From the NCBI RefSeq assembly GCF_003999255.1, contig NZ_CP034791.1, positions 307,501 to 371,500 on the forward strand: a stretch of DNA of 64,000 bases. The letters are read 5' to 3'. Positions 1-64,000 of the stretch are shown piece after piece. A program made the translations under genes and the position numbers. Source of the DNA: Caldicellulosiruptor changbaiensis (GTDB lineage Bacteria > Bacillota > Thermoanaerobacteria > Caldicellulosiruptorales > Caldicellulosiruptoraceae). The notes beneath the pieces are model-generated. The model worked only from the letters and a program-made list of their open reading frames with translations. It made no database searches and was not told where the DNA came from. Each line of letters opens with the position of its first letter. The stretch's first letter is position 1.

Positions 1-1662
<1,662 letters not shown>

Positions 1663-1725
1663 AAAAAAACCAGTCTTACCCTATTCACTTGCGAGGCTGC
1701 TGAAAAAATGAATAGAGTAAACAAA

Positions 1726-1842
<117 letters not shown>

Positions 1843-2278
1843 TTTTTGTTTTTTAATTATAATTGTTAATAATTTAACAGTTCGCTTAAATGTCAAAAAG
1901 CAAATGCTCAATTTCTAAACCTTAGTGTCCTTTTTCAACTCCTTTTAGATCTGCTTTGTCTTTTGTTAGGCAACTTTTATCAAAAACGTTTTTTTATCCT
2001 TTCTCAGTTAGTATAAATAATTACATAGCATTGCTATATCAAGAAAATATGCAAATCATTTACCTAATAAACGAGGTTTCATTTCTGTTCTATAATTAGC
2101 AATCCCCACGTTAGAATAAAAAAATTATTTAACATAATAATTACGAAATTGCCATTTCAGAATTTAAAGTAGTTCTTCTGTTTTTTTATTTTGCAGTTAA
2201 ATAGCCAAGAAAGATTACTGCCTGAGACAATATGAACTAAAATGTCTAATTATGTAGAAATGTGTCGAAACATTGTTG
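1843..2278. other. AT-rich intergenic region after the rRNA operon
   Basis: About 440 bases with a T-rich stretch directly after 5S. I see no convincing gene, RNA structure or repeat in it. The only signal I can support between here and the next gene is the promoter-like pair at 2279-2306. Confidence 0.6.
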
Positions 2279-2306
2279 TTGAAAAAAATGAATATGATTT
2301 TATAAA
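2279..2306 (+). promoter_or_regulatory. putative sigma-A promoter of the giant secreted-protein operon
   Basis: TTGAAA at 2279-2284 and TATAAA at 2301-2306 are separated by 16 bases, about 95 bases before the first ribosome binding site. The assignment rests on box match and position only. The region is very AT-rich, so a chance match is possible. Confidence 0.4.
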
Positions 2307-2400
2307 ATAGTAACATATTCTGAAGAAGACAATAACATAATTGAATTCAATTTACATTTTAGAAAAAACAAATTATATTTAGAAAGGAGCTATGATAGGA

Positions 2401-5400
2401 ATGAGCTTGAGAAACATATATGCAAATCGAATTTTATCAATATTACTGTTTTTATCATTTTTCTTTTTACTGCTGTCAAATCCATTGTTACCTTTGGCAG
2501 CAGAATCAACACAGGTTGACATGAACGAAAGCATAAACAAAGCAGTTCGATGGTTAGCACAAGGCATGAACTGGGGAGATGATTATATTCAGCAGATAAT
2601 AACAGCTTCAAACATTGTGAAAACTCTAAAAAAATACAAGGGAACTGAGGAAATTATAGCTAAAGCATCAGAATGGTTAAATTTACAAGAGACAGATAAT
2701 GTAGACTTAATAGCAAGGGTGTTACCTTGCATATCAGAAGAAAAAAGAAAACAATTAATTTCAAAAATAGTGGAACTCCAAAATTCTGATGGTGGCTGGG
2801 GAATAACCAATGAATACGAAAGTGACATTTTAGATACATGCTTAGTGCTTGACAGTTTAATTGAAATTGAAGGACACGACCACGAAATTCAACGTGGAGT
2901 CAGTTATTTGATTTCAGCGCAGAATGCAGATGGAAGCTGGGGGTTTATAGAAAATACAGAAGGTCGTATTTATGCAACAGCATTAGCAAGGATGGTATTA
3001 GTGAAGTACAAAGAAATATATCATGTTGATATTGCTGACGTATTGGATAAATCTGCTCAATGGTTGTTAACTCAAAAGAACGAAAACGGCTTGTGGGGTG
3101 ATCCAGATACTACAGTATATCTATCTACTTTTGTATACAAAGCATTATATAAGGATAGATGGGAAGAAGTTAAGAACATTCCTGAAAAGATAGCTTTGCT
3201 TCAACAGCCCAATGGAAGTTGGGAGAATGATGCGTATATAACAACAATTGCGTTAGATGTTTTGCAAAGTTATATTGACGAACAAAAAGTAGAATTAAGA
3301 GATGTAAAAATTCTAGTTAATGGGAGAGAAACTAAACAAGTAAAAGCAAAAGAGTTTGTAGAAGTGCTTCCGATTTACCAGGGGAAGGATATTGAAGTTG
3401 AGGTGGCAATAATTAATCCGGAACATGAGAAGATATTTATTCCAAAAGATAGCTTGGGAAGGTATTTTTGGTTTTCAGATGTAAATGAAGAAGGTATCTA
3501 TAGTGCAGAAGTTGTGTTAAAAAATAAAAATGGTGAAGTTATTGCATCATTAGTGAAAAATTTCAATGTTGAGCCTTTTATAAAAATTAAAAGCGCATTT
3601 ATAGAAGTAATACCTGGAGTTGCAAGGTTGTATAGCAGAATAACACCAAAATTGCGTATCAATTTAGATGCAGATGTTAACATAAAAGATGAAATTACAG
3701 TTAGAGCAAATGTTTACGACTATAACCATAACATTATTTTTAATAAAGAGATGATGTCGAGATTACAAAATGGTTTAAATCAAATTGAAATAGGTGCTTT
3801 TGAACCAAATACAAAGAATGAAGGAGAATATAACATTACAGTCACTCTGTATTACAAAGAAAAAGAAATTATAAAGAGATATTACAAATTTAAAGTATTA
3901 AAGCAGCTTAGTTCCGTTTTCACATCAGATGAGGATTTTGATAGAGGTATTATGAGAGGAGTCAATCATGAAGAAGTTCATGATCAGCTCCAGCTTAATA
4001 AATCTGCTGAAGTATTTCCATATATTTGGATTGCTAATGCGGGTGAGGGAACTTTATCCAAAATTGATACAAGGACAGGGCAAGAAATAGCAAGATATAG
4101 AACAGGTCCAGATAGTTCTACAAGTCCATCAAGAACAGCAATTGATAAAGAAGGAAACTGTTGGGTAGCAAACAGAGGTAATGGAACGGTTGTAAAGATA
4201 GCTTTATCGGGTGGAATTGATAAAAATAAAAATGGAAAAATAGATACGTCATATGATGTAAACAATAATGGTAGGATTGACTCAAATGAAATTTTGCCAT
4301 GGGGAGAAGATGAAGCGGTTTTGGCAGTTGTTCAAGTTGGTAGTTCAAATAGTATACCAAGAGCTGTTGCAATAGACAAAGAAGACAGAGTGTGGGTTGG
4401 ATTATATAATGAGCGGAAATTTGTTGTGTTAAATTCGGACGGAACAAAAACAGGAATTGAAATAAATGTTCCATATGGACCTTATGGTGCGACAATCGAT
4501 TCTAATGGTATTTTATGGGCAGCTACACTAGGTTCTGCAATTATGAAAATTGATACTAATAACAATACCTATGTGAAGAGTTATTCTGTTGGTGGAACAA
4601 CTTACGGAATTGTAGTAGATAAGAAAGGGATTGTATGGTCACCTTCATTTACTTCTTCAGGGGGAATTATAAGATTTGATCCAGTTACCGAGCAGTATTC
4701 GATCCATTATGGAGATGGTTCATATGGAAGAGGAGTGGCAGTTGATAATGAGGGTAATATTTGGGCAGCATATTCTGGTAATCATGTATTAAACAAATTT
4801 TCACCGGATGGGAAATTCTTGATGTCTGTAAAACTTTACCCCAACGGACAAGGCCCTATTGGTGTTGGAGTAGACGGAGAGGGATATGTATGGGCAGTTA
4901 ATTATTCGACAAGTAACGCAGCAAAGATTAAAACCGATGGAACAATCGTTGGTTTTTACCCTGTTGGTGCTAGTCCATATACGTATAGTGATATGACAGG
5001 CTTTCATCTTAAAAATATTACTGCACATGAGGGGACATGGACAGTGATTCATGATGAAGGAGAGGAAAATTGTAGATGGAAGAGTATCAGTTGGCATGAG
5101 AAAAAGCCTGCAGGAACAGATATTACTGTAAGTGCGAAAGCTGCTAATACTTTAGAAGAGTTAGAATCCAAACCTTACATCCAGGTTCAAAATAATGTCG
5201 AAATTAAAGACTTAATTGGCAGGTTTGTTCAAGTAGAAGTAAAATTAAAAACTTCTAATTTAGAAACACCGATATTAGAAGATATATCAATTAACAGTTA
5301 TAATAGAGCACCAATAGCAGATGCAGGTGATGATATAACAGTTCAAGCAGGGCCAGATGGAAAAGCCAAAGTGCTGTTAGATGGGACAGGTTCATACGAT

Positions 5401-7227
5401 CCAGATGGCGACAATTTAACATACAAATGGATATGGGACGGAGGCCAGGCAGAGGGGAACCAGCCAGAGATTATTCTACCTGAGGGAACTACTAAAATAA
5501 TGCTTGTAGTAAATGATGGGAAAGTTGAATCAGAACCGGATTTTGTTAATGTAACTGTTGTTGGTACAAACAGTTTGAAAACTGACCTATTTACTGACAA
5601 ATATGAATATGAAAGAGGAGAAACTGTAAATATAAGTATATATGGTGAAAATAGCAGCAATTTAAAGACACAGTGGAAATTGAGAGTAGATATTTTAGAT
5701 AGGAATAAAAATTTGGTTGCAAATGTTGTTAATGACATACCAGTTGAGCTGTATGAGGGTGAGAAGAAAAACATATTATGCAAATGGGAAACAGGAACAA
5801 CATTAGCTGGTTATTATATTGTAAGAGCTACTTGGAAAAAAGAAAATGTTATAGCTGCTGTCAATGAATGCAATTTTGTTATCAAACCTGATGGGGAAAT
5901 TTATAACAGAGTGGTTACTGATAAAGTGGAATATTGTGCTGATGAAGATGTGAACATAACTGAAACAATCAAAAATGGCAGTACAAACAGTATTGAAAAG
6001 GGGCTTACTGTAAAGACAAAAATTATTAATTTAAATGGTGAAGAAGTATGGAGTAAAGTTACTAATATTGAGGAAATACTTCAGGGTGAGACAAAAACTA
6101 TAAAAAGTTCGTGGAATACTTCAAAGAGTAGTTTAGGAGATTACACGGTTGTTTCAGAGGTATACAAAGGCAATGAAGTAATCGCAAAAACTACCACAAT
6201 GTTCAGAATTATCGGAAGTACTTATAAAGGGCTAAGAGGAGAGCTTGAAGTCAAACCAAGAGTTATACGCTCAACAGATGATGTTATATTCGACTATGTT
6301 CTTACAAATACAGGGAATACAGAAATTGGTGCTATTACTTCGCAAGTAAAAATTATTAATCCTGTAAGTATGGAGATGGTTGATACATTAACAGAAAACA
6401 ATATAAATATAGGAGTTGGTCAAAGTGTATATATTAGTAATACATGGAAACATGCTCCATTAAAAAGAGGAACATATTTAGTAATTCTTGATGTTGTTTA
6501 TGATACAGAAAAAGTAACATTAGACAGTGATTATATACTTGTAAAAGGTTCAGAGAAATTATCAAGTCCAGCATTTGGTTATACCTTATTTTCGTCGAGC
6601 AGTGTAAATCCATTGGAGATTTATGTTTATGAAGGCTGTGTAAATGGAGATGTTCATAGCAATAGCAATATTCAATCTGCTGGGACAACGTTGAATATAA
6701 ACGGCACCTGTTCAAGTGTTGGTGTAATAAACACATGGTTCCAGACAACAAACATATGTAATGTGCTAAGTAATGCTCCTGATGTAGATATACCTAACGT
6801 AGTAGAAGAAATTAGAAGTAAAGCTCAACAAAGTGCAACCACCGTAAATGAGATGAGGATTATTGATTATGGAAATGGAATCAATATACCAGGAAACGTC
6901 ATAAGTGAAAGTTGTATTGAAGTGAATGGGAATGATCTTACAATTGGCGGTTATTTGATATCTAAGAACAATATTTCATTTAATTTAAGAAGTGTAAAAA
7001 GCAGCTGTGAGAATGGAATTGTTATTTGTTCAGAAAATGGGGATATAAACATACATGCTTCAGAAGTAGAATTAAAAGGAATTATATATGCTCCTAATGG
7101 GACGGTATATATAAATGTGAATAAATTCAAATTAACAGGAAGAATTTATGCCAAGAGTATTAAAATAACATGCTCGCATTTTGAAGCAACACCAACAGCA
7201 CGTGATATTGAGATGCTAGAACCTTGA
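2401..7227 (+). CDS. giant secreted multidomain protein: alpha/alpha-toroid, propeller, PKD and CARDB-like domains
   Basis: About 1608 residues, beginning with an export signal (hydrophobic stretch ILSILLFLSFFFLLLSN). Residues about 40-310 contain at least four QxxDGSWG-type repeats (for example LQNSDGGWG, ISAQNADGSWG), typical of the prenyltransferase/terpene-cyclase toroid also used by secreted proteins. After a linker of beta-rich repeats comes a streptogramin-lyase-like propeller (about 540-870, repeated IDxxGxxWVA units). Two EF-hand-like calcium loops are embedded near residues 607-630. A PKD domain lies at about 968-1060 (motif YDPDGDNLTYKW). Three CARDB-like beta sandwiches follow, then a C-terminal beta-repeat region (about 1400-1608). 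The ATG at 2392 is only 2 bases after GGAG, so the ATG at 2401 (11 bases) is preferred. Probably cotranscribed with the next gene, 78 bases on. A surface role is inferred; its ligand is unknown. Confidence 0.85.
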   Translation: MSLRNIYANRILSILLFLSFFFLLLSNPLLPLAAESTQVDMNESINKAVRWLAQGMNWGDDYIQQIITASNIVKTLKKYKGTEEIIAKASEWLNLQETDNVDLIARVLPCISEEKRKQLISKIVELQNSDGGWGITNEYESDILDTCLVLDSLIEIEGHDHEIQRGVSYLISAQNADGSWGFIENTEGRIYATALARMVLVKYKEIYHVDIADVLDKSAQWLLTQKNENGLWGDPDTTVYLSTFVYKALYKDRWEEVKNIPEKIALLQQPNGSWENDAYITTIALDVLQSYIDEQKVELRDVKILVNGRETKQVKAKEFVEVLPIYQGKDIEVEVAIINPEHEKIFIPKDSLGRYFWFSDVNEEGIYSAEVVLKNKNGEVIASLVKNFNVEPFIKIKSAFIEVIPGVARLYSRITPKLRINLDADVNIKDEITVRANVYDYNHNIIFNKEMMSRLQNGLNQIEIGAFEPNTKNEGEYNITVTLYYKEKEIIKRYYKFKVLKQLSSVFTSDEDFDRGIMRGVNHEEVHDQLQLNKSAEVFPYIWIANAGEGTLSKIDTRTGQEIARYRTGPDSSTSPSRTAIDKEGNCWVANRGNGTVVKIALSGGIDKNKNGKIDTSYDVNNNGRIDSNEILPWGEDEAVLAVVQVGSSNSIPRAVAIDKEDRVWVGLYNERKFVVLNSDGTKTGIEINVPYGPYGATIDSNGILWAATLGSAIMKIDTNNNTYVKSYSVGGTTYGIVVDKKGIVWSPSFTSSGGIIRFDPVTEQYSIHYGDGSYGRGVAVDNEGNIWAAYSGNHVLNKFSPDGKFLMSVKLYPNGQGPIGVGVDGEGYVWAVNYSTSNAAKIKTDGTIVGFYPVGASPYTYSDMTGFHLKNITAHEGTWTVIHDEGEENCRWKSISWHEKKPAGTDITVSAKAANTLEELESKPYIQVQNNVEIKDLIGRFVQVEVKLKTSNLETPILEDISINSYNRAPIADAGDDITVQAGPDGKAKVLLDGTGSYDPDGDNLTYKWIWDGGQAEGNQPEIILPEGTTKIMLVVNDGKVESEPDFVNVTVVGTNSLKTDLFTDKYEYERGETVNISIYGENSSNLKTQWKLRVDILDRNKNLVANVVNDIPVELYEGEKKNILCKWETGTTLAGYYIVRATWKKENVIAAVNECNFVIKPDGEIYNRVVTDKVEYCADEDVNITETIKNGSTNSIEKGLTVKTKIINLNGEEVWSKVTNIEEILQGETKTIKSSWNTSKSSLGDYTVVSEVYKGNEVIAKTTTMFRIIGSTYKGLRGELEVKPRVIRSTDDVIFDYVLTNTGNTEIGAITSQVKIINPVSMEMVDTLTENNINIGVGQSVYISNTWKHAPLKRGTYLVILDVVYDTEKVTLDSDYILVKGSEKLSSPAFGYTLFSSSSVNPLEIYVYEGCVNGDVHSNSNIQSAGTTLNINGTCSSVGVINTWFQTTNICNVLSNAPDVDIPNVVEEIRSKAQQSATTVNEMRIIDYGNGINIPGNVISESCIEVNGNDLTIGGYLISKNNISFNLRSVKSSCENGIVICSENGDINIHASEVELKGIIYAPNGTVYINVNKFKLTGRIYAKSIKITCSHFEATPTARDIEMLEP

Positions 7228-7305
7228 GTGAGGTCTGGGATATATCTGCTTTTAGCGAACTAAAATCAAAGAAAAATAAAGATGTGTAGGGAGGATGGTT
7301 TTGGA

Positions 7306-10300
7306 ATGGTGCGCAGTAAATTATCAAGACTGATTGCTATTGTATTATTAGTTGCATTTATATTTAACTTTATACTTCCAACTCAACAGTTTGCTTTAGC
7401 AAAACAGGCAAAACAAGTTGAGAGTACTTTTAAAACAACGACGTTTGAGAGAAAATATGAAATTCCAAAAACCAGAACAAAACTTGGCTGTTTCACAGAT
7501 GAAATATATAAACTGTATGAGAAGCTCAAAGCAGACATTGAAGCCAATGACATAGATAAAGTGAAATCTGATATAAAAAACATAAAAAAGGTTTTAAAAG
7601 AGATTAGAAAATCTATTGTTACAGAACTTGACAAAAACGGTAAAATACTTGACAAGTTAAATGCAACTAAAGCCAAGCAAAGACATAATCGGTTTAAATC
7701 TGAATTGGAAAAGAAATTGAACAATTTTGAAGTCTTATTTGATAAGCTTGATGAACTTTTGAACCGCGTAAAAGAATACAAAGGTAAGGACATGGAACTT
7801 CTAAGGAACAAACTTCAGGAGATAGAGAATATATTAAATCCTGAACAGCCCCAGCAACCATTGGGTACACTTCCTCATAACAATGCTAGCTTAACTCCAC
7901 CTAAACCAGCAATTGGTAATGAAGCCGCAGCATCTGGGTATAGTGTTGCACAACAGGAGTCTTTGGCAAATGTGTTGCCAAAGACTCCTGTTGATGCGGA
8001 TTTGGCTGAGACTGCTGAGACAAAATTTACACAGGAAATCAAAAATTTAGCTGATTCACTCAAAACACCAGTGAGAATGTATGAATTTGTAAAAAACAAC
8101 ATAGATTTTGAGCCTTACTATGGTTCGAGAAAAGGTGCAACTGGCACGTTAAACCAGTTAGCCGGCAATGACTATGACCAAGCGTCGCTCTTAATAGCAA
8201 TGTTAAGATACAAGGGCATTCCTTCACGATATGTTAAAGGTATTGTTGAAGTGCCTGTGGAGAAGGTAAAAAATTGGACAGGTGCTCAAACTGCCGAAGC
8301 AGCTGTAAAAGTGCTTGGCTCTCTTGGTATACCTACCGAATCTGTTGTGTCTGGTGGTGCAATTGTTGCTGTTCGATTTGAGCATGTTTGGGTAGAAGCA
8401 TATGTACCCTATGATTACTATCGCGGCGCAGGGGCTATGAAAGGTCAAAAAGTGTGGGTTCCTCTAGATCCAAGTTTCAAACAATATAGTGTAGAATCGG
8501 GTTTGGATATTAAAGCAGTCACCAAAGTCACAGATGAGCAAATTATGGATGCATTTAAAGTTAGTGGTGAAAGAGATGGCGAGACCATCACGAAAATAGA
8601 TATCGAAAAGATGAGCAGCTTCATGGATGAGATTAAAGGGAAGCTGCAAGCCTACATTGAGGGGAATAATCTTAGTAATGTTGATACTAACAAATTGATA
8701 GGTGGCAAGAAAATAAAGCCTGAAAAGCTGGGGATGCTTCCTATTACATTGCCATTCAAGATAGTTACAGTACTTGCAAAAACAAATACGATACCTGATG
8801 CAAGTAGTGAGAAAATAGGATTTTCAATCAGGGGAAATGAACCGTTCAACTTGAATTTTTCAGGAACGTATGATTTTAGTATTCAGTTCAAGGCAGTTGA
8901 ACTATATGGTAAAAAGATAACTCTTTCATGGATTCCAGCCACACATGAGGACGAAGAAATTATCAATCATTACGGCGGGTTATTTAAAACACCTGCTTAT
9001 ATGGTTCAGTTGAAACCGCAGCTGAAAATAGATGGCCGGGTTGTTGCAGAAGGTAAGGCAGCAGGATTTGGAAATAGGCAGGAATTTACAATTGAGATAG
9101 GACATGTAGGAAGAACTGTTGAGAAGATAACCAACACTGTCACTGTTGGAGGATTTTATAGCATATGTTTTGATTTTGGCAAGATTGATGTTAAAGAACT
9201 TGATGCTATCAAAGAGAGAGTGTCAGTCATAAAAGATACAGTAAATGAGGAAAGCATTTATACAGATCAGGTAATGGGAGAGATTTTAAATAGTGCAGGT
9301 AAGACATACTTTGCTCAGCTTGATGCATTTAATTCAATTATGGCAAGAGCAATGAAGGTAAGTTCTGTTCGCCAAGTTAGTGAAGCAATGACTGGCTACA
9401 GCCCAACTGTAAAGTATATATTCAATACTCCTGTTGAGGTAACAGGCGGTTCGTTTTATATTGATGTAGACCATGATGTAATGGGTGTTGTTAGTCTTGA
9501 GGGTAAAAAGCAGAGCGAACGAGGATATATGATAACATCAGGAGTAATAGCTTCTGCGCTAGAGCATGGGATACACGAACAAATATTTAAATTACCTTCA
9601 GTTTCAGCAGTAAAGATACTTACAGAAGCAAGCAATAGATGGATACCTATATATACTATAGGCAAGGATAACATTGACAGAATAAATGAACTGGATGTTT
9701 CCGAGCATGTTAAAACAGATATCACCAATGCTGTTAACAGCGGGAAGATAGTAATAATACCGCAAAAAGAGATAAGGTACTACAACTGGCAGGGAGCAGG
9801 TTATATAGTTTTAGATTCGGAAACTGGCGCAGCAGGATACATGATAAGCGGAGGGCTTGCAGGTGGTTCTGCAGCTGTTGATGTTATGGTTGCGCTGGTT
9901 AGTTTAACTACACTTGCTTGGGCTATATTTGATGTACTGCAAATATCTTGTGCTTTAATTGCTGCAACCAATCCGCTTTTAGCAATTATATTCTATTCAT
10001 TGTTTGTAATCAGCACAATCAATCTCATTATGACGTTAGAAACAATAATTTTGTACTGGGAGACAAGAGATTATGAATATGCAAGCCAACTGTTTGGCGA
10101 GTTGATACTAAATATTGCTACATTTGGAGTATTTAAGGTAATTGAATATTTAGTACCGGGTATTATGACGTTATTCAAGACGGTAAAAAATCAACTGGAT
10201 GAGATAGCCCAGATAGCTGAACAATTTGGAGATGAAGTTGCTGAAGTTGCAGCAAGATACGGTCCTGATGCGATTGAGGCTATAAAGAGGTATGGTCCAG

Positions 10301-11985
10301 ATGCTGCGAGAGTGATCAACAATTATGGTGATAGTGCAGTAAAAGCTATGGCAAGAGGTATTGACCCTGCGCTTATTGAAAAAATGGACAGTTTAGCTGT
10401 TAAGGTAAATAAGCTTGAAAAATTCAAGATACTATCTCGTGAAGCAGCTCTCAAAGTTGTTGAGGCAGTGGAAACAATAAAGGACTACTTGAAAACATCT
10501 GTGGGAAGAGTTTTTGAAAAGATTAGGTCTGTGTACAGGATTGAAGATGAGTTAGATTTAACAACAGTGGATGGATGTGAATTTGGCTTATCAAGGGCAA
10601 AACTGAAGAAGAAATTAATAGAAGAGGGAATGAGTGAGGATTCGGCTGAAGAATCACTAAAATTTTTAGAAGAAGGTTGCTTTACCGGGGACACAATTGT
10701 TATTACAAAAGAGGGTAAAAAGAGGATAGATGAGATAAAGATAGGTGATTTTGTTTTTGCGAAGGATGTCAATACAGGTAAGACAGCTTATAAGAAAGTT
10801 AAACAGATTTATGTCAAGAGTGCGGAAGAAATTGTTCATATCAAAGTTGGAGATGATGAAGTAAAAACTACGAAATCGCACTTATTCTTTACAGATTCGG
10901 GCTGGTGGGAAGCAGCTGAGGATATAAAAAGTGGTGACAAAATAGTAACACAAGATGGTATAATGAAAGTAGTATATGAAGTAGAAGTTGAGAAGTTAAG
11001 CGCACCTGTAAAAATTTATAATCTCAACATAGAAGATTATCATACTTACTTTGTTGGAAGCTCTGGATTGCTTGTGCATAATGACTGCACACCTGAGGAG
11101 ACTAAACTTTGGGGAAAATGGCCAGATGTAGCCGAAAAATTTAAGATAATTGAAAAAGAAGGTTTTGGTAAACTTGACGAAGGCAGAAAATCTTTTACCC
11201 AGGAATTAGATAATGTTCTTATAGGAAATTCACTTTCGAAAGAAGAGTTTTTAGAGTACATTAAGAGATTTGTTCATGACGAAAAAGAACAAAAACTTCC
11301 ATCTGAAGTAAGGAAAATATTGCTTAAAATTAGAAGCTCAATACCAAAACCAGATGAGGATACAGTATTAATAAGAGTTCTAAGCCCTGATGAGGAGATG
11401 TTAAATAAATATTATATAAATGCGGAAAATCCATCTGTAAGTGGATTTATAGCGTGTGCAGCTGACCTTGAAGACACTAAGACTTGTGAGGAACTTGTAG
11501 CACGACTAAGGTTAGATTACAAAGGTTCACCATTTCCGGATCATAATAAGCTATCTGATATTAAATATAATGAAATATCATGCTATATTGTGGTATTTAA
11601 AACGAAGGACGTAGACAAGATAAAAATTCCAGTTAGCAAAAATATGTTTGAAGACATTTCGGATGAAGAGCTTGCTAATTTGGGTATTCGTAAAGAACAT
11701 TTTATTTTATTTGAGGAGGATGAAGAGTTAGCGGAAAGGTATCTTTCCAAACCATTCACAGGGACTGGATTTACAGCAACAGGTGCTGGATACAGTGAGC
11801 ATATAAGCAATGATGTAATGAATCAAATGAAAGACAAGGCAATACCGGAGTATTTTGTTCACTTTGAAAATCCCCTAAGTTTAAAAGATGGTGCATTTTT
11901 GATAGAAATGAGAGGAAATAAGAATATGAAAGTGATAGCAAGATATTCTGAAGTAGAAAAAAGATTTATACGTTTTGAGGAGTAA
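7306..11985 (+). CDS. secreted polymorphic toxin with transglutaminase-like and Hint domains
   Basis: About 1559 residues. The start at 7306 follows GGGAGG (7289-7294) by 11 bases; an upstream in-frame ATG at 7282 has no binding site. Order of parts: signal peptide (hydrophobic IAIVLLVAFIFNFI); a charged coiled-coil region (about 30-165); a transglutaminase-like domain (about 240-395) with the histidine in FEHVWVEAY and the aspartate in WVPLDPSF, but no cysteine at the usual nucleophile position (GNDYDQASLL); a beta-rich middle; a strongly hydrophobic segment (about 850-940); a helical YGPDA repeat; a Hint domain from Cys1125 (CFTGDTIV) to LLVHN (1259); and a C-terminal domain of about 300 residues that I cannot assign. 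This layout matches secreted polymorphic toxins in which Hint self-cleavage releases the C-terminal toxin. The last 2363 bases are duplicated downstream. Confidence 0.85.
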   Translation: MVRSKLSRLIAIVLLVAFIFNFILPTQQFALAKQAKQVESTFKTTTFERKYEIPKTRTKLGCFTDEIYKLYEKLKADIEANDIDKVKSDIKNIKKVLKEIRKSIVTELDKNGKILDKLNATKAKQRHNRFKSELEKKLNNFEVLFDKLDELLNRVKEYKGKDMELLRNKLQEIENILNPEQPQQPLGTLPHNNASLTPPKPAIGNEAAASGYSVAQQESLANVLPKTPVDADLAETAETKFTQEIKNLADSLKTPVRMYEFVKNNIDFEPYYGSRKGATGTLNQLAGNDYDQASLLIAMLRYKGIPSRYVKGIVEVPVEKVKNWTGAQTAEAAVKVLGSLGIPTESVVSGGAIVAVRFEHVWVEAYVPYDYYRGAGAMKGQKVWVPLDPSFKQYSVESGLDIKAVTKVTDEQIMDAFKVSGERDGETITKIDIEKMSSFMDEIKGKLQAYIEGNNLSNVDTNKLIGGKKIKPEKLGMLPITLPFKIVTVLAKTNTIPDASSEKIGFSIRGNEPFNLNFSGTYDFSIQFKAVELYGKKITLSWIPATHEDEEIINHYGGLFKTPAYMVQLKPQLKIDGRVVAEGKAAGFGNRQEFTIEIGHVGRTVEKITNTVTVGGFYSICFDFGKIDVKELDAIKERVSVIKDTVNEESIYTDQVMGEILNSAGKTYFAQLDAFNSIMARAMKVSSVRQVSEAMTGYSPTVKYIFNTPVEVTGGSFYIDVDHDVMGVVSLEGKKQSERGYMITSGVIASALEHGIHEQIFKLPSVSAVKILTEASNRWIPIYTIGKDNIDRINELDVSEHVKTDITNAVNSGKIVIIPQKEIRYYNWQGAGYIVLDSETGAAGYMISGGLAGGSAAVDVMVALVSLTTLAWAIFDVLQISCALIAATNPLLAIIFYSLFVISTINLIMTLETIILYWETRDYEYASQLFGELILNIATFGVFKVIEYLVPGIMTLFKTVKNQLDEIAQIAEQFGDEVAEVAARYGPDAIEAIKRYGPDAARVINNYGDSAVKAMARGIDPALIEKMDSLAVKVNKLEKFKILSREAALKVVEAVETIKDYLKTSVGRVFEKIRSVYRIEDELDLTTVDGCEFGLSRAKLKKKLIEEGMSEDSAEESLKFLEEGCFTGDTIVITKEGKKRIDEIKIGDFVFAKDVNTGKTAYKKVKQIYVKSAEEIVHIKVGDDEVKTTKSHLFFTDSGWWEAAEDIKSGDKIVTQDGIMKVVYEVEVEKLSAPVKIYNLNIEDYHTYFVGSSGLLVHNDCTPEETKLWGKWPDVAEKFKIIEKEGFGKLDEGRKSFTQELDNVLIGNSLSKEEFLEYIKRFVHDEKEQKLPSEVRKILLKIRSSIPKPDEDTVLIRVLSPDEEMLNKYYINAENPSVSGFIACAADLEDTKTCEELVARLRLDYKGSPFPDHNKLSDIKYNEISCYIVVFKTKDVDKIKIPVSKNMFEDISDEELANLGIRKEHFILFEEDEELAERYLSKPFTGTGFTATGAGYSEHISNDVMNQMKDKAIPEYFVHFENPLSLKDGAFLIEMRGNKNMKVIARYSEVEKRFIRFEE

Positions 11986-11998
11986 GGAGGCGATACTG

Positions 11999-13417
11999 AT
12001 GCTATTTAGGATGTTGTATGGATGTGAGAAAGTCTGTGTTTACAGAGGCAAAGAATATTGTTATGAAAATTGCTATATCCCGGGGACTTACATTTTGAAA
12101 GGATACAGATTAATATCGACAGACGAAGAAGACGTTAAGTTGAGAGGATTTAGACCGGTGGAAGGGGAGAGAGGGATTTATGAGAAGGTAGTGTTAGTGG
12201 ATGATGTGACAGCTGTGTATGAAAGGAAGTGGCAAATAAGATACAAGGGATACTGGGTTCAAAAATACTATGGGTGGTTTGTTACATCTTCTGTAAATGA
12301 GATACAAATAATAAAATCTGCGAAAGAAAATGAGGGATATGGATTTTTAGACATAAGTGAGAATGCAGGACCAGATAACAGGGATTTTGTAAAGACGATA
12401 GATGTGCTTGATTTGGATGAGGTAATAGAGGTTTGGGAAGTTAAGGACGGCTACAGCAGATATTTGGACAGGATGGGAGAGGATGAAGAGAAGAAAGGGG
12501 GTGAAGAGGCAGAAGCGGAGAAGGAGAGGGATGGAGTTGAGAGGGGGTATTATGCAGATGGCAGATTGAAGTATGAGATATATTACAGCAAGGGCAAAGA
12601 GCACAGGGGGGATGGACCTGCGTATGTGAAATATTACGACAATGGGAAGAAGGAGATAGAGATATATTATCGAGGAGGGAAGGTTCACAGGGAAGACGGA
12701 CCTGCGTATATAAGATATTCATACAGAGGGGAAGTTGTTGCGAAGGTGTATTATGTTGATGGGAAGGTTCACAGGGAAGGAGGGCCAGCGAAGATTGAGT
12801 ATTACGAGAGTGGGAAAGTTAAGGAGGAGTGCTATTACAGGGAAGGTAAGCTTCACAGGGAAGATGGACCTGCGAGAGTAGTGTATTACGAGGATGGAGC
12901 GAAGAAGATAGAGGAGTATTACATTGAAGGCAAGCATCACAGGGAAGGAGGACCTGGGTATATATGTTATTTCAGAGATGGTAGGATAAGAGGAGAGACG
13001 TATTTTAAAGAAGGCAGGAGGCACAGGGAAGGAGGACCAGCGAATGTGTGGTATTATGACAATGGAGTGAAGGAATTTGAGGAGTATTTCAAGGGGGGTA
13101 AACTGCACAGAGAAGATGGGCCTGCGGCAGTGTGGTGGTACAAACACGGTCAGGAAAAGGCAGTGGAATATTGCATTGAAGGTAAGTGGCGTAGGGGAGA
13201 AGAGCCCTGCATGGTGTGGTATTATGAAGATGGCAGGGTAAAAGAAACATTTTATAGATTGCCACCTTTGAGTGAAGAAGAAAGGGAAAAGTACAAATAT
13301 AAGTTTTATACAGCAAGATATTACGAAAATGGAAATCCAATGTGGATTGAATGGGGGGGAAGAGAAGGGAGTTCATACTACAATGAAGATGGTTCTGAGC
13401 ATAAATTGGTTTACTGA
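11999..13417 (+). CDS. YwqK-type repeat protein, probable immunity protein (copy A)
   Basis: About 472 residues, no signal peptide, so probably cytoplasmic. The ATG at 11999 sits 8 bases after GGAGG and 13 bases after the toxin stop codon, implying a tight operon. Residues 1-160 form a domain I do not recognise, with several cysteines near the start. An acidic linker follows (about 160-180), then about eight repeats of 26-28 residues with the pattern GKxHREDGPAxxxYYxxGxxxxExYY. These resemble the MORN-like repeats of the YwqK antitoxin family, whose founding member lies beside a secreted toxin gene in Bacillus subtilis. The location directly after a Hint toxin supports an immunity role, but that remains inference. 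The coding strand is unusually rich in G and A compared with neighbours. Confidence 0.8.
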   Translation: MLFRMLYGCEKVCVYRGKEYCYENCYIPGTYILKGYRLISTDEEDVKLRGFRPVEGERGIYEKVVLVDDVTAVYERKWQIRYKGYWVQKYYGWFVTSSVNEIQIIKSAKENEGYGFLDISENAGPDNRDFVKTIDVLDLDEVIEVWEVKDGYSRYLDRMGEDEEKKGGEEAEAEKERDGVERGYYADGRLKYEIYYSKGKEHRGDGPAYVKYYDNGKKEIEIYYRGGKVHREDGPAYIRYSYRGEVVAKVYYVDGKVHREGGPAKIEYYESGKVKEECYYREGKLHREDGPARVVYYEDGAKKIEEYYIEGKHHREGGPGYICYFRDGRIRGETYFKEGRRHREGGPANVWYYDNGVKEFEEYFKGGKLHREDGPAAVWWYKHGQEKAVEYCIEGKWRRGEEPCMVWYYEDGRVKETFYRLPPLSEEEREKYKYKFYTARYYENGNPMWIEWGGREGSSYYNEDGSEHKLVY

Positions 13418-13489
13418 GCGTTAGCAGGAATAATAAAAGAAGATGAGGCAGATAAAAACACAGGATTAAATAGGAAGGTGATTGTGGGG

Positions 13490-14581
13490 ATGAGGAAGGC
13501 AGTGCAGGTTTCATGTGGAGATAATTATACGCTTGCGGTATTAAGTGATGGTAGTGTATGGGCATGGGGTTCGAACTGGAATGGGGAGTTAGGGATAGGT
13601 GAGAAGGGTGGCATTTTTGCCACTCCTGTGCGAGTAAAAGGATTAGAGGATATAGTGATGGTGTCAGCGGGGAAAGACCATAATCTTGCGCTGAGGAGAG
13701 ACGGGACAGTATGGGCTTGGGGCAGGAATGAAGGCGGGCAGCTTGGAGATGGGACGAGGGAGAGCAAGTTAGTTCCTGTGCAAGTAAAAGGCTTGAAAGA
13801 TGTAGTGATGGTAGCTGCGGCGGAGGGGCATTCTTTGGCATTGAAAAGAGATGGGACAATTTGGGTTTGGGGGTTTAATAGTGATGGAGTATTGGGTTTA
13901 AACGAGATAGTAACCCATTGTGAGGTTCCGCTGAAGGTAGAGGGTTTGGGTGAGATAGTATCGATAGCGACGAACAGATATTTAGTTTTTGCATTGAGGA
14001 AGGACGGCAGGATAGTAGCATGGGGGAAAAGATGGCACAAACATCTATGTGGTGATATAGATTTATGGGACAAAAGAAAGTTTATTATAATAGATAAGTT
14101 AGAAGACATAGTGGCGATAGCATTGGGTGAGAATCATGCGGTGGCGTTGAGGCAAGATGGCAGAGTGTTGACATGGGGAGTTTTTGAGTATGATTTGTGG
14201 AGAGAGAATGAACGTATTTTCCCTGTGCTTATTGAGAGAGAGTTATTGGAAGATGTGAGGATGATAGCGGCTGGGTATAAGCATGCGCTGGTGGTGAAAG
14301 GAGATGGCAGTGTGTGGGCATGGGGTATGAACAGGAGAGGACAGCTTGGAGATGGGACTGTAGTGAGCAAGGTTTTTCCTGTTAGAGTGGGGGGGATAGA
14401 AGGAGTTGTATCGATATCAGGAGGAGGCTGGCACACAGTAGCAGTTAAGGAAGATGGGAGTATCTGGGGCTGGGGATTTAACTATTTTGGGCAGGTAGGC
14501 AGCAGGGATGGTGTTGTGAGGGAAGAGAATTATGTAATAACAACTCCTATTGAGGTTTTTGATAAGTCTTTCTTTTGTTGA
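13490..14581 (+). CDS. RCC1-like seven-bladed propeller protein (copy A)
   Basis: About 363 residues consisting almost entirely of seven RCC1-type repeats of about 50 residues, with the pattern GxxHxxALxxDGxVWAWGxNxxGQLGDGT. No signal peptide or membrane segment, so probably cytoplasmic. The start is ambiguous: GTG 13478, GTG 13484 and ATG 13490 are in frame after GGAAGG at 13473-13478. I chose the ATG. It follows the YwqK-type gene by about 70 bases and belongs to the same duplicated block. Function is unknown; a binding role for the released toxin or a second immunity function fits the context but is not shown. Copy A ends in FFC and copy B in FFG. Confidence 0.8.
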   Translation: MRKAVQVSCGDNYTLAVLSDGSVWAWGSNWNGELGIGEKGGIFATPVRVKGLEDIVMVSAGKDHNLALRRDGTVWAWGRNEGGQLGDGTRESKLVPVQVKGLKDVVMVAAAEGHSLALKRDGTIWVWGFNSDGVLGLNEIVTHCEVPLKVEGLGEIVSIATNRYLVFALRKDGRIVAWGKRWHKHLCGDIDLWDKRKFIIIDKLEDIVAIALGENHAVALRQDGRVLTWGVFEYDLWRENERIFPVLIERELLEDVRMIAAGYKHALVVKGDGSVWAWGMNRRGQLGDGTVVSKVFPVRVGGIEGVVSISGGGWHTVAVKEDGSIWGWGFNYFGQVGSRDGVVREENYVITTPIEVFDKSFFC

Positions 14582-14639
14582 TAATGCGAAATAGCTACAG
14601 TTTTGCAGGTTTGTGTTGGTAAAAGAGAGTTGAGCAAAA

Positions 14640-14667
14640 TTGGGTTTATATTTTTTTGCAGTATAAT
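14640..14667 (+). promoter_or_regulatory. putative promoter of the hemerythrin-like gene
   Basis: TATAAT at 14662-14667 is preceded after 16 bases by a weak -35 (TTGGGT, 14640-14645). It lies about 65 bases before the proposed start. The perfect -10 box is the main support. Confidence 0.4.
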
Positions 14668-14733
14668 ATTTTTAAAAAAGTTGCTGAAAGAAATAATACC
14701 GAAAAAGAAATATTAGAGAGAGGGTGATTGGAA

Positions 14734-15150
14734 GTGTCGCAGATAGAATGGAAAGAACAGTATACTTTAGGTGATGAAGGTTTCGACGAGGATATCAAAA
14801 AAATTGTTGAGAGAATGAATAAAATTTTACATGCCTATGAACAGCCTGAAAGTCAAAAAGATGTTTTAGAAGAGCTACGCTTTTTGGGGAATAATTTAGC
14901 TATTAGTTTTTCACGTCAAGAATATCGCATGAAGAAGTATTTGTATCCGCCCTATTTTTCACACAAGAGAGAACACGACAGCTTTCTTGAAAAATATAAA
15001 AAGTATCGAGAGGAAGCAGGAAAGGAAGGAGAGTTAGTAGCTGCTGTTATGAAGATAAGAGGGATTATTGAAGAGTGGTTAGAGAACCATGTAATTGTAG
15101 AGGATAAGAAACTAGTAGCTTTTTTAAAAAAGAAGGAGCAGGGGATGTAG
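14734..15150 (+). CDS. degenerate hemerythrin-like protein
   Basis: About 138 residues with the layout of a single-domain bacteriohemerythrin: an opening IEWKEQYTLG, four predicted helices and a length typical of the family. The later ligand motifs remain (HKREHD and NHVIVEDK, matching HxxxH and HxxxxD). Where the family has the first histidine (DxxHK) this protein has DEDIKK, and where it has HFxxEE this has SFSRQE, so two of the usual histidine ligands appear replaced. Oxygen binding by a normal di-iron site is therefore doubtful. GTG 14734 has AGAGGG 9 bases upstream; TTG 14728 is an alternative. The gene sits alone between the two copies of the repeat and is not itself duplicated. Confidence 0.75.
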   Translation: MSQIEWKEQYTLGDEGFDEDIKKIVERMNKILHAYEQPESQKDVLEELRFLGNNLAISFSRQEYRMKKYLYPPYFSHKREHDSFLEKYKKYREEAGKEGELVAAVMKIRGIIEEWLENHVIVEDKKLVAFLKKKEQGM

Positions 15151-15172
15151 ACAAAAGGTTCAAGAACCTGCA

Positions 15173-15207
15173 AAAGCTATCTGCCACAATGGTAGACAGC
15201 TTTTTGT
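15173..15207 (+). terminator. intrinsic terminator after the hemerythrin-like gene
   Basis: AAAGCTATCTGCCA (15173-15186) pairs with TGGTAGACAGCTTT (15190-15203), with one mismatch and one wobble pair. A short T run follows. Confidence 0.7.
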
Positions 15208-15348
15208 TTATAAGATATCAGGCTTTTTCTGTAAAGGTCAATATCAAAGTGTTTTTTTCCAAGGTCAGTTGAAAGCAGTATCTTAATCATTTGAAATCAT
15301 ATTTGATTTGAGTATTACCTACGCATATTTATTAAATCTAAAAACATG

Positions 15349-17711
15349 CAGAAGCAAGCAATAGATGGATACCTATATATACTATAGGCAAGGATAACAT
15401 TGACAGAATAAATGAACTGGATGTTTCCGAGCATGTTAAAACAGATATCACCAATGCTGTTAACAGCGGGAAGATAGTAATAATACCGCAAAAAGAGATA
15501 AGGTACTACAACTGGCAGGGAGCAGGTTATATAGTTTTAGATTCGGAAACTGGCGCAGCAGGATACATGATAAGCGGAGGGCTTGCAGGTGGTTCTGCAG
15601 CTGTTGATGTTATGGTTGCGCTGGTTAGTTTAACTACACTTGCTTGGGCTATATTTGATGTACTGCAAATATCTTGTGCTTTAATTGCTGCAACCAATCC
15701 GCTTTTAGCAATTATATTCTATTCATTGTTTGTAATCAGCACAATCAATCTCATTATGACGTTAGAAACAATAATTTTGTACTGGGAGACAAGAGATTAT
15801 GAATATGCAAGCCAACTGTTTGGCGAGTTGATACTAAATATTGCTACATTTGGAGTATTTAAGGTAATTGAATATTTAGTACCGGGTATTATGACGTTAT
15901 TCAAGACGGTAAAAAATCAACTGGATGAGATAGCCCAGATAGCTGAACAATTTGGAGATGAAGTTGCTGAAGTTGCAGCAAGATACGGTCCTGATGCGAT
16001 TGAGGCTATAAAGAGGTATGGTCCAGATGCTGCGAGAGTGATCAACAATTATGGTGATAGTGCAGTAAAAGCTATGGCAAGAGGTATTGACCCTGCGCTT
16101 ATTGAAAAAATGGACAGTTTAGCTGTTAAGGTAAATAAGCTTGAAAAATTCAAGATACTATCTCGTGAAGCAGCTCTCAAAGTTGTTGAGGCAGTGGAAA
16201 CAATAAAGGACTACTTGAAAACATCTGTGGGAAGAGTTTTTGAAAAGATTAGGTCTGTGTACAGGATTGAAGATGAGTTAGATTTAACAACAGTGGATGG
16301 ATGTGAATTTGGCTTATCAAGGGCAAAACTGAAGAAGAAATTAATAGAAGAGGGAATGAGTGAGGATTCGGCTGAAGAATCACTAAAATTTTTAGAAGAA
16401 GGTTGCTTTACCGGGGACACAATTGTTATTACAAAAGAGGGTAAAAAGAGGATAGATGAGATAAAGATAGGTGATTTTGTTTTTGCGAAGGATGTCAATA
16501 CAGGTAAGACAGCTTATAAGAAAGTTAAACAGATTTATGTCAAGAGTGCGGAAGAAATTGTTCATATCAAAGTTGGAGATGATGAAGTAAAAACTACGAA
16601 ATCGCACTTATTCTTTACAGATTCGGGCTGGTGGGAAGCAGCTGAGGATATAAAAAGTGGTGACAAAATAGTAACACAAGATGGTATAATGAAAGTAGTA
16701 TATGAAGTAGAAGTTGAGAAGTTAAGCGCACCTGTAAAAATTTATAATCTCAACATAGAAGATTATCATACTTACTTTGTTGGAAGCTCTGGATTGCTTG
16801 TGCATAATGACTGCACACCTGAGGAGACTAAACTTTGGGGAAAATGGCCAGATGTAGCCGAAAAATTTAAGATAATTGAAAAAGAAGGTTTTGGTAAACT
16901 TGACGAAGGCAGAAAATCTTTTACCCAGGAATTAGATAATGTTCTTATAGGAAATTCACTTTCGAAAGAAGAGTTTTTAGAGTACATTAAGAGATTTGTT
17001 CATGACGAAAAAGAACAAAAACTTCCATCTGAAGTAAGGAAAATATTGCTTAAAATTAGAAGCTCAATACCAAAACCAGATGAGGATACAGTATTAATAA
17101 GAGTTCTAAGCCCTGATGAGGAGATGTTAAATAAATATTATATAAATGCGGAAAATCCATCTGTAAGTGGATTTATAGCGTGTGCAGCTGACCTTGAAGA
17201 CACTAAGACTTGTGAGGAACTTGTAGCACGACTAAGGTTAGATTACAAAGGTTCACCATTTCCGGATCATAATAAGCTATCTGATATTAAATATAATGAA
17301 ATATCATGCTATATTGTGGTATTTAAAACGAAGGACGTAGACAAGATAAAAATTCCAGTTAGCAAAAATATGTTTGAAGACATTTCGGATGAAGAGCTTG
17401 CTAATTTGGGTATTCGTAAAGAACATTTTATTTTATTTGAGGAGGATGAAGAGTTAGCGGAAAGGTATCTTTCCAAACCATTCACAGGGACTGGATTTAC
17501 AGCAACAGGTGCTGGATACAGTGAGCATATAAGCAATGATGTAATGAATCAAATGAAAGACAAGGCAATACCGGAGTATTTTGTTCACTTTGAAAATCCC
17601 CTAAGTTTAAAAGATGGTGCATTTTTGATAGAAATGAGAGGAAATAAGAATATGAAAGTGATAGCAAGATATTCTGAAGTAGAAAAAAGATTTATACGTT
17701 TTGAGGAGTAA
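15349..17711 (+). pseudogene. 5'-truncated toxin cassette: hydrophobic segment, Hint and toxin domain (copy B)
   Basis: This copy encodes the same C-terminal 786 or so residues as the toxin at 7306-11985, including the hydrophobic segment, Hint domain (Cys codon at 16404) and terminal toxin domain. The frame is closed upstream by TAA at 15339-15341. The first in-frame ATG is at 15567, with no ribosome binding site and no signal peptide. It therefore looks like an unexpressed or poorly expressed orphan cassette, not a working gene. Comparable orphan toxin-plus-immunity modules are known downstream of contact-dependent toxin genes, where recombination can swap them into the full-length gene. 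The frame is intact to its stop, so decay has not begun. Confidence 0.8.
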
Positions 17712-17724
17712 GGAGGCGATACTG

Positions 17725-19143
17725 ATGCTATTTAGGATGTTGTATGGATGTGAGAAAGTCTGTGTTTACAGAGGCAAAGAATATTGTTATGAAAATTGCT
17801 ATATCCCGGGGACTTACATTTTGAAAGGATACAGATTAATATCGACAGACGAAGAAGACGTTAAGTTGAGAGGATTTAGACCGGTGGAAGGGGAGAGAGG
17901 GATTTATGAGAAGGTAGTGTTAGTGGATGATGTGACAGCTGTGTATGAAAGGAAGTGGCAAATAAGATACAAGGGATACTGGGTTCAAAAATACTATGGG
18001 TGGTTTGTTACATCTTCTGTAAATGAGATACAAATAATAAAATCTGCGAAAGAAAATGAGGGATATGGATTTTTAGACATAAGTGAGAATGCAGGACCAG
18101 ATAACAGGGATTTTGTAAAGACGATAGATGTGCTTGATTTGGATGAGGTAATAGAGGTTTGGGAAGTTAAGGACGGCTACAGCAGATATTTGGACAGGAT
18201 GGGAGAGGATGAAGAGAAGAAAGGGGGTGAAGAGGCAGAAGCGGAGAAGGAGAGGGATGGAGTTGAGAGGGGGTATTATGCAGATGGCAGATTGAAGTAT
18301 GAGATATATTACAGCAAGGGCAAAGAGCACAGGGGGGATGGACCTGCGTATGTGAAATATTACGACAATGGGAAGAAGGAGATAGAGATATATTATCGAG
18401 GAGGGAAGGTTCACAGGGAAGACGGACCTGCGTATATAAGATATTCATACAGAGGGGAAGTTGTTGCGAAGGTGTATTATGTTGATGGGAAGGTTCACAG
18501 GGAAGGAGGGCCAGCGAAGATTGAGTATTACGAGAGTGGGAAAGTTAAGGAGGAGTGCTATTACAGGGAAGGTAAGCTTCACAGGGAAGATGGACCTGCG
18601 AGAGTAGTGTATTACGAGGATGGAGCGAAGAAGATAGAGGAGTATTACATTGAAGGCAAGCATCACAGGGAAGGAGGACCTGGGTATATATGTTATTTCA
18701 GAGATGGTAGGATAAGAGGAGAGACGTATTTTAAAGAAGGCAGGAGGCACAGGGAAGGAGGACCAGCGAATGTGTGGTATTATGACAATGGAGTGAAGGA
18801 ATTTGAGGAGTATTTCAAGGGGGGTAAACTGCACAGAGAAGATGGGCCTGCGGCAGTGTGGTGGTACAAACACGGTCAGGAAAAGGCAGTGGAATATTGC
18901 ATTGAAGGTAAGTGGCGTAGGGGAGAAGAGCCCTGCATGGTGTGGTATTATGAAGATGGCAGGGTAAAAGAAACATTTTATAGATTGCCACCTTTGAGTG
19001 AAGAAGAAAGGGAAAAGTACAAATATAAGTTTTATACAGCAAGATATTACGAAAATGGAAATCCAATGTGGATTGAATGGGGGGGAAGAGAAGGGAGTTC
19101 ATACTACAATGAAGATGGTTCTGAGCATAAATTGGTTTACTGA
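17725..19143 (+). CDS. YwqK-type repeat protein, probable immunity protein (copy B)
   Basis: Identical in translation to the copy at 11999-13417, with the same GGAGG ribosome binding site and ATG. Complete, so it could be expressed if a promoter reads into copy B, but I see no convincing promoter at its 5' end. In the orphan cassette it would be the cognate partner of the truncated toxin. An expressed second copy would add gene dosage only. Confidence 0.8.
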   Translation: MLFRMLYGCEKVCVYRGKEYCYENCYIPGTYILKGYRLISTDEEDVKLRGFRPVEGERGIYEKVVLVDDVTAVYERKWQIRYKGYWVQKYYGWFVTSSVNEIQIIKSAKENEGYGFLDISENAGPDNRDFVKTIDVLDLDEVIEVWEVKDGYSRYLDRMGEDEEKKGGEEAEAEKERDGVERGYYADGRLKYEIYYSKGKEHRGDGPAYVKYYDNGKKEIEIYYRGGKVHREDGPAYIRYSYRGEVVAKVYYVDGKVHREGGPAKIEYYESGKVKEECYYREGKLHREDGPARVVYYEDGAKKIEEYYIEGKHHREGGPGYICYFRDGRIRGETYFKEGRRHREGGPANVWYYDNGVKEFEEYFKGGKLHREDGPAAVWWYKHGQEKAVEYCIEGKWRRGEEPCMVWYYEDGRVKETFYRLPPLSEEEREKYKYKFYTARYYENGNPMWIEWGGREGSSYYNEDGSEHKLVY

Positions 19144-19215
19144 GCGTTAGCAGGAATAATAAAAGAAGATGAGGCAGATAAAAACACAGGATTAAATAGG
19201 AAGGTGATTGTGGGG

Positions 19216-20307
19216 ATGAGGAAGGCAGTGCAGGTTTCATGTGGAGATAATTATACGCTTGCGGTATTAAGTGATGGTAGTGTATGGGCATGGGGTTCGA
19301 ACTGGAATGGGGAGTTAGGGATAGGTGAGAAGGGTGGCATTTTTGCCACTCCTGTGCGAGTAAAAGGATTAGAGGATATAGTGATGGTGTCAGCGGGGAA
19401 AGACCATAATCTTGCGCTGAGGAGAGACGGGACAGTATGGGCTTGGGGCAGGAATGAAGGCGGGCAGCTTGGAGATGGGACGAGGGAGAGCAAGTTAGTT
19501 CCTGTGCAAGTAAAAGGCTTGAAAGATGTAGTGATGGTAGCTGCGGCGGAGGGGCATTCTTTGGCATTGAAAAGAGATGGGACAATTTGGGTTTGGGGGT
19601 TTAATAGTGATGGAGTATTGGGTTTAAACGAGATAGTAACCCATTGTGAGGTTCCGCTGAAGGTAGAGGGTTTGGGTGAGATAGTATCGATAGCGACGAA
19701 CAGATATTTAGTTTTTGCATTGAGGAAGGACGGCAGGATAGTAGCATGGGGGAAAAGATGGCACAAACATCTATGTGGTGATATAGATTTATGGGACAAA
19801 AGAAAGTTTATTATAATAGATAAGTTAGAAGACATAGTGGCGATAGCATTGGGTGAGAATCATGCGGTGGCGTTGAGGCAAGATGGCAGAGTGTTGACAT
19901 GGGGAGTTTTTGAGTATGATTTGTGGAGAGAGAATGAACGTATTTTCCCTGTGCTTATTGAGAGAGAGTTATTGGAAGATGTGAGGATGATAGCGGCTGG
20001 GTATAAGCATGCGCTGGTGGTGAAAGGAGATGGCAGTGTGTGGGCATGGGGTATGAACAGGAGAGGACAGCTTGGAGATGGGACTGTAGTGAGCAAGGTT
20101 TTTCCTGTTAGAGTGGGGGGGATAGAAGGAGTTGTATCGATATCAGGAGGAGGCTGGCACACAGTAGCAGTTAAGGAAGATGGGAGTATCTGGGGCTGGG
20201 GATTTAACTATTTTGGGCAGGTAGGCAGCAGGGATGGTGTTGTGAGGGAAGAGAATTATGTAATAACAACTCCTATTGAGGTTTTTGATAAATCTTTCTT
20301 TGGTTGA
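19216..20307 (+). CDS. RCC1-like seven-bladed propeller protein (copy B)
   Basis: Matches the copy at 13490-14581 except for the last residue (glycine instead of cysteine) and one silent change nearby. The same three possible starts exist (19204, 19210, 19216). The block of homology ends immediately after this stop codon, so the last codons of the gene mark the recombination boundary. Confidence 0.8.
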   Translation: MRKAVQVSCGDNYTLAVLSDGSVWAWGSNWNGELGIGEKGGIFATPVRVKGLEDIVMVSAGKDHNLALRRDGTVWAWGRNEGGQLGDGTRESKLVPVQVKGLKDVVMVAAAEGHSLALKRDGTIWVWGFNSDGVLGLNEIVTHCEVPLKVEGLGEIVSIATNRYLVFALRKDGRIVAWGKRWHKHLCGDIDLWDKRKFIIIDKLEDIVAIALGENHAVALRQDGRVLTWGVFEYDLWRENERIFPVLIERELLEDVRMIAAGYKHALVVKGDGSVWAWGMNRRGQLGDGTVVSKVFPVRVGGIEGVVSISGGGWHTVAVKEDGSIWGWGFNYFGQVGSRDGVVREENYVITTPIEVFDKSFFG

Positions 20308-20433
20308 TATTATTAGCCTGAAGTGAGAAAATTTGAAGCAAGAGGCGAATAGAGTATTATTTAGCTTTTGATGTGATGTTGCAAGGATAGTATGCTTATT
20401 CATTGTGCAAATAAATATAACAACTAAATGTTT

Positions 20434-21381
20434 TCAAAAAGCGAAATTCTCACTTGGCACTGGTACCTTTTCAAGTATCTCGTTTATCACATCTGACGAC
20501 TTTGTGTTTTTGATTATATATTGATTTTTGAGAAGAATCCTGTGGCTGAGGACAAAAGGAGCTAAGTACTTGACAAAATCAGGAAGAACAAAATCGTAGC
20601 CTCGGACAGCAGCGAGGCTTTGAGATGCACGCATAAGAGCAATGAAGCTTCTGTTGCTTGCAGGAAGCTGAACCATTTCGTGTTCTCTTGTGCTTTGACA
20701 AATTTCGTATATATAAGATAGAATATCTTCGTTTACATACACCTCTTTTATCTTTTCCTGAATCATTATTACCTCATCCTTTGCTACCACAGGTTCGATC
20801 TCATCAAGAGGATTTTTTTCTTTGAACCTTGTGAGCATCTGGATAGTCTCTTCTTTGTTTGTGTATCCTAAACTGAGCTTTATCAAAAACCTGTCAAGCT
20901 GCGCCTCAGGGAGAGGATATGTTCCCTGAATTTCAATGGGGTTTTGAGTAGCAATAACAAAAAATGGGTCTTCTAACTTATGTGTGATACCGTCAATTGT
21001 CACCTGTCTTTCTTCCATGCATTCAAGAAGACTTGACTGTGTTCTCGGAGTTGCCCTGTTTATTTCATCAGCCAGCAGTATATTTGTGAAAATTGGACCT
21101 GGTCTGAACTCAAACTCTTGTGTTTTCATGTTGAAGTAGTATATACCTGTCAGATCTGATGGCAGAAGGTCTGGCGTGAACTGAATTCTTTTGAAACTAC
21201 AATTTATAGATTTTGCAAGAGCCTTTGATAGCATTGTTTTTCCTGTGCCCGGGACGTCCTCTAAAAGAACATGCCCACCGGCAAAGAGAGATGTTATTAC
21301 AAGCTCAATTTGAGCTTCTTTTCCCACAATCACCTTTGATATGTTTTGGATAATCCTTCTTGCAACGTTGGCTATCTCCAT
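20434..21381 (-). CDS. MoxR-family AAA+ ATPase
   Basis: 315 residues. Walker A (DVPGTGKT, about residue 41-48), Walker B (LLADEINRATPRTQ) and the sensor region (ATQNPIEIQGTYPLPEAQLDRF) are all present, as in MoxR ATPases. These act as chaperone-like ATPases and usually sit with DUF58 and transglutaminase/DUF4129 genes. Here no DUF58 gene adjoins; a DUF4129 protein is encoded far away at 50043-51371. It points away from the VOC gene and toward the toxin repeats, about 125 bases from their end. Substrate and partner cannot be told from the sequence. Confidence 0.88.
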   Translation of the reverse strand: MEIANVARRIIQNISKVIVGKEAQIELVITSLFAGGHVLLEDVPGTGKTMLSKALAKSINCSFKRIQFTPDLLPSDLTGIYYFNMKTQEFEFRPGPIFTNILLADEINRATPRTQSSLLECMEERQVTIDGITHKLEDPFFVIATQNPIEIQGTYPLPEAQLDRFLIKLSLGYTNKEETIQMLTRFKEKNPLDEIEPVVAKDEVIMIQEKIKEVYVNEDILSYIYEICQSTREHEMVQLPASNRSFIALMRASQSLAAVRGYDFVLPDFVKYLAPFVLSHRILLKNQYIIKNTKSSDVINEILEKVPVPSENFAF

Positions 21382-21646
21382 TTCTCATTCCTACCCTCTT
21401 TTTAAATCTTTTTATTAAAATTTTGACCTTACTATGTTTTATTTAAACTTACATGCCCTACCTACAAGATTATTTTACCTCTTTTATGTAGTTATTTCAA
21501 TGAACTGGGATCAGGTTAAACTTACAAAATATTGAGAGCTGTTTTATCGAAAATGTGCAAAAACAAAGCAGAAATTTGTATACCCATAACTTAACAAAGT
21601 GAGATACAATATTGTCATGTAAACAATTTCAAAGGAGGCATAAAAG

Positions 21647-22102
21647 GTGGCGAACGAGATTTTGGAAACAGATGTTGTTGTCCAGATAGGAATAATTGTT
21701 AGAGACATTGAAAAGACAGCAAAAGACTTTGCGCAGTTTTTTGGAGTTGAGGTTCCACAGATTATCGAAACTGAAGGGTACGAAAAAACACACACAGAGT
21801 ATAGAGGAAAGCCTACAAATGCCAGAGCAAAACTTGCATTTTTCAGAAACTTTAAAAACATAGAGATTGAGCTGATTGAGCCAGATGAGAATCCTTCTAC
21901 ATGGAGAGACTTTTTGGAAACTCACGGCGAGGGTATTCACCATATAGGTGTATTTGTAAAGAACATGGATGAGAAGATTGAAAATCTTAAAAAAGAAGGA
22001 ATTGAGGTTATTCAAAAAGGGGATTACACAGGTGGAAGATATGCTTACATGGAAAGTACCAATAAGCTCAAATTCATCTTAGAACTTTTGGAGAACTTTT
22101 GA
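21647..22102 (+). CDS. VOC-superfamily (glyoxalase/epimerase-like) protein
   Basis: 151 residues with the paired beta-alpha-beta-beta-beta modules of the vicinal oxygen chelate fold. Metal-ligand candidates include the histidines in GEGIHHIGVFV and the glutamate of the terminal KFILELLE. It starts with GTG, 8 bases after AAAGGAGG. The overall pattern resembles methylmalonyl-CoA epimerase-type members, but substrate cannot be assigned. The next gene begins about 30 bases later, so the two are probably one operon. Confidence 0.75.
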   Translation: MANEILETDVVVQIGIIVRDIEKTAKDFAQFFGVEVPQIIETEGYEKTHTEYRGKPTNARAKLAFFRNFKNIEIELIEPDENPSTWRDFLETHGEGIHHIGVFVKNMDEKIENLKKEGIEVIQKGDYTGGRYAYMESTNKLKFILELLENF

Positions 22103-22134
22103 AATATTTTTTTGGGGAAGTGGGGAGTAAGAAT

Positions 22135-22779
22135 ATGAAAAGAATCTTGGCTTTGGTTGGAGATTTTTACCACAGTCATGACAACCTGCTCAAAGCCTTA
22201 CAGCAAGCCACAAGTACTGCTTTAGATAACTGCGAGATAATAGATGCATCTATTGAAAACTTTGAGGAGTTTCTTTCTCAAAATCCAGATGCAATTGTAA
22301 TCTCTGCAGAAAACAGGATAAATCCGCAGGATGAAATTGTAAAGTGCTGGATGACAGAGCAGTTGGAAAAGAGAATAAAAGAGTATGTTGAAGGCGGTGG
22401 AAGGCTTTTTGTATGGCACTCAGGGCTTGCCTCATACCCTGAAGAAGGAGAGTTTTGCAAACTTGTGAGAGGGTATTTTAAGTTTCATCCAGAGAAGCAC
22501 AAACCTGTAAGATATCACTCTTTCCAAAAAGTTGTTCTTGGCAGCAAAGGGTTTGACTTCACAATTGTGGATGAACACTATTTTGTTTTTTGCGACAAAG
22601 AAAATACTAACATCTATCTTTACTCTGAATCAGAGGATGGCGGTTCAATTGCAGGATGGTGGCACAATTTTGGCAAGGGCAAAGTGGTTGCATTAACTCC
22701 TGCTCACAGAGAAGACGGGCTTTTGGATAATAACTTCCAGGGACTTCTCAAAACAGTTTTGACCTTTCTTTTCAAGTAG
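22135..22779 (+). CDS. ThuA-like (trehalose utilization family) protein
   Basis: 214 residues. The class I glutamine-amidotransferase-like fold of ThuA proteins is suggested by RILALVGDFYHSHDNLL at the start, VEGGGRLFVWHSGLAS in the middle and the later YHSF, GGSIAGWWHNFGKGKVVALTPAHRE stretch. ThuA relatives occur in sugar loci and may act on keto-sugars. The ATG at 22135 has GGGGAG 7 bases upstream; a TTG overlapping the previous stop is less likely. A terminator follows, so it is separate from the epimerase gene downstream. Confidence 0.7.
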   Translation: MKRILALVGDFYHSHDNLLKALQQATSTALDNCEIIDASIENFEEFLSQNPDAIVISAENRINPQDEIVKCWMTEQLEKRIKEYVEGGGRLFVWHSGLASYPEEGEFCKLVRGYFKFHPEKHKPVRYHSFQKVVLGSKGFDFTIVDEHYFVFCDKENTNIYLYSESEDGGSIAGWWHNFGKGKVVALTPAHREDGLLDNNFQGLLKTVLTFLFK

Positions 22780-22808
22780 GACTTTCAAAATATAAATAAG
22801 ACTTTTTC

Positions 22809-22848
22809 AAGGGCTTGTCCGGCTACAGCTTAGGATAAACCCTTTTTA
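22809..22848 (+). terminator. intrinsic terminator after the ThuA-like gene
   Basis: AAGGGCTTGTCC (22809-22820) pairs with GGATAAACCCTT (22833-22844), with one mismatch and one wobble, followed by T residues. Confidence 0.65.
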
Positions 22849-22856
22849 AAAAACCG

Positions 22857-22885
22857 TTGACAGAATATAAAAAAACAATTAATAT
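22857..22885 (+). promoter_or_regulatory. promoter of the cellobiose 2-epimerase gene
   Basis: A perfect TTGACA (22857-22862) is followed after 17 bases by TAATAT (22880-22885). It lies between the preceding terminator and the gene, about 60 bases before the ATG. Confidence 0.65.
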
Positions 22886-22947
22886 AGAAATATAAAGTGA
22901 ACGATTAAGTAACCTATTTACTAAACTTTTAAGTGAGCTGGTGAAAA

Positions 22948-24120
22948 ATGGATATTACAAGGTTTAAGGAAGATTTAAAAGCTCATCTTGAAGAAAAGAT
23001 AATACCGTTTTGGCAAAGTTTAAAGGACGATGAATTTGGTGGCTACTATGGATATATGGACTTTAATCTTAACATTCACAGAAAAGCTCAAAAAGGTTGC
23101 ATTTTGAACTCGAGGATATTGTGGTTTTTCTCAGCATGTTACAATGTACTGAAAAATGAAAAATGCAAAGAGCTGGCTTTTCATGCGTTTGAATTTTTAA
23201 AAAACAAGTTTTGGGACAAAGAGTATGAAGGACTTTTCTGGAATGTATCCCATAAAGGTGTGCCCGTTGATGTGACAAAACATGTTTATGTTCAGGCTTT
23301 TGGCATATACGGACTTTCGGAGTACTATGAAGCATCCGGGGACGAAGAAGCTCTTCATTTGGCAAAGAGGCTTTTCGAAATTTTAGAGACAAAATGCAAA
23401 AGGGAAAATGGATACACAGAACAGTTTGAGAGAAACTGGCAAGAAAAAGAAAACAGGTTTTTGAGCGAAAATGGAGTAATTGCCTCAAAAACAATGAACA
23501 CGCATCTTCATGTACTGGAGAGCTACACAAACCTTTACAGGGTTTTGAGAACTAAAGATGTGTATGAAGCGCTTGAGTGGATTGTAAGACTCTTTGTTGA
23601 CAAGATTTACAAAAAAGGAACAGGTCACTTCAAGGTATTCTGCGATGATAACTGGAACGAACTTATAAAAGCAGTATCATATGGACATGACATTGAAGCA
23701 AGTTGGCTTTTGGACGAAGCTGCTAAGTATCTGAAGGATGAAGAATTAAAAGAGGAGGTTGAAAAGCTCACATTAGAGGTTGCGCAAGTAACTTTAAAAG
23801 AAGCCTTTGATGGTCAAAGTCTTATAAACGAGAAGGTAGAGGACAGGGTTGACAGAAGCAAAATCTGGTGGGTTGAAGCAGAGACGGTTGTTGGATTTTT
23901 CAATGCATATCAAAAGACAAAAGAGGAAAAATATTTAGATGCAGCCATCAAGACATGGGAGTTCATAAAAGAGCATCTTGTTGACAGAAGAAAGAACTCT
24001 GAATGGCTGTGGAAGGTAAATGAGGATTTAGAAGCTGCAGATATGCCAATTGTTGAGCAATGGAAGTGCCCGTATCACAATGGCAGAATGTGTTTGGAGA
24101 TAATAAAAAGGGTTGACTAA
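22948..24120 (+). CDS. ce: cellobiose 2-epimerase (AGE superfamily)
   Basis: 390 residues. The protein begins MDITRFKEDLKAHLEEK, and I recognise it from memory as nearly identical to the characterised Caldicellulosiruptor saccharolyticus enzyme of the same length. That enzyme epimerises and isomerises the reducing-end sugar of beta-1,4-linked disaccharides (cellobiose, mannobiose, lactose). The catalytic histidines of the family fall at His247 (SYGHDIEAS) and His377 (CPYHNGRM), both present, inside an (alpha/alpha)6 barrel. No signal peptide, so cytoplasmic. With the GH130 phosphorylase downstream it would turn mannobiose into mannosylglucose before phosphorolysis. The gene has its own promoter. 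Confidence 0.95.
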   Translation: MDITRFKEDLKAHLEEKIIPFWQSLKDDEFGGYYGYMDFNLNIHRKAQKGCILNSRILWFFSACYNVLKNEKCKELAFHAFEFLKNKFWDKEYEGLFWNVSHKGVPVDVTKHVYVQAFGIYGLSEYYEASGDEEALHLAKRLFEILETKCKRENGYTEQFERNWQEKENRFLSENGVIASKTMNTHLHVLESYTNLYRVLRTKDVYEALEWIVRLFVDKIYKKGTGHFKVFCDDNWNELIKAVSYGHDIEASWLLDEAAKYLKDEELKEEVEKLTLEVAQVTLKEAFDGQSLINEKVEDRVDRSKIWWVEAETVVGFFNAYQKTKEEKYLDAAIKTWEFIKEHLVDRRKNSEWLWKVNEDLEAADMPIVEQWKCPYHNGRMCLEIIKRVD

Positions 24121-24137
24121 AAGTTTCGAGCTTGACC

Positions 24138-24167
24138 CTGTAAAGTTACAGAGAAATAAAGTATAAT
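24138..24167 (+). promoter_or_regulatory. putative promoter and operator of the LacI-family gene
   Basis: TATAAT at 24162-24167 lies 17 bases after a weak -35 (TGTAAA, 24139-24144). That -35 is inside a perfect palindrome, CTGTAA-AG-TTACAG (24138-24151), a natural place for an autoregulatory operator. Whether the LacI protein binds there is inferred from position only. Confidence 0.4.
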
Positions 24168-24223
24168 AGTAAGTAAAAAAGAAAAGGCTTGTAAAGCCTA
24201 TTTTGAAGGGGAATAAAAAGACC

Positions 24224-25231
24224 ATGGACAAGAGAGTTACCATGAAAGACATTGCCGAAAAGCTTGGTGTTTCCAAGGTAACAGTGTCAAAGGCGCTCAA
24301 GGACAGCCCTGATATTAGTTCATCCCTGAAAGAGAAAATCATAAAGACTGCCCAGGAGATGGGTTACATCTACAACGCAAAGGGAAGGATGCTAAGAGAA
24401 AACCTAACGTATTCCATCGGTGTGATATCGTCAGAAAAATACTATGGTAAAGACGACTATTTCTACATAGACCTTTACAAGCATCTTTCAAACAGTTTAG
24501 AGAAGCTTGGCTTTACAACAACCTTCAACATTATAAGCCAGTCAGACGAAAATGAGCTTTCTGTACCCAACGCGCTTTTGGAACAGAAGGTAGACGGTGT
24601 TGTTATTTTGGGTCAGATGAGTCTTGACTACATTCAAAAGATTTTAAGTTACAATTACCCGACAGTGTTTTTAGACTTTTACTGTGACAAGTTTAACGTT
24701 GACTGTGTCATCACAGACAACTTTTACGCAACATACGAGATAACCAACATGCTAATAGAGCAGGGTCACACCAAAATTGGGTTTGTAGGGAACATCTACG
24801 CAACAAGCAGTATCCAGGACAGGTTCCTGGGCTTTTACAAGGCGCTTTTGGAGAACAAGATAGATCTCAACAAGGACTGGATAATAAAAGACAGGGATGA
24901 CAACAACAATTTCATAGATATTGTATTGCCCAAAAACCTTCCAACGGCATTTGTTTGCAACTGTGACAAGACTGCTTATCTTACAATAGAGAAGCTCAAA
25001 TCAAGTGGATACAAGGTGCCGGATGATGTTTCGGTGGTGGGGTTTGATGATAGCCTTCACGCAGTGCTTTCACAGCCCAAAATTACTACAGTCCGTGTGA
25101 ATTTGGAAGAGATGGGCAGAAGAACAGCCAAGATGATGGTTGAAAAGATAAAGCAGGGAGAAAAACATTATGGCAAAATGCTCATAAAAGGCAAGATTAT
25201 CATAAGAGAGTCTGTCAAGGCTTTGAAATAA
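24224..25231 (+). CDS. LacI-family transcriptional regulator
   Basis: 335 residues. The N-terminal helix-turn-helix and hinge helix are clear (VTMKDIAEKLGVSKVTVSKA, residues about 5-24), followed by a periplasmic-binding-protein-like effector domain ending in VGFDDSLHAVLSQPKITTV and the usual GRRTAKMM region. GAAGGGGA lies 11 bases before the ATG at 24224. It sits between the epimerase and phosphorylase genes and probably controls this sugar cluster. Candidate operators are the palindromes at 24138-24151 and 26392-26403. The inducer is probably a mannooligosaccharide or related sugar, by context. Confidence 0.9.
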   Translation: MDKRVTMKDIAEKLGVSKVTVSKALKDSPDISSSLKEKIIKTAQEMGYIYNAKGRMLRENLTYSIGVISSEKYYGKDDYFYIDLYKHLSNSLEKLGFTTTFNIISQSDENELSVPNALLEQKVDGVVILGQMSLDYIQKILSYNYPTVFLDFYCDKFNVDCVITDNFYATYEITNMLIEQGHTKIGFVGNIYATSSIQDRFLGFYKALLENKIDLNKDWIIKDRDDNNNFIDIVLPKNLPTAFVCNCDKTAYLTIEKLKSSGYKVPDDVSVVGFDDSLHAVLSQPKITTVRVNLEEMGRRTAKMMVEKIKQGEKHYGKMLIKGKIIIRESVKALK

Positions 25232-25302
25232 TACTTTTTCAAGATGGTCGGATAACATTTTAAATTCACATAAATCAAAAAATATGGAGGAGGAAAGAGC
25301 TA

Positions 25303-26289
25303 ATGGATATCAAAATAATAGGGCAATCACTTCCAAACATGCCATGGGAAGAAAGACCTAAAGACTGCAAGGACATTGTATGGAGGTCTAAACACAACCC
25401 AATTATCAAGAGAAATCAGGCAAAAGATGCAAACAGTATCTTCAACAGCGCGGTGGTTCCGTTCAAAGATGGGTTTGCAGGAGTTTTTAGAGTAGATGAT
25501 AGGGCAAGAAGAATGAACATCAGACGTGGGTTTAGCAAGGATGGTTACAACTGGGAGATTGATGATGAGCCAATAAATTTCATTCAAGAGACAAGAGACC
25601 CCCTTGTCAGTGAGTATAAATACGACCCAAGAGTAACTTTCATAGAAGATAGATACTATATCACATGGTGTAATGGCTATCACGGACCGACAATTGGTGT
25701 GGGCTATACATTCGACTTTGAAAAGTTCTACCAGATTGAAAATGCATTTTTGCCATACAACAGAAACGGTGTGCTTTTCCCAAGAAAAATTAACGGCAAA
25801 TACGCTATGCTATCCCGCCCATCAGATACAGGCCATACACCCTTTGGTGATATATTCTACAGCGAAAGCCCTGACATGATTCACTGGGGCTGCCACAGAC
25901 ATGTAATGTCAGCAGGCTACACACCTTGGCAATCACTCAAAATAGGAGCAGGGCCAACACCAATTGAAACAAGCGAAGGCTGGCTTTTGATTTATCATGG
26001 TGTATTGTTATCTTGCAACGGGTATGTATACAGCTTTGGTGCGGCACTTTTGGACTTAGAAAAACCATGGATTGTAAAGGCAAGGTCAAAATCTTACCTG
26101 CTCTCACCACAAGAGTATTATGAATGTGTTGGCGATGTTCCAAACGTTGCATTCCCATGCGCAGCACTTTGCGACTCTAGCACAGGAAGGCTTGCAATTT
26201 ATTATGGTGGTGCTGATACTGTCGTGAACCTTGCATTTGCTTATGTTCAGGATATAATCGAACTTCTCAAGAGAGAAAGCCAGGAATAA
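25303..26289 (+). CDS. GH130-family beta-mannoside phosphorylase
   Basis: 328 residues, five-bladed propeller family. GH130 features include [20 protein letters not shown] near residues 66-85, the YDPRVT motif whose Asp108 is the likely proton donor, and the phosphate/sugar-binding SRPSD, GAGPTPI and YHGV stretches. The length suits the GH130 mannooligosaccharide phosphorylases more than the longer mannosylglucose phosphorylases, but exact specificity cannot be fixed here. The reaction would be phosphorolysis of a terminal beta-mannosyl residue to mannose 1-phosphate. No signal peptide. The ribosome binding site GGAGGAGG precedes the ATG, and the gene is probably cotranscribed with lacI. The epimerase and importer neighbours support a beta-mannan pathway. 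Confidence 0.85.
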
Positions 26290-26317
26290 CAAAAATATTG
26301 ATGATAAAAACATACAA

Positions 26318-26356
26318 AAAAAGGCCGGCAGCAGAACAAAGCTGCTGGCCTTTTTG
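26318..26356 (+). terminator. strong intrinsic terminator after the GH130 gene
   Basis: AAAAAGGCCGGCAGC (26318-26332) pairs with GCTGCTGGCCTTTTT (26341-26355) across an 8-base loop, with one G-T pair and a T tail. Confidence 0.9.
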
Positions 26357-26391
26357 ATTTTGTGATGTTTTCCAAACTTGAAATTGGTTTA

Positions 26392-26476
26392 TTTACTGGT
26401 AAAGTAAAATCTAAAATCTGCGGTATAAAATATTAAGTTTCTCGGGTTGTTAAATATGCACCACAAATTTTATAAT
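26392..26476 (+). promoter_or_regulatory. promoter of the sugar importer operon with LacI-type palindrome
   Basis: TTGTTA (26447-26452), 18 bases, then TATAAT (26471-26476) form a good sigma-A promoter about 65 bases before the start codon. Upstream, TTTACTGGTAAA (26392-26403) is a 12-base near-palindrome of the kind LacI-family proteins bind. It lies some 45 bases before the -35, so its role is uncertain. Confidence 0.5.
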
Positions 26477-26539
26477 GAACATGTAGTTGTTTTGCAGTTT
26501 TTCTATACAAAAATTACATTCTAGAAAGGAGGATTGATT

Positions 26540-28186
26540 ATGTTTAAAAGAAGAGTTGCTTTATTGGTTGCTATTGCCTTTTTGATAACCATCATTGTTC
26601 CAGGGTTTTTAAGCGCTCCAACAAAGGCAGTAGCAGCGTCCAAAAAACCAATAGTTTTTAAGATTTACTGGGGTGATTCTAACGCAGAGCCGGTTGATGT
26701 GTGGAAGACACCAATTGGTAAAAAGGTTGAACAGATCACAGGTGTAAGGCTTCAGTTTGAATTTATTGTCGGCAGTGACGAGGAAACAAAAGCAGGTATC
26801 ATGCTTGCAAGTGGTGACTTGCCGGATTTAATCAATGCACACAACGTTGTAAACAAGTTCATTGAAGCAGGAGCTTTAGTTCCGATGGATAATTACATTG
26901 CTAAGTACGGCAAGAACATCAAAAAGTGGTATGATGCAAAAGCGCTTAAAAAACTCAAATATCCAAAGGATGGGCACATTTACTATCTCACACCTTTCAG
27001 AGAAGAGTCTGACCCGCTCTATTCGTTTGCTGGGTTCTGGCTACCTATATACGTTCTCAAAGAGAACAAATGGCCAGTTGTAAGAGATATTGACACATAT
27101 TTCAAGATTGTAAAAGATGCTGTCAAGAAACATCCAACATACAATGGAAAGCCAACAATAGGTTTCACAGCTTTAACAGACAGCTGGAGAATCTATGTAC
27201 TGATGCAGCAGCCGCTGAGGCTTGAAGGCTATCCAAATGATGGTGGCTGGCTTATTGACGAAAAGACAGGTGTTGTAAAGGACAGCTATACAATGCCATA
27301 TGCAAAGACATATTACAAGATACTCAACCAGATGTGGAACGAAGGTCTGCTTGACAAAGAGATGTTCTCACAAAACTATGACCAGTACTTAGCAAAGATT
27401 TCGTCAGGTAGGGTTGTTGGTTTTTATGATGAAAGATGGCAGATACAATCTGCAATAGATTCTCTTGAAAAACAAGGATTATATGACAGGATTCCTATTG
27501 CAATGCCAGTTTTGAAAAAGGGTGTAAAGAGAGATAGATACAACGTGGTCACAATGGGGACAGGCGCTGGAATATCAATTACAAAGAAGTGCAAGGACCC
27601 GGTTGCAGCGTTCAAGTTCTTGGACAGAATGGCTGGCGAGGATATCTTGAAACTCATCAACTGGGGTATCCAAGGCCAGGACTACTATGTAAAGAATGGT
27701 AAGATGTACAAGGATGCAAAACAGATTCAAAATTACATGAACCCAGATTACAGAAAGAAACAGGGTATTGGCGGAAATATCTGGTTTGCATTCCCAAGAC
27801 CACCGTTTGACTGGACATATTCAGACAAGAGCGGAAAGATTTCTTGGGACTACTCAGACCAGGCATTAGAGCAGAGGTACAAACCATATGAAAAGGAAGT
27901 TTTGAAAGCTTATAAGATTAAGTCGTTCAAAGACTTGTTCTCACCAACATGGAACTCACCGTACGGATATGGCTGGGATATCAAGCTTCCAGACGACCTG
28001 CAAGCAATCCAGAACCAGGCTGATGACTTGCAAAGAAGGTACATCACAAAAGCTATAATGGCAAAACCGGGTGAGTACGATAAGATCTGGAATGAATACC
28101 TCAACAAGATGAAGAAGATTCCTATCAAGAAGGTAATCGATTTTAGACAAAAAGAGATCCAGAGAAGACTCAAAGAGTGGAACTAA
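26540..28186 (+). CDS. extracellular sugar-binding protein of ABC importer
   Basis: 548 residues. The N-terminus (MFKRRVALLVAIAFLITIIVP) is an export signal ending near AVAAS, with no lipobox cysteine, so signal peptidase I cleavage is likely. The rest matches the large family 1 solute-binding proteins that pair with LplB/YtcP-type permeases, typically for oligosaccharides. The ATG at 26540 follows AAAGGAGG by 7 bases. Substrate is inferred from the neighbouring mannoside enzymes. A strong hairpin after the gene should let its mRNA exceed that of the permeases. Confidence 0.9.
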   Translation: MFKRRVALLVAIAFLITIIVPGFLSAPTKAVAASKKPIVFKIYWGDSNAEPVDVWKTPIGKKVEQITGVRLQFEFIVGSDEETKAGIMLASGDLPDLINAHNVVNKFIEAGALVPMDNYIAKYGKNIKKWYDAKALKKLKYPKDGHIYYLTPFREESDPLYSFAGFWLPIYVLKENKWPVVRDIDTYFKIVKDAVKKHPTYNGKPTIGFTALTDSWRIYVLMQQPLRLEGYPNDGGWLIDEKTGVVKDSYTMPYAKTYYKILNQMWNEGLLDKEMFSQNYDQYLAKISSGRVVGFYDERWQIQSAIDSLEKQGLYDRIPIAMPVLKKGVKRDRYNVVTMGTGAGISITKKCKDPVAAFKFLDRMAGEDILKLINWGIQGQDYYVKNGKMYKDAKQIQNYMNPDYRKKQGIGGNIWFAFPRPPFDWTYSDKSGKISWDYSDQALEQRYKPYEKEVLKAYKIKSFKDLFSPTWNSPYGYGWDIKLPDDLQAIQNQADDLQRRYITKAIMAKPGEYDKIWNEYLNKMKKIPIKKVIDFRQKEIQRRLKEWN

Positions 28187-28215
28187 TTGGTATTTTAGAG
28201 TTTAGCATTTTAAAG

Positions 28216-28251
28216 CTCACGGAACACCTAATTCTACAGGTGTTCCGTGAG
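28216..28251 (+). terminator. intercistronic hairpin between binding-protein and permease genes
   Basis: A perfect 14-base inverted repeat, CTCACGGAACACCT (28216-28229) with AGGTGTTCCGTGAG (28238-28251), has an 8-base loop. It lacks a clear T run, so it is better read as a partial terminator or mRNA-stabilising stem that sets binding-protein to permease ratio than as a full operon end. Confidence 0.7.
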
Positions 28252-28297
28252 TATTTAGTTTAATTGACCCTACAAGCTTTTAAGGAGGAAAAGGAAG

Positions 28298-29224
28298 ATG
28301 CAGTCATCTAAGAAAGGATTCTTTACAACAATCTACAACCAGCGCCAGCTAATTGTTCTTACATTTCCTTTTTTAATTATGGTGCTGATTTTTAACTACT
28401 TTCCACTGTGGGGCTGGCTTTTGGCATTCAAAGACTACAAACCTTATCTTGGTTTTCAAAATTCAGAGTGGGTTGGATTCAAAAACTTTGCAGACCTATT
28501 TTCAGACGTTTATTTTTTCCAGGCGCTTAGAAATACCTTGGTCATAAGCTGTTTGAAGCTCATTTTTAACTTTTTGTCGTCCATTACGTTTGCAATACTT
28601 TTGAATGAGATTAAAAACATGCTATTTAAAAGGACAGTGCAGACAATCTCGTACCTTCCACACTTTGTTTCATGGGTTGTAGCAGCAAACATTATATACA
28701 CAGTGCTTTCACCTGACTATGGGATAATAAACGAACTTCTTGTCAAATTCCATATTCTAAAAGAACCAATTAACTTTTTGGGCGAACCTCAATATTTCTG
28801 GTTCATTGCACCAATTACTGAGGTTTGGAAGGAGATGGGCTGGAACGCAATTATATACTTGGCTGCAATGACAAACATCGACCCGCAGCTTTATGAAGCT
28901 GCAAGCATAGACGGTGCAGGCAGGCTAAAGAGAATATGGTACATAACCTTGCCGGGTATTTTACCCACAGTCAAGATTCTTCTTATCATGAACGTTGGAT
29001 GGATTTTGAATGCTGGATTTGAGCAGATGTACCTTTTGCAAAGACCATCAACCTTGGACTATTCAGATATCCTTGAGACATACATCTTAAGATATGGTAT
29101 TGGCAGTGGCAGATGGTCTTATGCAACAGCAGCAGGTATTTTCAACTCTGTTGTAAGCCTTATTCTTGTTACAACTGCAAACAGAATAGCATCTAAGATT
29201 GGCGAAGGCGAAAGGGTATTTTAA
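28298..29224 (+). CDS. ABC sugar importer permease (LplB-like)
   Basis: 308 residues with six predicted membrane segments, starting LIVLTFPFLIMVLIFNYFPLWGW. The cytoplasmic EAA loop that contacts the ATPase is visible as YEAASIDGAGRLKRIWYITLPG. AAGGAGGAAAAGG precedes the ATG. It forms a heterodimer with the next gene product. No ATPase gene is in the window, as is common for these importers, which share one ATPase encoded elsewhere. Confidence 0.93.
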   Translation: MQSSKKGFFTTIYNQRQLIVLTFPFLIMVLIFNYFPLWGWLLAFKDYKPYLGFQNSEWVGFKNFADLFSDVYFFQALRNTLVISCLKLIFNFLSSITFAILLNEIKNMLFKRTVQTISYLPHFVSWVVAANIIYTVLSPDYGIINELLVKFHILKEPINFLGEPQYFWFIAPITEVWKEMGWNAIIYLAAMTNIDPQLYEAASIDGAGRLKRIWYITLPGILPTVKILLIMNVGWILNAGFEQMYLLQRPSTLDYSDILETYILRYGIGSGRWSYATAAGIFNSVVSLILVTTANRIASKIGEGERVF

Positions 29225-29251
29225 AAAACTTTATTGAGGGGTGTTTTTAAG

Positions 29252-30154
29252 GTGCAAACGTCAGCAAAGTACAGGACAACAGAGGATTTGGTCATTGACA
29301 TTGTGGTATACACAGTCATGATAATCGTGATGATAGCTACTTTATATCCTTTTTGGAATATACTTGCTATTTCTCTTAACGATGCGCTTGATTCCATAAG
29401 AGGTGGAATATATCTGTGGCCAAGAAAATTCACACTCAACAACTACAGGGTTATACTTAGCAATCCTGACATATACCATGCAACCCTCATATCAGTTTTG
29501 AGAGCTGTTATAGGAAGCATAACAAACGTTCTTTCGTGTTTGATGGTTGCATATGGAATTAGCCGAAAGGACTATATATTCAGAAAGTTTATCTCCAGAG
29601 TCATCGTGTTTACAATGTATTTTAGCGGCGGTCTTATCCCCACATACCTTCTTATGAAAAATCTTCATCTTGTTGGAACGTTTTGGGTGTACATTTTGCC
29701 TGGTATGGTAAGCGCGTTCAATATAATTGTGATAAGAAGCTATATAGACGGACTTCCTCAAAGTCTTATTGAGTCAGCTAAGATTGACGGTGCAAGCGAA
29801 TACAGGATACTGTTTCAGATAATTATGCCGCTCTGCCTTCCTGTTTTGGCAACTGTTACACTTTGGGTTGCGGTTGGTCAGTGGAATTCATGGTTTGACA
29901 CCTTCCTGTATAACTCCGGAAAACCAGAGCTTTCTACTTTGCAATTTGAGCTTCAAAAGATTTTACAGTCTGTTCAGTCTGCATCAACTAACCCCGACTT
30001 TTCAGCATCACTTACATCTTCTGGCAGGACTGTGACACCAACTGCTATCCGTGCAACCATGACAATAGTTGCAACACTGCCCATACTTTTTGTATATCCG
30101 TTCCTGCAAAGATATTTCATACACGGTCTTACAATTGGTAGTATAAAAGAGTGA
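29252..30154 (+). CDS. ABC sugar importer permease (LplC/YtcP-like)
   Basis: 300 residues, six membrane segments, with the EAA-type motif (IESAKIDGASEYRILFQIIMPL). The GTG at 29252 follows GAGGGG by 10 bases; a TTG at 29234 is less likely because it overlaps the binding site. The gene begins about 27 bases after the first permease, so the two are translated from one mRNA. Membrane partner of the 28298-29224 product. Confidence 0.92.
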   Translation: MQTSAKYRTTEDLVIDIVVYTVMIIVMIATLYPFWNILAISLNDALDSIRGGIYLWPRKFTLNNYRVILSNPDIYHATLISVLRAVIGSITNVLSCLMVAYGISRKDYIFRKFISRVIVFTMYFSGGLIPTYLLMKNLHLVGTFWVYILPGMVSAFNIIVIRSYIDGLPQSLIESAKIDGASEYRILFQIIMPLCLPVLATVTLWVAVGQWNSWFDTFLYNSGKPELSTLQFELQKILQSVQSASTNPDFSASLTSSGRTVTPTAIRATMTIVATLPILFVYPFLQRYFIHGLTIGSIKE

Positions 30155-30163
30155 AGAAGAGTG

Positions 30164-30172
30164 TGTTATAAT
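30164..30172 (+). promoter_or_regulatory. possible extended -10 promoter for the sensor kinase gene
   Basis: TGTTATAAT at 30164-30172 fits an extended -10 element about 30 bases before the kinase start. No good -35 is seen. It may give the two-component genes some expression independent of the importer. Confidence 0.3.
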
Positions 30173-30202
30173 TAAATCAATATTCTCTTAGCTTAAAAGA
30201 AG

Positions 30203-32005
30203 ATGGAAAGATTCATGCGCAAAGTAATTAAGATTATAAACGATATTCCTCTGTTTAAGAAGATATTTTCCATATTTTTTATATTTGTGTTTATTCCCCT
30301 TTTGATTTTGAGTAGCCAATTTATCTCGCAGATTGATTTTTATATAAACGATAAGCTCCACAGCCAGCTTGAAAATGCATCAAATATGACAATTTCGAAT
30401 TTCAAGAAAGCCATTGAGCTTGCAATCAATCTTGCGTATACCATATATTCGGACCCGAGAGTAATTGAGACTGTAAATACACGGTACATGTCTGTTGAAG
30501 AATTTTATGATGCGTACGAGAAGAACATAAAACCCATACTTCAAAACGCAAGAATACTCTATCCGCAGATTTCGCAAATAACAATATACTGTGACAATCC
30601 TACTATACTGAATGCAGATGGGCTTGCGTTTTTGACAGATGAATATAAAAAGTTTTTGCAAAAAGGAGAAAAAGAGGGTAAAAACCTCTATGTGCTAAGT
30701 GGTCTTGAGAATGAAAAGCCGTATGTTTCTATTGTGCTAAATCTCAACTTTTATGAGCAATATGTTCCCAAATACCAGCAAAGCACAATTAAAAAGTTTT
30801 TAAGAATTGACCTGAACAGAGTTTATCTTAACAGTATTTTGAGCACGTTTAAAGATGGTCACATATTTATAGCAGATGAAAAAGACACAGTATATTTTAG
30901 TGACCTTTTGTATTACAATCAGGTTGGAAGACTCAGCGACCTTTTGAAGGAAGAGAAAAATCAAACCATTGTGTTTGAAAAGCTTCTATCAACAGAGCTT
31001 CCTTACTTTGAAAACTGGAGATACATTGTGACAACCAACAATAACGGAATATCAAAAAGGCTGCTTGAACATCAGAGAAATTATCTTGCAATTGTGGTTT
31101 TGTGTTTTGTACTTGCGTTTTTTGCACTTTTTTTAATAATAAATTCGGTGGTAAGCAGACTTTCTCTTTTAGCAAGGCACATAAAAAAGGCAAGAAAACA
31201 GCAGTTTGAAAGCATCAATATTGAAGCTGGCAAAGATGAGATAGGCCAGGTTATAGAAGAGTTCAATATCATGGCACAAAAGATAAAAGAGCTTCTCGAG
31301 AAGGAAATAAAATATGAGCTTAGACAAAAAGAACTGGCACTGGAGAAAAAACAGGCAGAGATAAATGCGCTTCAGAGCCAGATAAATCCTCATTTTCTTT
31401 TTAACACCTTAGAGACAATCCGCATGAGAAGCATGCTCAAAAAAGAGTTTGAGACAGCAAATGCCATAAAACTTCTTGCAAAGCTTTTAAAACGAAGTAT
31501 AAGGTGGGAAAACGACCTTATAACCATTGAAGAGGAAGTTTCGGCTATTTATGACTACCTTGAGATACAAAAGTACAGGTTCGGGGAAAAGCTAAAATTT
31601 GAGGTTGAGGTTGAGGAGGATGTAAAGTCAACAAAGATACCGAAGATGACCATACAACCTCTTGTTGAGAACGCATGTGTTCATGGGATAGAAAATAGCA
31701 AAGGTGAAGGCAGGATTTTGGTCAAGGTTTTCAAAGAAGGTGATATGATAGCAATACATGTTGAAGACAACGGAAAAGGCTTAGAAGATGATAAGATAAC
31801 AGAACTCTTGCGTTTTGTAAAAGGACTTTCATCTGACAAGGCAAGTAGTGTGGGGCTTAAAAATGTTTTTAGAAGACTTGAGCTGTTTTATGACAAAGAT
31901 TTTAGCTTTGATATATTGAGAGGCGAGCTTGGGGGATTAAAAGTTGTGATAAAAATTCCTAACAAGAGGGACTTTGAAGATGCTGTACAAAGTGTTGATA
32001 GTTGA
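30203..32005 (+). CDS. YesM-type membrane sensor histidine kinase
   Basis: 600 residues: one membrane segment near residues 20-38, a large extracellular sensor region (about 40-290), a second membrane segment (about 293-315), a HAMP-like linker and a HisKA-7TM/His_kinase-type phosphoacceptor at His397 within QINPHFLFNTLETIRM. The ATP-binding domain follows (LVENACVHGIE, VEDNGKGLED, SVGLKNVFRRL). This class usually senses sugars outside the cell and partners an AraC-type response regulator, here the next overlapping gene. The adjacent importer suggests it regulates that transport system. The in-frame ATG at 30215 is an alternative start. Confidence 0.92.
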   Translation: MERFMRKVIKIINDIPLFKKIFSIFFIFVFIPLLILSSQFISQIDFYINDKLHSQLENASNMTISNFKKAIELAINLAYTIYSDPRVIETVNTRYMSVEEFYDAYEKNIKPILQNARILYPQISQITIYCDNPTILNADGLAFLTDEYKKFLQKGEKEGKNLYVLSGLENEKPYVSIVLNLNFYEQYVPKYQQSTIKKFLRIDLNRVYLNSILSTFKDGHIFIADEKDTVYFSDLLYYNQVGRLSDLLKEEKNQTIVFEKLLSTELPYFENWRYIVTTNNNGISKRLLEHQRNYLAIVVLCFVLAFFALFLIINSVVSRLSLLARHIKKARKQQFESINIEAGKDEIGQVIEEFNIMAQKIKELLEKEIKYELRQKELALEKKQAEINALQSQINPHFLFNTLETIRMRSMLKKEFETANAIKLLAKLLKRSIRWENDLITIEEEVSAIYDYLEIQKYRFGEKLKFEVEVEEDVKSTKIPKMTIQPLVENACVHGIENSKGEGRILVKVFKEGDMIAIHVEDNGKGLEDDKITELLRFVKGLSSDKASSVGLKNVFRRLELFYDKDFSFDILRGELGGLKVVIKIPNKRDFEDAVQSVDS

Positions 32006-33485
32006 AGATGAGGTATTTATGAGAGAAGGGCTAAAAAACCTAATTGACTGGAGATCGCTTGGGTTTGAGATAGTGGGCGAGGCAGAAGATGGTCTTTCTG
32101 CTTTTGAGTTTATGAAAAAGATGCAGGTTGACGTGCTCATCAGCGACATCAAGATTCCGCTTTTAAGTGGTCTTGACCTTATAGAGAAGGTAAAAAAGGA
32201 GCTAAAAAATCCGCCTGAAGTGATAATCATCAGCGGGTATGCAGATTTTGAGTATGCAAAAAAAGCTATCCAGCATGGTGTTGTAAATTACATATTAAAG
32301 CCCATTGAAGAAGAAGAGCTTGTTGATACGCTCATTAAAGTAAAGTCAAAACTTAAGAAAAGGGAGCTAATTAAAGAAGGCGAGAGCTTGCTTGCTCTTG
32401 AAAGAAGCTTTAAAGAAACGATAGAAAACAGCAATATCAAGATAGAAAATGGAGTTTATGTTGGAATAGTCTATTTTAAAGAGATGTCGAGCTGGCTTAG
32501 TCTTTATTTTGATGAGAGAATAGAAAATATATTGTCAAGGATAAAGGGGTGTTTTGAGCTACTGAAAAAAGAAGGACTTATGTATGAGTTTTCAGAGATT
32601 GAAGGCAAGTACTATGTAATTGCAACATCTGAAGAGGACATAAAAAAGGCATATCAGAGCATAAAAAATATGGTTGACTTTGCAACAGAGATTGTATTTG
32701 CTTTTTCAAGAAAGATTTCAAAACGAGCTCAGTTTTTTGATGCCATATACGAGGCAGCATACTCTTTAAACTTTGCACTTTTTTATAATCAGACAGGAAT
32801 TACATTTTATAGTAGCAGCCTGCCCAATTCAAAAGAGCTTTTGTATTCAAAAGAATATGACAAAAAACTTATTTTAGCTATCGAAGAGGATAACCAAAAC
32901 TTACAAAAGATAGTTGAAGAAATGATGGAAGATATTAAGAAAGGAAAATATCAGCTTGACTTTTTGAGGACGTATTTGAGCTTTGTAGTGGTATCTATAA
33001 GCTCTTATTTTAGCAGGATAGGACTCAATTTAGAAGATGAGATAGAGTGGTTTTCAAGCTTGAGGCTGGAATTTTCAAACGTTGAGGATATAGAAAAAAG
33101 TATGCTAAAGTTTTGCGAAGGGATACTGAACAAGTTCAGACAGTGGAAAACAAGCCTATCTAACGGTATCATGAGTGAGCTTGAAAAGTATATAAAAGAA
33201 AACTATAACAAGAACCTGACGTTAAAATCTGTTGCGCAAAAGTTTTATCTGAATCCTGTGTACTTGGGTCAGCTTTTCAAAAAGCATTATGGGATGTATT
33301 TCAACTCTTATTTGCAAAAGATACGCGTTGAAGAGGCAAAAAGGCTTTTGATGTCCACCAATATGAAGATATACGAAATTTCACAGGCAGTTGGGTACAA
33401 CGACACAGACTATTTTATCCAGTGCTTTACAAAATTTTGCAATATGACGCCCAACCAGTTTAGAAAAAAGTACAGAAAAGTATAA
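31980..33485 (+). CDS. YesN-type response regulator with AraC DNA-binding domain
   Basis: 501 residues. The receiver domain (1-125) has the acidic pair VEDE, phosphoacceptor Asp56 (LISDIKIP) and the conserved lysine in YILKPIEEEE. A long middle region follows. The C-terminal AraC/XylS pair of helix-turn-helix motifs spans about 400-501 (SVAQKFYLNPVYLGQLFKK and YEISQAVGYNDTDYFIQCF). The ATG at 31980 follows GAGGG by 9 bases and lies inside the end of the kinase gene, so the two are translationally coupled. Probably activates the upstream importer genes. Confidence 0.93.
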   Translation: MLYKVLIVEDEVFMREGLKNLIDWRSLGFEIVGEAEDGLSAFEFMKKMQVDVLISDIKIPLLSGLDLIEKVKKELKNPPEVIIISGYADFEYAKKAIQHGVVNYILKPIEEEELVDTLIKVKSKLKKRELIKEGESLLALERSFKETIENSNIKIENGVYVGIVYFKEMSSWLSLYFDERIENILSRIKGCFELLKKEGLMYEFSEIEGKYYVIATSEEDIKKAYQSIKNMVDFATEIVFAFSRKISKRAQFFDAIYEAAYSLNFALFYNQTGITFYSSSLPNSKELLYSKEYDKKLILAIEEDNQNLQKIVEEMMEDIKKGKYQLDFLRTYLSFVVVSISSYFSRIGLNLEDEIEWFSSLRLEFSNVEDIEKSMLKFCEGILNKFRQWKTSLSNGIMSELEKYIKENYNKNLTLKSVAQKFYLNPVYLGQLFKKHYGMYFNSYLQKIRVEEAKRLLMSTNMKIYEISQAVGYNDTDYFIQCFTKFCNMTPNQFRKKYRKV

Positions 33486-33486
33486 A

Positions 33487-33536
33487 AAAGGCTGGGATTT
33501 TTGAAAAAAGCATTTTCCCAGCCTTCTTTTGTTTTT
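33487..33536 (+). terminator. terminator between convergent response regulator and metE genes
   Basis: AAGGCTGGGA (33489-33498) pairs with TCCCAGCCTT (33516-33525), followed by T-rich sequence; A-rich sequence on the other side lets it also act on the minus strand. Confidence 0.75.
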
Positions 33537-33557
33537 ATGTGAGGAGGAGGACTTATT

Positions 33558-35831
33558 TTATAAGTTATTTCTGACTTCCCACACTGCCAGAACCATGTTT
33601 TGCAAGGTAGGCAAAACTTCTTCTTCTTTTCTGGTTTTAAGACCGCAGTCAGGGTTTACCCACAACCTGTCTTTCCCAACCTTTTCTATCATCTTTAAAA
33701 TGAGCTTTTTCATCTCTTCCTTTGATACAATCCTTGGAGAGTGAACATCAAACACGCCAGGACCTACCTCAGCTTTTAAACTGCTTTTGTTTATGCTGTC
33801 AAGCAAGGTAAAATCAGATTTAGCTGCCTCAAAAGTTATAACGTCCACATCCATCTTTGCTATTTCGTCTAAAAGCTCGTCAAAGTTGCTGTAACACATA
33901 TGCGTGTGGATTTGCGTCTGTGGTTTTACCTTTGAACATGTGAGCCTAAATGCCTTTATTGCCCATGATAGATACTCACTGTGCTGGCAGCGCCTGAGCG
34001 GAAGCTTTTCAATCAGTGCTGCCTCGTCAATCTGAATAATTTTTACACCTTCTCTTTCAAGCTCCAAAACCTCTTCTTTTATTGCAAGAGCAAGCTGAAA
34101 AGCAACATTTTTTAATGGTATGTCTTCACGCACAAACGACCAGTTAAGGATTGTCACAGGCCCTGTCAAAATTCCCTTAACAGGTTTTTTTGTTAGGCTC
34201 TGTGCATATTTTATATACTCAACTGTAATCGGTCTTTTTCTCTTTATGTCTGAGAATATAATTGGTGGTTTTACGCATCTTGTACCGTATGATTGAACCC
34301 AGCCGTTTTGAGTAATTAAAAACCCTTCTAAATTTTCACCAAAAAACTCTACCATGTCATTTCTCTCATATTCGCCATGGACGAGCACATCAAGCCCGAT
34401 TTCTTCCTGAAGCTTTATTACCCTTTCAATTTTGGATTTTATAAAGCTTTCATATTCTTCAAATGTTATCTCACCTTTTTTGAGTTTGCTTCGAGCGGAC
34501 CTTACATCTTGGGTTTGTGGGAATGACCCAATTGTTGTTGTCGGAAGCTGTGGCAAATTCAAAACCTCTTTTTGAAGCTTGATTCTCTCTTCAAAACACG
34601 GTTTTCTTTCAAAGTCATCGTCTGTAAGATTATTTACAGCTGTGCTGACATCTGATAGCTTATTTTTCTCCATCTCTTCAAAAAGCTGAATGTTTTGAAA
34701 ATAGATATTGTTTGTAGTAAAGTTTTCTTGTGAGAACAAGAGCTTTAGCTCAGACAGCTCTTTTAGCTTCTCTTCGGCAAATGCTAAAAATTTCTTTTTA
34801 TTGCTGTCAAGCTGTGTTTCAAACTTCAAGGAGTATGGCACAAAGAGCAAAGAACATGATGTTGAAATTACAATGTTTTTCTTGTCAACAAAGGAGGAGA
34901 GCATATTTAAAAGCTCAAGCGTATTTTTGTAGTTGTTTTTAAACACATTTCTGCCGTTTACAACTCCAGCAACCAAGAACTTTTCCTGTGGGAAACCAAA
35001 TTTTTTAATGAGCTCTAAATTGAATTTTCCATCAATAAAGTCAAGTCCAATTGCGTCAAAGTCAAGGGAGATTATCTTTTCAAAGCAGTCTCTGACATCT
35101 CCAAAATAGGTCTGAAGAAGTACCTTTAGATTTCCTTTGTGAGAAAGAAGATTGCGGTAGAAACTTTCAAAAAGCTCTATATCTTTTGTACTCAAGTCTG
35201 TGACGAGTATTGGCTCATCTATCTGAACAAACTCGCTACCTAACTCTTCAAACCTTCTTAGTATTTGAATATATACATCAAGTAGCTTTTCCCAAAAAGA
35301 TTTGTCATACATATCAACATTCGATTTTTTGGAAAGCTTCAGAAAAGTAAGAGCACCGATTATCACCGGTTTTGTCTTGATTCCTATCGAAAGTGCTTCG
35401 ACAAATTCATCAAAAGGTTTTGTTGATGAAAGTTCAAATTTGGTGTTTTCAGTGATTTCAGGCACAAGATAATGGTAGTTTGTAAAGAACCACTTTTTCA
35501 TTGGCAAAGCTTTAAGGTCAATGTTTTGGTCTTGATACCCCTTTGCAAGCGCAAAGTAGAGTTCAAGATCATCTGAAAAAACCGACTTGTATTCCTCAGG
35601 TATGCTACCTACAAGCATTGCATGGTCTAAAAAAGTGTCATAGAACGAAAAATCATTTGATGGTATCAGGTCAACACCATACTCTTTTTGAAGTTGCCAG
35701 TGAGTCTTTTTCAAGTTTTTTGAATTTTGGATGAGCTCTTCTTTTGAAATCTTTTTGTCAAGATAGCTTTCTACCCATCTTTTTAGCTCTCTGTTCTGTC
35801 CTATTCTTGGGAAACCAACAACCGAAATCAT
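33558..35831 (-). CDS. metE: cobalamin-independent methionine synthase
   Basis: 757 residues, the usual MetE length. The N-terminal domain begins MISVVGFPRIGQNRELK. The C-terminal catalytic domain has the zinc ligands in HTHMCYSNF and NPDCGLKTR and the homocysteine-binding TTIGSFPQT stretch. It transfers the methyl group of methyltetrahydrofolate polyglutamate to homocysteine without vitamin B12. The ATG at 35831 (GGGAGG 13 bases upstream) was chosen over a TTG at 35852 that overlaps the binding site. Upstream lies a cobalamin riboswitch and terminator, so the gene should be off when B12 is plentiful. Confidence 0.96.
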   Translation of the reverse strand: MISVVGFPRIGQNRELKRWVESYLDKKISKEELIQNSKNLKKTHWQLQKEYGVDLIPSNDFSFYDTFLDHAMLVGSIPEEYKSVFSDDLELYFALAKGYQDQNIDLKALPMKKWFFTNYHYLVPEITENTKFELSSTKPFDEFVEALSIGIKTKPVIIGALTFLKLSKKSNVDMYDKSFWEKLLDVYIQILRRFEELGSEFVQIDEPILVTDLSTKDIELFESFYRNLLSHKGNLKVLLQTYFGDVRDCFEKIISLDFDAIGLDFIDGKFNLELIKKFGFPQEKFLVAGVVNGRNVFKNNYKNTLELLNMLSSFVDKKNIVISTSCSLLFVPYSLKFETQLDSNKKKFLAFAEEKLKELSELKLLFSQENFTTNNIYFQNIQLFEEMEKNKLSDVSTAVNNLTDDDFERKPCFEERIKLQKEVLNLPQLPTTTIGSFPQTQDVRSARSKLKKGEITFEEYESFIKSKIERVIKLQEEIGLDVLVHGEYERNDMVEFFGENLEGFLITQNGWVQSYGTRCVKPPIIFSDIKRKRPITVEYIKYAQSLTKKPVKGILTGPVTILNWSFVREDIPLKNVAFQLALAIKEEVLELEREGVKIIQIDEAALIEKLPLRRCQHSEYLSWAIKAFRLTCSKVKPQTQIHTHMCYSNFDELLDEIAKMDVDVITFEAAKSDFTLLDSINKSSLKAEVGPGVFDVHSPRIVSKEEMKKLILKMIEKVGKDRLWVNPDCGLKTRKEEEVLPTLQNMVLAVWEVRNNL

Positions 35832-35874
35832 CTTGCGCTTTCTACCTCCCAAATAAAAATTTTATTTGCCGTCA

Positions 35875-35938
35875 GAAAAACAAATGGGTCTTTACTGCCA
35901 ACAAAAAAGGCACAAGTGCGTCAAGGCAGTAAAGACCC
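35875..35938 (-). terminator. riboswitch-controlled terminator in the metE leader
   Basis: On the minus strand GGGTCTTTACTGCC (35938-35925) pairs perfectly with GGCAGTAAAGACCC (35899-35886), followed by a T-rich run. An upstream leader segment GGTAAAGACC (36058-36049) can pair with the 5' arm instead, giving an antiterminator. The two pairings are mutually exclusive. Confidence 0.85.
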
Positions 35939-36089
35939 CTCATTACCGTTTAAAAGCCTATGCTTTTAAAAGGTTTTTAATTAGAAGCAAAAAGCTTCTA
36001 AAATAATAGGTTATTGCTAAAGCTAAAAAAAGACAAAATAACCCTTTTGGTCTTTACCACCTTGACTGTACTTCCCACCGAAGACAGTA

Positions 36090-36310
36090 CAAGGCATCTC
36101 AAGCAGGCAGGTCTCCTGGCTCGCAGTTCATCCTCACCCTTTGCCTTCCCAGAAAGGAAGCCTTGCGAGAGCAAGACCGCACCTTTCCAGTGGCCAAAAA
36201 GAATAGGGCTTGTCGCTGCTCACAGTAGCGGGGGCTGCAGCGGATTTTCACCGCTTTCCCTATTAAGCCGCCAAATGGCAGCACCTGCTTGATAGGTAAA
36301 GGTGCCTATC
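36090..36310 (-). ncRNA. cobalamin (B12) riboswitch upstream of metE
   Basis: Read on the minus strand the leader carries the conserved cobalamin aptamer elements in order: GGTGCTGCC, GGGAA, GGTGAAAATCCGC, GCAGCCCCCGCTACTGTGA, GCCACTGG, GGGAAGG and the B12 box GCCAGGAGACCTGCC (36105-36119). A hairpin GATAGG/CCTATC closes its 5' side. B12 binding should favour the downstream terminator and shut off metE. The ends are approximate. Confidence 0.95.
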
Positions 36311-36395
36311 GCAAATATTCAATTTTTCAAATTTGTATTGCATATTTGCGATGAAAATTGACAATTGCATTTATGCAATGAATTTTATATCAAAC

Positions 36396-36424
36396 ATGTT
36401 AATTGAAAAGTTAGGAGTTGTCAA
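36396..36424 (-). promoter_or_regulatory. promoter of the metE leader
   Basis: On the minus strand, TTGACA (36424-36419), 17 bases, TAACAT (36401-36396), about 85 bases before the aptamer. A 10-base inverted repeat (36308-36317 with 36343-36352) would form a hairpin at the 5' end of the transcript. Confidence 0.6.
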
Positions 36425-36529
36425 TATATTATAAAAGATCAGTGGTATATATTCCTGTGATTGCAACAACAAATGAAACTTTAAAAACAACATTGAAGTT
36501 ATTTTTATAGAGAAGATAAGTAAGCAAGT

Positions 36530-36790
36530 TTATGGATTTTTCAAAGTTTTATCGTGTTCACCAATATTTCTAAGAATTATTCCATCTTCTTTGTACTGCC
36601 ATGTCAGTCTTATTCCCATCGTAATGCTTGTTTCAAATATATCTTTTGTCCCTTGGATTTTTTTAGTTCGCAAAGAAGGATGGTATGGATTTTGTAATAA
36701 TAGTTCTAACTTTTTCTTTAGTATCTTTTTTACATCTGGTGGCAATTTGTTTACTTTTTCTTTGAAAAGTTGCGAGTAGTAAATCTTCAT
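36530..36790 (-). CDS. RelE/ParE-family toxin
   Basis: 86 residues with the compact RelE/YafQ-like pattern: helical N-terminus (SQLFKEKVNKLPPDVKKILKKKLELLL), then beta strands (SLRTKKIQGTKDIFETSITMGIRLTWQY) and a final ILRNIGEHDKTLKNP. The RLTWQY and GEHD stretches match the usual catalytic end of mRNA interferases, though activity is inferred. The ATG overlaps the antitoxin TGA by 4 bases, indicating coupled translation. The toxin is second in the operon, as is common for AbrB-type or RelB-type pairs. Confidence 0.85.
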   Translation of the reverse strand: MKIYYSQLFKEKVNKLPPDVKKILKKKLELLLQNPYHPSLRTKKIQGTKDIFETSITMGIRLTWQYKEDGIILRNIGEHDKTLKNP

Positions 36791-37068
36791 TCGTCATTCA
36801 ACCCCAAATCATCAAATAATTCTTCCAATGAATTAGCCACCAAGAGTTTGCCTTCCTGAATCTCCTTCTCTACAGTTGCTTCTTCTCTTTGCCACTTCTC
36901 AGAGTAAAACCACGCCTGCTCTTTTGGAATAGCTATTACAGGCGTTAAAATTATCCTACCATCCTTCTCCTCTATTTGTAATAAATCACCTACACGCAAG
37001 TTTAGCTTCTTCAGAATTTGAGCTGGAATTGTCACCTGTGACTTTTTCTTTATTTCAACAATCACCAT
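36787..37068 (-). CDS. AbrB/MazE/SpoVT-family antitoxin
   Basis: 93 residues. Residues 1-45 are a swapped-hairpin AbrB domain (VEIKKKSQVTIPAQILKKLN, LRVGDLLQIEEKDGRIILTP). The acidic C-terminal tail (NSLEELFDDLGLNDE) would wrap the toxin. GAGG lies 6 bases before the ATG. The family neutralises the toxin and represses its own operon; the palindrome upstream fits this. Pairing an AbrB-type antitoxin with a RelE-type toxin is a mixed but known arrangement. Confidence 0.88.
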   Translation of the reverse strand: MVIVEIKKKSQVTIPAQILKKLNLRVGDLLQIEEKDGRIILTPVIAIPKEQAWFYSEKWQREEATVEKEIQEGKLLVANSLEELFDDLGLNDE

Positions 37069-37079
37069 TTCTCACCTCT

Positions 37080-37138
37080 TAAAGTTAGAAAGTTGCAGTT
37101 TCTAACTTTAGTATATTCTCACTAAATATATTTGTCAA
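37080..37138 (-). promoter_or_regulatory. promoter and palindromic operator of the toxin-antitoxin operon
   Basis: On the minus strand TTGACA (37138-37133), 17 bases, TATACT (37115-37110) form a strong promoter. A perfect 12-base inverted repeat, TAAAGTTAGAAA with TTTCTAACTTTA, spans 37080-37110 across the transcription start and touches the -10 box. It is a clear candidate for binding by the AbrB-type antitoxin, or a 5' leader hairpin. Confidence 0.75.
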
Positions 37139-37205
37139 CTTTGTTTGTTGTAAAATTAAATGCAACAGGATAAGAAAATATTAAAGCCATAGTTTCAAAC
37201 CATGT

Positions 37206-37412
37206 ATGATATTAATTGAAAAGACAAACCCATACACAGGAGGTTTGAAGCTATTGGTCTATGATGATAATAACACAAAGAGAAGAAGATTTAAACGCTC
37301 AAGTGAAGCAGAAAGAGAGGTTATAGAAAAGCTTTCAGAATTAGGATATGGTATAAGAGATAGTAAGGGAATTGGGAAAAGTGCAAGTAGTTATTGCTGC
37401 AGAGGAGAATGA
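37206..37412 (+). CDS. doubtful small hypothetical ORF
   Basis: 68 codons with a lysine/arginine-rich, helical middle (RRRFKRSSEAEREVIEKLSE). No ribosome binding site is visible and the C-terminus (SSYCCRGE) looks unlike a real protein end. It could be a gene remnant. Apart from this frame I see nothing between the toxin-antitoxin promoter and the biotin operator (37139-37494). Confidence 0.2.
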   Translation: MILIEKTNPYTGGLKLLVYDDNNTKRRRFKRSSEAEREVIEKLSELGYGIRDSKGIGKSASSYCCRGE

Positions 37413-37494
37413 TTTGTTTTTATAACTTTTAAAATGCTTGAAAATAGAAAGTTGTTCAGTATCTACTTTATTTGACTATTTTTTTATCTGATTA

Positions 37495-37546
37495 GTAAAC
37501 CATTATTTTAAATTTGGTTGACAAATCTCAATCCGAAAAATATAAT
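37495..37546 (+). promoter_or_regulatory. BirA-type operator and consensus promoter of bioYDA
   Basis: GTAAACC (37495-37501), 14 bases, GGTTGAC (37516-37522) matches the two-arm BirA operator of Firmicutes. Its right arm overlaps the -35 of a perfect sigma-A promoter, TTGACA (37518-37523), 17 bases, TATAAT (37541-37546). Binding of biotin-loaded BirA would block RNA polymerase directly. Confidence 0.85.
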
Positions 37547-37595
37547 AAAGGAAAGAGGACATTGAATGACAAAACAGAAAGGAGAGGTCAATTCT

Positions 37596-38174
37596 GTGAG
37601 TACAAAAAGTATTTGCTTAGTTTCTCTCTTTGCAGCTTTGACTGCTGTGGGAGCCTATATAAAAATTCCCATTCCTTATGTACCATTTACTCTTCAGCTT
37701 CTGTTTTGTGTATTAGCAGGACTTCTCTTAGGTCCTAAACTTGGAGCACTGTCACAGGTTGTTTATGTAGCAACAGGGCTTATTGGTATTCCAATCTTTG
37801 CAGAGGGTGGAGGTCCATTGTATATTTTTAAACCAACCTTTGGTTATCTAATTGGTTTTATCGTTTGTGCATATGTAACTGGCTATATATCGCATTTGAA
37901 GCAAAGCAGAAATATAAGTACGAACATAATAGGTTCATTGATTGGCTTGTTTTTTGTATACTTATTAGGGGTTAGTTACCTGTATGTAATTTATAACTTT
38001 TACCTAAAAATACCCAAAACCATTAGCTGGGCTTTATACTGGGGATTTTTAGTATGTGTGCCTGGAGATATATTTTTATGCATTGTTGCTTCCATTGTTG
38101 CAAAAAGATTAAAACCAATGTTAGAAAAAGTTTTGCTTATAAATGCAGGATATTTACAAGAAATCAAAGAATAG
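37596..38174 (+). CDS. bioY: biotin transporter substrate-binding component BioY
   Basis: 192 residues, strongly hydrophobic with about six membrane segments, and BioY signatures such as IKIPIPYVPFTLQ near the start and PTFGYLIGF in the middle. BioY is the S component of ECF-type vitamin importers; no ECF ATPase or T component adjoins, so it would share modules encoded elsewhere or act alone. The GTG at 37596 lies 8 bases after GGAGAGG; the ATG at 37566 lacks a good site. First gene of the biotin operon. Confidence 0.92.
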   Translation: MSTKSICLVSLFAALTAVGAYIKIPIPYVPFTLQLLFCVLAGLLLGPKLGALSQVVYVATGLIGIPIFAEGGGPLYIFKPTFGYLIGFIVCAYVTGYISHLKQSRNISTNIIGSLIGLFFVYLLGVSYLYVIYNFYLKIPKTISWALYWGFLVCVPGDIFLCIVASIVAKRLKPMLEKVLLINAGYLQEIKE

Positions 38175-38196
38175 TTTATCCAAGGAGAGGAAGAGA

Positions 38197-38928
38197 ATGA
38201 AGGCTGTTTACATTATTGGAACAGATACTGATGTTGGAAAGACATTTATATGTGCTGGACTCTGTTGGGCTTTAAAGGAAAAAGGATATAACATAGGATA
38301 TTTCAAGCCAGTACTAAGTGGTGCTAAAAGAAGAGGAAAGATGCTAATACCTCAAGATACAGAATTTGTAGTTAATTTTGCAAAAATAGAGGGGGATATT
38401 TACAGACTCACACCATTTATATTTGAAAAACCAGCCTCTCCTCATATAGCCGCAAGTGATGAAAATATAGATATTAATGTTTATCAAATAAAACAAACCT
38501 TTGAAGATTTATCACAGAACTACGAATTCGTAGTAATTGAAGGTTGTGGTGGATTGGCAGTGCCACTGAAAGAAGAGAAAAACCAATTTTATATGCAATA
38601 TCAATTGATAAAAGAAATTTGCAACAATGTTATATTGGTTACAACAACAAAGCTGGGTACAATTAATCACACTCTCTTGACAGTTGAATTTGCAAAAGCT
38701 TACGGACTTTGTTTAAAGGGGATCATAGTGAATATGTATAAGAATGAACCTGATGAAGATAAGGTAATAAATACAATAGCAAAGTTTACCAATATTCCAA
38801 TATTAGCCAAAGTAGACTTTATAAATGATTTTCCAAGTGATGTAGATGAGAATAAATTTAAAAATGTTTTTAAAAAATGCTTTGATGATAGGGCAATAAT
38901 GAAGATAATGGGGGTTTTTGAATGTTAA
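38197..38928 (+). CDS. bioD: dethiobiotin synthetase
   Basis: 243 residues. The N-terminal P-loop is [10 protein letters not shown] (about residues 8-17), with the conserved [12 protein letters not shown] motif in the middle. It carboxylates 7,8-diaminopelargonate to dethiobiotin using ATP, in the cytoplasm. The ATG at 38197 follows GGAGAGG by 6 bases and lies 22 bases after bioY. The last codons overlap the start of bioA. Confidence 0.95.
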
Positions 38929-40271
38929 ATGAATGGCAACAAAGAGATTTAAAGTATATTTGGCATCCCTGTTCACAAATGAAAGATTATGAAGAGCTAC
39001 CGCCTATCGTTATAGAAAGGGGCCAGGGAGTATGGCTATACGATGTTGAAGGAAATAGATATCTTGATGCAATTTCTTCATGGTGGACAAATCTTTTTGG
39101 ACATTGTAATAAAAGATTAAATGATGCTCTCAAAGCTCAAGCAGACAAGTTAGAACATGTAATATTTGCAAACTTTTCACACAAACCAGCTATTGAATTG
39201 TCTCAAAAATTAGTTAAAATAACCCCAAATGGATTGGAAAAAGTATTCTTTTCTGATGATGGATCAACGTCTGTCGAAGTTGCTCTTAAGATGAGTTTTC
39301 AATATCATCAACAGAAGGGGAATTATACAAAGGTAAAGTTTGCATGTTTTACAAATTCATATCATGGAGAAACCTTAGGGGCATTGTCTGTTGGAAGTAT
39401 AGATCTGTATTCAAAGATATATAAACCCATTATGAAGGAATCCATAAAAATTCAAGGTCCTGATTGTTTTAGATGTGAATACCACAAAACAAGGTATAGC
39501 TGCAATGTAGAATGTTTTGAAGAAGTAGAAAAGATTTTAGAAAAGCACCATAAAGAGATTTGTGCTGTGATAATTGAGCCAATTATCCAATGTGCAGGTG
39601 GCATGAAAATTTACCCACCTAAATTTTTAAAGCTATTGCGAGAAGCCTGCACCAGCTATGATGTTCATCTCATTGCAGATGAGGTAGCTGTTGGATTTGG
39701 TAGAACAGGAAAGATGTTTGCATGTGAACATGCAGGAATAACTCCAGACTTTTTATGTTTATCAAAAGGTTTGACTGCTGGGTATATGCCATTGGCAGTA
39801 ACACTTACAACTCAAGAAATTTTTGATGCGTTTTATGCTGACTATATAGACCTAAAAGCTTTTTTGCATAGCCATAGCTACACAGGAAATCCTCTTGCTT
39901 GTGCAGTTGCTTTAGAATCATTAAAAATCTTTGAGGAATACAATGTCCTCAAGAAAATAAATGAAAAAGCAACCTACCTTGAGGAGCTTGCTAGAGAAAC
40001 TTTTGATAACCATAGGTTTGTGGGTGAGTATAGGCAATTTGGATTTATTGGAGCAATTGAGCTTGTTGAAGATAAGGCTACTAAAAAGGAATTTGATTGG
40101 AGAAAGAGAGTGGGATATCACATTTATAAAACTGCTTTGAAGAAAGGGTTGCTTATTCGTCCTCTTGGAAATGTAATATATTTTATGCCTCCTTTTGTTA
40201 TTGAAAAAGATGAAATTGATTTTATGGTTAGGAATACTCTTGAAGCAATAAATCAATTTTTTGGACTGTAG
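38922..40271 (+). CDS. bioA: adenosylmethionine-8-amino-7-oxononanoate aminotransferase
   Basis: 449 residues, a class III PLP aminotransferase. It opens [20 protein letters not shown], typical of BioA. Further landmarks are [44 protein letters not shown] and the PLP lysine in [13 protein letters not shown]. It converts 7-keto-8-aminopelargonate to diaminopelargonate with S-adenosylmethionine as amino donor. The ATG overlaps the bioD stop by a few bases. Genes for the earlier steps (bioF, bioW/bioC) are not in the window. Confidence 0.95.
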
Positions 40272-40279
40272 ATGTACTA

Positions 40280-40333
40280 AATAAAAACAAAACTTAAGGG
40301 ACTATCCGAAAAGAACAGGGATAGCCCCTTTAA
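40280..40333 (-). terminator. terminator after bioB (between convergent bio genes)
   Basis: TTAAGGGACTATCC (40294-40307) pairs with GGATAGCCCCTTTAA (40319-40333), with a mismatch and a bulge. On the minus strand it is followed by a T-rich run, so it mainly ends the bioB transcript; it may also help stop bioA transcription. Confidence 0.6.
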
Positions 40334-40370
40334 CCAACAATACTTAATAGTTAAGCTTTTGGATATTACT

Positions 40371-41363
40371 TTAAACTTCTAAGCCTAAACTCTCTAACAT
40401 CTCTACCTTCTCTTTTATTCCCATCCCTTGTGTTGTAAGATAGTTTCCTACCATGCAACCGTTTATACCACATTTGTATGCTATCTTTTCCATATCCTTT
40501 AGTGCATTTTCTTTCCCGCCTGCGAGAAGAATGGTCTTCCTTGGTAGTATAATTCTAAATAGTGCCAGGGTGATAAAAATTTCATTTTGGTCCATGATCT
40601 TCATATCTTCAAAAGGTGTGCCTTTTATTGGATTTAAAATATTAATAGGAACAGAATCAACCTCTAATTCTCGTAGTTCAAATGCAAGCTTAATTCTCTC
40701 AATCATATCCTCGCCCATTGAAATTATTCCACCACTGCAGATTTCAAGGCCTGTCTCTTTTGCAATCTTTAAAGTCTCAATCTTTTGTGCTTGGGTATGA
40801 GTTGAGCATATATTTTTAAAATATGTACTTGATGTCTCTAAATTGTTGTGGTACCTTGTAACCCCTGCTAACATGAGTTTTTTTGCTCTTTCTTTTGTGA
40901 GAAAACCTAAAGAAGCACATAGATAGATATCATAATTTTTTGAAATATAAGAAATAATATCTATAATCCTTTCGAATTCAGAGTCGTTCAGTTCTCCACC
41001 GCTTGTGACTAAGGAAAATCTTTTTACAGGAAAAGCGATAATATCTTCCAAATATTCTATAACCTCGTCAACTGATGCCACGTCTTTTATTTCAATCTTG
41101 CAACTATGATAAATAGATTGAGAACAAAATTTACAATCTTCTGTGCACATTCCCACCTTGGCAGGATAAATTGAACACAGTTCAATATTGTTTTTAAAAT
41201 AATACCTTTTAATTGTATCTGCAAGGTTTTTCACAAGATCAAAGTCATGCTTTGCAATTTCGTAAAGCATAGTTGCTTCACTAATATCAATATCCTGCTC
41301 ATATTCTATTATCTTCTTTTCAATTTCTTTTGCAAATTGAACTGATTGAAGAAAGTTTAGCAT
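40371..41363 (-). CDS. bioB: biotin synthase
   Basis: 330 residues, radical SAM enzyme. The iron-sulfur motif CTEDCKFC (CxxxCxxC) is followed by CSQSIYHSC, and the [20 protein letters not shown] and AGGKENAL stretches are typical of BioB. It inserts sulfur into dethiobiotin. The ATG at 41363 is preceded after 11 bases by GGAG; the ATG at 41384 has no site. The gene converges on bioYDA and has its own BirA-type operator. Confidence 0.95.
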
Positions 41364-41411
41364 TTTGTATTCATCTCCAATCATGACAATGTTAGTGACA
41401 CTATGTTATAT

Positions 41412-41463
41412 ATGATACCACACCACAAATAAATAGTAAACCAAAACATACATTCTTGTTTAC
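41412..41463 (-). promoter_or_regulatory. BirA-type operator and promoter of bioB
   Basis: GTAAACC (41436-41442), 14 bases, TGTTTAC (41457-41463) is the same two-arm site with the same spacing as before bioY. On the minus strand TTTACT (41440-41435), 17 bases, TATCAT (41417-41412) form a promoter whose -35 lies within the operator. Confidence 0.8.
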
Positions 41464-41480
41464 TGATATAAAAATAAAAA

Positions 41481-41573
41481 TGGCGGAGAGAGTGGGATTT
41501 GAACCCACGGTACCCCTTTTGGGGGTACACACGATTTCCAGTCGTGCGCCTTCGACCACTCGGCCATCTCTCC
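41481..41573 (-). tRNA. tRNA-Ser (anticodon GGA)
   Basis: A complete class II tRNA on the minus strand. The acceptor stem GGAGAGA pairs with TCTCTCC, discriminator G and encoded CCA follow. It has a GCCGAGTGGTCGAAGGC D-arm, an anticodon loop CTGGAAA with GGA, a long variable arm (GTACCCC/GGGGTAC) and the GGTTCAAATCC T-arm. 93 bases including CCA. Confidence 0.97.
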
Positions 41574-41755
41574 GCCTCTTTTTTCTTCACTTTATCTATT
41601 ATAAGATATCTTTTGAGTTTTGACAAGGGTAGTTGCAAATTCCACTTCTAAGGCTTAAAAGTCTTTTTAGAGAGAATTAATAAGAAAAATAGTCAAAACT
41701 CTAAAGATAGTGAGTTATTAACCGGTATTTTTGAAAAATTGCCTCATTTGGCTTA

Positions 41756-41828
41756 TTGACATATTTAAAAAAACACTTTATAATATTTATCCCCCTCTAT
41801 TTACAAAAAAAAAGAATAGTGATATAAT
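41756..41828 (+). promoter_or_regulatory. two tandem consensus promoters upstream of veg
   Basis: Promoter 1: TTGACA (41756-41761), 17 bases, TATAAT (41779-41784). Promoter 2: TTTACA (41800-41805), 17 bases, TATAAT (41823-41828). Both -10 boxes and both spacings are ideal, so expression should be high. The leader to the start codon is about 85 bases. I see nothing else in the 340 bases between the tRNA and veg. Confidence 0.85.
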
Positions 41829-41917
41829 AATTATGTTTTTAAATGTAGCAAAATGGTGAATAATGTCAATGTAGCTTTCAAATTAAATAATTTTTTAAGA
41901 GGGGCAGTGATGTTAAG

Positions 41918-42190
41918 GTGGTTGATAAGCTACACCTTCAGCAGATCAAAAAGGACATTGAGGCCCTCAAAGGCGAAAAAGTACTTGTGCGTGCAAACAA
42001 AGGACGCAAAAAAATGATTGAAGTAGAAGGTATCTTGGAGAACACTTATTCAAATATCTTTGTTGTCAAGTTCCCGATTGACAGAGAGTGCAAGCAGTTC
42101 AGGTGTGTGACCTATACCTATTCAGACCTCATAACAAATACAGTTGAGATAATTCTTTGTAGGACAAATACAAAGGTAAATGTTATGTAG
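41918..42190 (+). CDS. veg: Veg family protein
   Basis: 90 residues, matching Veg/DUF1021: KGEKVLVRANKGRKKMIEVE, GILENTYSNIFVVKF and YTYSDLITNTVEIIL. Veg is a small, highly expressed cytoplasmic protein of Firmicutes, linked to biofilm gene control in Bacillus subtilis. The start is GTG; the binding site just upstream is weak (GAGGGG lies further up), so the start may be off by a few codons. A strong terminator follows, making it a single-gene unit. Confidence 0.9.
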   Translation: MVDKLHLQQIKKDIEALKGEKVLVRANKGRKKMIEVEGILENTYSNIFVVKFPIDRECKQFRCVTYTYSDLITNTVEIILCRTNTKVNVM

Positions 42191-42258
42191 AAAACGGCTT
42201 TTTATCAATTTTGCTTGTACGTTTTAATTATAACCAAAAATATCGATTTGTCAACACT

Positions 42259-42306
42259 TAAAAAAGAGCTTATTCTGAGGTTGTGAGAATAAGCTCTTTT
42301 TTTATT
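42259..42306 (+). terminator. terminator after veg
   Basis: AAAAAGAGCTTATTCT (42261-42276) pairs with AGAATAAGCTCTTTTT (42286-42301), 9-base loop, T run. Confidence 0.92.
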
Positions 42307-42381
42307 TTACATATTATCCGGACGTCCCTGCATATATTTTATTAGAGAAAAGATGAGTTTATATGGAGGTTAACTTTAAAA

Positions 42382-43917
42382 TTGGATAAAAGGTATGAAA
42401 AGATTGAGTACATGAACGTGTATGGGTCAGACTCGCAAAAAGTTATTGTAGAAGGGGAGATTTTACTTCCTGAGATAAAGCCCGATGTCCTAAAAGTATT
42501 GCAGACAGATGCAGATGTTTTTATCACAAGCGTAGAGGTTTTGAATGATAGGGTGGTGGTTCAGGGTGAGGTGGATTTTAGAATAATTTACCTTTCAAAT
42601 GACCCGCTTAAGAAAATCTCGTTTGTTTCAAGCTGTGCCGAGTTTTCTAAGGTGTTTGATATGGTGGGAGTAAGACCTGGTATGGCATATGAGGTAAAAG
42701 ATGACCTTATATACAGCTATTGCTCGGCACTTAGCCCAAGAAAACTTTCAGCAAAAACAATAGTTGAGATTAGCCTTTTGGTCAAATCGGCAACCTCAAT
42801 TGAGTATTTGAACCATATTGAAGATGAATCGCTAAGGTTCCTAAAAGAAAGAATTACTATTTCCAATCCAATTACATTTACAGAGCAAATTACTAAAAAG
42901 GAAATCTTAGAGATTCCACAAGGAAAATCTTCAATCAGAGAGATTTTGCGCTCATTTGCAAGACTATCTGATAAGAATATTAAGTTTGACAGAAAGAAGC
43001 TTGCTATTGATTTGAAGATTGATATCAAGACTCTTTATTCTCCTGACATAGGTCAAAATCCTCTTGAGATGGTTGAACATGAGATGTTTGCTGAACATTT
43101 TGTAGAACTTTCGAATATTCCAGATGACTTAGAACCTATTGTGAAGTTTTATATAAAGAGCTTTAAAGTTTCTCCCAAGACAGATGAGGTAGGGGAGCTA
43201 AGGAGAATTGAATATGACATTGTGGTTGAGGCAGAGATAGCATTCAATCAGCTTGAGACAATTGAACCTATTGTAGATGTTTATTCCACAATGTATGAAC
43301 TAAAAGAGTCAAAGAAGTTTTTGAACATAGAACAGTTTGTTGGAAAAACTCGGCAGGTACACACAATCAAAGAGGTAGTAGCTCTTCCAAGTGAACCAGA
43401 GCAGATTTTTTCGTTGTCTGGTAGAGTTGAAATTGACATGGTAAAGGCTGAAAAAGGTGCAGCTCAAGTAAAAGGTGTACTTGTTGTTTTTTTGATTTAT
43501 ATTTCAAAGGATGAGCAGGACATTATAAAAAGTGCAACCACACAAATTCCGTTTTCCATCAAGATTGACTTAGATGGAATTGAAGAGCAAGACAAGGTCT
43601 ATGATGATATTGATATTGAAAACCTGTCATTTTCTATCTTGTCAGCAAACGAAGTTGAAACAAGGGCGCATCTGGCAGTTGAACTTTGGGCAAAACGCTC
43701 TGTAAATGTGGAGATCATAAGTGATGTGCAGATGCTCGAAAAGATAGAAAAAGAGGACGAGAGACTTGCCTCAATTTACATCTACACAGTTCAGAAAGGA
43801 GATACCCTCTGGAAAATCGCCAAAAAGTACAAAACCACAGTTGAAAAGCTAATGAGTTTTAATCAATTAGAAGATGCTGAAATTTTTCCTGGTCAAAAAC
43901 TTTTGATAGTAAGATAA
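42382..43917 (+). CDS. SPOCS (DUF3794)-LysM protein
   Basis: 511 residues. Three DUF3794/SPOCS-type beta domains (about 5-140, 160-300, 310-440), with repeated VVVQGEVDFRIIYL-like strands, are followed by a C-terminal LysM domain (VQKGDTLWKIAKKYKTTVEK, about residues 465-511). There is no signal peptide. This architecture belongs to spore-coat or cortex-associated proteins of Clostridia-like Firmicutes. The TTG start follows GGAGGT by 11 bases. The finding sits oddly with the description of Caldicellulosiruptor as non-sporing. Confidence 0.85.
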   Translation: MDKRYEKIEYMNVYGSDSQKVIVEGEILLPEIKPDVLKVLQTDADVFITSVEVLNDRVVVQGEVDFRIIYLSNDPLKKISFVSSCAEFSKVFDMVGVRPGMAYEVKDDLIYSYCSALSPRKLSAKTIVEISLLVKSATSIEYLNHIEDESLRFLKERITISNPITFTEQITKKEILEIPQGKSSIREILRSFARLSDKNIKFDRKKLAIDLKIDIKTLYSPDIGQNPLEMVEHEMFAEHFVELSNIPDDLEPIVKFYIKSFKVSPKTDEVGELRRIEYDIVVEAEIAFNQLETIEPIVDVYSTMYELKESKKFLNIEQFVGKTRQVHTIKEVVALPSEPEQIFSLSGRVEIDMVKAEKGAAQVKGVLVVFLIYISKDEQDIIKSATTQIPFSIKIDLDGIEEQDKVYDDIDIENLSFSILSANEVETRAHLAVELWAKRSVNVEIISDVQMLEKIEKEDERLASIYIYTVQKGDTLWKIAKKYKTTVEKLMSFNQLEDAEIFPGQKLLIVR

Positions 43918-43972
43918 AAAAGCTGCCTCACATGGTCATTCACCTTCTGGCTTTTTTGAGGCAGCTTTTTTC
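43916..43972 (+). terminator. terminator between convergent SPOCS-LysM and murC genes
   Basis: AAAAAGCTGCCTCA (43917-43930) pairs with TGAGGCAGCTTTTT (43957-43970) over a 26-base loop. T and A runs on both sides allow it to work in both directions. Confidence 0.85.
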
Positions 43973-45340
43973 TTATGATTTCACAGGTGATTTGTTAAGT
44001 ATTAACTCTATACACTTGTTTACATCACCCGCACCGATTGTTGCAACAATGTCACCCTTTTGAGCAGTATTCAATACATATTCTGCTATTTTTTCAAATT
44101 GATTTATATACTCACAGTCAACACCTGCTTTTTTGAGCTTTTCATATAAATCTTCTGAGCTAACACCATATACATTCTTTTCCCGCGCAGCATAGACATC
44201 AGTGACAATAACTTTGTCTGCTAAAGAAAGGCTTTTTACAAACCCTTCCATGAGACTTTTGAGTCTACTAAATGTATGTGGCTGAAAGATTACAATAACT
44301 TTTTCTTTGGCTAATTTTCTCAACGTCCTAAGTGTTGCTTCTATTTCAGTAGGGTGGTGAGCATAGTCATCATAAAGGAGTATGCCGTCAATTTCACCTA
44401 ATTTCTCGAGCCTTCGAGATGCGCCACAAAATTCAAAAATAGCTTCTTTGATAGTATTTTTATCAATTCCCAATGTGTATGCAACTGAAAAAGCTGCTAA
44501 GCTATTATACACATTGTGAAATCCAGGGATATTAAGTTTAATATGGCAAAGATGTTTAAAATCTTTGTTAACAACATCAAATTCATAATAGCCATTGCAG
44601 GAAGTTATATTGTCTGCCCAAAAATCTGCCTTTGTTTTGGTGGAAAAATATATTACATTTTGCTTTAAATTACTTGCAACTGAATAAACATTCTCATCGT
44701 CAAGATTTGCAACAATAAATCCGTTTTGGGGAATTTTGAGAGCAAACTTTCTGAAGGAGTCTTTGATTGACTCTATATCCTTAAAATAGTCCAAATGGTC
44801 ATTGTCAATGTTCAAAATTACACCAATGCTTGGATTGAACTTTAAAAAGCTATCGACATATTCACATGCCTCAACAACTAAATACTCACTTGAACCAATA
44901 CAGAAATTTCCACCAAGCTGTTTTACAAATGCTCCAACCAAGACTGTAGGATTTAAAAGAGCTTTTTTTAAAATGTATCCTATCATTGAAGTAGTAGTAG
45001 TTTTTCCATGTGTGCCAGAAACTGCTATAACATTTTTATAATCTTTCATGAGCATTCCTAAAAACTCAGCTCTCTCATAAACTTTAAGCCCCAACCTCTT
45101 CGCCTTTACAAGTTCTGGGTTGTCTTTTGAAATGGCCGCTGTGTAAATTATTATCTCATCACCTTTTATGTGATTTTCATCATGTCCTATATATACATTA
45201 ATTCCCTTTTCCCTTAGCATTCTCGTGGTTTTGCTCTCTTGCATATCAGAACCTTCTACAATATGTCCATGATTTTTAAGAATGAGTGCGATTGCACTCA
45301 TCGATATTCCACCAATGCCGATTAAAAAGAATTTATTCAT
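43973..45340 (-). CDS. murC: UDP-N-acetylmuramate--L-alanine ligase
   Basis: 455 residues. N-terminal nucleotide-binding GIGGISMSAIA, the ATP loop SGTHGKTTTTSM (about residue 107), LNIDNDHLDYF, and DDYAHHPTEIEATLRTLR are all Mur ligase landmarks, and YAHHPTEI is typical of MurC. It adds L-alanine to UDP-MurNAc in peptidoglycan synthesis. The ATG at 45340 follows GGAGGT by 10 bases; the longer frame to 45391 lacks a start signal. Divergent from purR, with about 200 bases between. Confidence 0.96.
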   Translation of the reverse strand: MNKFFLIGIGGISMSAIALILKNHGHIVEGSDMQESKTTRMLREKGINVYIGHDENHIKGDEIIIYTAAISKDNPELVKAKRLGLKVYERAEFLGMLMKDYKNVIAVSGTHGKTTTTSMIGYILKKALLNPTVLVGAFVKQLGGNFCIGSSEYLVVEACEYVDSFLKFNPSIGVILNIDNDHLDYFKDIESIKDSFRKFALKIPQNGFIVANLDDENVYSVASNLKQNVIYFSTKTKADFWADNITSCNGYYEFDVVNKDFKHLCHIKLNIPGFHNVYNSLAAFSVAYTLGIDKNTIKEAIFEFCGASRRLEKLGEIDGILLYDDYAHHPTEIEATLRTLRKLAKEKVIVIFQPHTFSRLKSLMEGFVKSLSLADKVIVTDVYAAREKNVYGVSSEDLYEKLKKAGVDCEYINQFEKIAEYVLNTAQKGDIVATIGAGDVNKCIELILNKSPVKS

Positions 45341-45440
45341 TAAAAAACTTACCTCCAACAACAGAAATTTTTTCAATATTGAAACTATCATACATTTTAT
45401 ATTATACTTCTTTTTTGTTTGAATTGTTAAAATAATTTTA

Positions 45441-45496
45441 ACTTATCGAACGTTCATTTAATTTTTCTTTATGTCATTCGGTAAGTGTGATATAAT
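45441..45496 (+). promoter_or_regulatory. purR promoter with PurBox-like inverted repeat
   Basis: An extended -10 (TGATATAAT, 45488-45496) lies about 45 bases before purR. Upstream, ACTTATCGAA (45441-45450) and TTCGGTAAGT (45477-45486) form an inverted repeat with CGAA/TTCG cores, similar to paired PurBoxes bound by PurR. Autoregulation is inferred. Confidence 0.5.
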
Positions 45497-45542
45497 TATT
45501 CTCAATATTGGGGTTTTTTATTTTGGAGGTGCAAAGTTTAGA

Positions 45543-46361
45543 ATGGAAAAGGCAGGAAAAGCCGAAAGGCTTATATATATTACTAATATCTTAACGCAAA
45601 ATCCAATGAAAGTTTTTAGTTTAAGTTTTTTTTGTGAGAAATTGAACTGTGCTAAATCTACTTTGAGTGAAGATATTGACCTCATCTCAAAAGTGTTTGT
45701 TGAGACAGGACAAGGTCGACTTGAGACAATAAGCGGTGCTGCTGGCGGTGTTTATTATATTCCGGTTATGAAGAAAGAGGAGGAGATAGAATTTTTGAAC
45801 TTTTTGAAAAATGAGCTTCAAAACCCAGAGAGAATTGTATCTGGCGGTTTTGTATATATAAACGACATTGTATTCAGCCCAGAGATAATTAAAAAGGCTG
45901 CAAAGATTTTTTTGAGGCTTTTTTTAGAAAAAGAAATAGACTATATTGCCACTGTTGAGGCGAAAGGAATTGCACTTGCATCTTATGTTGCACAGTATTT
46001 TAACAAACCATTAGTTGTTGCGCGAAGTGGAAGCAAGTTTACAGAAGGCTCGACAGTCAATATCTCATACATCTCAGGAACAACAGGGAAGATTGAGACA
46101 ATGACAATGGCAAAAAAGGCTATAAAAAGAGGCTCAAAGGTGCTCTTTATAGACGATTTTATGCGCGGTGGCGGTACTGTTCGTGGGATGAGAGATTTGC
46201 TCAGTGAATTTGAGTCCACATTGGTGGGAGTTGGGGTTTTGATTGCCACAAAGGATAAAAAAAGCATTGATATAGATTATAAAAGCCTTTTGATTTTAGA
46301 TACCCTTGATGCAGAAAACAAAAAGATTGAATTTTCGATAAATAATCAAGTAATTTCATAA
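45543..46361 (+). CDS. purR: pur operon repressor PurR
   Basis: 272 residues. An N-terminal winged helix (about 1-75, with FCEKLNCAKSTLSEDIDLI) precedes a phosphoribosyltransferase-like domain with the PRPP-binding motif VLFIDDFMRGGGTVRGM (about residues 200-216). This is the Gram-positive PurR, which represses purine genes when PRPP is low. The ATG at 45543 has GGAGGT 12 bases upstream; the longer frame from 45471 includes promoter sequence. It precedes spoVG, as in Bacillus subtilis. Confidence 0.94.
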   Translation: MEKAGKAERLIYITNILTQNPMKVFSLSFFCEKLNCAKSTLSEDIDLISKVFVETGQGRLETISGAAGGVYYIPVMKKEEEIEFLNFLKNELQNPERIVSGGFVYINDIVFSPEIIKKAAKIFLRLFLEKEIDYIATVEAKGIALASYVAQYFNKPLVVARSGSKFTEGSTVNISYISGTTGKIETMTMAKKAIKRGSKVLFIDDFMRGGGTVRGMRDLLSEFESTLVGVGVLIATKDKKSIDIDYKSLLILDTLDAENKKIEFSINNQVIS

Positions 46362-46412
46362 AATTTATATAAAATGCACTAAATTGAAAGGAAAATTTGT
46401 TGAAAATACTAA

Positions 46413-46439
46413 AGGGAAAGATAGAAAAATGTAGAATTA
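46413..46439 (+). promoter_or_regulatory. possible sigma-H promoter of spoVG
   Basis: AGGGAAA (46413-46419), 11 bases, then GTAGAATTA (46431-46439) resembles the sigma-H pattern (AGGAWWW, 11-12 bases, RNNGAATWW). spoVG of Bacillus subtilis uses sigma-H, which supports the reading. Confidence 0.35.
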
Positions 46440-46482
46440 TATAAACTAAACAGAAAGTAAAATTAACATGGAGGATGGGCTT

Positions 46483-46749
46483 ATGCAGGTGACAGATGTT
46501 AGGATTAGAAAGATTACAAATGAGGGCAGGATGAAGGCTATTGTATCTGTGACATTTGACAACTGTTTTGTTGTGCATGACATTAAGATTATCGAGGGGC
46601 AAAATGGATTATTTATTGCAATGCCGAGCAGAAAGACACCAGAGGGTGAATTCAAAGACATTGCACATCCCATAAACCAAGAGATGCGCGATATGGTTCA
46701 AAAAGCTGTAATTGAAAAATATGAAGCTGTTATTTCAGCTGGAGAATAA
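46483..46749 (+). CDS. spoVG: septation/regulatory protein SpoVG
   Basis: 88 residues, with the conserved [54 protein letters not shown] core. SpoVG is a small nucleic-acid-binding regulator found in sporing and non-sporing Firmicutes. The ATG at 46483 follows GGAGG by 8 bases; the ATG at 46468 overlaps that site. A strong terminator follows. Confidence 0.96.
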
Positions 46750-46761
46750 AGAACTAAAAAG

Positions 46762-46806
46762 AAAAGGTTTCTACCCGTAACAGAAAGAAAGGTAGAAACC
46801 TTTTTT
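46762..46806 (+). terminator. terminator after spoVG
   Basis: AAAAGGTTTCTACC (46762-46775) pairs with GGTAGAAACCTTTT (46791-46804) with a 15-base loop and T run. Confidence 0.9.
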
Positions 46807-46807
46807 G

Positions 46808-49033
46808 TTATTGGGGCAGTGAAATTATATTTATTCCTGGTACAAGTGTTGTTACAATTCTTCTTTCTTGACCATTTTGTAAGATGGTAATGAGCGTAAA
46901 GCCCTTTATATCAAAGCCATTTTTGTTGTCAACAAGCAAAGTTGATTTGTCAAGGGGAGTAATTATTACATTTTTCAGTGCGATTTCATAATTGATAAAC
47001 TGCTTTACGGTGGGTACCCACAAAAGTTTTTTATCTTTAAATGTTGCTACGAGTTTCAGGTTATTGTCAAGTTGCCGACTTATATATACATTCTTGTTTT
47101 TCACAATAAAAAATTTTCTTTTCTGCATAGGATGAGCAAAATAATCGTGTATAATACAAACTCCGTTTTCGTTTACAAACTTTTCAAGCCGCGGCTTTGT
47201 CAGCATTGACAAAAGATTTCTGTACCTTACAGAATTCCATTGGTATAAAGAATCACCTTCACCAAAATTATAATTTTTAAAGAAAATTTGTGGATGTTTG
47301 TTTACCTGGTTTGGTTCGAGCATATTGAGGTCATCTAACTTCACATCCAAATAAGACCAGCAGTATTTATAACCATGCTTTAAAAAAAGATTAAATGTGT
47401 AGTTTTTGCTTGTTTTTATAGCTCCTTCGCTTTTCAAATCTCCACAACGAGTACCATCAGATAAACTGTGGTCAATCCAGTCATCAAGTTTTAAATAACT
47501 TGTAGCATTTAATGCCTTTTCGATAAGCTGCGGGGTGTTTTCTTTTGCAATAGGCGATGCTGTGTGAAGCACAACCTCTATGCCTTTTTGAGCAAGAAAT
47601 TCAATGAGTTTCTTGTACTCAGGATTGTAAAAACCAGGTATTCCTTTTATAGATTTGTAGAAAAATCCCCATGTTATTGGGATTTTATACCCCACAAATC
47701 CTTTTTTCATATATGAGCTATCTTTTGTATCTGTTGTGCCAAACATTATAGCTTTTATAATTGAAATCATATTTGAATCAGCATGGTTGGAGAATACTAA
47801 AATACCTTTTCTACCATCAGGCGCGCGTGATTTTATAGCATAACCGAAGTCTGCTGGGAAGATAGAATAAGTGAAGCTTTTTTCAAAACCCTTTTTAAAA
47901 AGCTGTGTTGTTGTCCAGATATGCTCTTTGTTTTTCCCAATTAAGAAATACTTTATATCATCAGAGTTTGAAAAAAACAGGAATACATTTGCTTTATTTT
48001 TTAAGTTATAAGTTTCAATAGAATCGTAATTATTAGCATAGCCCATTGCACAGTTGTCAAGCTTGAGATAAAAGTCAGAAAGAGAGTCTGTCACATACAT
48101 TGGGCTTGTAAATTTTGAAATTGAATAATCGCGCTTTAGAATAAAAAGCGGCTTTGACTCAAACACAACAGGTGAGTATTCCTTAAAAACTTGGTGATCC
48201 TCTTTTGACTTCAAAATCTCTTCAACATTTATCACATCCTCTGATGATGATACAAAAACTTTTCTGGTTATCTTCTGGAAACCATTTTCAAACTCCTGTT
48301 CTATTAAGTTATTGTACTTATCAACGCGCTTTAGCGCAAAGGAGTACTTTGACGGTTTTACAAAACCTATTTTGAAATTTCTAAACTGCACAGTTTGAAT
48401 GTTCTTGCCATTTTGAGAAATTTCAAATGTTATATACCTTGCATTAATTGGCAGAGAAAATGATGTCTTAAACATTCCCCAACCAGGGGTTAATTTTAGC
48501 TTTTCAGGCAATGACAATATCTTTGTTTTATTTTCACCAAAGATTGCTATCTCGACGTTTACATTCTCCTCTTCTTTAAAGTGAATAAGGCTTTGGTAGT
48601 CTACTTTGTAGTCAAACGATAACATCACAGATTGATATTCATCTTTAAGAGAAATGTAAGGTGAAGTTATTTTATAAAAGGCATTCATTGTGTGAAAGTC
48701 AAGCTTTAAGACTTTGTTTCTACCATCTGTTAAAAATGAAATATCGGAAGGTTCGCTCTTTTTAATTTTCCACTGAATAACTCCATTTTCAATAAAAGGA
48801 ATATCAGTTGAAAAACTCTCTTCCTTTTTTGTTGGGGTATTATTCAAAAATTCTGGGGGTAAAATCTTGGCGACGCCTTGATTTCCTTTTAAGATTTCAA
48901 CTGCATTTCCTTTTGCTTCAATTGAAAAGTGGGTTTTTTCGGGAAGGTTTTGTTTACCTGTTGCAAATATAGCTGTAGAAAAAGTTGATATAAACATGAT
49001 AATAACTGCAAACACTGCAAGTCTTTTTGTCAT
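46808..49033 (-). CDS. secreted protein, possibly of the polysaccharide-deacetylase fold
   Basis: 741 residues with an N-terminal export signal (KRLAVFAVIIMFISTFSTAIFA). Residues about 60-260 look like a beta-rich carbohydrate-binding type module. The second half has stretches that could correspond to NodB-like motifs (GILVFSNHADSN, EVVLHTASPIA, DWIDHSLSDG), but I do not recognise the family with confidence. The start at 49033 is the best placed methionine before the signal, though its ribosome binding site (GGGAG) is 15 bases away. The gene precedes no other by overlap; the YibQ-like gene 90 bases upstream runs the same way and may be cotranscribed. Confidence 0.6.
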   Translation of the reverse strand: MTKRLAVFAVIIMFISTFSTAIFATGKQNLPEKTHFSIEAKGNAVEILKGNQGVAKILPPEFLNNTPTKKEESFSTDIPFIENGVIQWKIKKSEPSDISFLTDGRNKVLKLDFHTMNAFYKITSPYISLKDEYQSVMLSFDYKVDYQSLIHFKEEENVNVEIAIFGENKTKILSLPEKLKLTPGWGMFKTSFSLPINARYITFEISQNGKNIQTVQFRNFKIGFVKPSKYSFALKRVDKYNNLIEQEFENGFQKITRKVFVSSSEDVINVEEILKSKEDHQVFKEYSPVVFESKPLFILKRDYSISKFTSPMYVTDSLSDFYLKLDNCAMGYANNYDSIETYNLKNKANVFLFFSNSDDIKYFLIGKNKEHIWTTTQLFKKGFEKSFTYSIFPADFGYAIKSRAPDGRKGILVFSNHADSNMISIIKAIMFGTTDTKDSSYMKKGFVGYKIPITWGFFYKSIKGIPGFYNPEYKKLIEFLAQKGIEVVLHTASPIAKENTPQLIEKALNATSYLKLDDWIDHSLSDGTRCGDLKSEGAIKTSKNYTFNLFLKHGYKYCWSYLDVKLDDLNMLEPNQVNKHPQIFFKNYNFGEGDSLYQWNSVRYRNLLSMLTKPRLEKFVNENGVCIIHDYFAHPMQKRKFFIVKNKNVYISRQLDNNLKLVATFKDKKLLWVPTVKQFINYEIALKNVIITPLDKSTLLVDNKNGFDIKGFTLITILQNGQERRIVTTLVPGINIISLPQ

Positions 49034-49122
49034 CTTTTCTGCTACCGACTCCCTTCTTTTTTCGCGTGTAGTTTCCAAATATTAATTATATGTTGACTCT
49101 CTCTAAAATTCAATTAAAAATT

Positions 49123-49971
49123 TTAGTCAGTTTGTTTAATTAATTTAACAATATCTGATACAAATACAAATTTTATGTTTTCTCTTTGAGCATCTTTTAA
49201 TACTTCTTTAAATGCCTCAATAGTTGTAAGGCCACCTTCCTGACCTAAATGTCCAATTCCCACTGCAAATCCCTTTTTCTTTGCTATGTTGAAAAGGAGT
49301 TTAAATTTGTCTTGTATAGGCTTTAGCTCATTTTTTGAATCCAATATGACATCGTGGGATATCACATCAATACCTTTTTGCTTTCCAATCTTTGAAAATA
49401 GCGATTTTGGTGATGACGTTGAGTCAACAACTATCATGTTGTTTGCCTTTGCTAAGCTCACTAAGTGACCGACTATTTTCTCATTTGTACACACAAGTGT
49501 TCCCAAATGAATGCTAAAGCCTTTGCTGTGCGGTAGGTTTAACATTGCATCTTTGAAAATCTTATCAACCTCATCATCGGGGGTGCTGTTCATTATACTG
49601 CGTGGTGATAGCCAAAGAGTATTCTGATCTTCTGGTTCCATTGAAAGATGCATCAAAATCTCTTTGTTGCTTTTACTGCACATAAGAGCAATTTTATTGG
49701 AAAAAGGTAAGAAAGGAATAATTGCAACATCAAATGGAAGATTAATCTCCAAAAGTTTGTGAACCTCTTGCTCATCCATTCCTGCATCTTCGAATATCAA
49801 AGATACATACGCTTGAGATTGTGCTGAGGTTTCAACAGCTTGTGGTCTTGGATTGTAAAAAATGTAAACAAGTGCAAGTACAATAAAACAAAAAATTGCA
49901 AGTAAAGGAATGAAATATTGACTTAGCTTTGCTTTCTTAATGACAATGAGAATATATCTTCTTAATTTCAT
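49123..49971 (-). CDS. YibQ-like divergent polysaccharide deacetylase
   Basis: 282 residues. A membrane anchor lies near residues 20-40 (YFIPLLAIFCFIVLALVYIF), followed by an extracellular domain of the divergent polysaccharide deacetylase (DUF610) family: VSLIFEDAGM, LPFDVAIIPFLPFS, ILMHLSMEP, VVDSTSSPKS and GIGHLGQEGG. In related proteins the first motif is usually IDDxG; here it reads FEDAG, so one acidic residue is kept and one is changed to glutamate. Function in cell-envelope or exopolysaccharide processing is inferred. Confidence 0.8.
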   Translation of the reverse strand: MKLRRYILIVIKKAKLSQYFIPLLAIFCFIVLALVYIFYNPRPQAVETSAQSQAYVSLIFEDAGMDEQEVHKLLEINLPFDVAIIPFLPFSNKIALMCSKSNKEILMHLSMEPEDQNTLWLSPRSIMNSTPDDEVDKIFKDAMLNLPHSKGFSIHLGTLVCTNEKIVGHLVSLAKANNMIVVDSTSSPKSLFSKIGKQKGIDVISHDVILDSKNELKPIQDKFKLLFNIAKKKGFAVGIGHLGQEGGLTTIEAFKEVLKDAQRENIKFVFVSDIVKLIKQTD

Positions 49972-50042
49972 GATCTTTTAAGAGTTTTAGTTTCTGATAA
50001 TAGATTATTCATTCAGATTTTTTGATATACCACCAAAAATGG

Positions 50043-51371
50043 TCATTTGAGATTTTTAACAAACTCTTCAAATTGCTCTGTCGAGGTAACACTATATTTT
50101 TTGTGGTATCTAACTTTATTATATTCATCAATTAAATCTTCAATAATGCTACTGTTTATAAGTTCGCCTCTTGTGATTAGTCTTCCCATCTCAAGTGGAG
50201 TGAGAGAGGTTTTTAGATTATAGTTTTTCTTTTGATAAAAGTACTCCATTGTAAGCTTGAAAATGATTCTTAGGCGTAAGTTCAAATCCGAAATCCTCTT
50301 GAGATTTATCTTTTTAATCTTTGTCTGCTTCGGTTTAGCTTTTGGCCTCTTTTTTGCAAGTATAAACGTCTTAATATCAGTATAGTTTTGACCTCTTTCT
50401 ACCATTTGAATGTTATTTGTGACCTTTGCCAAAAACAAAAGCAAATTTCTTATCATCTCTTCAATAGCAATCTTTATAAATCCAAGTGCTTTGTAAATGA
50501 GAAATCCAAGTATTCCAAGGGCCAAAAGATAGCCGATTATATCAAGTATTTGAGAAATCAAACTCTTTTTAGCAGGTTTCATGTTTTTGAGAAGTTCAGC
50601 AATGTCATTGTTAGAGTTTGACATAGGTTTTGTTGTTGCAAAAAGTGAATTTAGAAATTCTAATATCTTTTTTATTATTTTAAAGATAAACTTTATTGTC
50701 TCCACAATGAAAGCAACAACATAGGGAGCAAAGCCTTTGAATTTGAATAAAAGAAGTAAAATTACAATAAATGCTAAACTCAAAAAGAGATTTATAAAGC
50801 TTATACTTGTTGATATGCTGTTTGTACGTCTGTATCTGCGGCTAATTAAATTTTCCAAGTTTATCCTATTTGAAAGATACACACTTGCAATAAGAAAGAT
50901 TATTGAGTAGGTAGAATACTGGTTTATAATATTTTTTGGGACGTTCAAAAAAGTTGAAAGTCCACTGACAATTATAATAGCCCAAAGCCCAGCTAAAATT
51001 GCGCCAAGTGAAATGTTAACTTCTTCTTTTTCATAAACTAAGTAGGAGTGAATATAAAGGCCCATACAAAAGATTTGGCCTATGAACATCTCCAAAATTC
51101 CATAAGGTTTTAAGACAATCAAAGCAAAGCCTTGCGGGATTATTATTATGAACAAGATATTTAAGATCTTTTCCCACAGTCCTGTGCTTCTTTTTTTGAT
51201 AAGATAGGGAATCAGCAAAAACAGTGCATTCATTATCAAAAATGATATAAATAAATTAGATGGGTCCTTGGTCATGACAAACGAAGAAAACATCATAAAA
51301 ATTGGAAATACTAAGCTTGTTATTGCAAAAAGGTATATATATTTTGTTATAAACTGATTTGCATTTTCCAA
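50043..51371 (-). CDS. DUF4129 membrane protein
   Basis: 442 residues. About seven hydrophobic segments occupy residues 10-330, followed by a basic loop (KKRPKAKPKQTKIKK) and a C-terminal cytoplasmic domain like DUF4129 (LTPLEMGRLI, IIEDLIDEYNKVRY). DUF4129 proteins usually lie with MoxR ATPase, DUF58 and transglutaminase genes; here the only MoxR gene is about 29 kb away. No catalytic motif is visible. Confidence 0.75.
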   Translation of the reverse strand: MENANQFITKYIYLFAITSLVFPIFMMFSSFVMTKDPSNLFISFLIMNALFLLIPYLIKKRSTGLWEKILNILFIIIIPQGFALIVLKPYGILEMFIGQIFCMGLYIHSYLVYEKEEVNISLGAILAGLWAIIIVSGLSTFLNVPKNIINQYSTYSIIFLIASVYLSNRINLENLISRRYRRTNSISTSISFINLFLSLAFIVILLLLFKFKGFAPYVVAFIVETIKFIFKIIKKILEFLNSLFATTKPMSNSNNDIAELLKNMKPAKKSLISQILDIIGYLLALGILGFLIYKALGFIKIAIEEMIRNLLLFLAKVTNNIQMVERGQNYTDIKTFILAKKRPKAKPKQTKIKKINLKRISDLNLRLRIIFKLTMEYFYQKKNYNLKTSLTPLEMGRLITRGELINSSIIEDLIDEYNKVRYHKKYSVTSTEQFEEFVKNLK

Positions 51372-51516
51372 TCTGATTCACTCCATAAGCTTTTTACTGC
51401 TATAAATAATAGTATCACTAAAGATAAGTAGGATAAACATGTTTTTGCGTACGTGGCTTACAAAAAAATTCAAAAAAATTTGTTAAAAATTGATAAAGAA
51501 AAAGGGTGAAAAGTTG

Positions 51517-51948
51517 ATGTATATATATAATGTAATGAAAAAACTAATAGATTATGTAAGTTCTATGGAAGACATTCCCATAGCGGCAGCAGTGCTCAAA
51601 GATGGTGAGATTATTAGTATACAAAAAAATGATAGCAAAAATGCCATATTTCACGCAGAAATCCTTGCGATACTTGATGCCACATCAAAGCTATCTACAA
51701 AGGACTTAAGAGGTTGCGAGATGGTTGTGACAAAAGAGCCTTGTCCTATGTGTATGAGTGCGATAGTTCTAAGTAAAGTTGATAGGCTTTACTTTGGAGC
51801 GAGGGACTTTAAGATGGGAGCTGCTGAGTCTTGCTTTAAACTTTCTCAAGATCCAAACCTGAATCATAAAGTTGAAGTAATAGGAGGAATATGCGAAGAT
51901 GAATGCAAAGCACTTTTAAAGAGTTTTTTTGAAAAAAGAAGGATTTAA
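51517..51948 (+). CDS. TadA-like nucleoside/tRNA adenosine deaminase
   Basis: 143 residues. The zinc deaminase motifs HAE (FHAEILAIL) and PCxxC (EPCPMCMSAIVLS) are intact, and the following DRLYFGARDFKMGAAES matches TadA-type enzymes that make inosine at tRNA wobble position 34. It is a little shorter than usual TadA, and the N-terminal DIPIAAAVL replaces the usual PVGAV, so another nucleoside deaminase is possible. The ATG at 51517 has AAGGGTG about 9 bases upstream. Confidence 0.8.
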   Translation: MYIYNVMKKLIDYVSSMEDIPIAAAVLKDGEIISIQKNDSKNAIFHAEILAILDATSKLSTKDLRGCEMVVTKEPCPMCMSAIVLSKVDRLYFGARDFKMGAAESCFKLSQDPNLNHKVEVIGGICEDECKALLKSFFEKRRI

Positions 51949-52109
51949 AGGTTGAAACTCAAAAGATAAGTTGTGTAATGCTGAATTTTTAGGGGTATAT
52001 ATGTAATAGAAGGAATTCTTCAAAAGTTAAAAAAGTAGTTGTAGTGTAAAAAAAGTAATTTGAAAGAAGTAGTAATAAAATTTAGAAGAAGAAAGGTTGC
52101 GAGGAAGAA

Positions 52110-52562
52110 ATGGAGAATAAGTTTTTACAGCTTGTTTTTAGTAGTAGTCTTCAACTTGTCAAGACAATTGAAAAGGAAATACTTTCATTTTTGATGAGAG
52201 AGGCAGATGTTACTGCGGAAGAGCTTTTAGAATTCAAACTTATAGTAAATGAGCTTTTGATAAATGCCATTATTCATGGGAACAAAGGTGATAGTTCAAA
52301 AAATGTAAAAGTAAAGATAGGGGTTGTTGACAAAAAACTGAGTTATATTGTTGTAGAAGATGAAGGTGAAGGGTTTGATATTGAAGAAGTGTTCAAAGAG
52401 TACACACCTTATGAGGAAGATGAGAAAATTGAGGATTTGTATGAATTTGGACGAGGACTTATGATAGTTTCTTCTCTTTGTGAGAAGGTAAAACAGAATC
52501 AGAGAGGAAACAAGATAGTTGCTCTTCGAAGGCTTAAAAGAGAGGAAGTAAATCACCTTTGA
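52110..52562 (+). CDS. RsbW-like ATP-binding anti-sigma/serine kinase domain protein
   Basis: 150 residues of a single GHKL ATPase domain: the N-box ELLINAIIHGN, the G1 box VEDEGEGFDIEEV, and the G2 box YEFGRGLMIVSSLCEKV. Such short stand-alone domains act as anti-sigma factors or serine kinases in partner-switching. No sigma factor or STAS antagonist gene adjoins, so the partner is unknown. GAGGAAG precedes the ATG. Confidence 0.85.
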   Translation: MENKFLQLVFSSSLQLVKTIEKEILSFLMREADVTAEELLEFKLIVNELLINAIIHGNKGDSSKNVKVKIGVVDKKLSYIVVEDEGEGFDIEEVFKEYTPYEEDEKIEDLYEFGRGLMIVSSLCEKVKQNQRGNKIVALRRLKREEVNHL

Positions 52563-52597
52563 TGCTAATTTGGGCTAAGTAATATTGAAGTTGTTGT

Positions 52598-52633
52598 AAA
52601 AGGCTGCGAGAGAAGAAAGCAGTCTTTTTTTAT
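52598..52633 (+). terminator. terminator after the RsbW-like gene
   Basis: AAAAGGCTGC (52598-52607) pairs with GCAGTCTTTT (52619-52628), one wobble pair, with a T run. Confidence 0.75.
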
Positions 52634-52689
52634 TTGCAATCTTAGCAACTTGTCTTGACCAATCTTGTGTAATTCTTTTGAATTTTATA

Positions 52690-52718
52690 TTGCAATTCCT
52701 CAAAAAATTGAGTAGAAT
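52690..52718 (+). promoter_or_regulatory. promoter of the DeoR-led sugar operon
   Basis: TTGCAA (52690-52695), 17 bases, TAGAAT (52713-52718), about 50 bases before the DeoR start. A TTGACA just downstream (52729) may be a chance match or part of an operator. Confidence 0.5.
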
Positions 52719-52767
52719 ATTAATAAGTTGACACACAAATCCACATTGAAGAATAGGTGATGGAGAT

Positions 52768-53529
52768 ATGTTGTCTGCAACAAGAAGGCAGAAGATAAAG
52801 GAAATCTTGATGGAGAAAAAGAGCGTAACTGTCACAGAACTGTGCAATATATTCAACGTATCAGATGAGACTATCCGACGTGACCTCAAAAAACTTGAGC
52901 AGGAAGGAATAATCGAGAAGAATTATGGAGGAGCAATTTTAAAAGAAGGATTTACCATTGTTCCACCTATTTCTCAAAGAGCAAAGGAATTTATACAAGA
53001 AAAAGAAAAAATAGCAAAAGAGGCAGTAAAAAGGATTAAAGAGGGTATGATAATAATCTTAGATACAGGCACAACTACCCAACAGATAGCAAGAAATTTA
53101 AAAACAGCACAACACATAACGGTTATTACCAATGGTGTAAATATTATAAATGAGCTTGTATCAAACAATAGTATTAATTTATTCTTGGTTGGCGGGAAAG
53201 TAAAAAATTCTAATTTTTCAACAGTTGGGCCTGAGGCACAAAAGAGCTTTACGCAATTTAGCGCTGACATAGCATTTATAGGAACAAGTGGGATATCGCT
53301 TGAAAAAGGTTTAACAACCTCTGATATATTTGAAGCAGAGGTCAAAAGAGCAATGATTGAAAGCAGTAAGGAAGTAATAGTAGTTGCCGACAGCAGTAAG
53401 TTTTTGAAAAATGCTATGGTTTCGTTTTGCAGTTTGAACAAGGTCACAGAGATTATAACCTCAGGAGAAATTGACAGTGAGCTTGTCGAAAAGTTTAGAC
53501 AGAAAGGTGTAAAGCTCACCATTGTATAA
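52768..53529 (+). CDS. DeoR/GlpR-family transcriptional regulator
   Basis: 253 residues. The N-terminal DeoR helix-turn-helix (SVTVTELCNIFNVSDETIRRDLKKLE, split around residues 18-43) leads into a DeoR sensor domain with DTGTTTQQIARNL, NNSINLFLVGGKV and IGTSGISLEKGLTTSD, which normally binds a phosphorylated sugar. GGAG lies 5 bases before the ATG. First gene of the operon, so probably its local repressor. Confidence 0.92.
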   Translation: MLSATRRQKIKEILMEKKSVTVTELCNIFNVSDETIRRDLKKLEQEGIIEKNYGGAILKEGFTIVPPISQRAKEFIQEKEKIAKEAVKRIKEGMIIILDTGTTTQQIARNLKTAQHITVITNGVNIINELVSNNSINLFLVGGKVKNSNFSTVGPEAQKSFTQFSADIAFIGTSGISLEKGLTTSDIFEAEVKRAMIESSKEVIVVADSSKFLKNAMVSFCSLNKVTEIITSGEIDSELVEKFRQKGVKLTIV

Positions 53530-53565
53530 CCTTTGAGTCTTTCTGAAAGGAGCAAAGTACATTCA

Positions 53566-55065
53566 ATGAGCAAAATTCTTACAATTGACATAGGTACAAC
53601 AGCATGCAAGGTTATAGTTTTTGATTTACAAGGTAATATTTTGGCAAAGTCAAATAGGGAATATCCCACTTACACACCCCAGATTGAATGGGCAGAACAA
53701 GACCCGAACGATTGGTGGAGTGAGTGCGTAAGTGGGATTAAGGAGTGTCTTCAGCAGACAGATGGCAGTAGCATTGTTGCCATAGGTCTTTCATCTCAGA
53801 GAGAGACAGTTGTTCCGCTTGATAAGGATGGCAATATTTTGTACAGAGCTATTTCATGGATGGATAGGCGCTCACGACCTGAGGCTGAAGAAATCTCTCA
53901 GGAATTTGGGAAAGAAACTATACATAAAATCACAGGACTTATTCCAGATTCAACCTTTACAGCAACAAAGCTTTTGTGGTTTAAAAAGTATGAGCCGGAT
54001 GTATTGAAAAAAGCTACAGTTTTCTTGCAACCAAAAGAGTTTATTGGGTATAAGCTAACAGGCGAGGCAGCAACAGACCATTCGCTGGCAAGCAGGACAA
54101 TGATGTTTGATATAACCAAAAGACAGTGGTGGCAAGATATCTTTGAATTTGTGGGTGTGAAGCTAAATCAGTTTCCGAGGCTATGCTATGCAGATGAGAT
54201 AATAGGGTACTTAAAAGATGATGTTGCAAAGATGCTTGGACTGAAAAGTGGTATTCCTGTTATAAGCGGTGGTGGAGACAGGCCTTTAGAAGCAGTTGGT
54301 GCAGGCATTATTGGTTCGCGTGTTATGGAGTCGACTGGCACAGCAACAAACGTGTCAATGTCATCAAACAAGGTTCCAGAGCTGCTTGATCCAAGGGTTG
54401 TTTGTTCGTGTCATGTAATAAGAGATTATTACCTGATTGAGCAGGGGATATCAACAAGCGGTACAATCCTGAGGTGGGTTCGGGACAACCTATACAGAGG
54501 CGAAAAAGAAAAAGGCGAGAACGCCTATGAGATAATTGACAAAGAGGCAGAAAATTCAAGCCCTGGAGCAAATGGGATTGTGCTTTTGCCATTTTTCATG
54601 GGGTCACGTGCAACAAGGTGGAATCCTGATGCAAGAGGGGTTTTGTTTGGTCTGACACTTACACATTCAAGGGGAGATATAGCAAGAAGTGTATTGGAAG
54701 GAATATCATATGAGATTCGTGCATGCATAGAGATTTTAGAAGGTATGGGCTTGAAGGTTGAAAGTGTTGTTTCAATGGGTGGCGGGGCAAAGAGCACTGT
54801 GTGGAGCAAGATAAAAGCTGATATTTTGGGGAAGAAAGTGATTGTTGAAAAGGTGTCAGAGGCTGCGTCAAAAGGAGCAATGCTTTTAGCAGCAGTGGCG
54901 ATTGGTGCAAGAGAAAGCCTTATTGAAGAAAAACGCGAGGTGCTCTTTGAATATACACCAAATCCAGACAACCAAAGAGTTTATGACAGGGTATATGAAA
55001 TCTACAATGAACTGTATAATTCAGTTTCCAATATATATCCAAAGATTTCAGAAATCTTAAGCTAA
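53566..55065 (+). CDS. FGGY-family carbohydrate kinase (xylulokinase-like)
   Basis: 499 residues. N-terminal phosphate-binding IDIGTTACKVIVFD, then WWSECVSGI, ISWMDRRSRPEA, VISGGGDRPLEAVGAG, STGTATNVSMS and MGGGAKSTVWSKIKADILG all match FGGY kinases, closest in pattern to xylulokinases. Substrate unknown; candidates are a ketopentose or other ketose. Overlap of catabolic steps with the next genes suggests it phosphorylates the sugar that the aldolase cleaves. The ATG at 53566 has GAAAGGAG 13 bases upstream, a little far. Confidence 0.85.
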   Translation: MSKILTIDIGTTACKVIVFDLQGNILAKSNREYPTYTPQIEWAEQDPNDWWSECVSGIKECLQQTDGSSIVAIGLSSQRETVVPLDKDGNILYRAISWMDRRSRPEAEEISQEFGKETIHKITGLIPDSTFTATKLLWFKKYEPDVLKKATVFLQPKEFIGYKLTGEAATDHSLASRTMMFDITKRQWWQDIFEFVGVKLNQFPRLCYADEIIGYLKDDVAKMLGLKSGIPVISGGGDRPLEAVGAGIIGSRVMESTGTATNVSMSSNKVPELLDPRVVCSCHVIRDYYLIEQGISTSGTILRWVRDNLYRGEKEKGENAYEIIDKEAENSSPGANGIVLLPFFMGSRATRWNPDARGVLFGLTLTHSRGDIARSVLEGISYEIRACIEILEGMGLKVESVVSMGGGAKSTVWSKIKADILGKKVIVEKVSEAASKGAMLLAAVAIGARESLIEEKREVLFEYTPNPDNQRVYDRVYEIYNELYNSVSNIYPKISEILS

Positions 55066-55085
55066 AAGTTAGGAGGTCTTTGAAT

Positions 55086-55922
55086 TTGTTAGTAAATTTA
55101 AATGATGTTTTGGGTTACACAAAGGTAAAAAAATTTGGCGTGGGGATGTTCAACGGCCTTTCTGCAGACTTTTATGAAGGCTTAATTGACGCAGCAGAAG
55201 AGCTAAAAACCCCTATTATAATTGGGATTGCTGATAGGTTTGTTGACAGGCTTGACTTTGAGATGCTTGCAGAGGTAATGATTTTCCTTGCAAAAAGATC
55301 ATCTGTGCCTGTGTGTGTGCATCTGGACCATGCAAAGAGCCTGAAAAACATCATGAGAGCAATAAAGGCTGGGTTTACATCTGTCATGTTTGACGGTTCA
55401 AACTTGCCGTTTGAGGAAAATATAAAGAAAACCAAGGAAGTTGTTGAGATAGCGCATTCTGTTGGTGTGAGTGTTGAGGGAGAACTTGGCGTTGTTGGAA
55501 GAGGCGAGTGGGATTTTAAAAATCCAGAGTTTTATACAAAGCCTGAAGAGGCAGAAGTATTTGCAAAACAAACAGGTGTTGATGCTTTAGCTGTTTCAAT
55601 TGGTACAGTTCACGGTGTCTACAAGGGCGAGCCTAAGCTTGATTTTGAAAGACTTGCGGAAATTAGAAAAAGAGTTGATTGTTATCTTGTTTTGCACGGT
55701 GGCTCTGGGCTTTCAGATGATGATTTTAAAAAGTGTATAGAGTACGGAATTAACAAGGTGAATATTTTTACTGATCTGACTTTAGCGATAAATGAGAAGC
55801 TTCCTGAGTTTATCAAAACCACAGATAATTTGACTCCTGCAATCTTTGAGAAAATTAGAATGATTGTGAAAGAGGAAGCCATAAAGAAGTTAAAGGTTTT
55901 TGGAAGCTATGACATAATTTAG
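55086..55922 (+). CDS. class II (zinc) ketose-bisphosphate-type aldolase
   Basis: 278 residues. The zinc and catalytic pattern of class II aldolases is clear: VCVHLDHAKSLKNIM (zinc His), SVMFDGSNLPFEEN, VEGELGVVGRGEW, AVSIGTVHGVYKGEP and LVLHGGSGLSDDDF. It is of the GatY/KbaY/FbaA group; the exact ketose phosphate is unknown. AGGAGG is 9 bases before the TTG at 55086 and only 3 before an upstream TTG at 55080. Next to a kinase and a hydroxyacid dehydrogenase it would form dihydroxyacetone phosphate and an aldehyde. Confidence 0.85.
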   Translation: MLVNLNDVLGYTKVKKFGVGMFNGLSADFYEGLIDAAEELKTPIIIGIADRFVDRLDFEMLAEVMIFLAKRSSVPVCVHLDHAKSLKNIMRAIKAGFTSVMFDGSNLPFEENIKKTKEVVEIAHSVGVSVEGELGVVGRGEWDFKNPEFYTKPEEAEVFAKQTGVDALAVSIGTVHGVYKGEPKLDFERLAEIRKRVDCYLVLHGGSGLSDDDFKKCIEYGINKVNIFTDLTLAINEKLPEFIKTTDNLTPAIFEKIRMIVKEEAIKKLKVFGSYDII

Positions 55923-55968
55923 AAACAATTATAATAGATACTAATAAACTTATTTGGAGGTGTTTTAG

Positions 55969-56880
55969 ATGAACGAGCCAATTTATAAATATCTTAAGAT
56001 AGGGACAATTCATTTCATGTCTTTCCCAGAGGTTATTGGTGGAGAAGGGCCAATTGAGGAGACTTTAAAAACAGTTCTTGAAGATGATTACTTTAATGCA
56101 GTAGAGATTACATGGATAAAAGATAGTGAAGTAAGAAAAAGAGTAAAGAATATGTTAAAAGATGCACATGTGACAGTTGCGTATGGTGCACAGCCAACAC
56201 TTTTGAGAACAGGGCTCAATCCGAATGACTATGACAGTGAAAAGAGAAAACAGGTTGTTGCCTTCTTAAAAGAGAGAATTGATGAAGCATGCGAACTTGA
56301 AGCAGTTGGTCTTGGGTTTTTATCAAGGCAGTATGATGAAAACCGTAAGGAAGAAGCGTATAAAGCTTTGGTTGAAACAACAAAAGAGCTTTGTGAGTAT
56401 GCAAAGTCAAGAGGTAACTTTATGATAGAGCTTGAAGTGTTTGATTTTGACATTGACAAAAAGAGCTTGATTGGACCTGCTGACCTTGCAGCAAGATTTG
56501 CAGCCGAGATAAGAAAAGAATATGACAATTTTGGATTGATTGTAGATTTGAGCCATCTTCCACTTACAAGAGAAACAGCTGAGCAGGCACTTTTACCAGT
56601 AAAAGACTACCTCACACATGTTCATATAGGCAATGCTGTTGTAAAGGACAAGAACCATCCAGCGTATGGCGACAAGCATCCAATGTTTGGAATAGAGGGC
56701 GGCGAAAACGATGTTGAAGAGGTAATTGAATTTTTGAGGGTATTGAAAGATATAGGTTTTTTAAACCCAGAAAAAAGACCTATCTTGAGCTTTGAAGTAT
56801 CACCTATGCCAGGGCAAGACCCGAAAATTGTGCTTGCAAGCTCAAAGAGGGTTTTGAACGAAGCATGGGCAAGACTATAA
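55969..56880 (+). CDS. TIM-barrel sugar isomerase/epimerase (AP endonuclease 2 family)
   Basis: 303 residues. It shows xylose-isomerase-like barrel features: TWIKDSEVRKRV, FMIELEVFDFDI, LIVDLSHLPLT, LTHVHIGNAVVKDKNHPAYG and PILSFEVSPM, with acidic and histidine metal ligands in them. Members isomerise or epimerise keto-sugars and inosose-like compounds. GGAGGTG precedes the ATG. It probably feeds the kinase or aldolase in this operon; substrate unknown. Confidence 0.8.
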   Translation: MNEPIYKYLKIGTIHFMSFPEVIGGEGPIEETLKTVLEDDYFNAVEITWIKDSEVRKRVKNMLKDAHVTVAYGAQPTLLRTGLNPNDYDSEKRKQVVAFLKERIDEACELEAVGLGFLSRQYDENRKEEAYKALVETTKELCEYAKSRGNFMIELEVFDFDIDKKSLIGPADLAARFAAEIRKEYDNFGLIVDLSHLPLTRETAEQALLPVKDYLTHVHIGNAVVKDKNHPAYGDKHPMFGIEGGENDVEEVIEFLRVLKDIGFLNPEKRPILSFEVSPMPGQDPKIVLASSKRVLNEAWARL

Positions 56881-56940
56881 AAATTTCTGCTTCAATAGAA
56901 AAATAGAAATACTTTTAAAGTTGCGGGAGGGAAAATTTAT

Positions 56941-57912
56941 ATGAAGATACTTGTAACAAGAAGAATAATGGAACCTGCAATTGAGCTTTTGAATAAATAT
57001 GGTGAGGTTGAAGTAAACCCGCACGACAGACCGATGACAAGAGAAGAACTATTGAGAGCAATTGCTGATAAAGACGCAGTTTTGACCCAGCTTGTTGATA
57101 AAGTGGACAGTGAGTTTTTTGACCATGCACCAAATGTCAAGATTGTTGCAAACTATGCGGTAGGTTATGATAACATAGATATTGAAGAGGCAACAAGAAG
57201 AGGTGTTTATGTAACAAACACACCAGACGTTCTGACAAACGCAACAGCTGAGCTTGCGTGGGCGCTGCTCTTTGCTGCGGCAAGAAGAATAGTTGAAGCT
57301 GACAAGTTCATGAGAGGTGGACATTACAAAGGCTGGGGTCCGATGCTCTTTTTAGGCAAAGGCATAACAGGCAAAACACTTGGTGTAATTGGTGCAGGTA
57401 GGATTGGCCAGGCTTTTGCGAGGATGTCAAAAGGTTTTAACATGAAGATTTTGTACTATGATTTTGAGAGAAAAGAAAACTTTGAAAAGGAAATGGGCGC
57501 TCAGTATGTAGCATTAGATGAGCTTTTAAAAGAAGCAGATTTTATATCAATTCACGTGCCTCTCACACCACAAACAAGACATATGATTGGTGAAAGAGAG
57601 CTTTCTCTTATGAAGCCGTCGGCAATATTGATTAACACAGCACGCGGACCAATTGTCGATGAAAAGGCGCTTGTAAAGGCGCTGAAAGAAAAGAAGATTT
57701 ATGCTGCAGGGCTTGACGTGTATGAGAGAGAACCTGAGTTTGAGCCAGAACTGGCTGAACTTGACAATGTTGTAATGCTTCCTCACATTGGTTCTGCAAC
57801 AGAAGAGTCAAGGCTTGACATGGCAATGCTTGCGGCAAACAATATAGTAGATTTCATTGAGGGAAGAGTTCCAAGAACACTTGTCAATAAAGAGGTTTTG
57901 AACAAAAAGTAA
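56941..57912 (+). CDS. D-2-hydroxyacid dehydrogenase (glyoxylate/hydroxypyruvate reductase-like)
   Basis: 323 residues. NAD-binding GVIGAGRIGQAFA, followed by NTARGPIVDEKALV (catalytic Arg), the catalytic Glu in VYEREPEFEPEL and His in LPHIGSATEES. Pattern best matches glycerate dehydrogenase/glyoxylate reductases. GGGAGG lies about 11 bases before the ATG. It would reduce or oxidise a 2-keto or 2-hydroxy acid made by the operon. A GC-rich hairpin without a T run (57943-57971) follows. Confidence 0.9.
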   Translation: MKILVTRRIMEPAIELLNKYGEVEVNPHDRPMTREELLRAIADKDAVLTQLVDKVDSEFFDHAPNVKIVANYAVGYDNIDIEEATRRGVYVTNTPDVLTNATAELAWALLFAAARRIVEADKFMRGGHYKGWGPMLFLGKGITGKTLGVIGAGRIGQAFARMSKGFNMKILYYDFERKENFEKEMGAQYVALDELLKEADFISIHVPLTPQTRHMIGERELSLMKPSAILINTARGPIVDEKALVKALKEKKIYAAGLDVYEREPEFEPELAELDNVVMLPHIGSATEESRLDMAMLAANNIVDFIEGRVPRTLVNKEVLNKK

Positions 57913-57942
57913 TAAAGAGTATCTCGGCTTAGAAATATGTTT

Positions 57943-57971
57943 CCCTGCGGGAAGAGACTTGTCCCGCAGGG
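57943..57971 (+). terminator. GC-rich hairpin between the DeoR-led and IclR-led operons
   Basis: CCCTGCGGGA (57943-57952) and TCCCGCAGGG (57962-57971) pair perfectly. No T run follows, so its terminator role is uncertain. Confidence 0.55.
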
Positions 57972-58000
57972 AGCATATGAGAGTTGTCAAAATTGTTTAT

Positions 58001-58072
58001 TTTAAAAATCATAAAATAATGCTATAATGTTTTTGTGAACAATACGAAACAGCATTTCACAATACGAAACAG
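58001..58072 (+). promoter_or_regulatory. extended -10 promoter and paired direct repeats of the IclR-led operon
   Basis: TGCTATAAT (58020-58028) is an extended -10 with only a weak -35 (TTTAAA, 58001-58006). Downstream, the 14-base word ACAATACGAAACAG occurs twice (58039-58052 and 58059-58072), exactly 20 bases apart, so both copies face the same side of the helix. They end 12 bases before the IclR-family start and are strong candidates for its binding sites. Confidence 0.7.
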
Positions 58073-58083
58073 GGGAGACTGAT

Positions 58084-58860
58084 ATGTCACAAAATTCTGT
58101 TCAGTCAATTGAAAGGGCGTTTGAAATAATCGAGGCTTTGGCTGTTGAGCCAAAAGGGCTTTCAATTACTCAGCTTTCTCAAAAACTTTCACTTCACAAG
58201 ACTACCGTCCACAGGATTTTGCAGACAATACTTAACAGAGGGTATGTTCAAAAAGACCCACAGACCTTGCGCTACAAGCTTGGTGTAAAGTTTGTTGAGA
58301 TTTCAAGTCTTTATCTTAACAACATTGAGCTCAGAACCGAAGCACATCCGTTTTTGCGTGAGCTTGTGGCTATGCTAAATGTCACTGTACACTTGGCAAT
58401 TCTTGACGGTAGTGATGTTGTCTACATTGACAAGATTGAACAGGTAAACTCAATAAGGCTTTACTCCTCAATTGGCAAAAGAGTTCCAGCATACTGTACA
58501 GCACTGGGGAAAGTGATGCTCAGCAAATTTTCAGACCAAGAAGTTGAAAAGATACTATCTACAATTTCTCTTCAATCATATACACAAAACACTATTACAA
58601 ATATAGAAAAGCTTCTTGATGAGATAAGAAGTGTTCGAGAGAGAGGCTTTGCAGTTGACAATGAAGAGTTGCAAGAAGGTGTAAGGTGTATTGCAGCACC
58701 CATATATGACTACAGAGGCGAGATGATTGCTGCTATTAGCATTTCAGCACCTGTGAGCGTCCTACCACCTCACAAGGATGAAGAGAATGCGCAAAAGGTT
58801 GCGGAGACTGCAAAGAAGATTTCTCACAGGCTTGGGCATGTGGAGGAGAAAAAAACATAG
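58084..58860 (+). CDS. IclR-family transcriptional regulator (KdgR-like)
   Basis: 258 residues. N-terminal winged helix (AFEIIEALAVEPKGLSITQL, KTTVHRILQTILNRGYVQKD) and C-terminal effector domain with LYSSIGKRVPAYCTALGKVML, ERGFAVDNEELQEGVRCIAAPI. The opening of a KDG pathway operon makes KdgR-type control by 2-keto-3-deoxygluconate likely. GGGGAG is 8 bases before the ATG. Confidence 0.92.
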   Translation: MSQNSVQSIERAFEIIEALAVEPKGLSITQLSQKLSLHKTTVHRILQTILNRGYVQKDPQTLRYKLGVKFVEISSLYLNNIELRTEAHPFLRELVAMLNVTVHLAILDGSDVVYIDKIEQVNSIRLYSSIGKRVPAYCTALGKVMLSKFSDQEVEKILSTISLQSYTQNTITNIEKLLDEIRSVRERGFAVDNEELQEGVRCIAAPIYDYRGEMIAAISISAPVSVLPPHKDEENAQKVAETAKKISHRLGHVEEKKT

Positions 58861-58880
58861 GGGAAAGGAGATGTAACAGG

Positions 58881-59528
58881 ATGGAAAAGGAACAGGTTCT
58901 GCAAAGGATAAACGAAAATGGGCTTGTTGTTGTTGTTCGTGCAGAGTCGAAAGAGAAGGCTCTTAAGATTACAGAGGCATGTATAAAAGGTGGTGCCAGC
59001 GCAATTGAGATAACATTTACTGTACCTGGCGCTGACGAGATAATAAAGTATCTTACAAGCACATACAAAGAGGATGAAATTATAATAGGTGCAGGCACAG
59101 TTTTGGATAGCGAAACAGCGCGAATTGCAATTTTAGCCGGTGCAAAGTTTGTTGTAAGTCCATATCTCAATCCTGAAATGGTAAAACTTTGTAACAGGTA
59201 CAGGATAGCTTCTATGCCCGGCGCTATGACAATAAAAGAGGTTGTAGAGGCGCTTGAGTGTGGTGCAGATGTTATAAAGATTTTCCCTGGCGAGCTTTTC
59301 GGGCCAAAGATTATAAAAGCATACAAAGGACCAATCCCACAGGCAAGACTTATGCCAACTGGTGGTGTTGACCTTGACAATGTTGAAGAGTGGATTAAAG
59401 CAGGGGCATATGCGGTTGGTGTTGGCGGCAACATAACAAAATATGCAAAGGATGAGGATTATAGTAAGGTAGAAGATATTTGCAGACAGTTTCTCCAGAA
59501 AATAAAGATGGCAAAGGGGAAGGTATAG
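58881..59528 (+). CDS. eda: 2-keto-3-deoxy-6-phosphogluconate aldolase
   Basis: 215 residues. Class I aldolase: GASAIEITFTVPGADEI with the catalytic glutamate, GAGTVLDSETA, FVVSPYLNPE, and the Schiff-base lysine in VIKIFPGELFGP. It splits KDPG to pyruvate and glyceraldehyde 3-phosphate. The ATG follows GGAGATG after about 11 bases. Close to the IclR gene and just before the kinase that makes its substrate. Confidence 0.93.
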   Translation: MEKEQVLQRINENGLVVVVRAESKEKALKITEACIKGGASAIEITFTVPGADEIIKYLTSTYKEDEIIIGAGTVLDSETARIAILAGAKFVVSPYLNPEMVKLCNRYRIASMPGAMTIKEVVEALECGADVIKIFPGELFGPKIIKAYKGPIPQARLMPTGGVDLDNVEEWIKAGAYAVGVGGNITKYAKDEDYSKVEDICRQFLQKIKMAKGKV

Positions 59529-59533
59529 GAAAG

Positions 59534-60562
59534 ATGTTTGAGGTGACAAGCTTTGGCGAGATAATGTTAAGACTCTCACCACCAGGATATCAAAGGATTT
59601 TACAGGCAACAAGTTTTGACATCAACTTTGGCGGTGCTGAGGCAAACGTTGTTGTTGCACTGTCAAACATTGGTGTAAAGACAAGCTATGTTACCCTTCT
59701 TCCTCCGAATCCTCTTGGTGATGCTACGGTAAACTTTCTGAGAAGATATGGAGTTGACACAAGCTATATTAAAAGAAAAGGTAAAAGGCTTGGAATTTAC
59801 TTTCTTGAAAAAGGCGTGGGACAAAGGCCATCTACTGTTGTGTACGACAGAGCAGACTCTGCCATAAATGAGATACAGCCTGGCGATATTGACTGGGAAG
59901 ACATTTTGAAAAAGACCAAGATATTTTTCTCAACAGGAATCACCGCTGCTTTATCACAAAATGTGCTGGACGAGCTAAAAGTGGCTTTCAAGACAGCAAA
60001 AAATGCAGGTGCAAAGGTGGCGTTTGACATCAATTATAGGTCAAAACTGTGGAGCTATGAAAGAGCAAATGAAGTGATTTCAGGTCTTATGCCGTATGTG
60101 GACATTTTAATTACAAACGAGGAGCATGTGAGAAGAGTCTTAAAGATTGATATGGAAGAAAAATATTTTGAAGGTATTGACCTTACTCTAGATGGCCAAA
60201 AGGTTTTGTTTGAAAGGCTGCAAACAAAGTACCAAAACTTAAGTAAAGTAATTCTTGCTGCAAGAAGAAGCCTCTCTGCTTCTAAAAACATCTTTTTTGC
60301 CTATACAAGTGACGAGAATGGCAACATTGTATTTTCAAAAAAGCGAGAGATAGAAGTTATCGACAGGGTTGGGGCAGGCGATGCTTTTACTGCAGGGGTA
60401 CTATATGGCGTTTTAAGAGGGCTTGAAAGTGATCAGATGCTTGAAGTTGCAACATACATGTGTGCACTAAAACATACAGTTGAAGGCGACAGTTTGATTG
60501 TGACTGAGGATGAAATAAAACAGGCACTTTTACAAGATGGCTCTGGTATGATGAAAAGATAA
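59534..60562 (+). CDS. kdgK: 2-keto-3-deoxygluconate kinase (PfkB family)
   Basis: 342 residues. Substrate end INFGGAEANVVVALSNIG and the PfkB catalytic motif DRVGAGDAFTAGVLYG (Asp base) near the C-terminus. Phosphorylates KDG to KDPG for the preceding aldolase. The ATG at 59534 lies 5 bases after the eda stop. Confidence 0.9.
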   Translation: MFEVTSFGEIMLRLSPPGYQRILQATSFDINFGGAEANVVVALSNIGVKTSYVTLLPPNPLGDATVNFLRRYGVDTSYIKRKGKRLGIYFLEKGVGQRPSTVVYDRADSAINEIQPGDIDWEDILKKTKIFFSTGITAALSQNVLDELKVAFKTAKNAGAKVAFDINYRSKLWSYERANEVISGLMPYVDILITNEEHVRRVLKIDMEEKYFEGIDLTLDGQKVLFERLQTKYQNLSKVILAARRSLSASKNIFFAYTSDENGNIVFSKKREIEVIDRVGAGDAFTAGVLYGVLRGLESDQMLEVATYMCALKHTVEGDSLIVTEDEIKQALLQDGSGMMKR

Positions 60563-60582
60563 AAAGGGGAGGGTATCAAAAA

Positions 60583-61413
60583 ATGGAAGTTCGATTTGCG
60601 ATGCATCCAAGTCAGTTCAAAACTCTTACAACAGAACAGATAAGGAAAGAGTTTTTGATTGAAAACCTCTTTGAATATGGCAAGATAAACATGGTCTACA
60701 CTCATGTTGATAGGGTGATTGTTGGTGGTGCTGTGCCAACAGTGGAAGTTTTGGTCTTGGAAGATGGAAAAGAGATTGGTGCTCAGTATTTTCTTGAAAG
60801 AAGAGAGATTGGGATAATCAATATAGGCAGCAAAGGGTATGTTGTTGCAGATGGACAAAAGTTCGAACTTGACAAGAAAGATGGTCTTTATGTTGGAATG
60901 TCCACCAAAAAGCTTGAATTTGGAAGCGATGACCCTTCAAATCCGGCAAAGTTCTACTTTGTTTCAACACCTGCCCACAAGCAGTATCCAACAGAGAAGA
61001 TTGATATAAAGAATACTGAAGCTCTTCATCTTGGTTCACTTTCTGAGTCAAATGAAAGGACAATCTACAAATACATCCATCCAGACGGGGTAAAAAGTTG
61101 TCAGCTTGTAATGGGAATGACCATTTTAGAGCCAAACAATGTATGGAACACCATGCCCTGCCATCTGCATGACAGGAGAATGGAAGTTTACTTCTACTTT
61201 GATATGCCAGAAGATGCGTTTGTTTTGCACCTGATGGGAGAGCCGCAGGAGACGAGACATATTATTGTGAGAAATGAACAGGCGGTAATCAGCCCGAGCT
61301 GGTCGATACACTCAGGTGTTGGTACAAAGAGCTATACATTCATCTGGGCAATGGCTGGTGAGAATCAATCATATTCTGATGTTAATCCTGTGCCTATGAA
61401 AGATTTAAAATAA
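60583..61413 (+). CDS. kduI: 5-keto-4-deoxyuronate isomerase
   Basis: 276 residues, the normal KduI length. The cupin zinc site is visible: CHLHDRRMEVYFYFD (His, His, Glu) and the later His in SWSIHSGVGTKSY. It converts the product of unsaturated galacturonate breakdown to 2,5-diketo-3-deoxygluconate, the first shared step after pectin lyase products. GGGGAGGG precedes the ATG. Confidence 0.95.
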   Translation: MEVRFAMHPSQFKTLTTEQIRKEFLIENLFEYGKINMVYTHVDRVIVGGAVPTVEVLVLEDGKEIGAQYFLERREIGIINIGSKGYVVADGQKFELDKKDGLYVGMSTKKLEFGSDDPSNPAKFYFVSTPAHKQYPTEKIDIKNTEALHLGSLSESNERTIYKYIHPDGVKSCQLVMGMTILEPNNVWNTMPCHLHDRRMEVYFYFDMPEDAFVLHLMGEPQETRHIIVRNEQAVISPSWSIHSGVGTKSYTFIWAMAGENQSYSDVNPVPMKDLK

Positions 61414-61439
61414 GGGGCGATTTTGGAGGTGACATTGAA

Positions 61440-62201
61440 ATGATATTGGATAAATTCAAACTGGATGGTAAGGTTGCAATTGTGACAGGAGCATCAAAAG
61501 GTCTTGGGCAGGGTATGGCAATTGCTTTGGCTGAAGCTGGTGCAGACATAGTTGGGGTAGCATCTGGGCCTTGTACAGAAACAAAACAGAAGATAGAAGC
61601 TTTTGGCAGAAGATTTTTAGAAATCCAAGCAGACTTGAGGACCATTGAGCCCATAAACTCTATCATTGAAAAGACTGTCCAAGAGTTTGGAAAACTTGAT
61701 ATTCTTGTAAATAATGCAGGAATTATAAGGAGATGTGATGCGATAGATTTTACAGAAAAGGACTGGGATGATGTCTTGAATCTCAATTTAAAGACAGTAT
61801 TTTTCTTCTGCCAGGCAGCAGCAAGACAGTTCATAAAACAAGGAACAGGCGGCAAAATAATAAACATCGCATCCATGCTTTCTTTCCAGGGCGGAATAAG
61901 AGTTCCATCATACACGGCAAGCAAGAGTGGAGTTGCAGGAATTACAAAAGCACTTGCAAATGAGTGGGCAAAGTACAATATCAATGTCAATGCAATAGCG
62001 CCAGGTTATATGGCAACAGATAATACAAAGCCACTTCGCGAAGACCCTGTCAGAAGTGCGGAGATTCTTTCCAGAATTCCAGCAGGCAGATGGGGTACCC
62101 CAGAAGATTTGCAAGGTGCTGTTGTGTTCTTGGCATCATCAGCTTCTGACTATGTAAATGGCTGTATCTTGAACGTTGATGGTGGCTGGCTTGCAAGGTA
62201 A
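61440..62201 (+). CDS. kduD: 2-deoxy-D-gluconate 3-dehydrogenase / 2,5-diketo-3-deoxygluconate reductase
   Basis: 253 residues, short-chain dehydrogenase. Cofactor motif TGASKGLGQGMAIALA, NNAG at LVNNAGIIRR, catalytic Ser-Tyr-Lys in SMLSFQGGIR and YTASKSGVAG, and the closing YVNGCILNVDGGW. With KduI upstream it makes 2-keto-3-deoxygluconate. GGAGGTG precedes the ATG. Last gene of the operon, followed by a terminator. Confidence 0.94.
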   Translation: MILDKFKLDGKVAIVTGASKGLGQGMAIALAEAGADIVGVASGPCTETKQKIEAFGRRFLEIQADLRTIEPINSIIEKTVQEFGKLDILVNNAGIIRRCDAIDFTEKDWDDVLNLNLKTVFFFCQAAARQFIKQGTGGKIINIASMLSFQGGIRVPSYTASKSGVAGITKALANEWAKYNINVNAIAPGYMATDNTKPLREDPVRSAEILSRIPAGRWGTPEDLQGAVVFLASSASDYVNGCILNVDGGWLAR

Positions 62202-62216
62202 CCTTTCAATACTTAT

Positions 62217-62251
62217 CCCCGAGGGCTTAAGTATTGCCCTTTGGGGGTTTT
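62217..62251 (+). terminator. terminator after kduD
   Basis: CCCCGAGGGC (62217-62226) pairs with GCCCTTTGGGG (62236-62246) around a 9-base loop, with a T-rich tail. Confidence 0.8.
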
Positions 62252-62597
62252 ACTATCTTGTGCGAAAATCTCTTTTGGCAGATGTTCTTATGAGCAGCGC
62301 AAATGCTTTAAAAGAATGAATCCTATCAATGTTAGCTGTTCAGACAATAGAATTTGGAAGAATTTTTGGTACAAAAAATAAAAATTATAAAACACATACA
62401 TTATAAACCTTAGCAAAATACTAAGGTTTGTGTACATTTTTAATATGATGAAATTTAAAATTAGGACTTTAAAATAGTCTGTGTTAGATTAAAAAAATCC
62501 ACCCAAATAATTAGCATTTATTGAATTATATGTTGGTAAAATATTAATTTAGTCCTTTGAAGTTTAAATTCTTCTTGAAAGCATTTTTGATTTAACG
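62252..62597. other. intergenic region upstream of the last gene
   Basis: About 350 bases, AT-rich. It contains a perfect 9-base inverted repeat, AAACCTTAG (62405-62413) and CTAAGGTTT (62421-62429), with T-rich sequence after it, possibly a weak terminator or regulator site. I see no gene. Confidence 0.5.
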
Positions 62598-62606
62598 TGC
62601 TATAAT
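62598..62606 (+). promoter_or_regulatory. extended -10 promoter of the last binding-protein gene
   Basis: TGCTATAAT (62598-62606), same extended -10 word as before the IclR gene. No clear -35. It lies about 45 bases before the ATG. Confidence 0.5.
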
Positions 62607-62650
62607 AGGCTCAAACCCAAAAGAGAAATAAGCCTATAAGGAGGGAAACT

Positions 62651-64000
62651 ATGTTAAGAAAAGGATTTTTGAAGGTTACAGTAATTTATTTGCTTTTTAG
62701 CTTTTTCTGTTTAACAATTTTTAACTCTGCTTTTTTAACACCAAAGGCTGAGGCAGCCACAAAAGTTACATTGACTTATTGGGTACCTATGGGTGCAGAA
62801 CAGGCCCTGCATTACAAAAGCTATAACGAACTTCCCTGCTACCAAATATTACAAAAGAAAACAGGTATAAAGATTGTTTTTAAACACCCACCACTCAGCA
62901 GTTCTGCAGCAAATGACCAGTTCAATTTAATGATTGCTTCACGCCAGATGACAGATATAATAGAATGGGGTTGGAATGGTTATCCGGGTGGTCCACAAAA
63001 GGCATTACTTGATAAAGTTATTATTCCATTAAATAACTACATTCCAAAGTATGCTCCTAATTTGAATAATTATCTAAAAAAGAACCCTGATATAAAGAAA
63101 ATGGTATCAACAGTGGATGGTGATTTGTACTGTTTCCCTTCACTAAAGGAACTTCCAATTGATGCTTATTATGGTCCTCAAGTAAGGAAAGATTGGTTAA
63201 AGAAACTCAACATTGACCCGCCTGAGACAGTTGATGAATGGTACAAAATGTTAAAAGCTTTTAAATTGAATGACCCAAATGGAAACGGTCAGCGCGATGA
63301 GAGGCCATTTTCGATTTTAAGAGGAGCTTCAAATCCACGTGCTGCCTTTGATTATAGTAGTTTTTTAGTTGGCGCATGGGGAATAAAAACAGATTTCTTC
63401 CAGATAAATGGCAAGGTTAAGTATGGCCCATTAGAACCTCAATTTAAATCTTTTATGAGCACGCTGGCAAAATGGTGGAAAGAAGGTTTAATCGACCCTG
63501 ATGTACTGACAATGGATAGAAAAGTAATAGAAGCAAATGTGCTTTCTGACAAGATAGGTTCATGGCTTGGTCTTATAGGTGGACAAATGGGAACATATCT
63601 GACAGTAAAAAAAGGTACATCGTTTGATCTTATAGGAGTACCATATCCTTCTCTGAAAAAAGGTGAAAAAGTAAAAATCGGGCAAAACGAGTATCCGTTT
63701 ACTGGTAGAGGTGCAGCAATTTCTACAAATTGTAAGAATATCGAAGCTGCATGTAAGGTTTTAGATTGGGCTTATAGTAAAGAAGGATATTTAGTAATGA
63801 ATTTTGGAGTCCAGGGAAAATCATATGTAATTAAAAATGGACGTCCACTTTATACTGACGAGATTATGAATAATCCAAAACTTGGACCTAAAGAAGCGCT
63901 TGGTAAATATGTTCCTATATTAGGTGCTTTTGTTCAGTCAAGGGAATACAGTCTGCAGATATCCTTTTTACTTCCTCAACAAAAGGAAGCATCTAAGAAC
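62651..64000 (+). CDS. extracellular sugar-binding protein, partial (runs off window)
   Basis: At least 450 codons, open to the window end. The signal peptide (FLKVTVIYLLFSFFCLTIF) is followed by AEAATKVTLTYWVPM, the start of a mature large family 1 solute-binding protein. Further family stretches are TDIIEWGWNG, IPLNNYIPKYAPNLNNYLKK, and DPNGNGQRDERPFS. AAGGAGGG lies 6 bases before the ATG. The position after the pectin-derived uronate operon suggests uptake of oligogalacturonides or related sugars, by context only. Related to the 26540 protein but not a copy of it. Confidence 0.9.
   Translation, partial: MLRKGFLKVTVIYLLFSFFCLTIFNSAFLTPKAEAATKVTLTYWVPMGAEQALHYKSYNELPCYQILQKKTGIKIVFKHPPLSSSAANDQFNLMIASRQMTDIIEWGWNGYPGGPQKALLDKVIIPLNNYIPKYAPNLNNYLKKNPDIKKMVSTVDGDLYCFPSLKELPIDAYYGPQVRKDWLKKLNIDPPETVDEWYKMLKAFKLNDPNGNGQRDERPFSILRGASNPRAAFDYSSFLVGAWGIKTDFFQINGKVKYGPLEPQFKSFMSTLAKWWKEGLIDPDVLTMDRKVIEANVLSDKIGSWLGLIGGQMGTYLTVKKGTSFDLIGVPYPSLKKGEKVKIGQNEYPFTGRGAAISTNCKNIEAACKVLDWAYSKEGYLVMNFGVQGKSYVIKNGRPLYTDEIMNNPKLGPKEALGKYVPILGAFVQSREYSLQISFLLPQQKEASKN

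What the first reader, a model, noticed from the sequence alone, without database searches (positions are those of the whole stretch)
9623..20309. Near-perfect 4.96-kb direct repeat of a toxin/follower module around an unrelated gene
9623-14583 and 15349-20309 match at a fixed offset of 5726 bases. I found only two base differences, both within 20 bases of the 3' end. The hemerythrin gene between them is not repeated. A plain unequal crossover would have copied it, so capture of an orphan cassette, later deletion, or gene conversion between two old cassettes is more likely.
Basis: partly seen in the sequence, partly recalled or inferred. Interest (0 to 1): 0.75.

Follow-up and report, generated by a model that had tools for sequence, protein, structure and literature searches.

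The report
Duplicated toxin cassettes kept identical
A heat-loving, plant-degrading bacterium carries a large secreted toxin gene followed by a second, headless copy of the toxin's business end with its protection genes, and comparison with two relatives indicates that the pair is old and that the copies overwrite each other, rather than being a fresh duplication.

Summary
The repeat is real: 9623-14583 and 15349-20309 differ at 2 of 4961 bases. The genome length equals that of Caldicellulosiruptor changbaiensis CBS-Z. The block is the 3' half of a Hint-containing polymorphic toxin, an immunity gene and an RCC1-repeat gene; copy 2 is an orphan without the toxin's export half. It lies in an island of about 18.5 kb between 5S rRNA and a MoxR gene, found in 3 of 12 genomes of the genus; in the other 9 rRNA abuts MoxR. 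The three carriers share the junctions. In one, the cassette-hemerythrin unit recurs, so hemerythrin can be repeated. Inside the block, copies of one genome resemble each other, not their positional counterparts: 44, 25 and 15 concerted sites against 1, 2 and 1. Over the last 26 bases this reverses: the two 'differences' are old markers. So the duplication is old, and gene conversion or equivalent exchange made the copies alike. The toxin end and its immunity domain form a pair also seen in other genomes of the phylum, with no Pfam or NCBIfam family found. Caveat: the hybrid assembly may hide a few interior differences.

The parts
1726..1842 (+). 5S rRNA gene at the end of an rRNA operon; left neighbour of the island
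   Evidence: Rfam RF00001, 101 bits; 23S rRNA at 1-1663
1854..20428 (+). Island of about 18.5 kb, present in 3 of 12 genomes of the genus; limits approximate
   Evidence: In 9 of 9 other genomes the rRNA match ends 30-153 bases from the MoxR match
2392..7227 (+). 1611-aa large protein with prenyltransferase-like repeats, beta-propeller and PKD-like domains; single copy, precedes the toxin in all three carriers
7282..11985 (+). Full toxin gene, 1567 aa: hydrophobic N-terminus, transglutaminase-like domain (aa 248-397), Hint (aa 1140-1268), C-terminal toxin domain
9623..14583 (+). Repeat copy 1: toxin from about codon 780, immunity gene, RCC1 gene
11086..11985 (+). C-terminal toxin domain of a family without a Pfam or NCBIfam entry
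11975..13417 (+). Immunity gene: N-terminal immunity domain (about 11999-12460) followed by weak MORN-like repeats
13478..14581 (+). RCC1-repeat gene, role unknown
14566..14576 (+). The two bases that differ from copy 2 (14566 and 14576; partners 20292 and 20302); old markers of copy position
14584..15348 (+). Spacer of 765 bases, present twice in G002
14728..15150 (+). Bacteriohemerythrin-like gene in the spacer
15349..20309 (+). Repeat copy 2, the orphan cassette
15567..17711 (+). Orphan toxin ORF, 714 aa from its first ordinary start codon, without the export half; whether it is translated is unknown
17701..19143 (+). Immunity gene of copy 2
19204..20307 (+). RCC1-repeat gene of copy 2; its last residue differs from copy 1
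20434..21381 (-). MoxR-type ATPase gene (name from recall), right neighbour of the island

Best explanation
A polymorphic-toxin island with one full toxin operon and one old orphan cassette. Most likely an incoming stretch (toxin 3' end, immunity gene, RCC1 gene, hemerythrin cargo) recombined into the toxin gene and pushed the former 3' half with its immunity genes downstream, where it kept the original right flank; this gives cassette-hemerythrin-cassette in one step. Gene conversion, or exchange between arrays with the same net effect, then homogenised the cassettes within each lineage and left old differences beside the right edge. Shown: shared junctions, concerted interior, edge markers, recent movement of the island between species. 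Inferred: the displacement step; conversion rather than repeated unequal exchange; and the function, namely that the full toxin is exported and cut at Hint, its C-terminal domain poisons neighbours, the next protein protects, and the orphan serves as spare immunity and template. I put homogenisation of old copies at about 0.85, displacement as the origin at about 0.5.
For: The same junction bases in all three carriers. Concerted sites 44, 25, 15 against positional sites 1, 2, 1 and crossed sites 0, 0, 0 for the three genome pairs. G000's copies differ at 0 sites over 1-4935, but over the last 26 bases the first copies of G000 and G011 are identical and the later copies of all three genomes are identical. 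Both toxin copies of G011 share a frameshift absent from the four full copies of G000 and G002. Longest identical runs: within genomes 4943, 2252 and 1484, between genomes at most 843. Empty site in 9 of 9 non-carriers. Single-copy island part differs at 22, 13 and 9 of 7231 sites, the downstream flank by 4.14-6.03%. Immunity assignment.
Against: G011's copies still differ at 8 sites and G002's first two at 166, 143 of these in or near the variant toxin segment, so homogenisation is incomplete. Only one site (4944) separates copies by position in all three genomes; 4954 does so in two. Short collapsed stretches in the hybrid assembly could exaggerate identity in G000 (and recall). Under simple unequal exchange G002's middle copy would be expected to carry the first-copy marker; it does not, but neither is a conversion tract mapped. 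No direct evidence for the displacement step: both copies now carry the same toxin.
Confidence: 0.7

Rival explanations
1. Recent tandem duplication of cassette plus hemerythrin in this strain alone, followed by deletion of the second spacer.
For: Near-identity of the copies and a fixed offset; none of the 12 genomes shows a one-unit array, so the first step cannot be watched.
Against: The same junctions and the copy-position marker in two other genomes; a shared deletion would have to predate all three.
Confidence: 0.05
2. Unequal exchange between arrays (gain and loss of whole cassette-hemerythrin units), not gene conversion, keeps the copies alike.
For: G002 has three cassettes and two spacers; loss of one unit would also homogenise.
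Against: G002's two spacers differ at 11 of 765 bases, so the third unit is not a recent copy; its middle copy carries the later-copy marker next to the spacer; homogenised flanks enclose a variant toxin segment in its second copy.
Confidence: 0.3
3. The array formed by single-crossover (Campbell-type) integration of a circle holding one cassette and hemerythrin, rather than by displacement from a linear import.
For: Gives the same map in one step; the left repeat limit would be the end of homology (inference).
Against: No circle or plasmid carrying the unit was looked for; no evidence separates it from displacement.
Confidence: 0.25
4. The near-perfect identity in this genome is partly an assembly effect: interior differences collapsed, edge differences kept.
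For: Unicycler hybrid assembly with 2 x 150 bp Illumina reads (PMC6395861; behaviour of the program from recall); the only differences lie within 18 bases of the unique right flank.
Against: Nanopore reads above 4000 bp were used; two independently sequenced genomes have the same array with unequal copies. This could hide a few differences, not create the second copy.
Confidence: 0.15

Closest known systems
Orphan toxin/immunity modules of CDI (cdiA-CT/cdiI) and Rhs loci (PMC4927057 and PMC3967940, passages read)
   Same: A toxin 3' fragment plus immunity gene behind a full toxin gene, in the same direction, with homology to the main gene that allows recombination, on a genomic island.
   Different: Main and orphan cassette are here the same over nearly 5 kb and are homogenised; the orphans in the passages carry other toxins. 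A hemerythrin gene, not a transposase, lies between the copies.
Polymorphic toxins exported by Sec, with Hint and an N-terminal transglutaminase-like domain (PMC3482391, passages read)
   Same: Hydrophobic N-terminus, transglutaminase-like domain, Hint just before the C-terminal toxin domain, immunity gene next.
   Different: No RHS repeats in the Pfam scan; toxin and immunity domains match no Pfam or NCBIfam family.
maf genomic islands of Neisseria (PMC4287609, passages read)
   Same: Full toxin gene followed by C-terminal cassettes, some without an initiation codon, each with an immunity gene.
   Different: maf cassettes are described as alternative C-termini; here the cassette repeats the same C-terminus.
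Displacement arrays of T6SS effector-immunity genes in Vibrio cholerae (PMC5361080, passages read)
   Same: Incoming module placed ahead of the old immunity gene, giving arrays without a plain duplication.
   Different: There, different immunity genes remain and effectors are lost; here the displaced copy keeps an open toxin fragment and equals the main one.

Membership tests
Polymorphic toxin | Pretoxin processing domain before a C-terminal toxin domain | tested here: met
   PT-HINT, E 4.1e-31, aa 1140-1268
Polymorphic toxin | C-terminal domain shared with toxins that have other N-terminal parts | tested here: met
   Relatives behind other N-termini in 2 genomes outside the genus among 398 and in 9 of 249 of one order (one of the nine is among those two); one has a weak WXG100-like N-terminus below the Pfam cut-off
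Polymorphic toxin | Cognate immunity gene directly downstream | tested here: met
   Ten of ten loci have a protein of this kind next; profile of nine finds only copies of the window's protein above threshold among 1142 ORFs. The G175 relative is an exception: its next ORF looks different
Polymorphic toxin | Signal for export at the N-terminus | not tested
   Hydrophobic stretch seen by eye; no predictor run
Polymorphic toxin | Toxicity relieved by the immunity protein | not testable with these tools
   needs expression experiments
Orphan toxin/immunity module | Toxin 3' fragment without the export half, homologous to the main gene, with immunity gene | tested here: met
Orphan toxin/immunity module | Orphan toxin differs from the main toxin | tested here: not met
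   Identical in the window; in G002 the orphan has a variant segment (70% identity of the domain to the window's). So it is filed as orphan-like in build, with this usual trait missing in the window
Concerted evolution of repeats | Copies within a genome more alike than positional counterparts between genomes | tested here: met
   44, 25, 15 against 1, 2, 1 sites; G002's variant toxin segment is the exception
Simple tandem duplication | Spacer copied with the unit | tested here: not met
   One spacer for two cassettes in the window and G011; G002 has two for three
Composite transposon | Insertion sequences at the ends of the block | tested here: inconclusive
   None recognised by eye among the window's ORFs there; insertions in G002 and G011 lie inside cassettes at different places; no transposase search was run
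ADP-ribosyltransferase/NAD glycohydrolase fold (toxin domain) | Clear structural match | tested here: inconclusive
   Foldseek 0 matches at E <= 0.001; second look best Z 4.1, rmsd 5.9, 154 aligned (NAD glycohydrolase); 14 of 16 rows are of that type by recall

The most novel reading that the evidence does not exclude
The array is a diversity engine: downstream cassettes are silent templates, and gene conversion moves variant toxin and immunity segments between them and the expressed gene, much as silent pilin loci do (analogy from recall). Hints: the cassette differs 4 to 6 times more between species than the single-copy part (63, 46, 35 of 4961 against 22, 13, 9 of 7231), and G002's orphan holds a variant toxin segment starting just after Hint, with changes in the neighbouring immunity gene, inside homogenised flanks.
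Probability: 0.25. Interest if true: 0.75.

Novelty: new variant of a known kind. Interest (0 to 1): 0.5.

Why it matters
Orphan toxin cassettes are discussed as fossils or as reserves (PMC4927057, passages). Three natural arrays with an edge marker indicate that orphan and main cassette can overwrite one another over almost 5 kb while the arrangement outlasts movement between species. That makes a question testable: does conversion spread new toxin-immunity alleles into the expressed gene, or erase them? It also warns against dating such duplications by their identity. The toxin domain and immunity domain are a recognisable pair with no entry found in the family libraries searched.

Tried and rejected
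Recent duplication in this strain: set aside because of shared junctions and markers. Assembly artefact as the whole story: set aside because of two other genomes; kept as a caveat for the interior count. Hemerythrin as the reason for the array: no link seen; its close form occurs only in the three carriers, while 12 of 12 genomes have a paralog of 46-51% identity. Defence systems: only one weak PADLOC match, E 0.032, to the toxin. Toxin class by sequence: no convincing Pfam, NCBIfam or PDB match. First structure model with 4 sequences was useless (pLDDT 33.9); with 14 sequences usable (80.6), but Foldseek gave nothing at E <= 0.001; the second look shows no match above Z 4.1, which excludes nothing. 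The scan of genome contigs with the toxin-domain alignment confirmed no relative, although genome search found some; the tool says records near the window may be left out. BLASTP of the immunity domain against one relative was weak (E 0.021), and hhalign gave a probability of only 39% (E 3e-4); the HMM search was clearer. The search with the whole immunity protein found 3 genomes outside the genus among 398, matching mostly the repeat part. PHROGs gave only Hint and RCC1 matches. The RCC1 gene was not searched in other genomes. Promoter-like sites in the spacer: 3, none on the + strand, against 3.7 in shuffles; one terminator-like site against 0.5 +/- 0.8, so neither stands out. Promoters inside the toxin gene were not tested.

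Literature: no paper on this locus, or on gene conversion between main and orphan polymorphic-toxin cassettes, was seen in the listings; the library holds open-access papers only. PMC3482391 mentions Caldicellulosiruptor once (a footnote) and RCC1 once (that passage was not shown).

Full report
Observation. The blocks 9623-14583 and 15349-20309 match at offset 5726 with mismatches only at 14566 and 14576; similarity ends abruptly on both sides. The genome, one contig of 2,905,633 bases, holds these two full copies and two short partial matches. That length is the one published for Caldicellulosiruptor changbaiensis CBS-Z, assembled with Unicycler from Nanopore and Illumina reads (PMC6395861, first of two parts read).

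Anatomy. Upstream lies the end of an rRNA operon, then a 1611-aa protein and a 1567-aa toxin with a hydrophobic N-terminus, a transglutaminase-like domain (aa 248-397), a Hint domain (aa 1140-1268) and a C-terminal domain. The usual cysteine position of the transglutaminase appears to hold tyrosine (sequence; motif from recall), as in the inactive transglutaminase domains described for such toxins (PMC3482391, passages). The toxin gene overlaps a gene for a 480-aa protein with MORN-like repeats that score just under Pfam's cut-off, followed by an RCC1-repeat gene. The repeat begins at about codon 780 of the toxin and ends at the stop of the RCC1 gene. Between the copies lies a bacteriohemerythrin-like gene. 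The second toxin fragment has no export half; its first ordinary start codon is at 15567.

Who has it. Of 12 genomes of the genus, 3 have the toxin (G000, G002, G011). The same 3 have the single-copy island part; a fourth has only one short match of 68%. In 9 of 9 others the rRNA match ends 30-153 bases from the MoxR match. In the class, 3 of 37 genomes carry the toxin, the same three. So the array is part of an island of about 18.5 kb between rRNA and MoxR.

Arrays compared. G000: full cassette, hemerythrin, orphan cassette. G011: the same, but each cassette holds an IS-like insertion at a different place, the second with a loss of 898 bases, and both toxin copies share a one-base frameshift in the Hint region. 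G002: full cassette, hemerythrin, orphan cassette, hemerythrin, third cassette interrupted by an IS-like element with a loss of 3618 bases. The junctions agree base for base over the 70 bases shown on either side, apart from one spacer base before G002's third cassette. Hemerythrin is thus unrepeated in the window but repeated in G002.

Concerted evolution. For G000-G002, G000-G011 and G002-G011 there are 44, 25 and 15 sites where each genome's first two copies agree and the genomes differ; 1, 2 and 1 sites group copies by position; none cross (4039 columns hold all six copies; G002's third copy was left out of these counts). The positional sites are repeat positions 4944 and 4954, that is 14566 and 14576. 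Over 1-4935 G000's copies differ at 0 sites; over 4936-4961 the first copies of G000 and G011 are identical, and the later copies of all three genomes, G002's third included, are identical; G002's first copy has the first-copy base at 4944 and the later-copy base at 4954. The longest identical runs are 4943 bases within G000, 2252 within G011 and 1484 within G002, against at most 843 between genomes. Against a perfect picture: G011's copies differ at 8 sites, and G002's first two at 166, 143 of them at 1485-2200.

Movement. The single-copy 7231 bases (partner gene and toxin N-terminal part) differ at 22, 13 and 9 sites, while 6188 aligned bases after the array differ by 4.48, 4.14 and 6.03% (G000-G002, G000-G011, G002-G011). 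So the island moved, or was exchanged, after these lineages parted. For G000-G011 the first 2000 alignment columns of the flank show no difference, as expected if exchange ran through homologous flanks. The cassette differs more: 63, 46 and 35 of 4961 for first copies against those 22, 13 and 9 (odds ratios 4.2, 5.2, 5.7; Fisher P 5e-10, 1e-8, 2e-7; sites are clustered, so these P values are too small). Either the cassette takes in outside variation or it changes faster.

Toxin and immunity. The C-terminal domain has relatives in 2 genomes outside the genus among 398 of the phylum and in 9 of 249 of one order (one genome is in both). Fourteen sequences, three of them from the carriers' arrays, share 16 invariant residues. 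In the ten loci the toxin ORF is followed at once by an ORF of 130-156 codons stop to stop; nine such proteins were aligned (L090's, close to L089's, was left out). In the G175 relative the domain is not at the end of the protein and the next ORF looks different. A profile of the nine finds, among 1142 ORFs of the window, carrier and empty-site loci, eight ORFs above threshold; all are copies of the 480-aa protein, six distinct ones since G000's are listed twice; the next ORF has E 0.83. Profile comparison agrees weakly (probability 39%, E 3e-4, 71 columns). So the N-terminal part of the 480-aa protein is probably the immunity domain. No convincing Pfam or NCBIfam family was found for either domain. 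A model of the toxin domain (pLDDT 80.6) has no Foldseek match at E <= 0.001; the second look lists mainly NAD-using enzymes of the ADP-ribosyltransferase type, at Z 4.1 or less: a lead, no assignment. In G002's second copy about 155 aa, starting about ten residues after Hint, are a variant (domain 70% identical to the window's). Between G002's first two copies the immunity gene then differs at 18 sites and the RCC1 gene at 5 (positions), which is suggestive only; within the immunity domain few residues change.

Reading. Orphan modules behind full toxin genes are well known: displaced 3' ends and possible reserves in CDI loci (PMC4927057, passages), recombination onto the main gene in Rhs (PMC3967940, passages), internal expression of Rhs toxins (PMC7043789, abstract and headings), cassettes with and without start codons in maf islands (PMC4287609, passages), displacement arrays in Vibrio (PMC5361080, passages). 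Displacement explains cassette-hemerythrin-cassette in one step: the incoming module brings hemerythrin, the old cassette keeps the MoxR flank. This step is inferred; single-crossover integration of a circle gives the same map. What the comparison supports is that the duplication is older than the differences between the carriers' cassettes and that exchange between copies made them alike. Conversion is preferred over unequal exchange because G002's second spacer is an old variant (11 of 765 bases) and because homogenised flanks enclose a variant toxin segment, but the two are not cleanly separated.

Limits. Three carriers, one genome per species; reads not available here; Unicycler's handling of repeats is from recall; no function was tested; the names of G002 and G011 rest on recall of genome size.

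Noticed in passing
11086-11985 and 11999-12460; L088-L097: A toxin domain and immunity domain pair without a convincing Pfam, NCBIfam or PDB match, found behind different N-terminal parts in other genomes of the phylum.
   Followed up: partly
L033, L034 (G011), G011:C1 about 297000-309500: In G011 the full toxin is interrupted by an IS-like element and both toxin copies share a frameshift, while the first copy's immunity and RCC1 genes are intact: toxin lost, protection kept.
   Followed up: partly
20310-22300: Between G000 and G011 the first 2000 alignment columns after the array show no difference, then about 3-10% per 500 bases for most windows: a possible end of an imported tract.
   Followed up: no
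13478-14581: RCC1-repeat gene always in the cassette, role unknown; two short DNA matches to its 3' part lie near 1.11 Mb of the same genome.
   Followed up: no
2392-7227: 1611-aa protein with prenyltransferase-like, beta-propeller and PKD-like regions precedes the toxin in all three carriers; possibly a surface partner.
   Followed up: no
L092 and L093: In two relatives the toxin domain is joined to a short hydrophobic N-terminal part and lies beside transporter-like genes instead of WXG-type genes.
   Followed up: no
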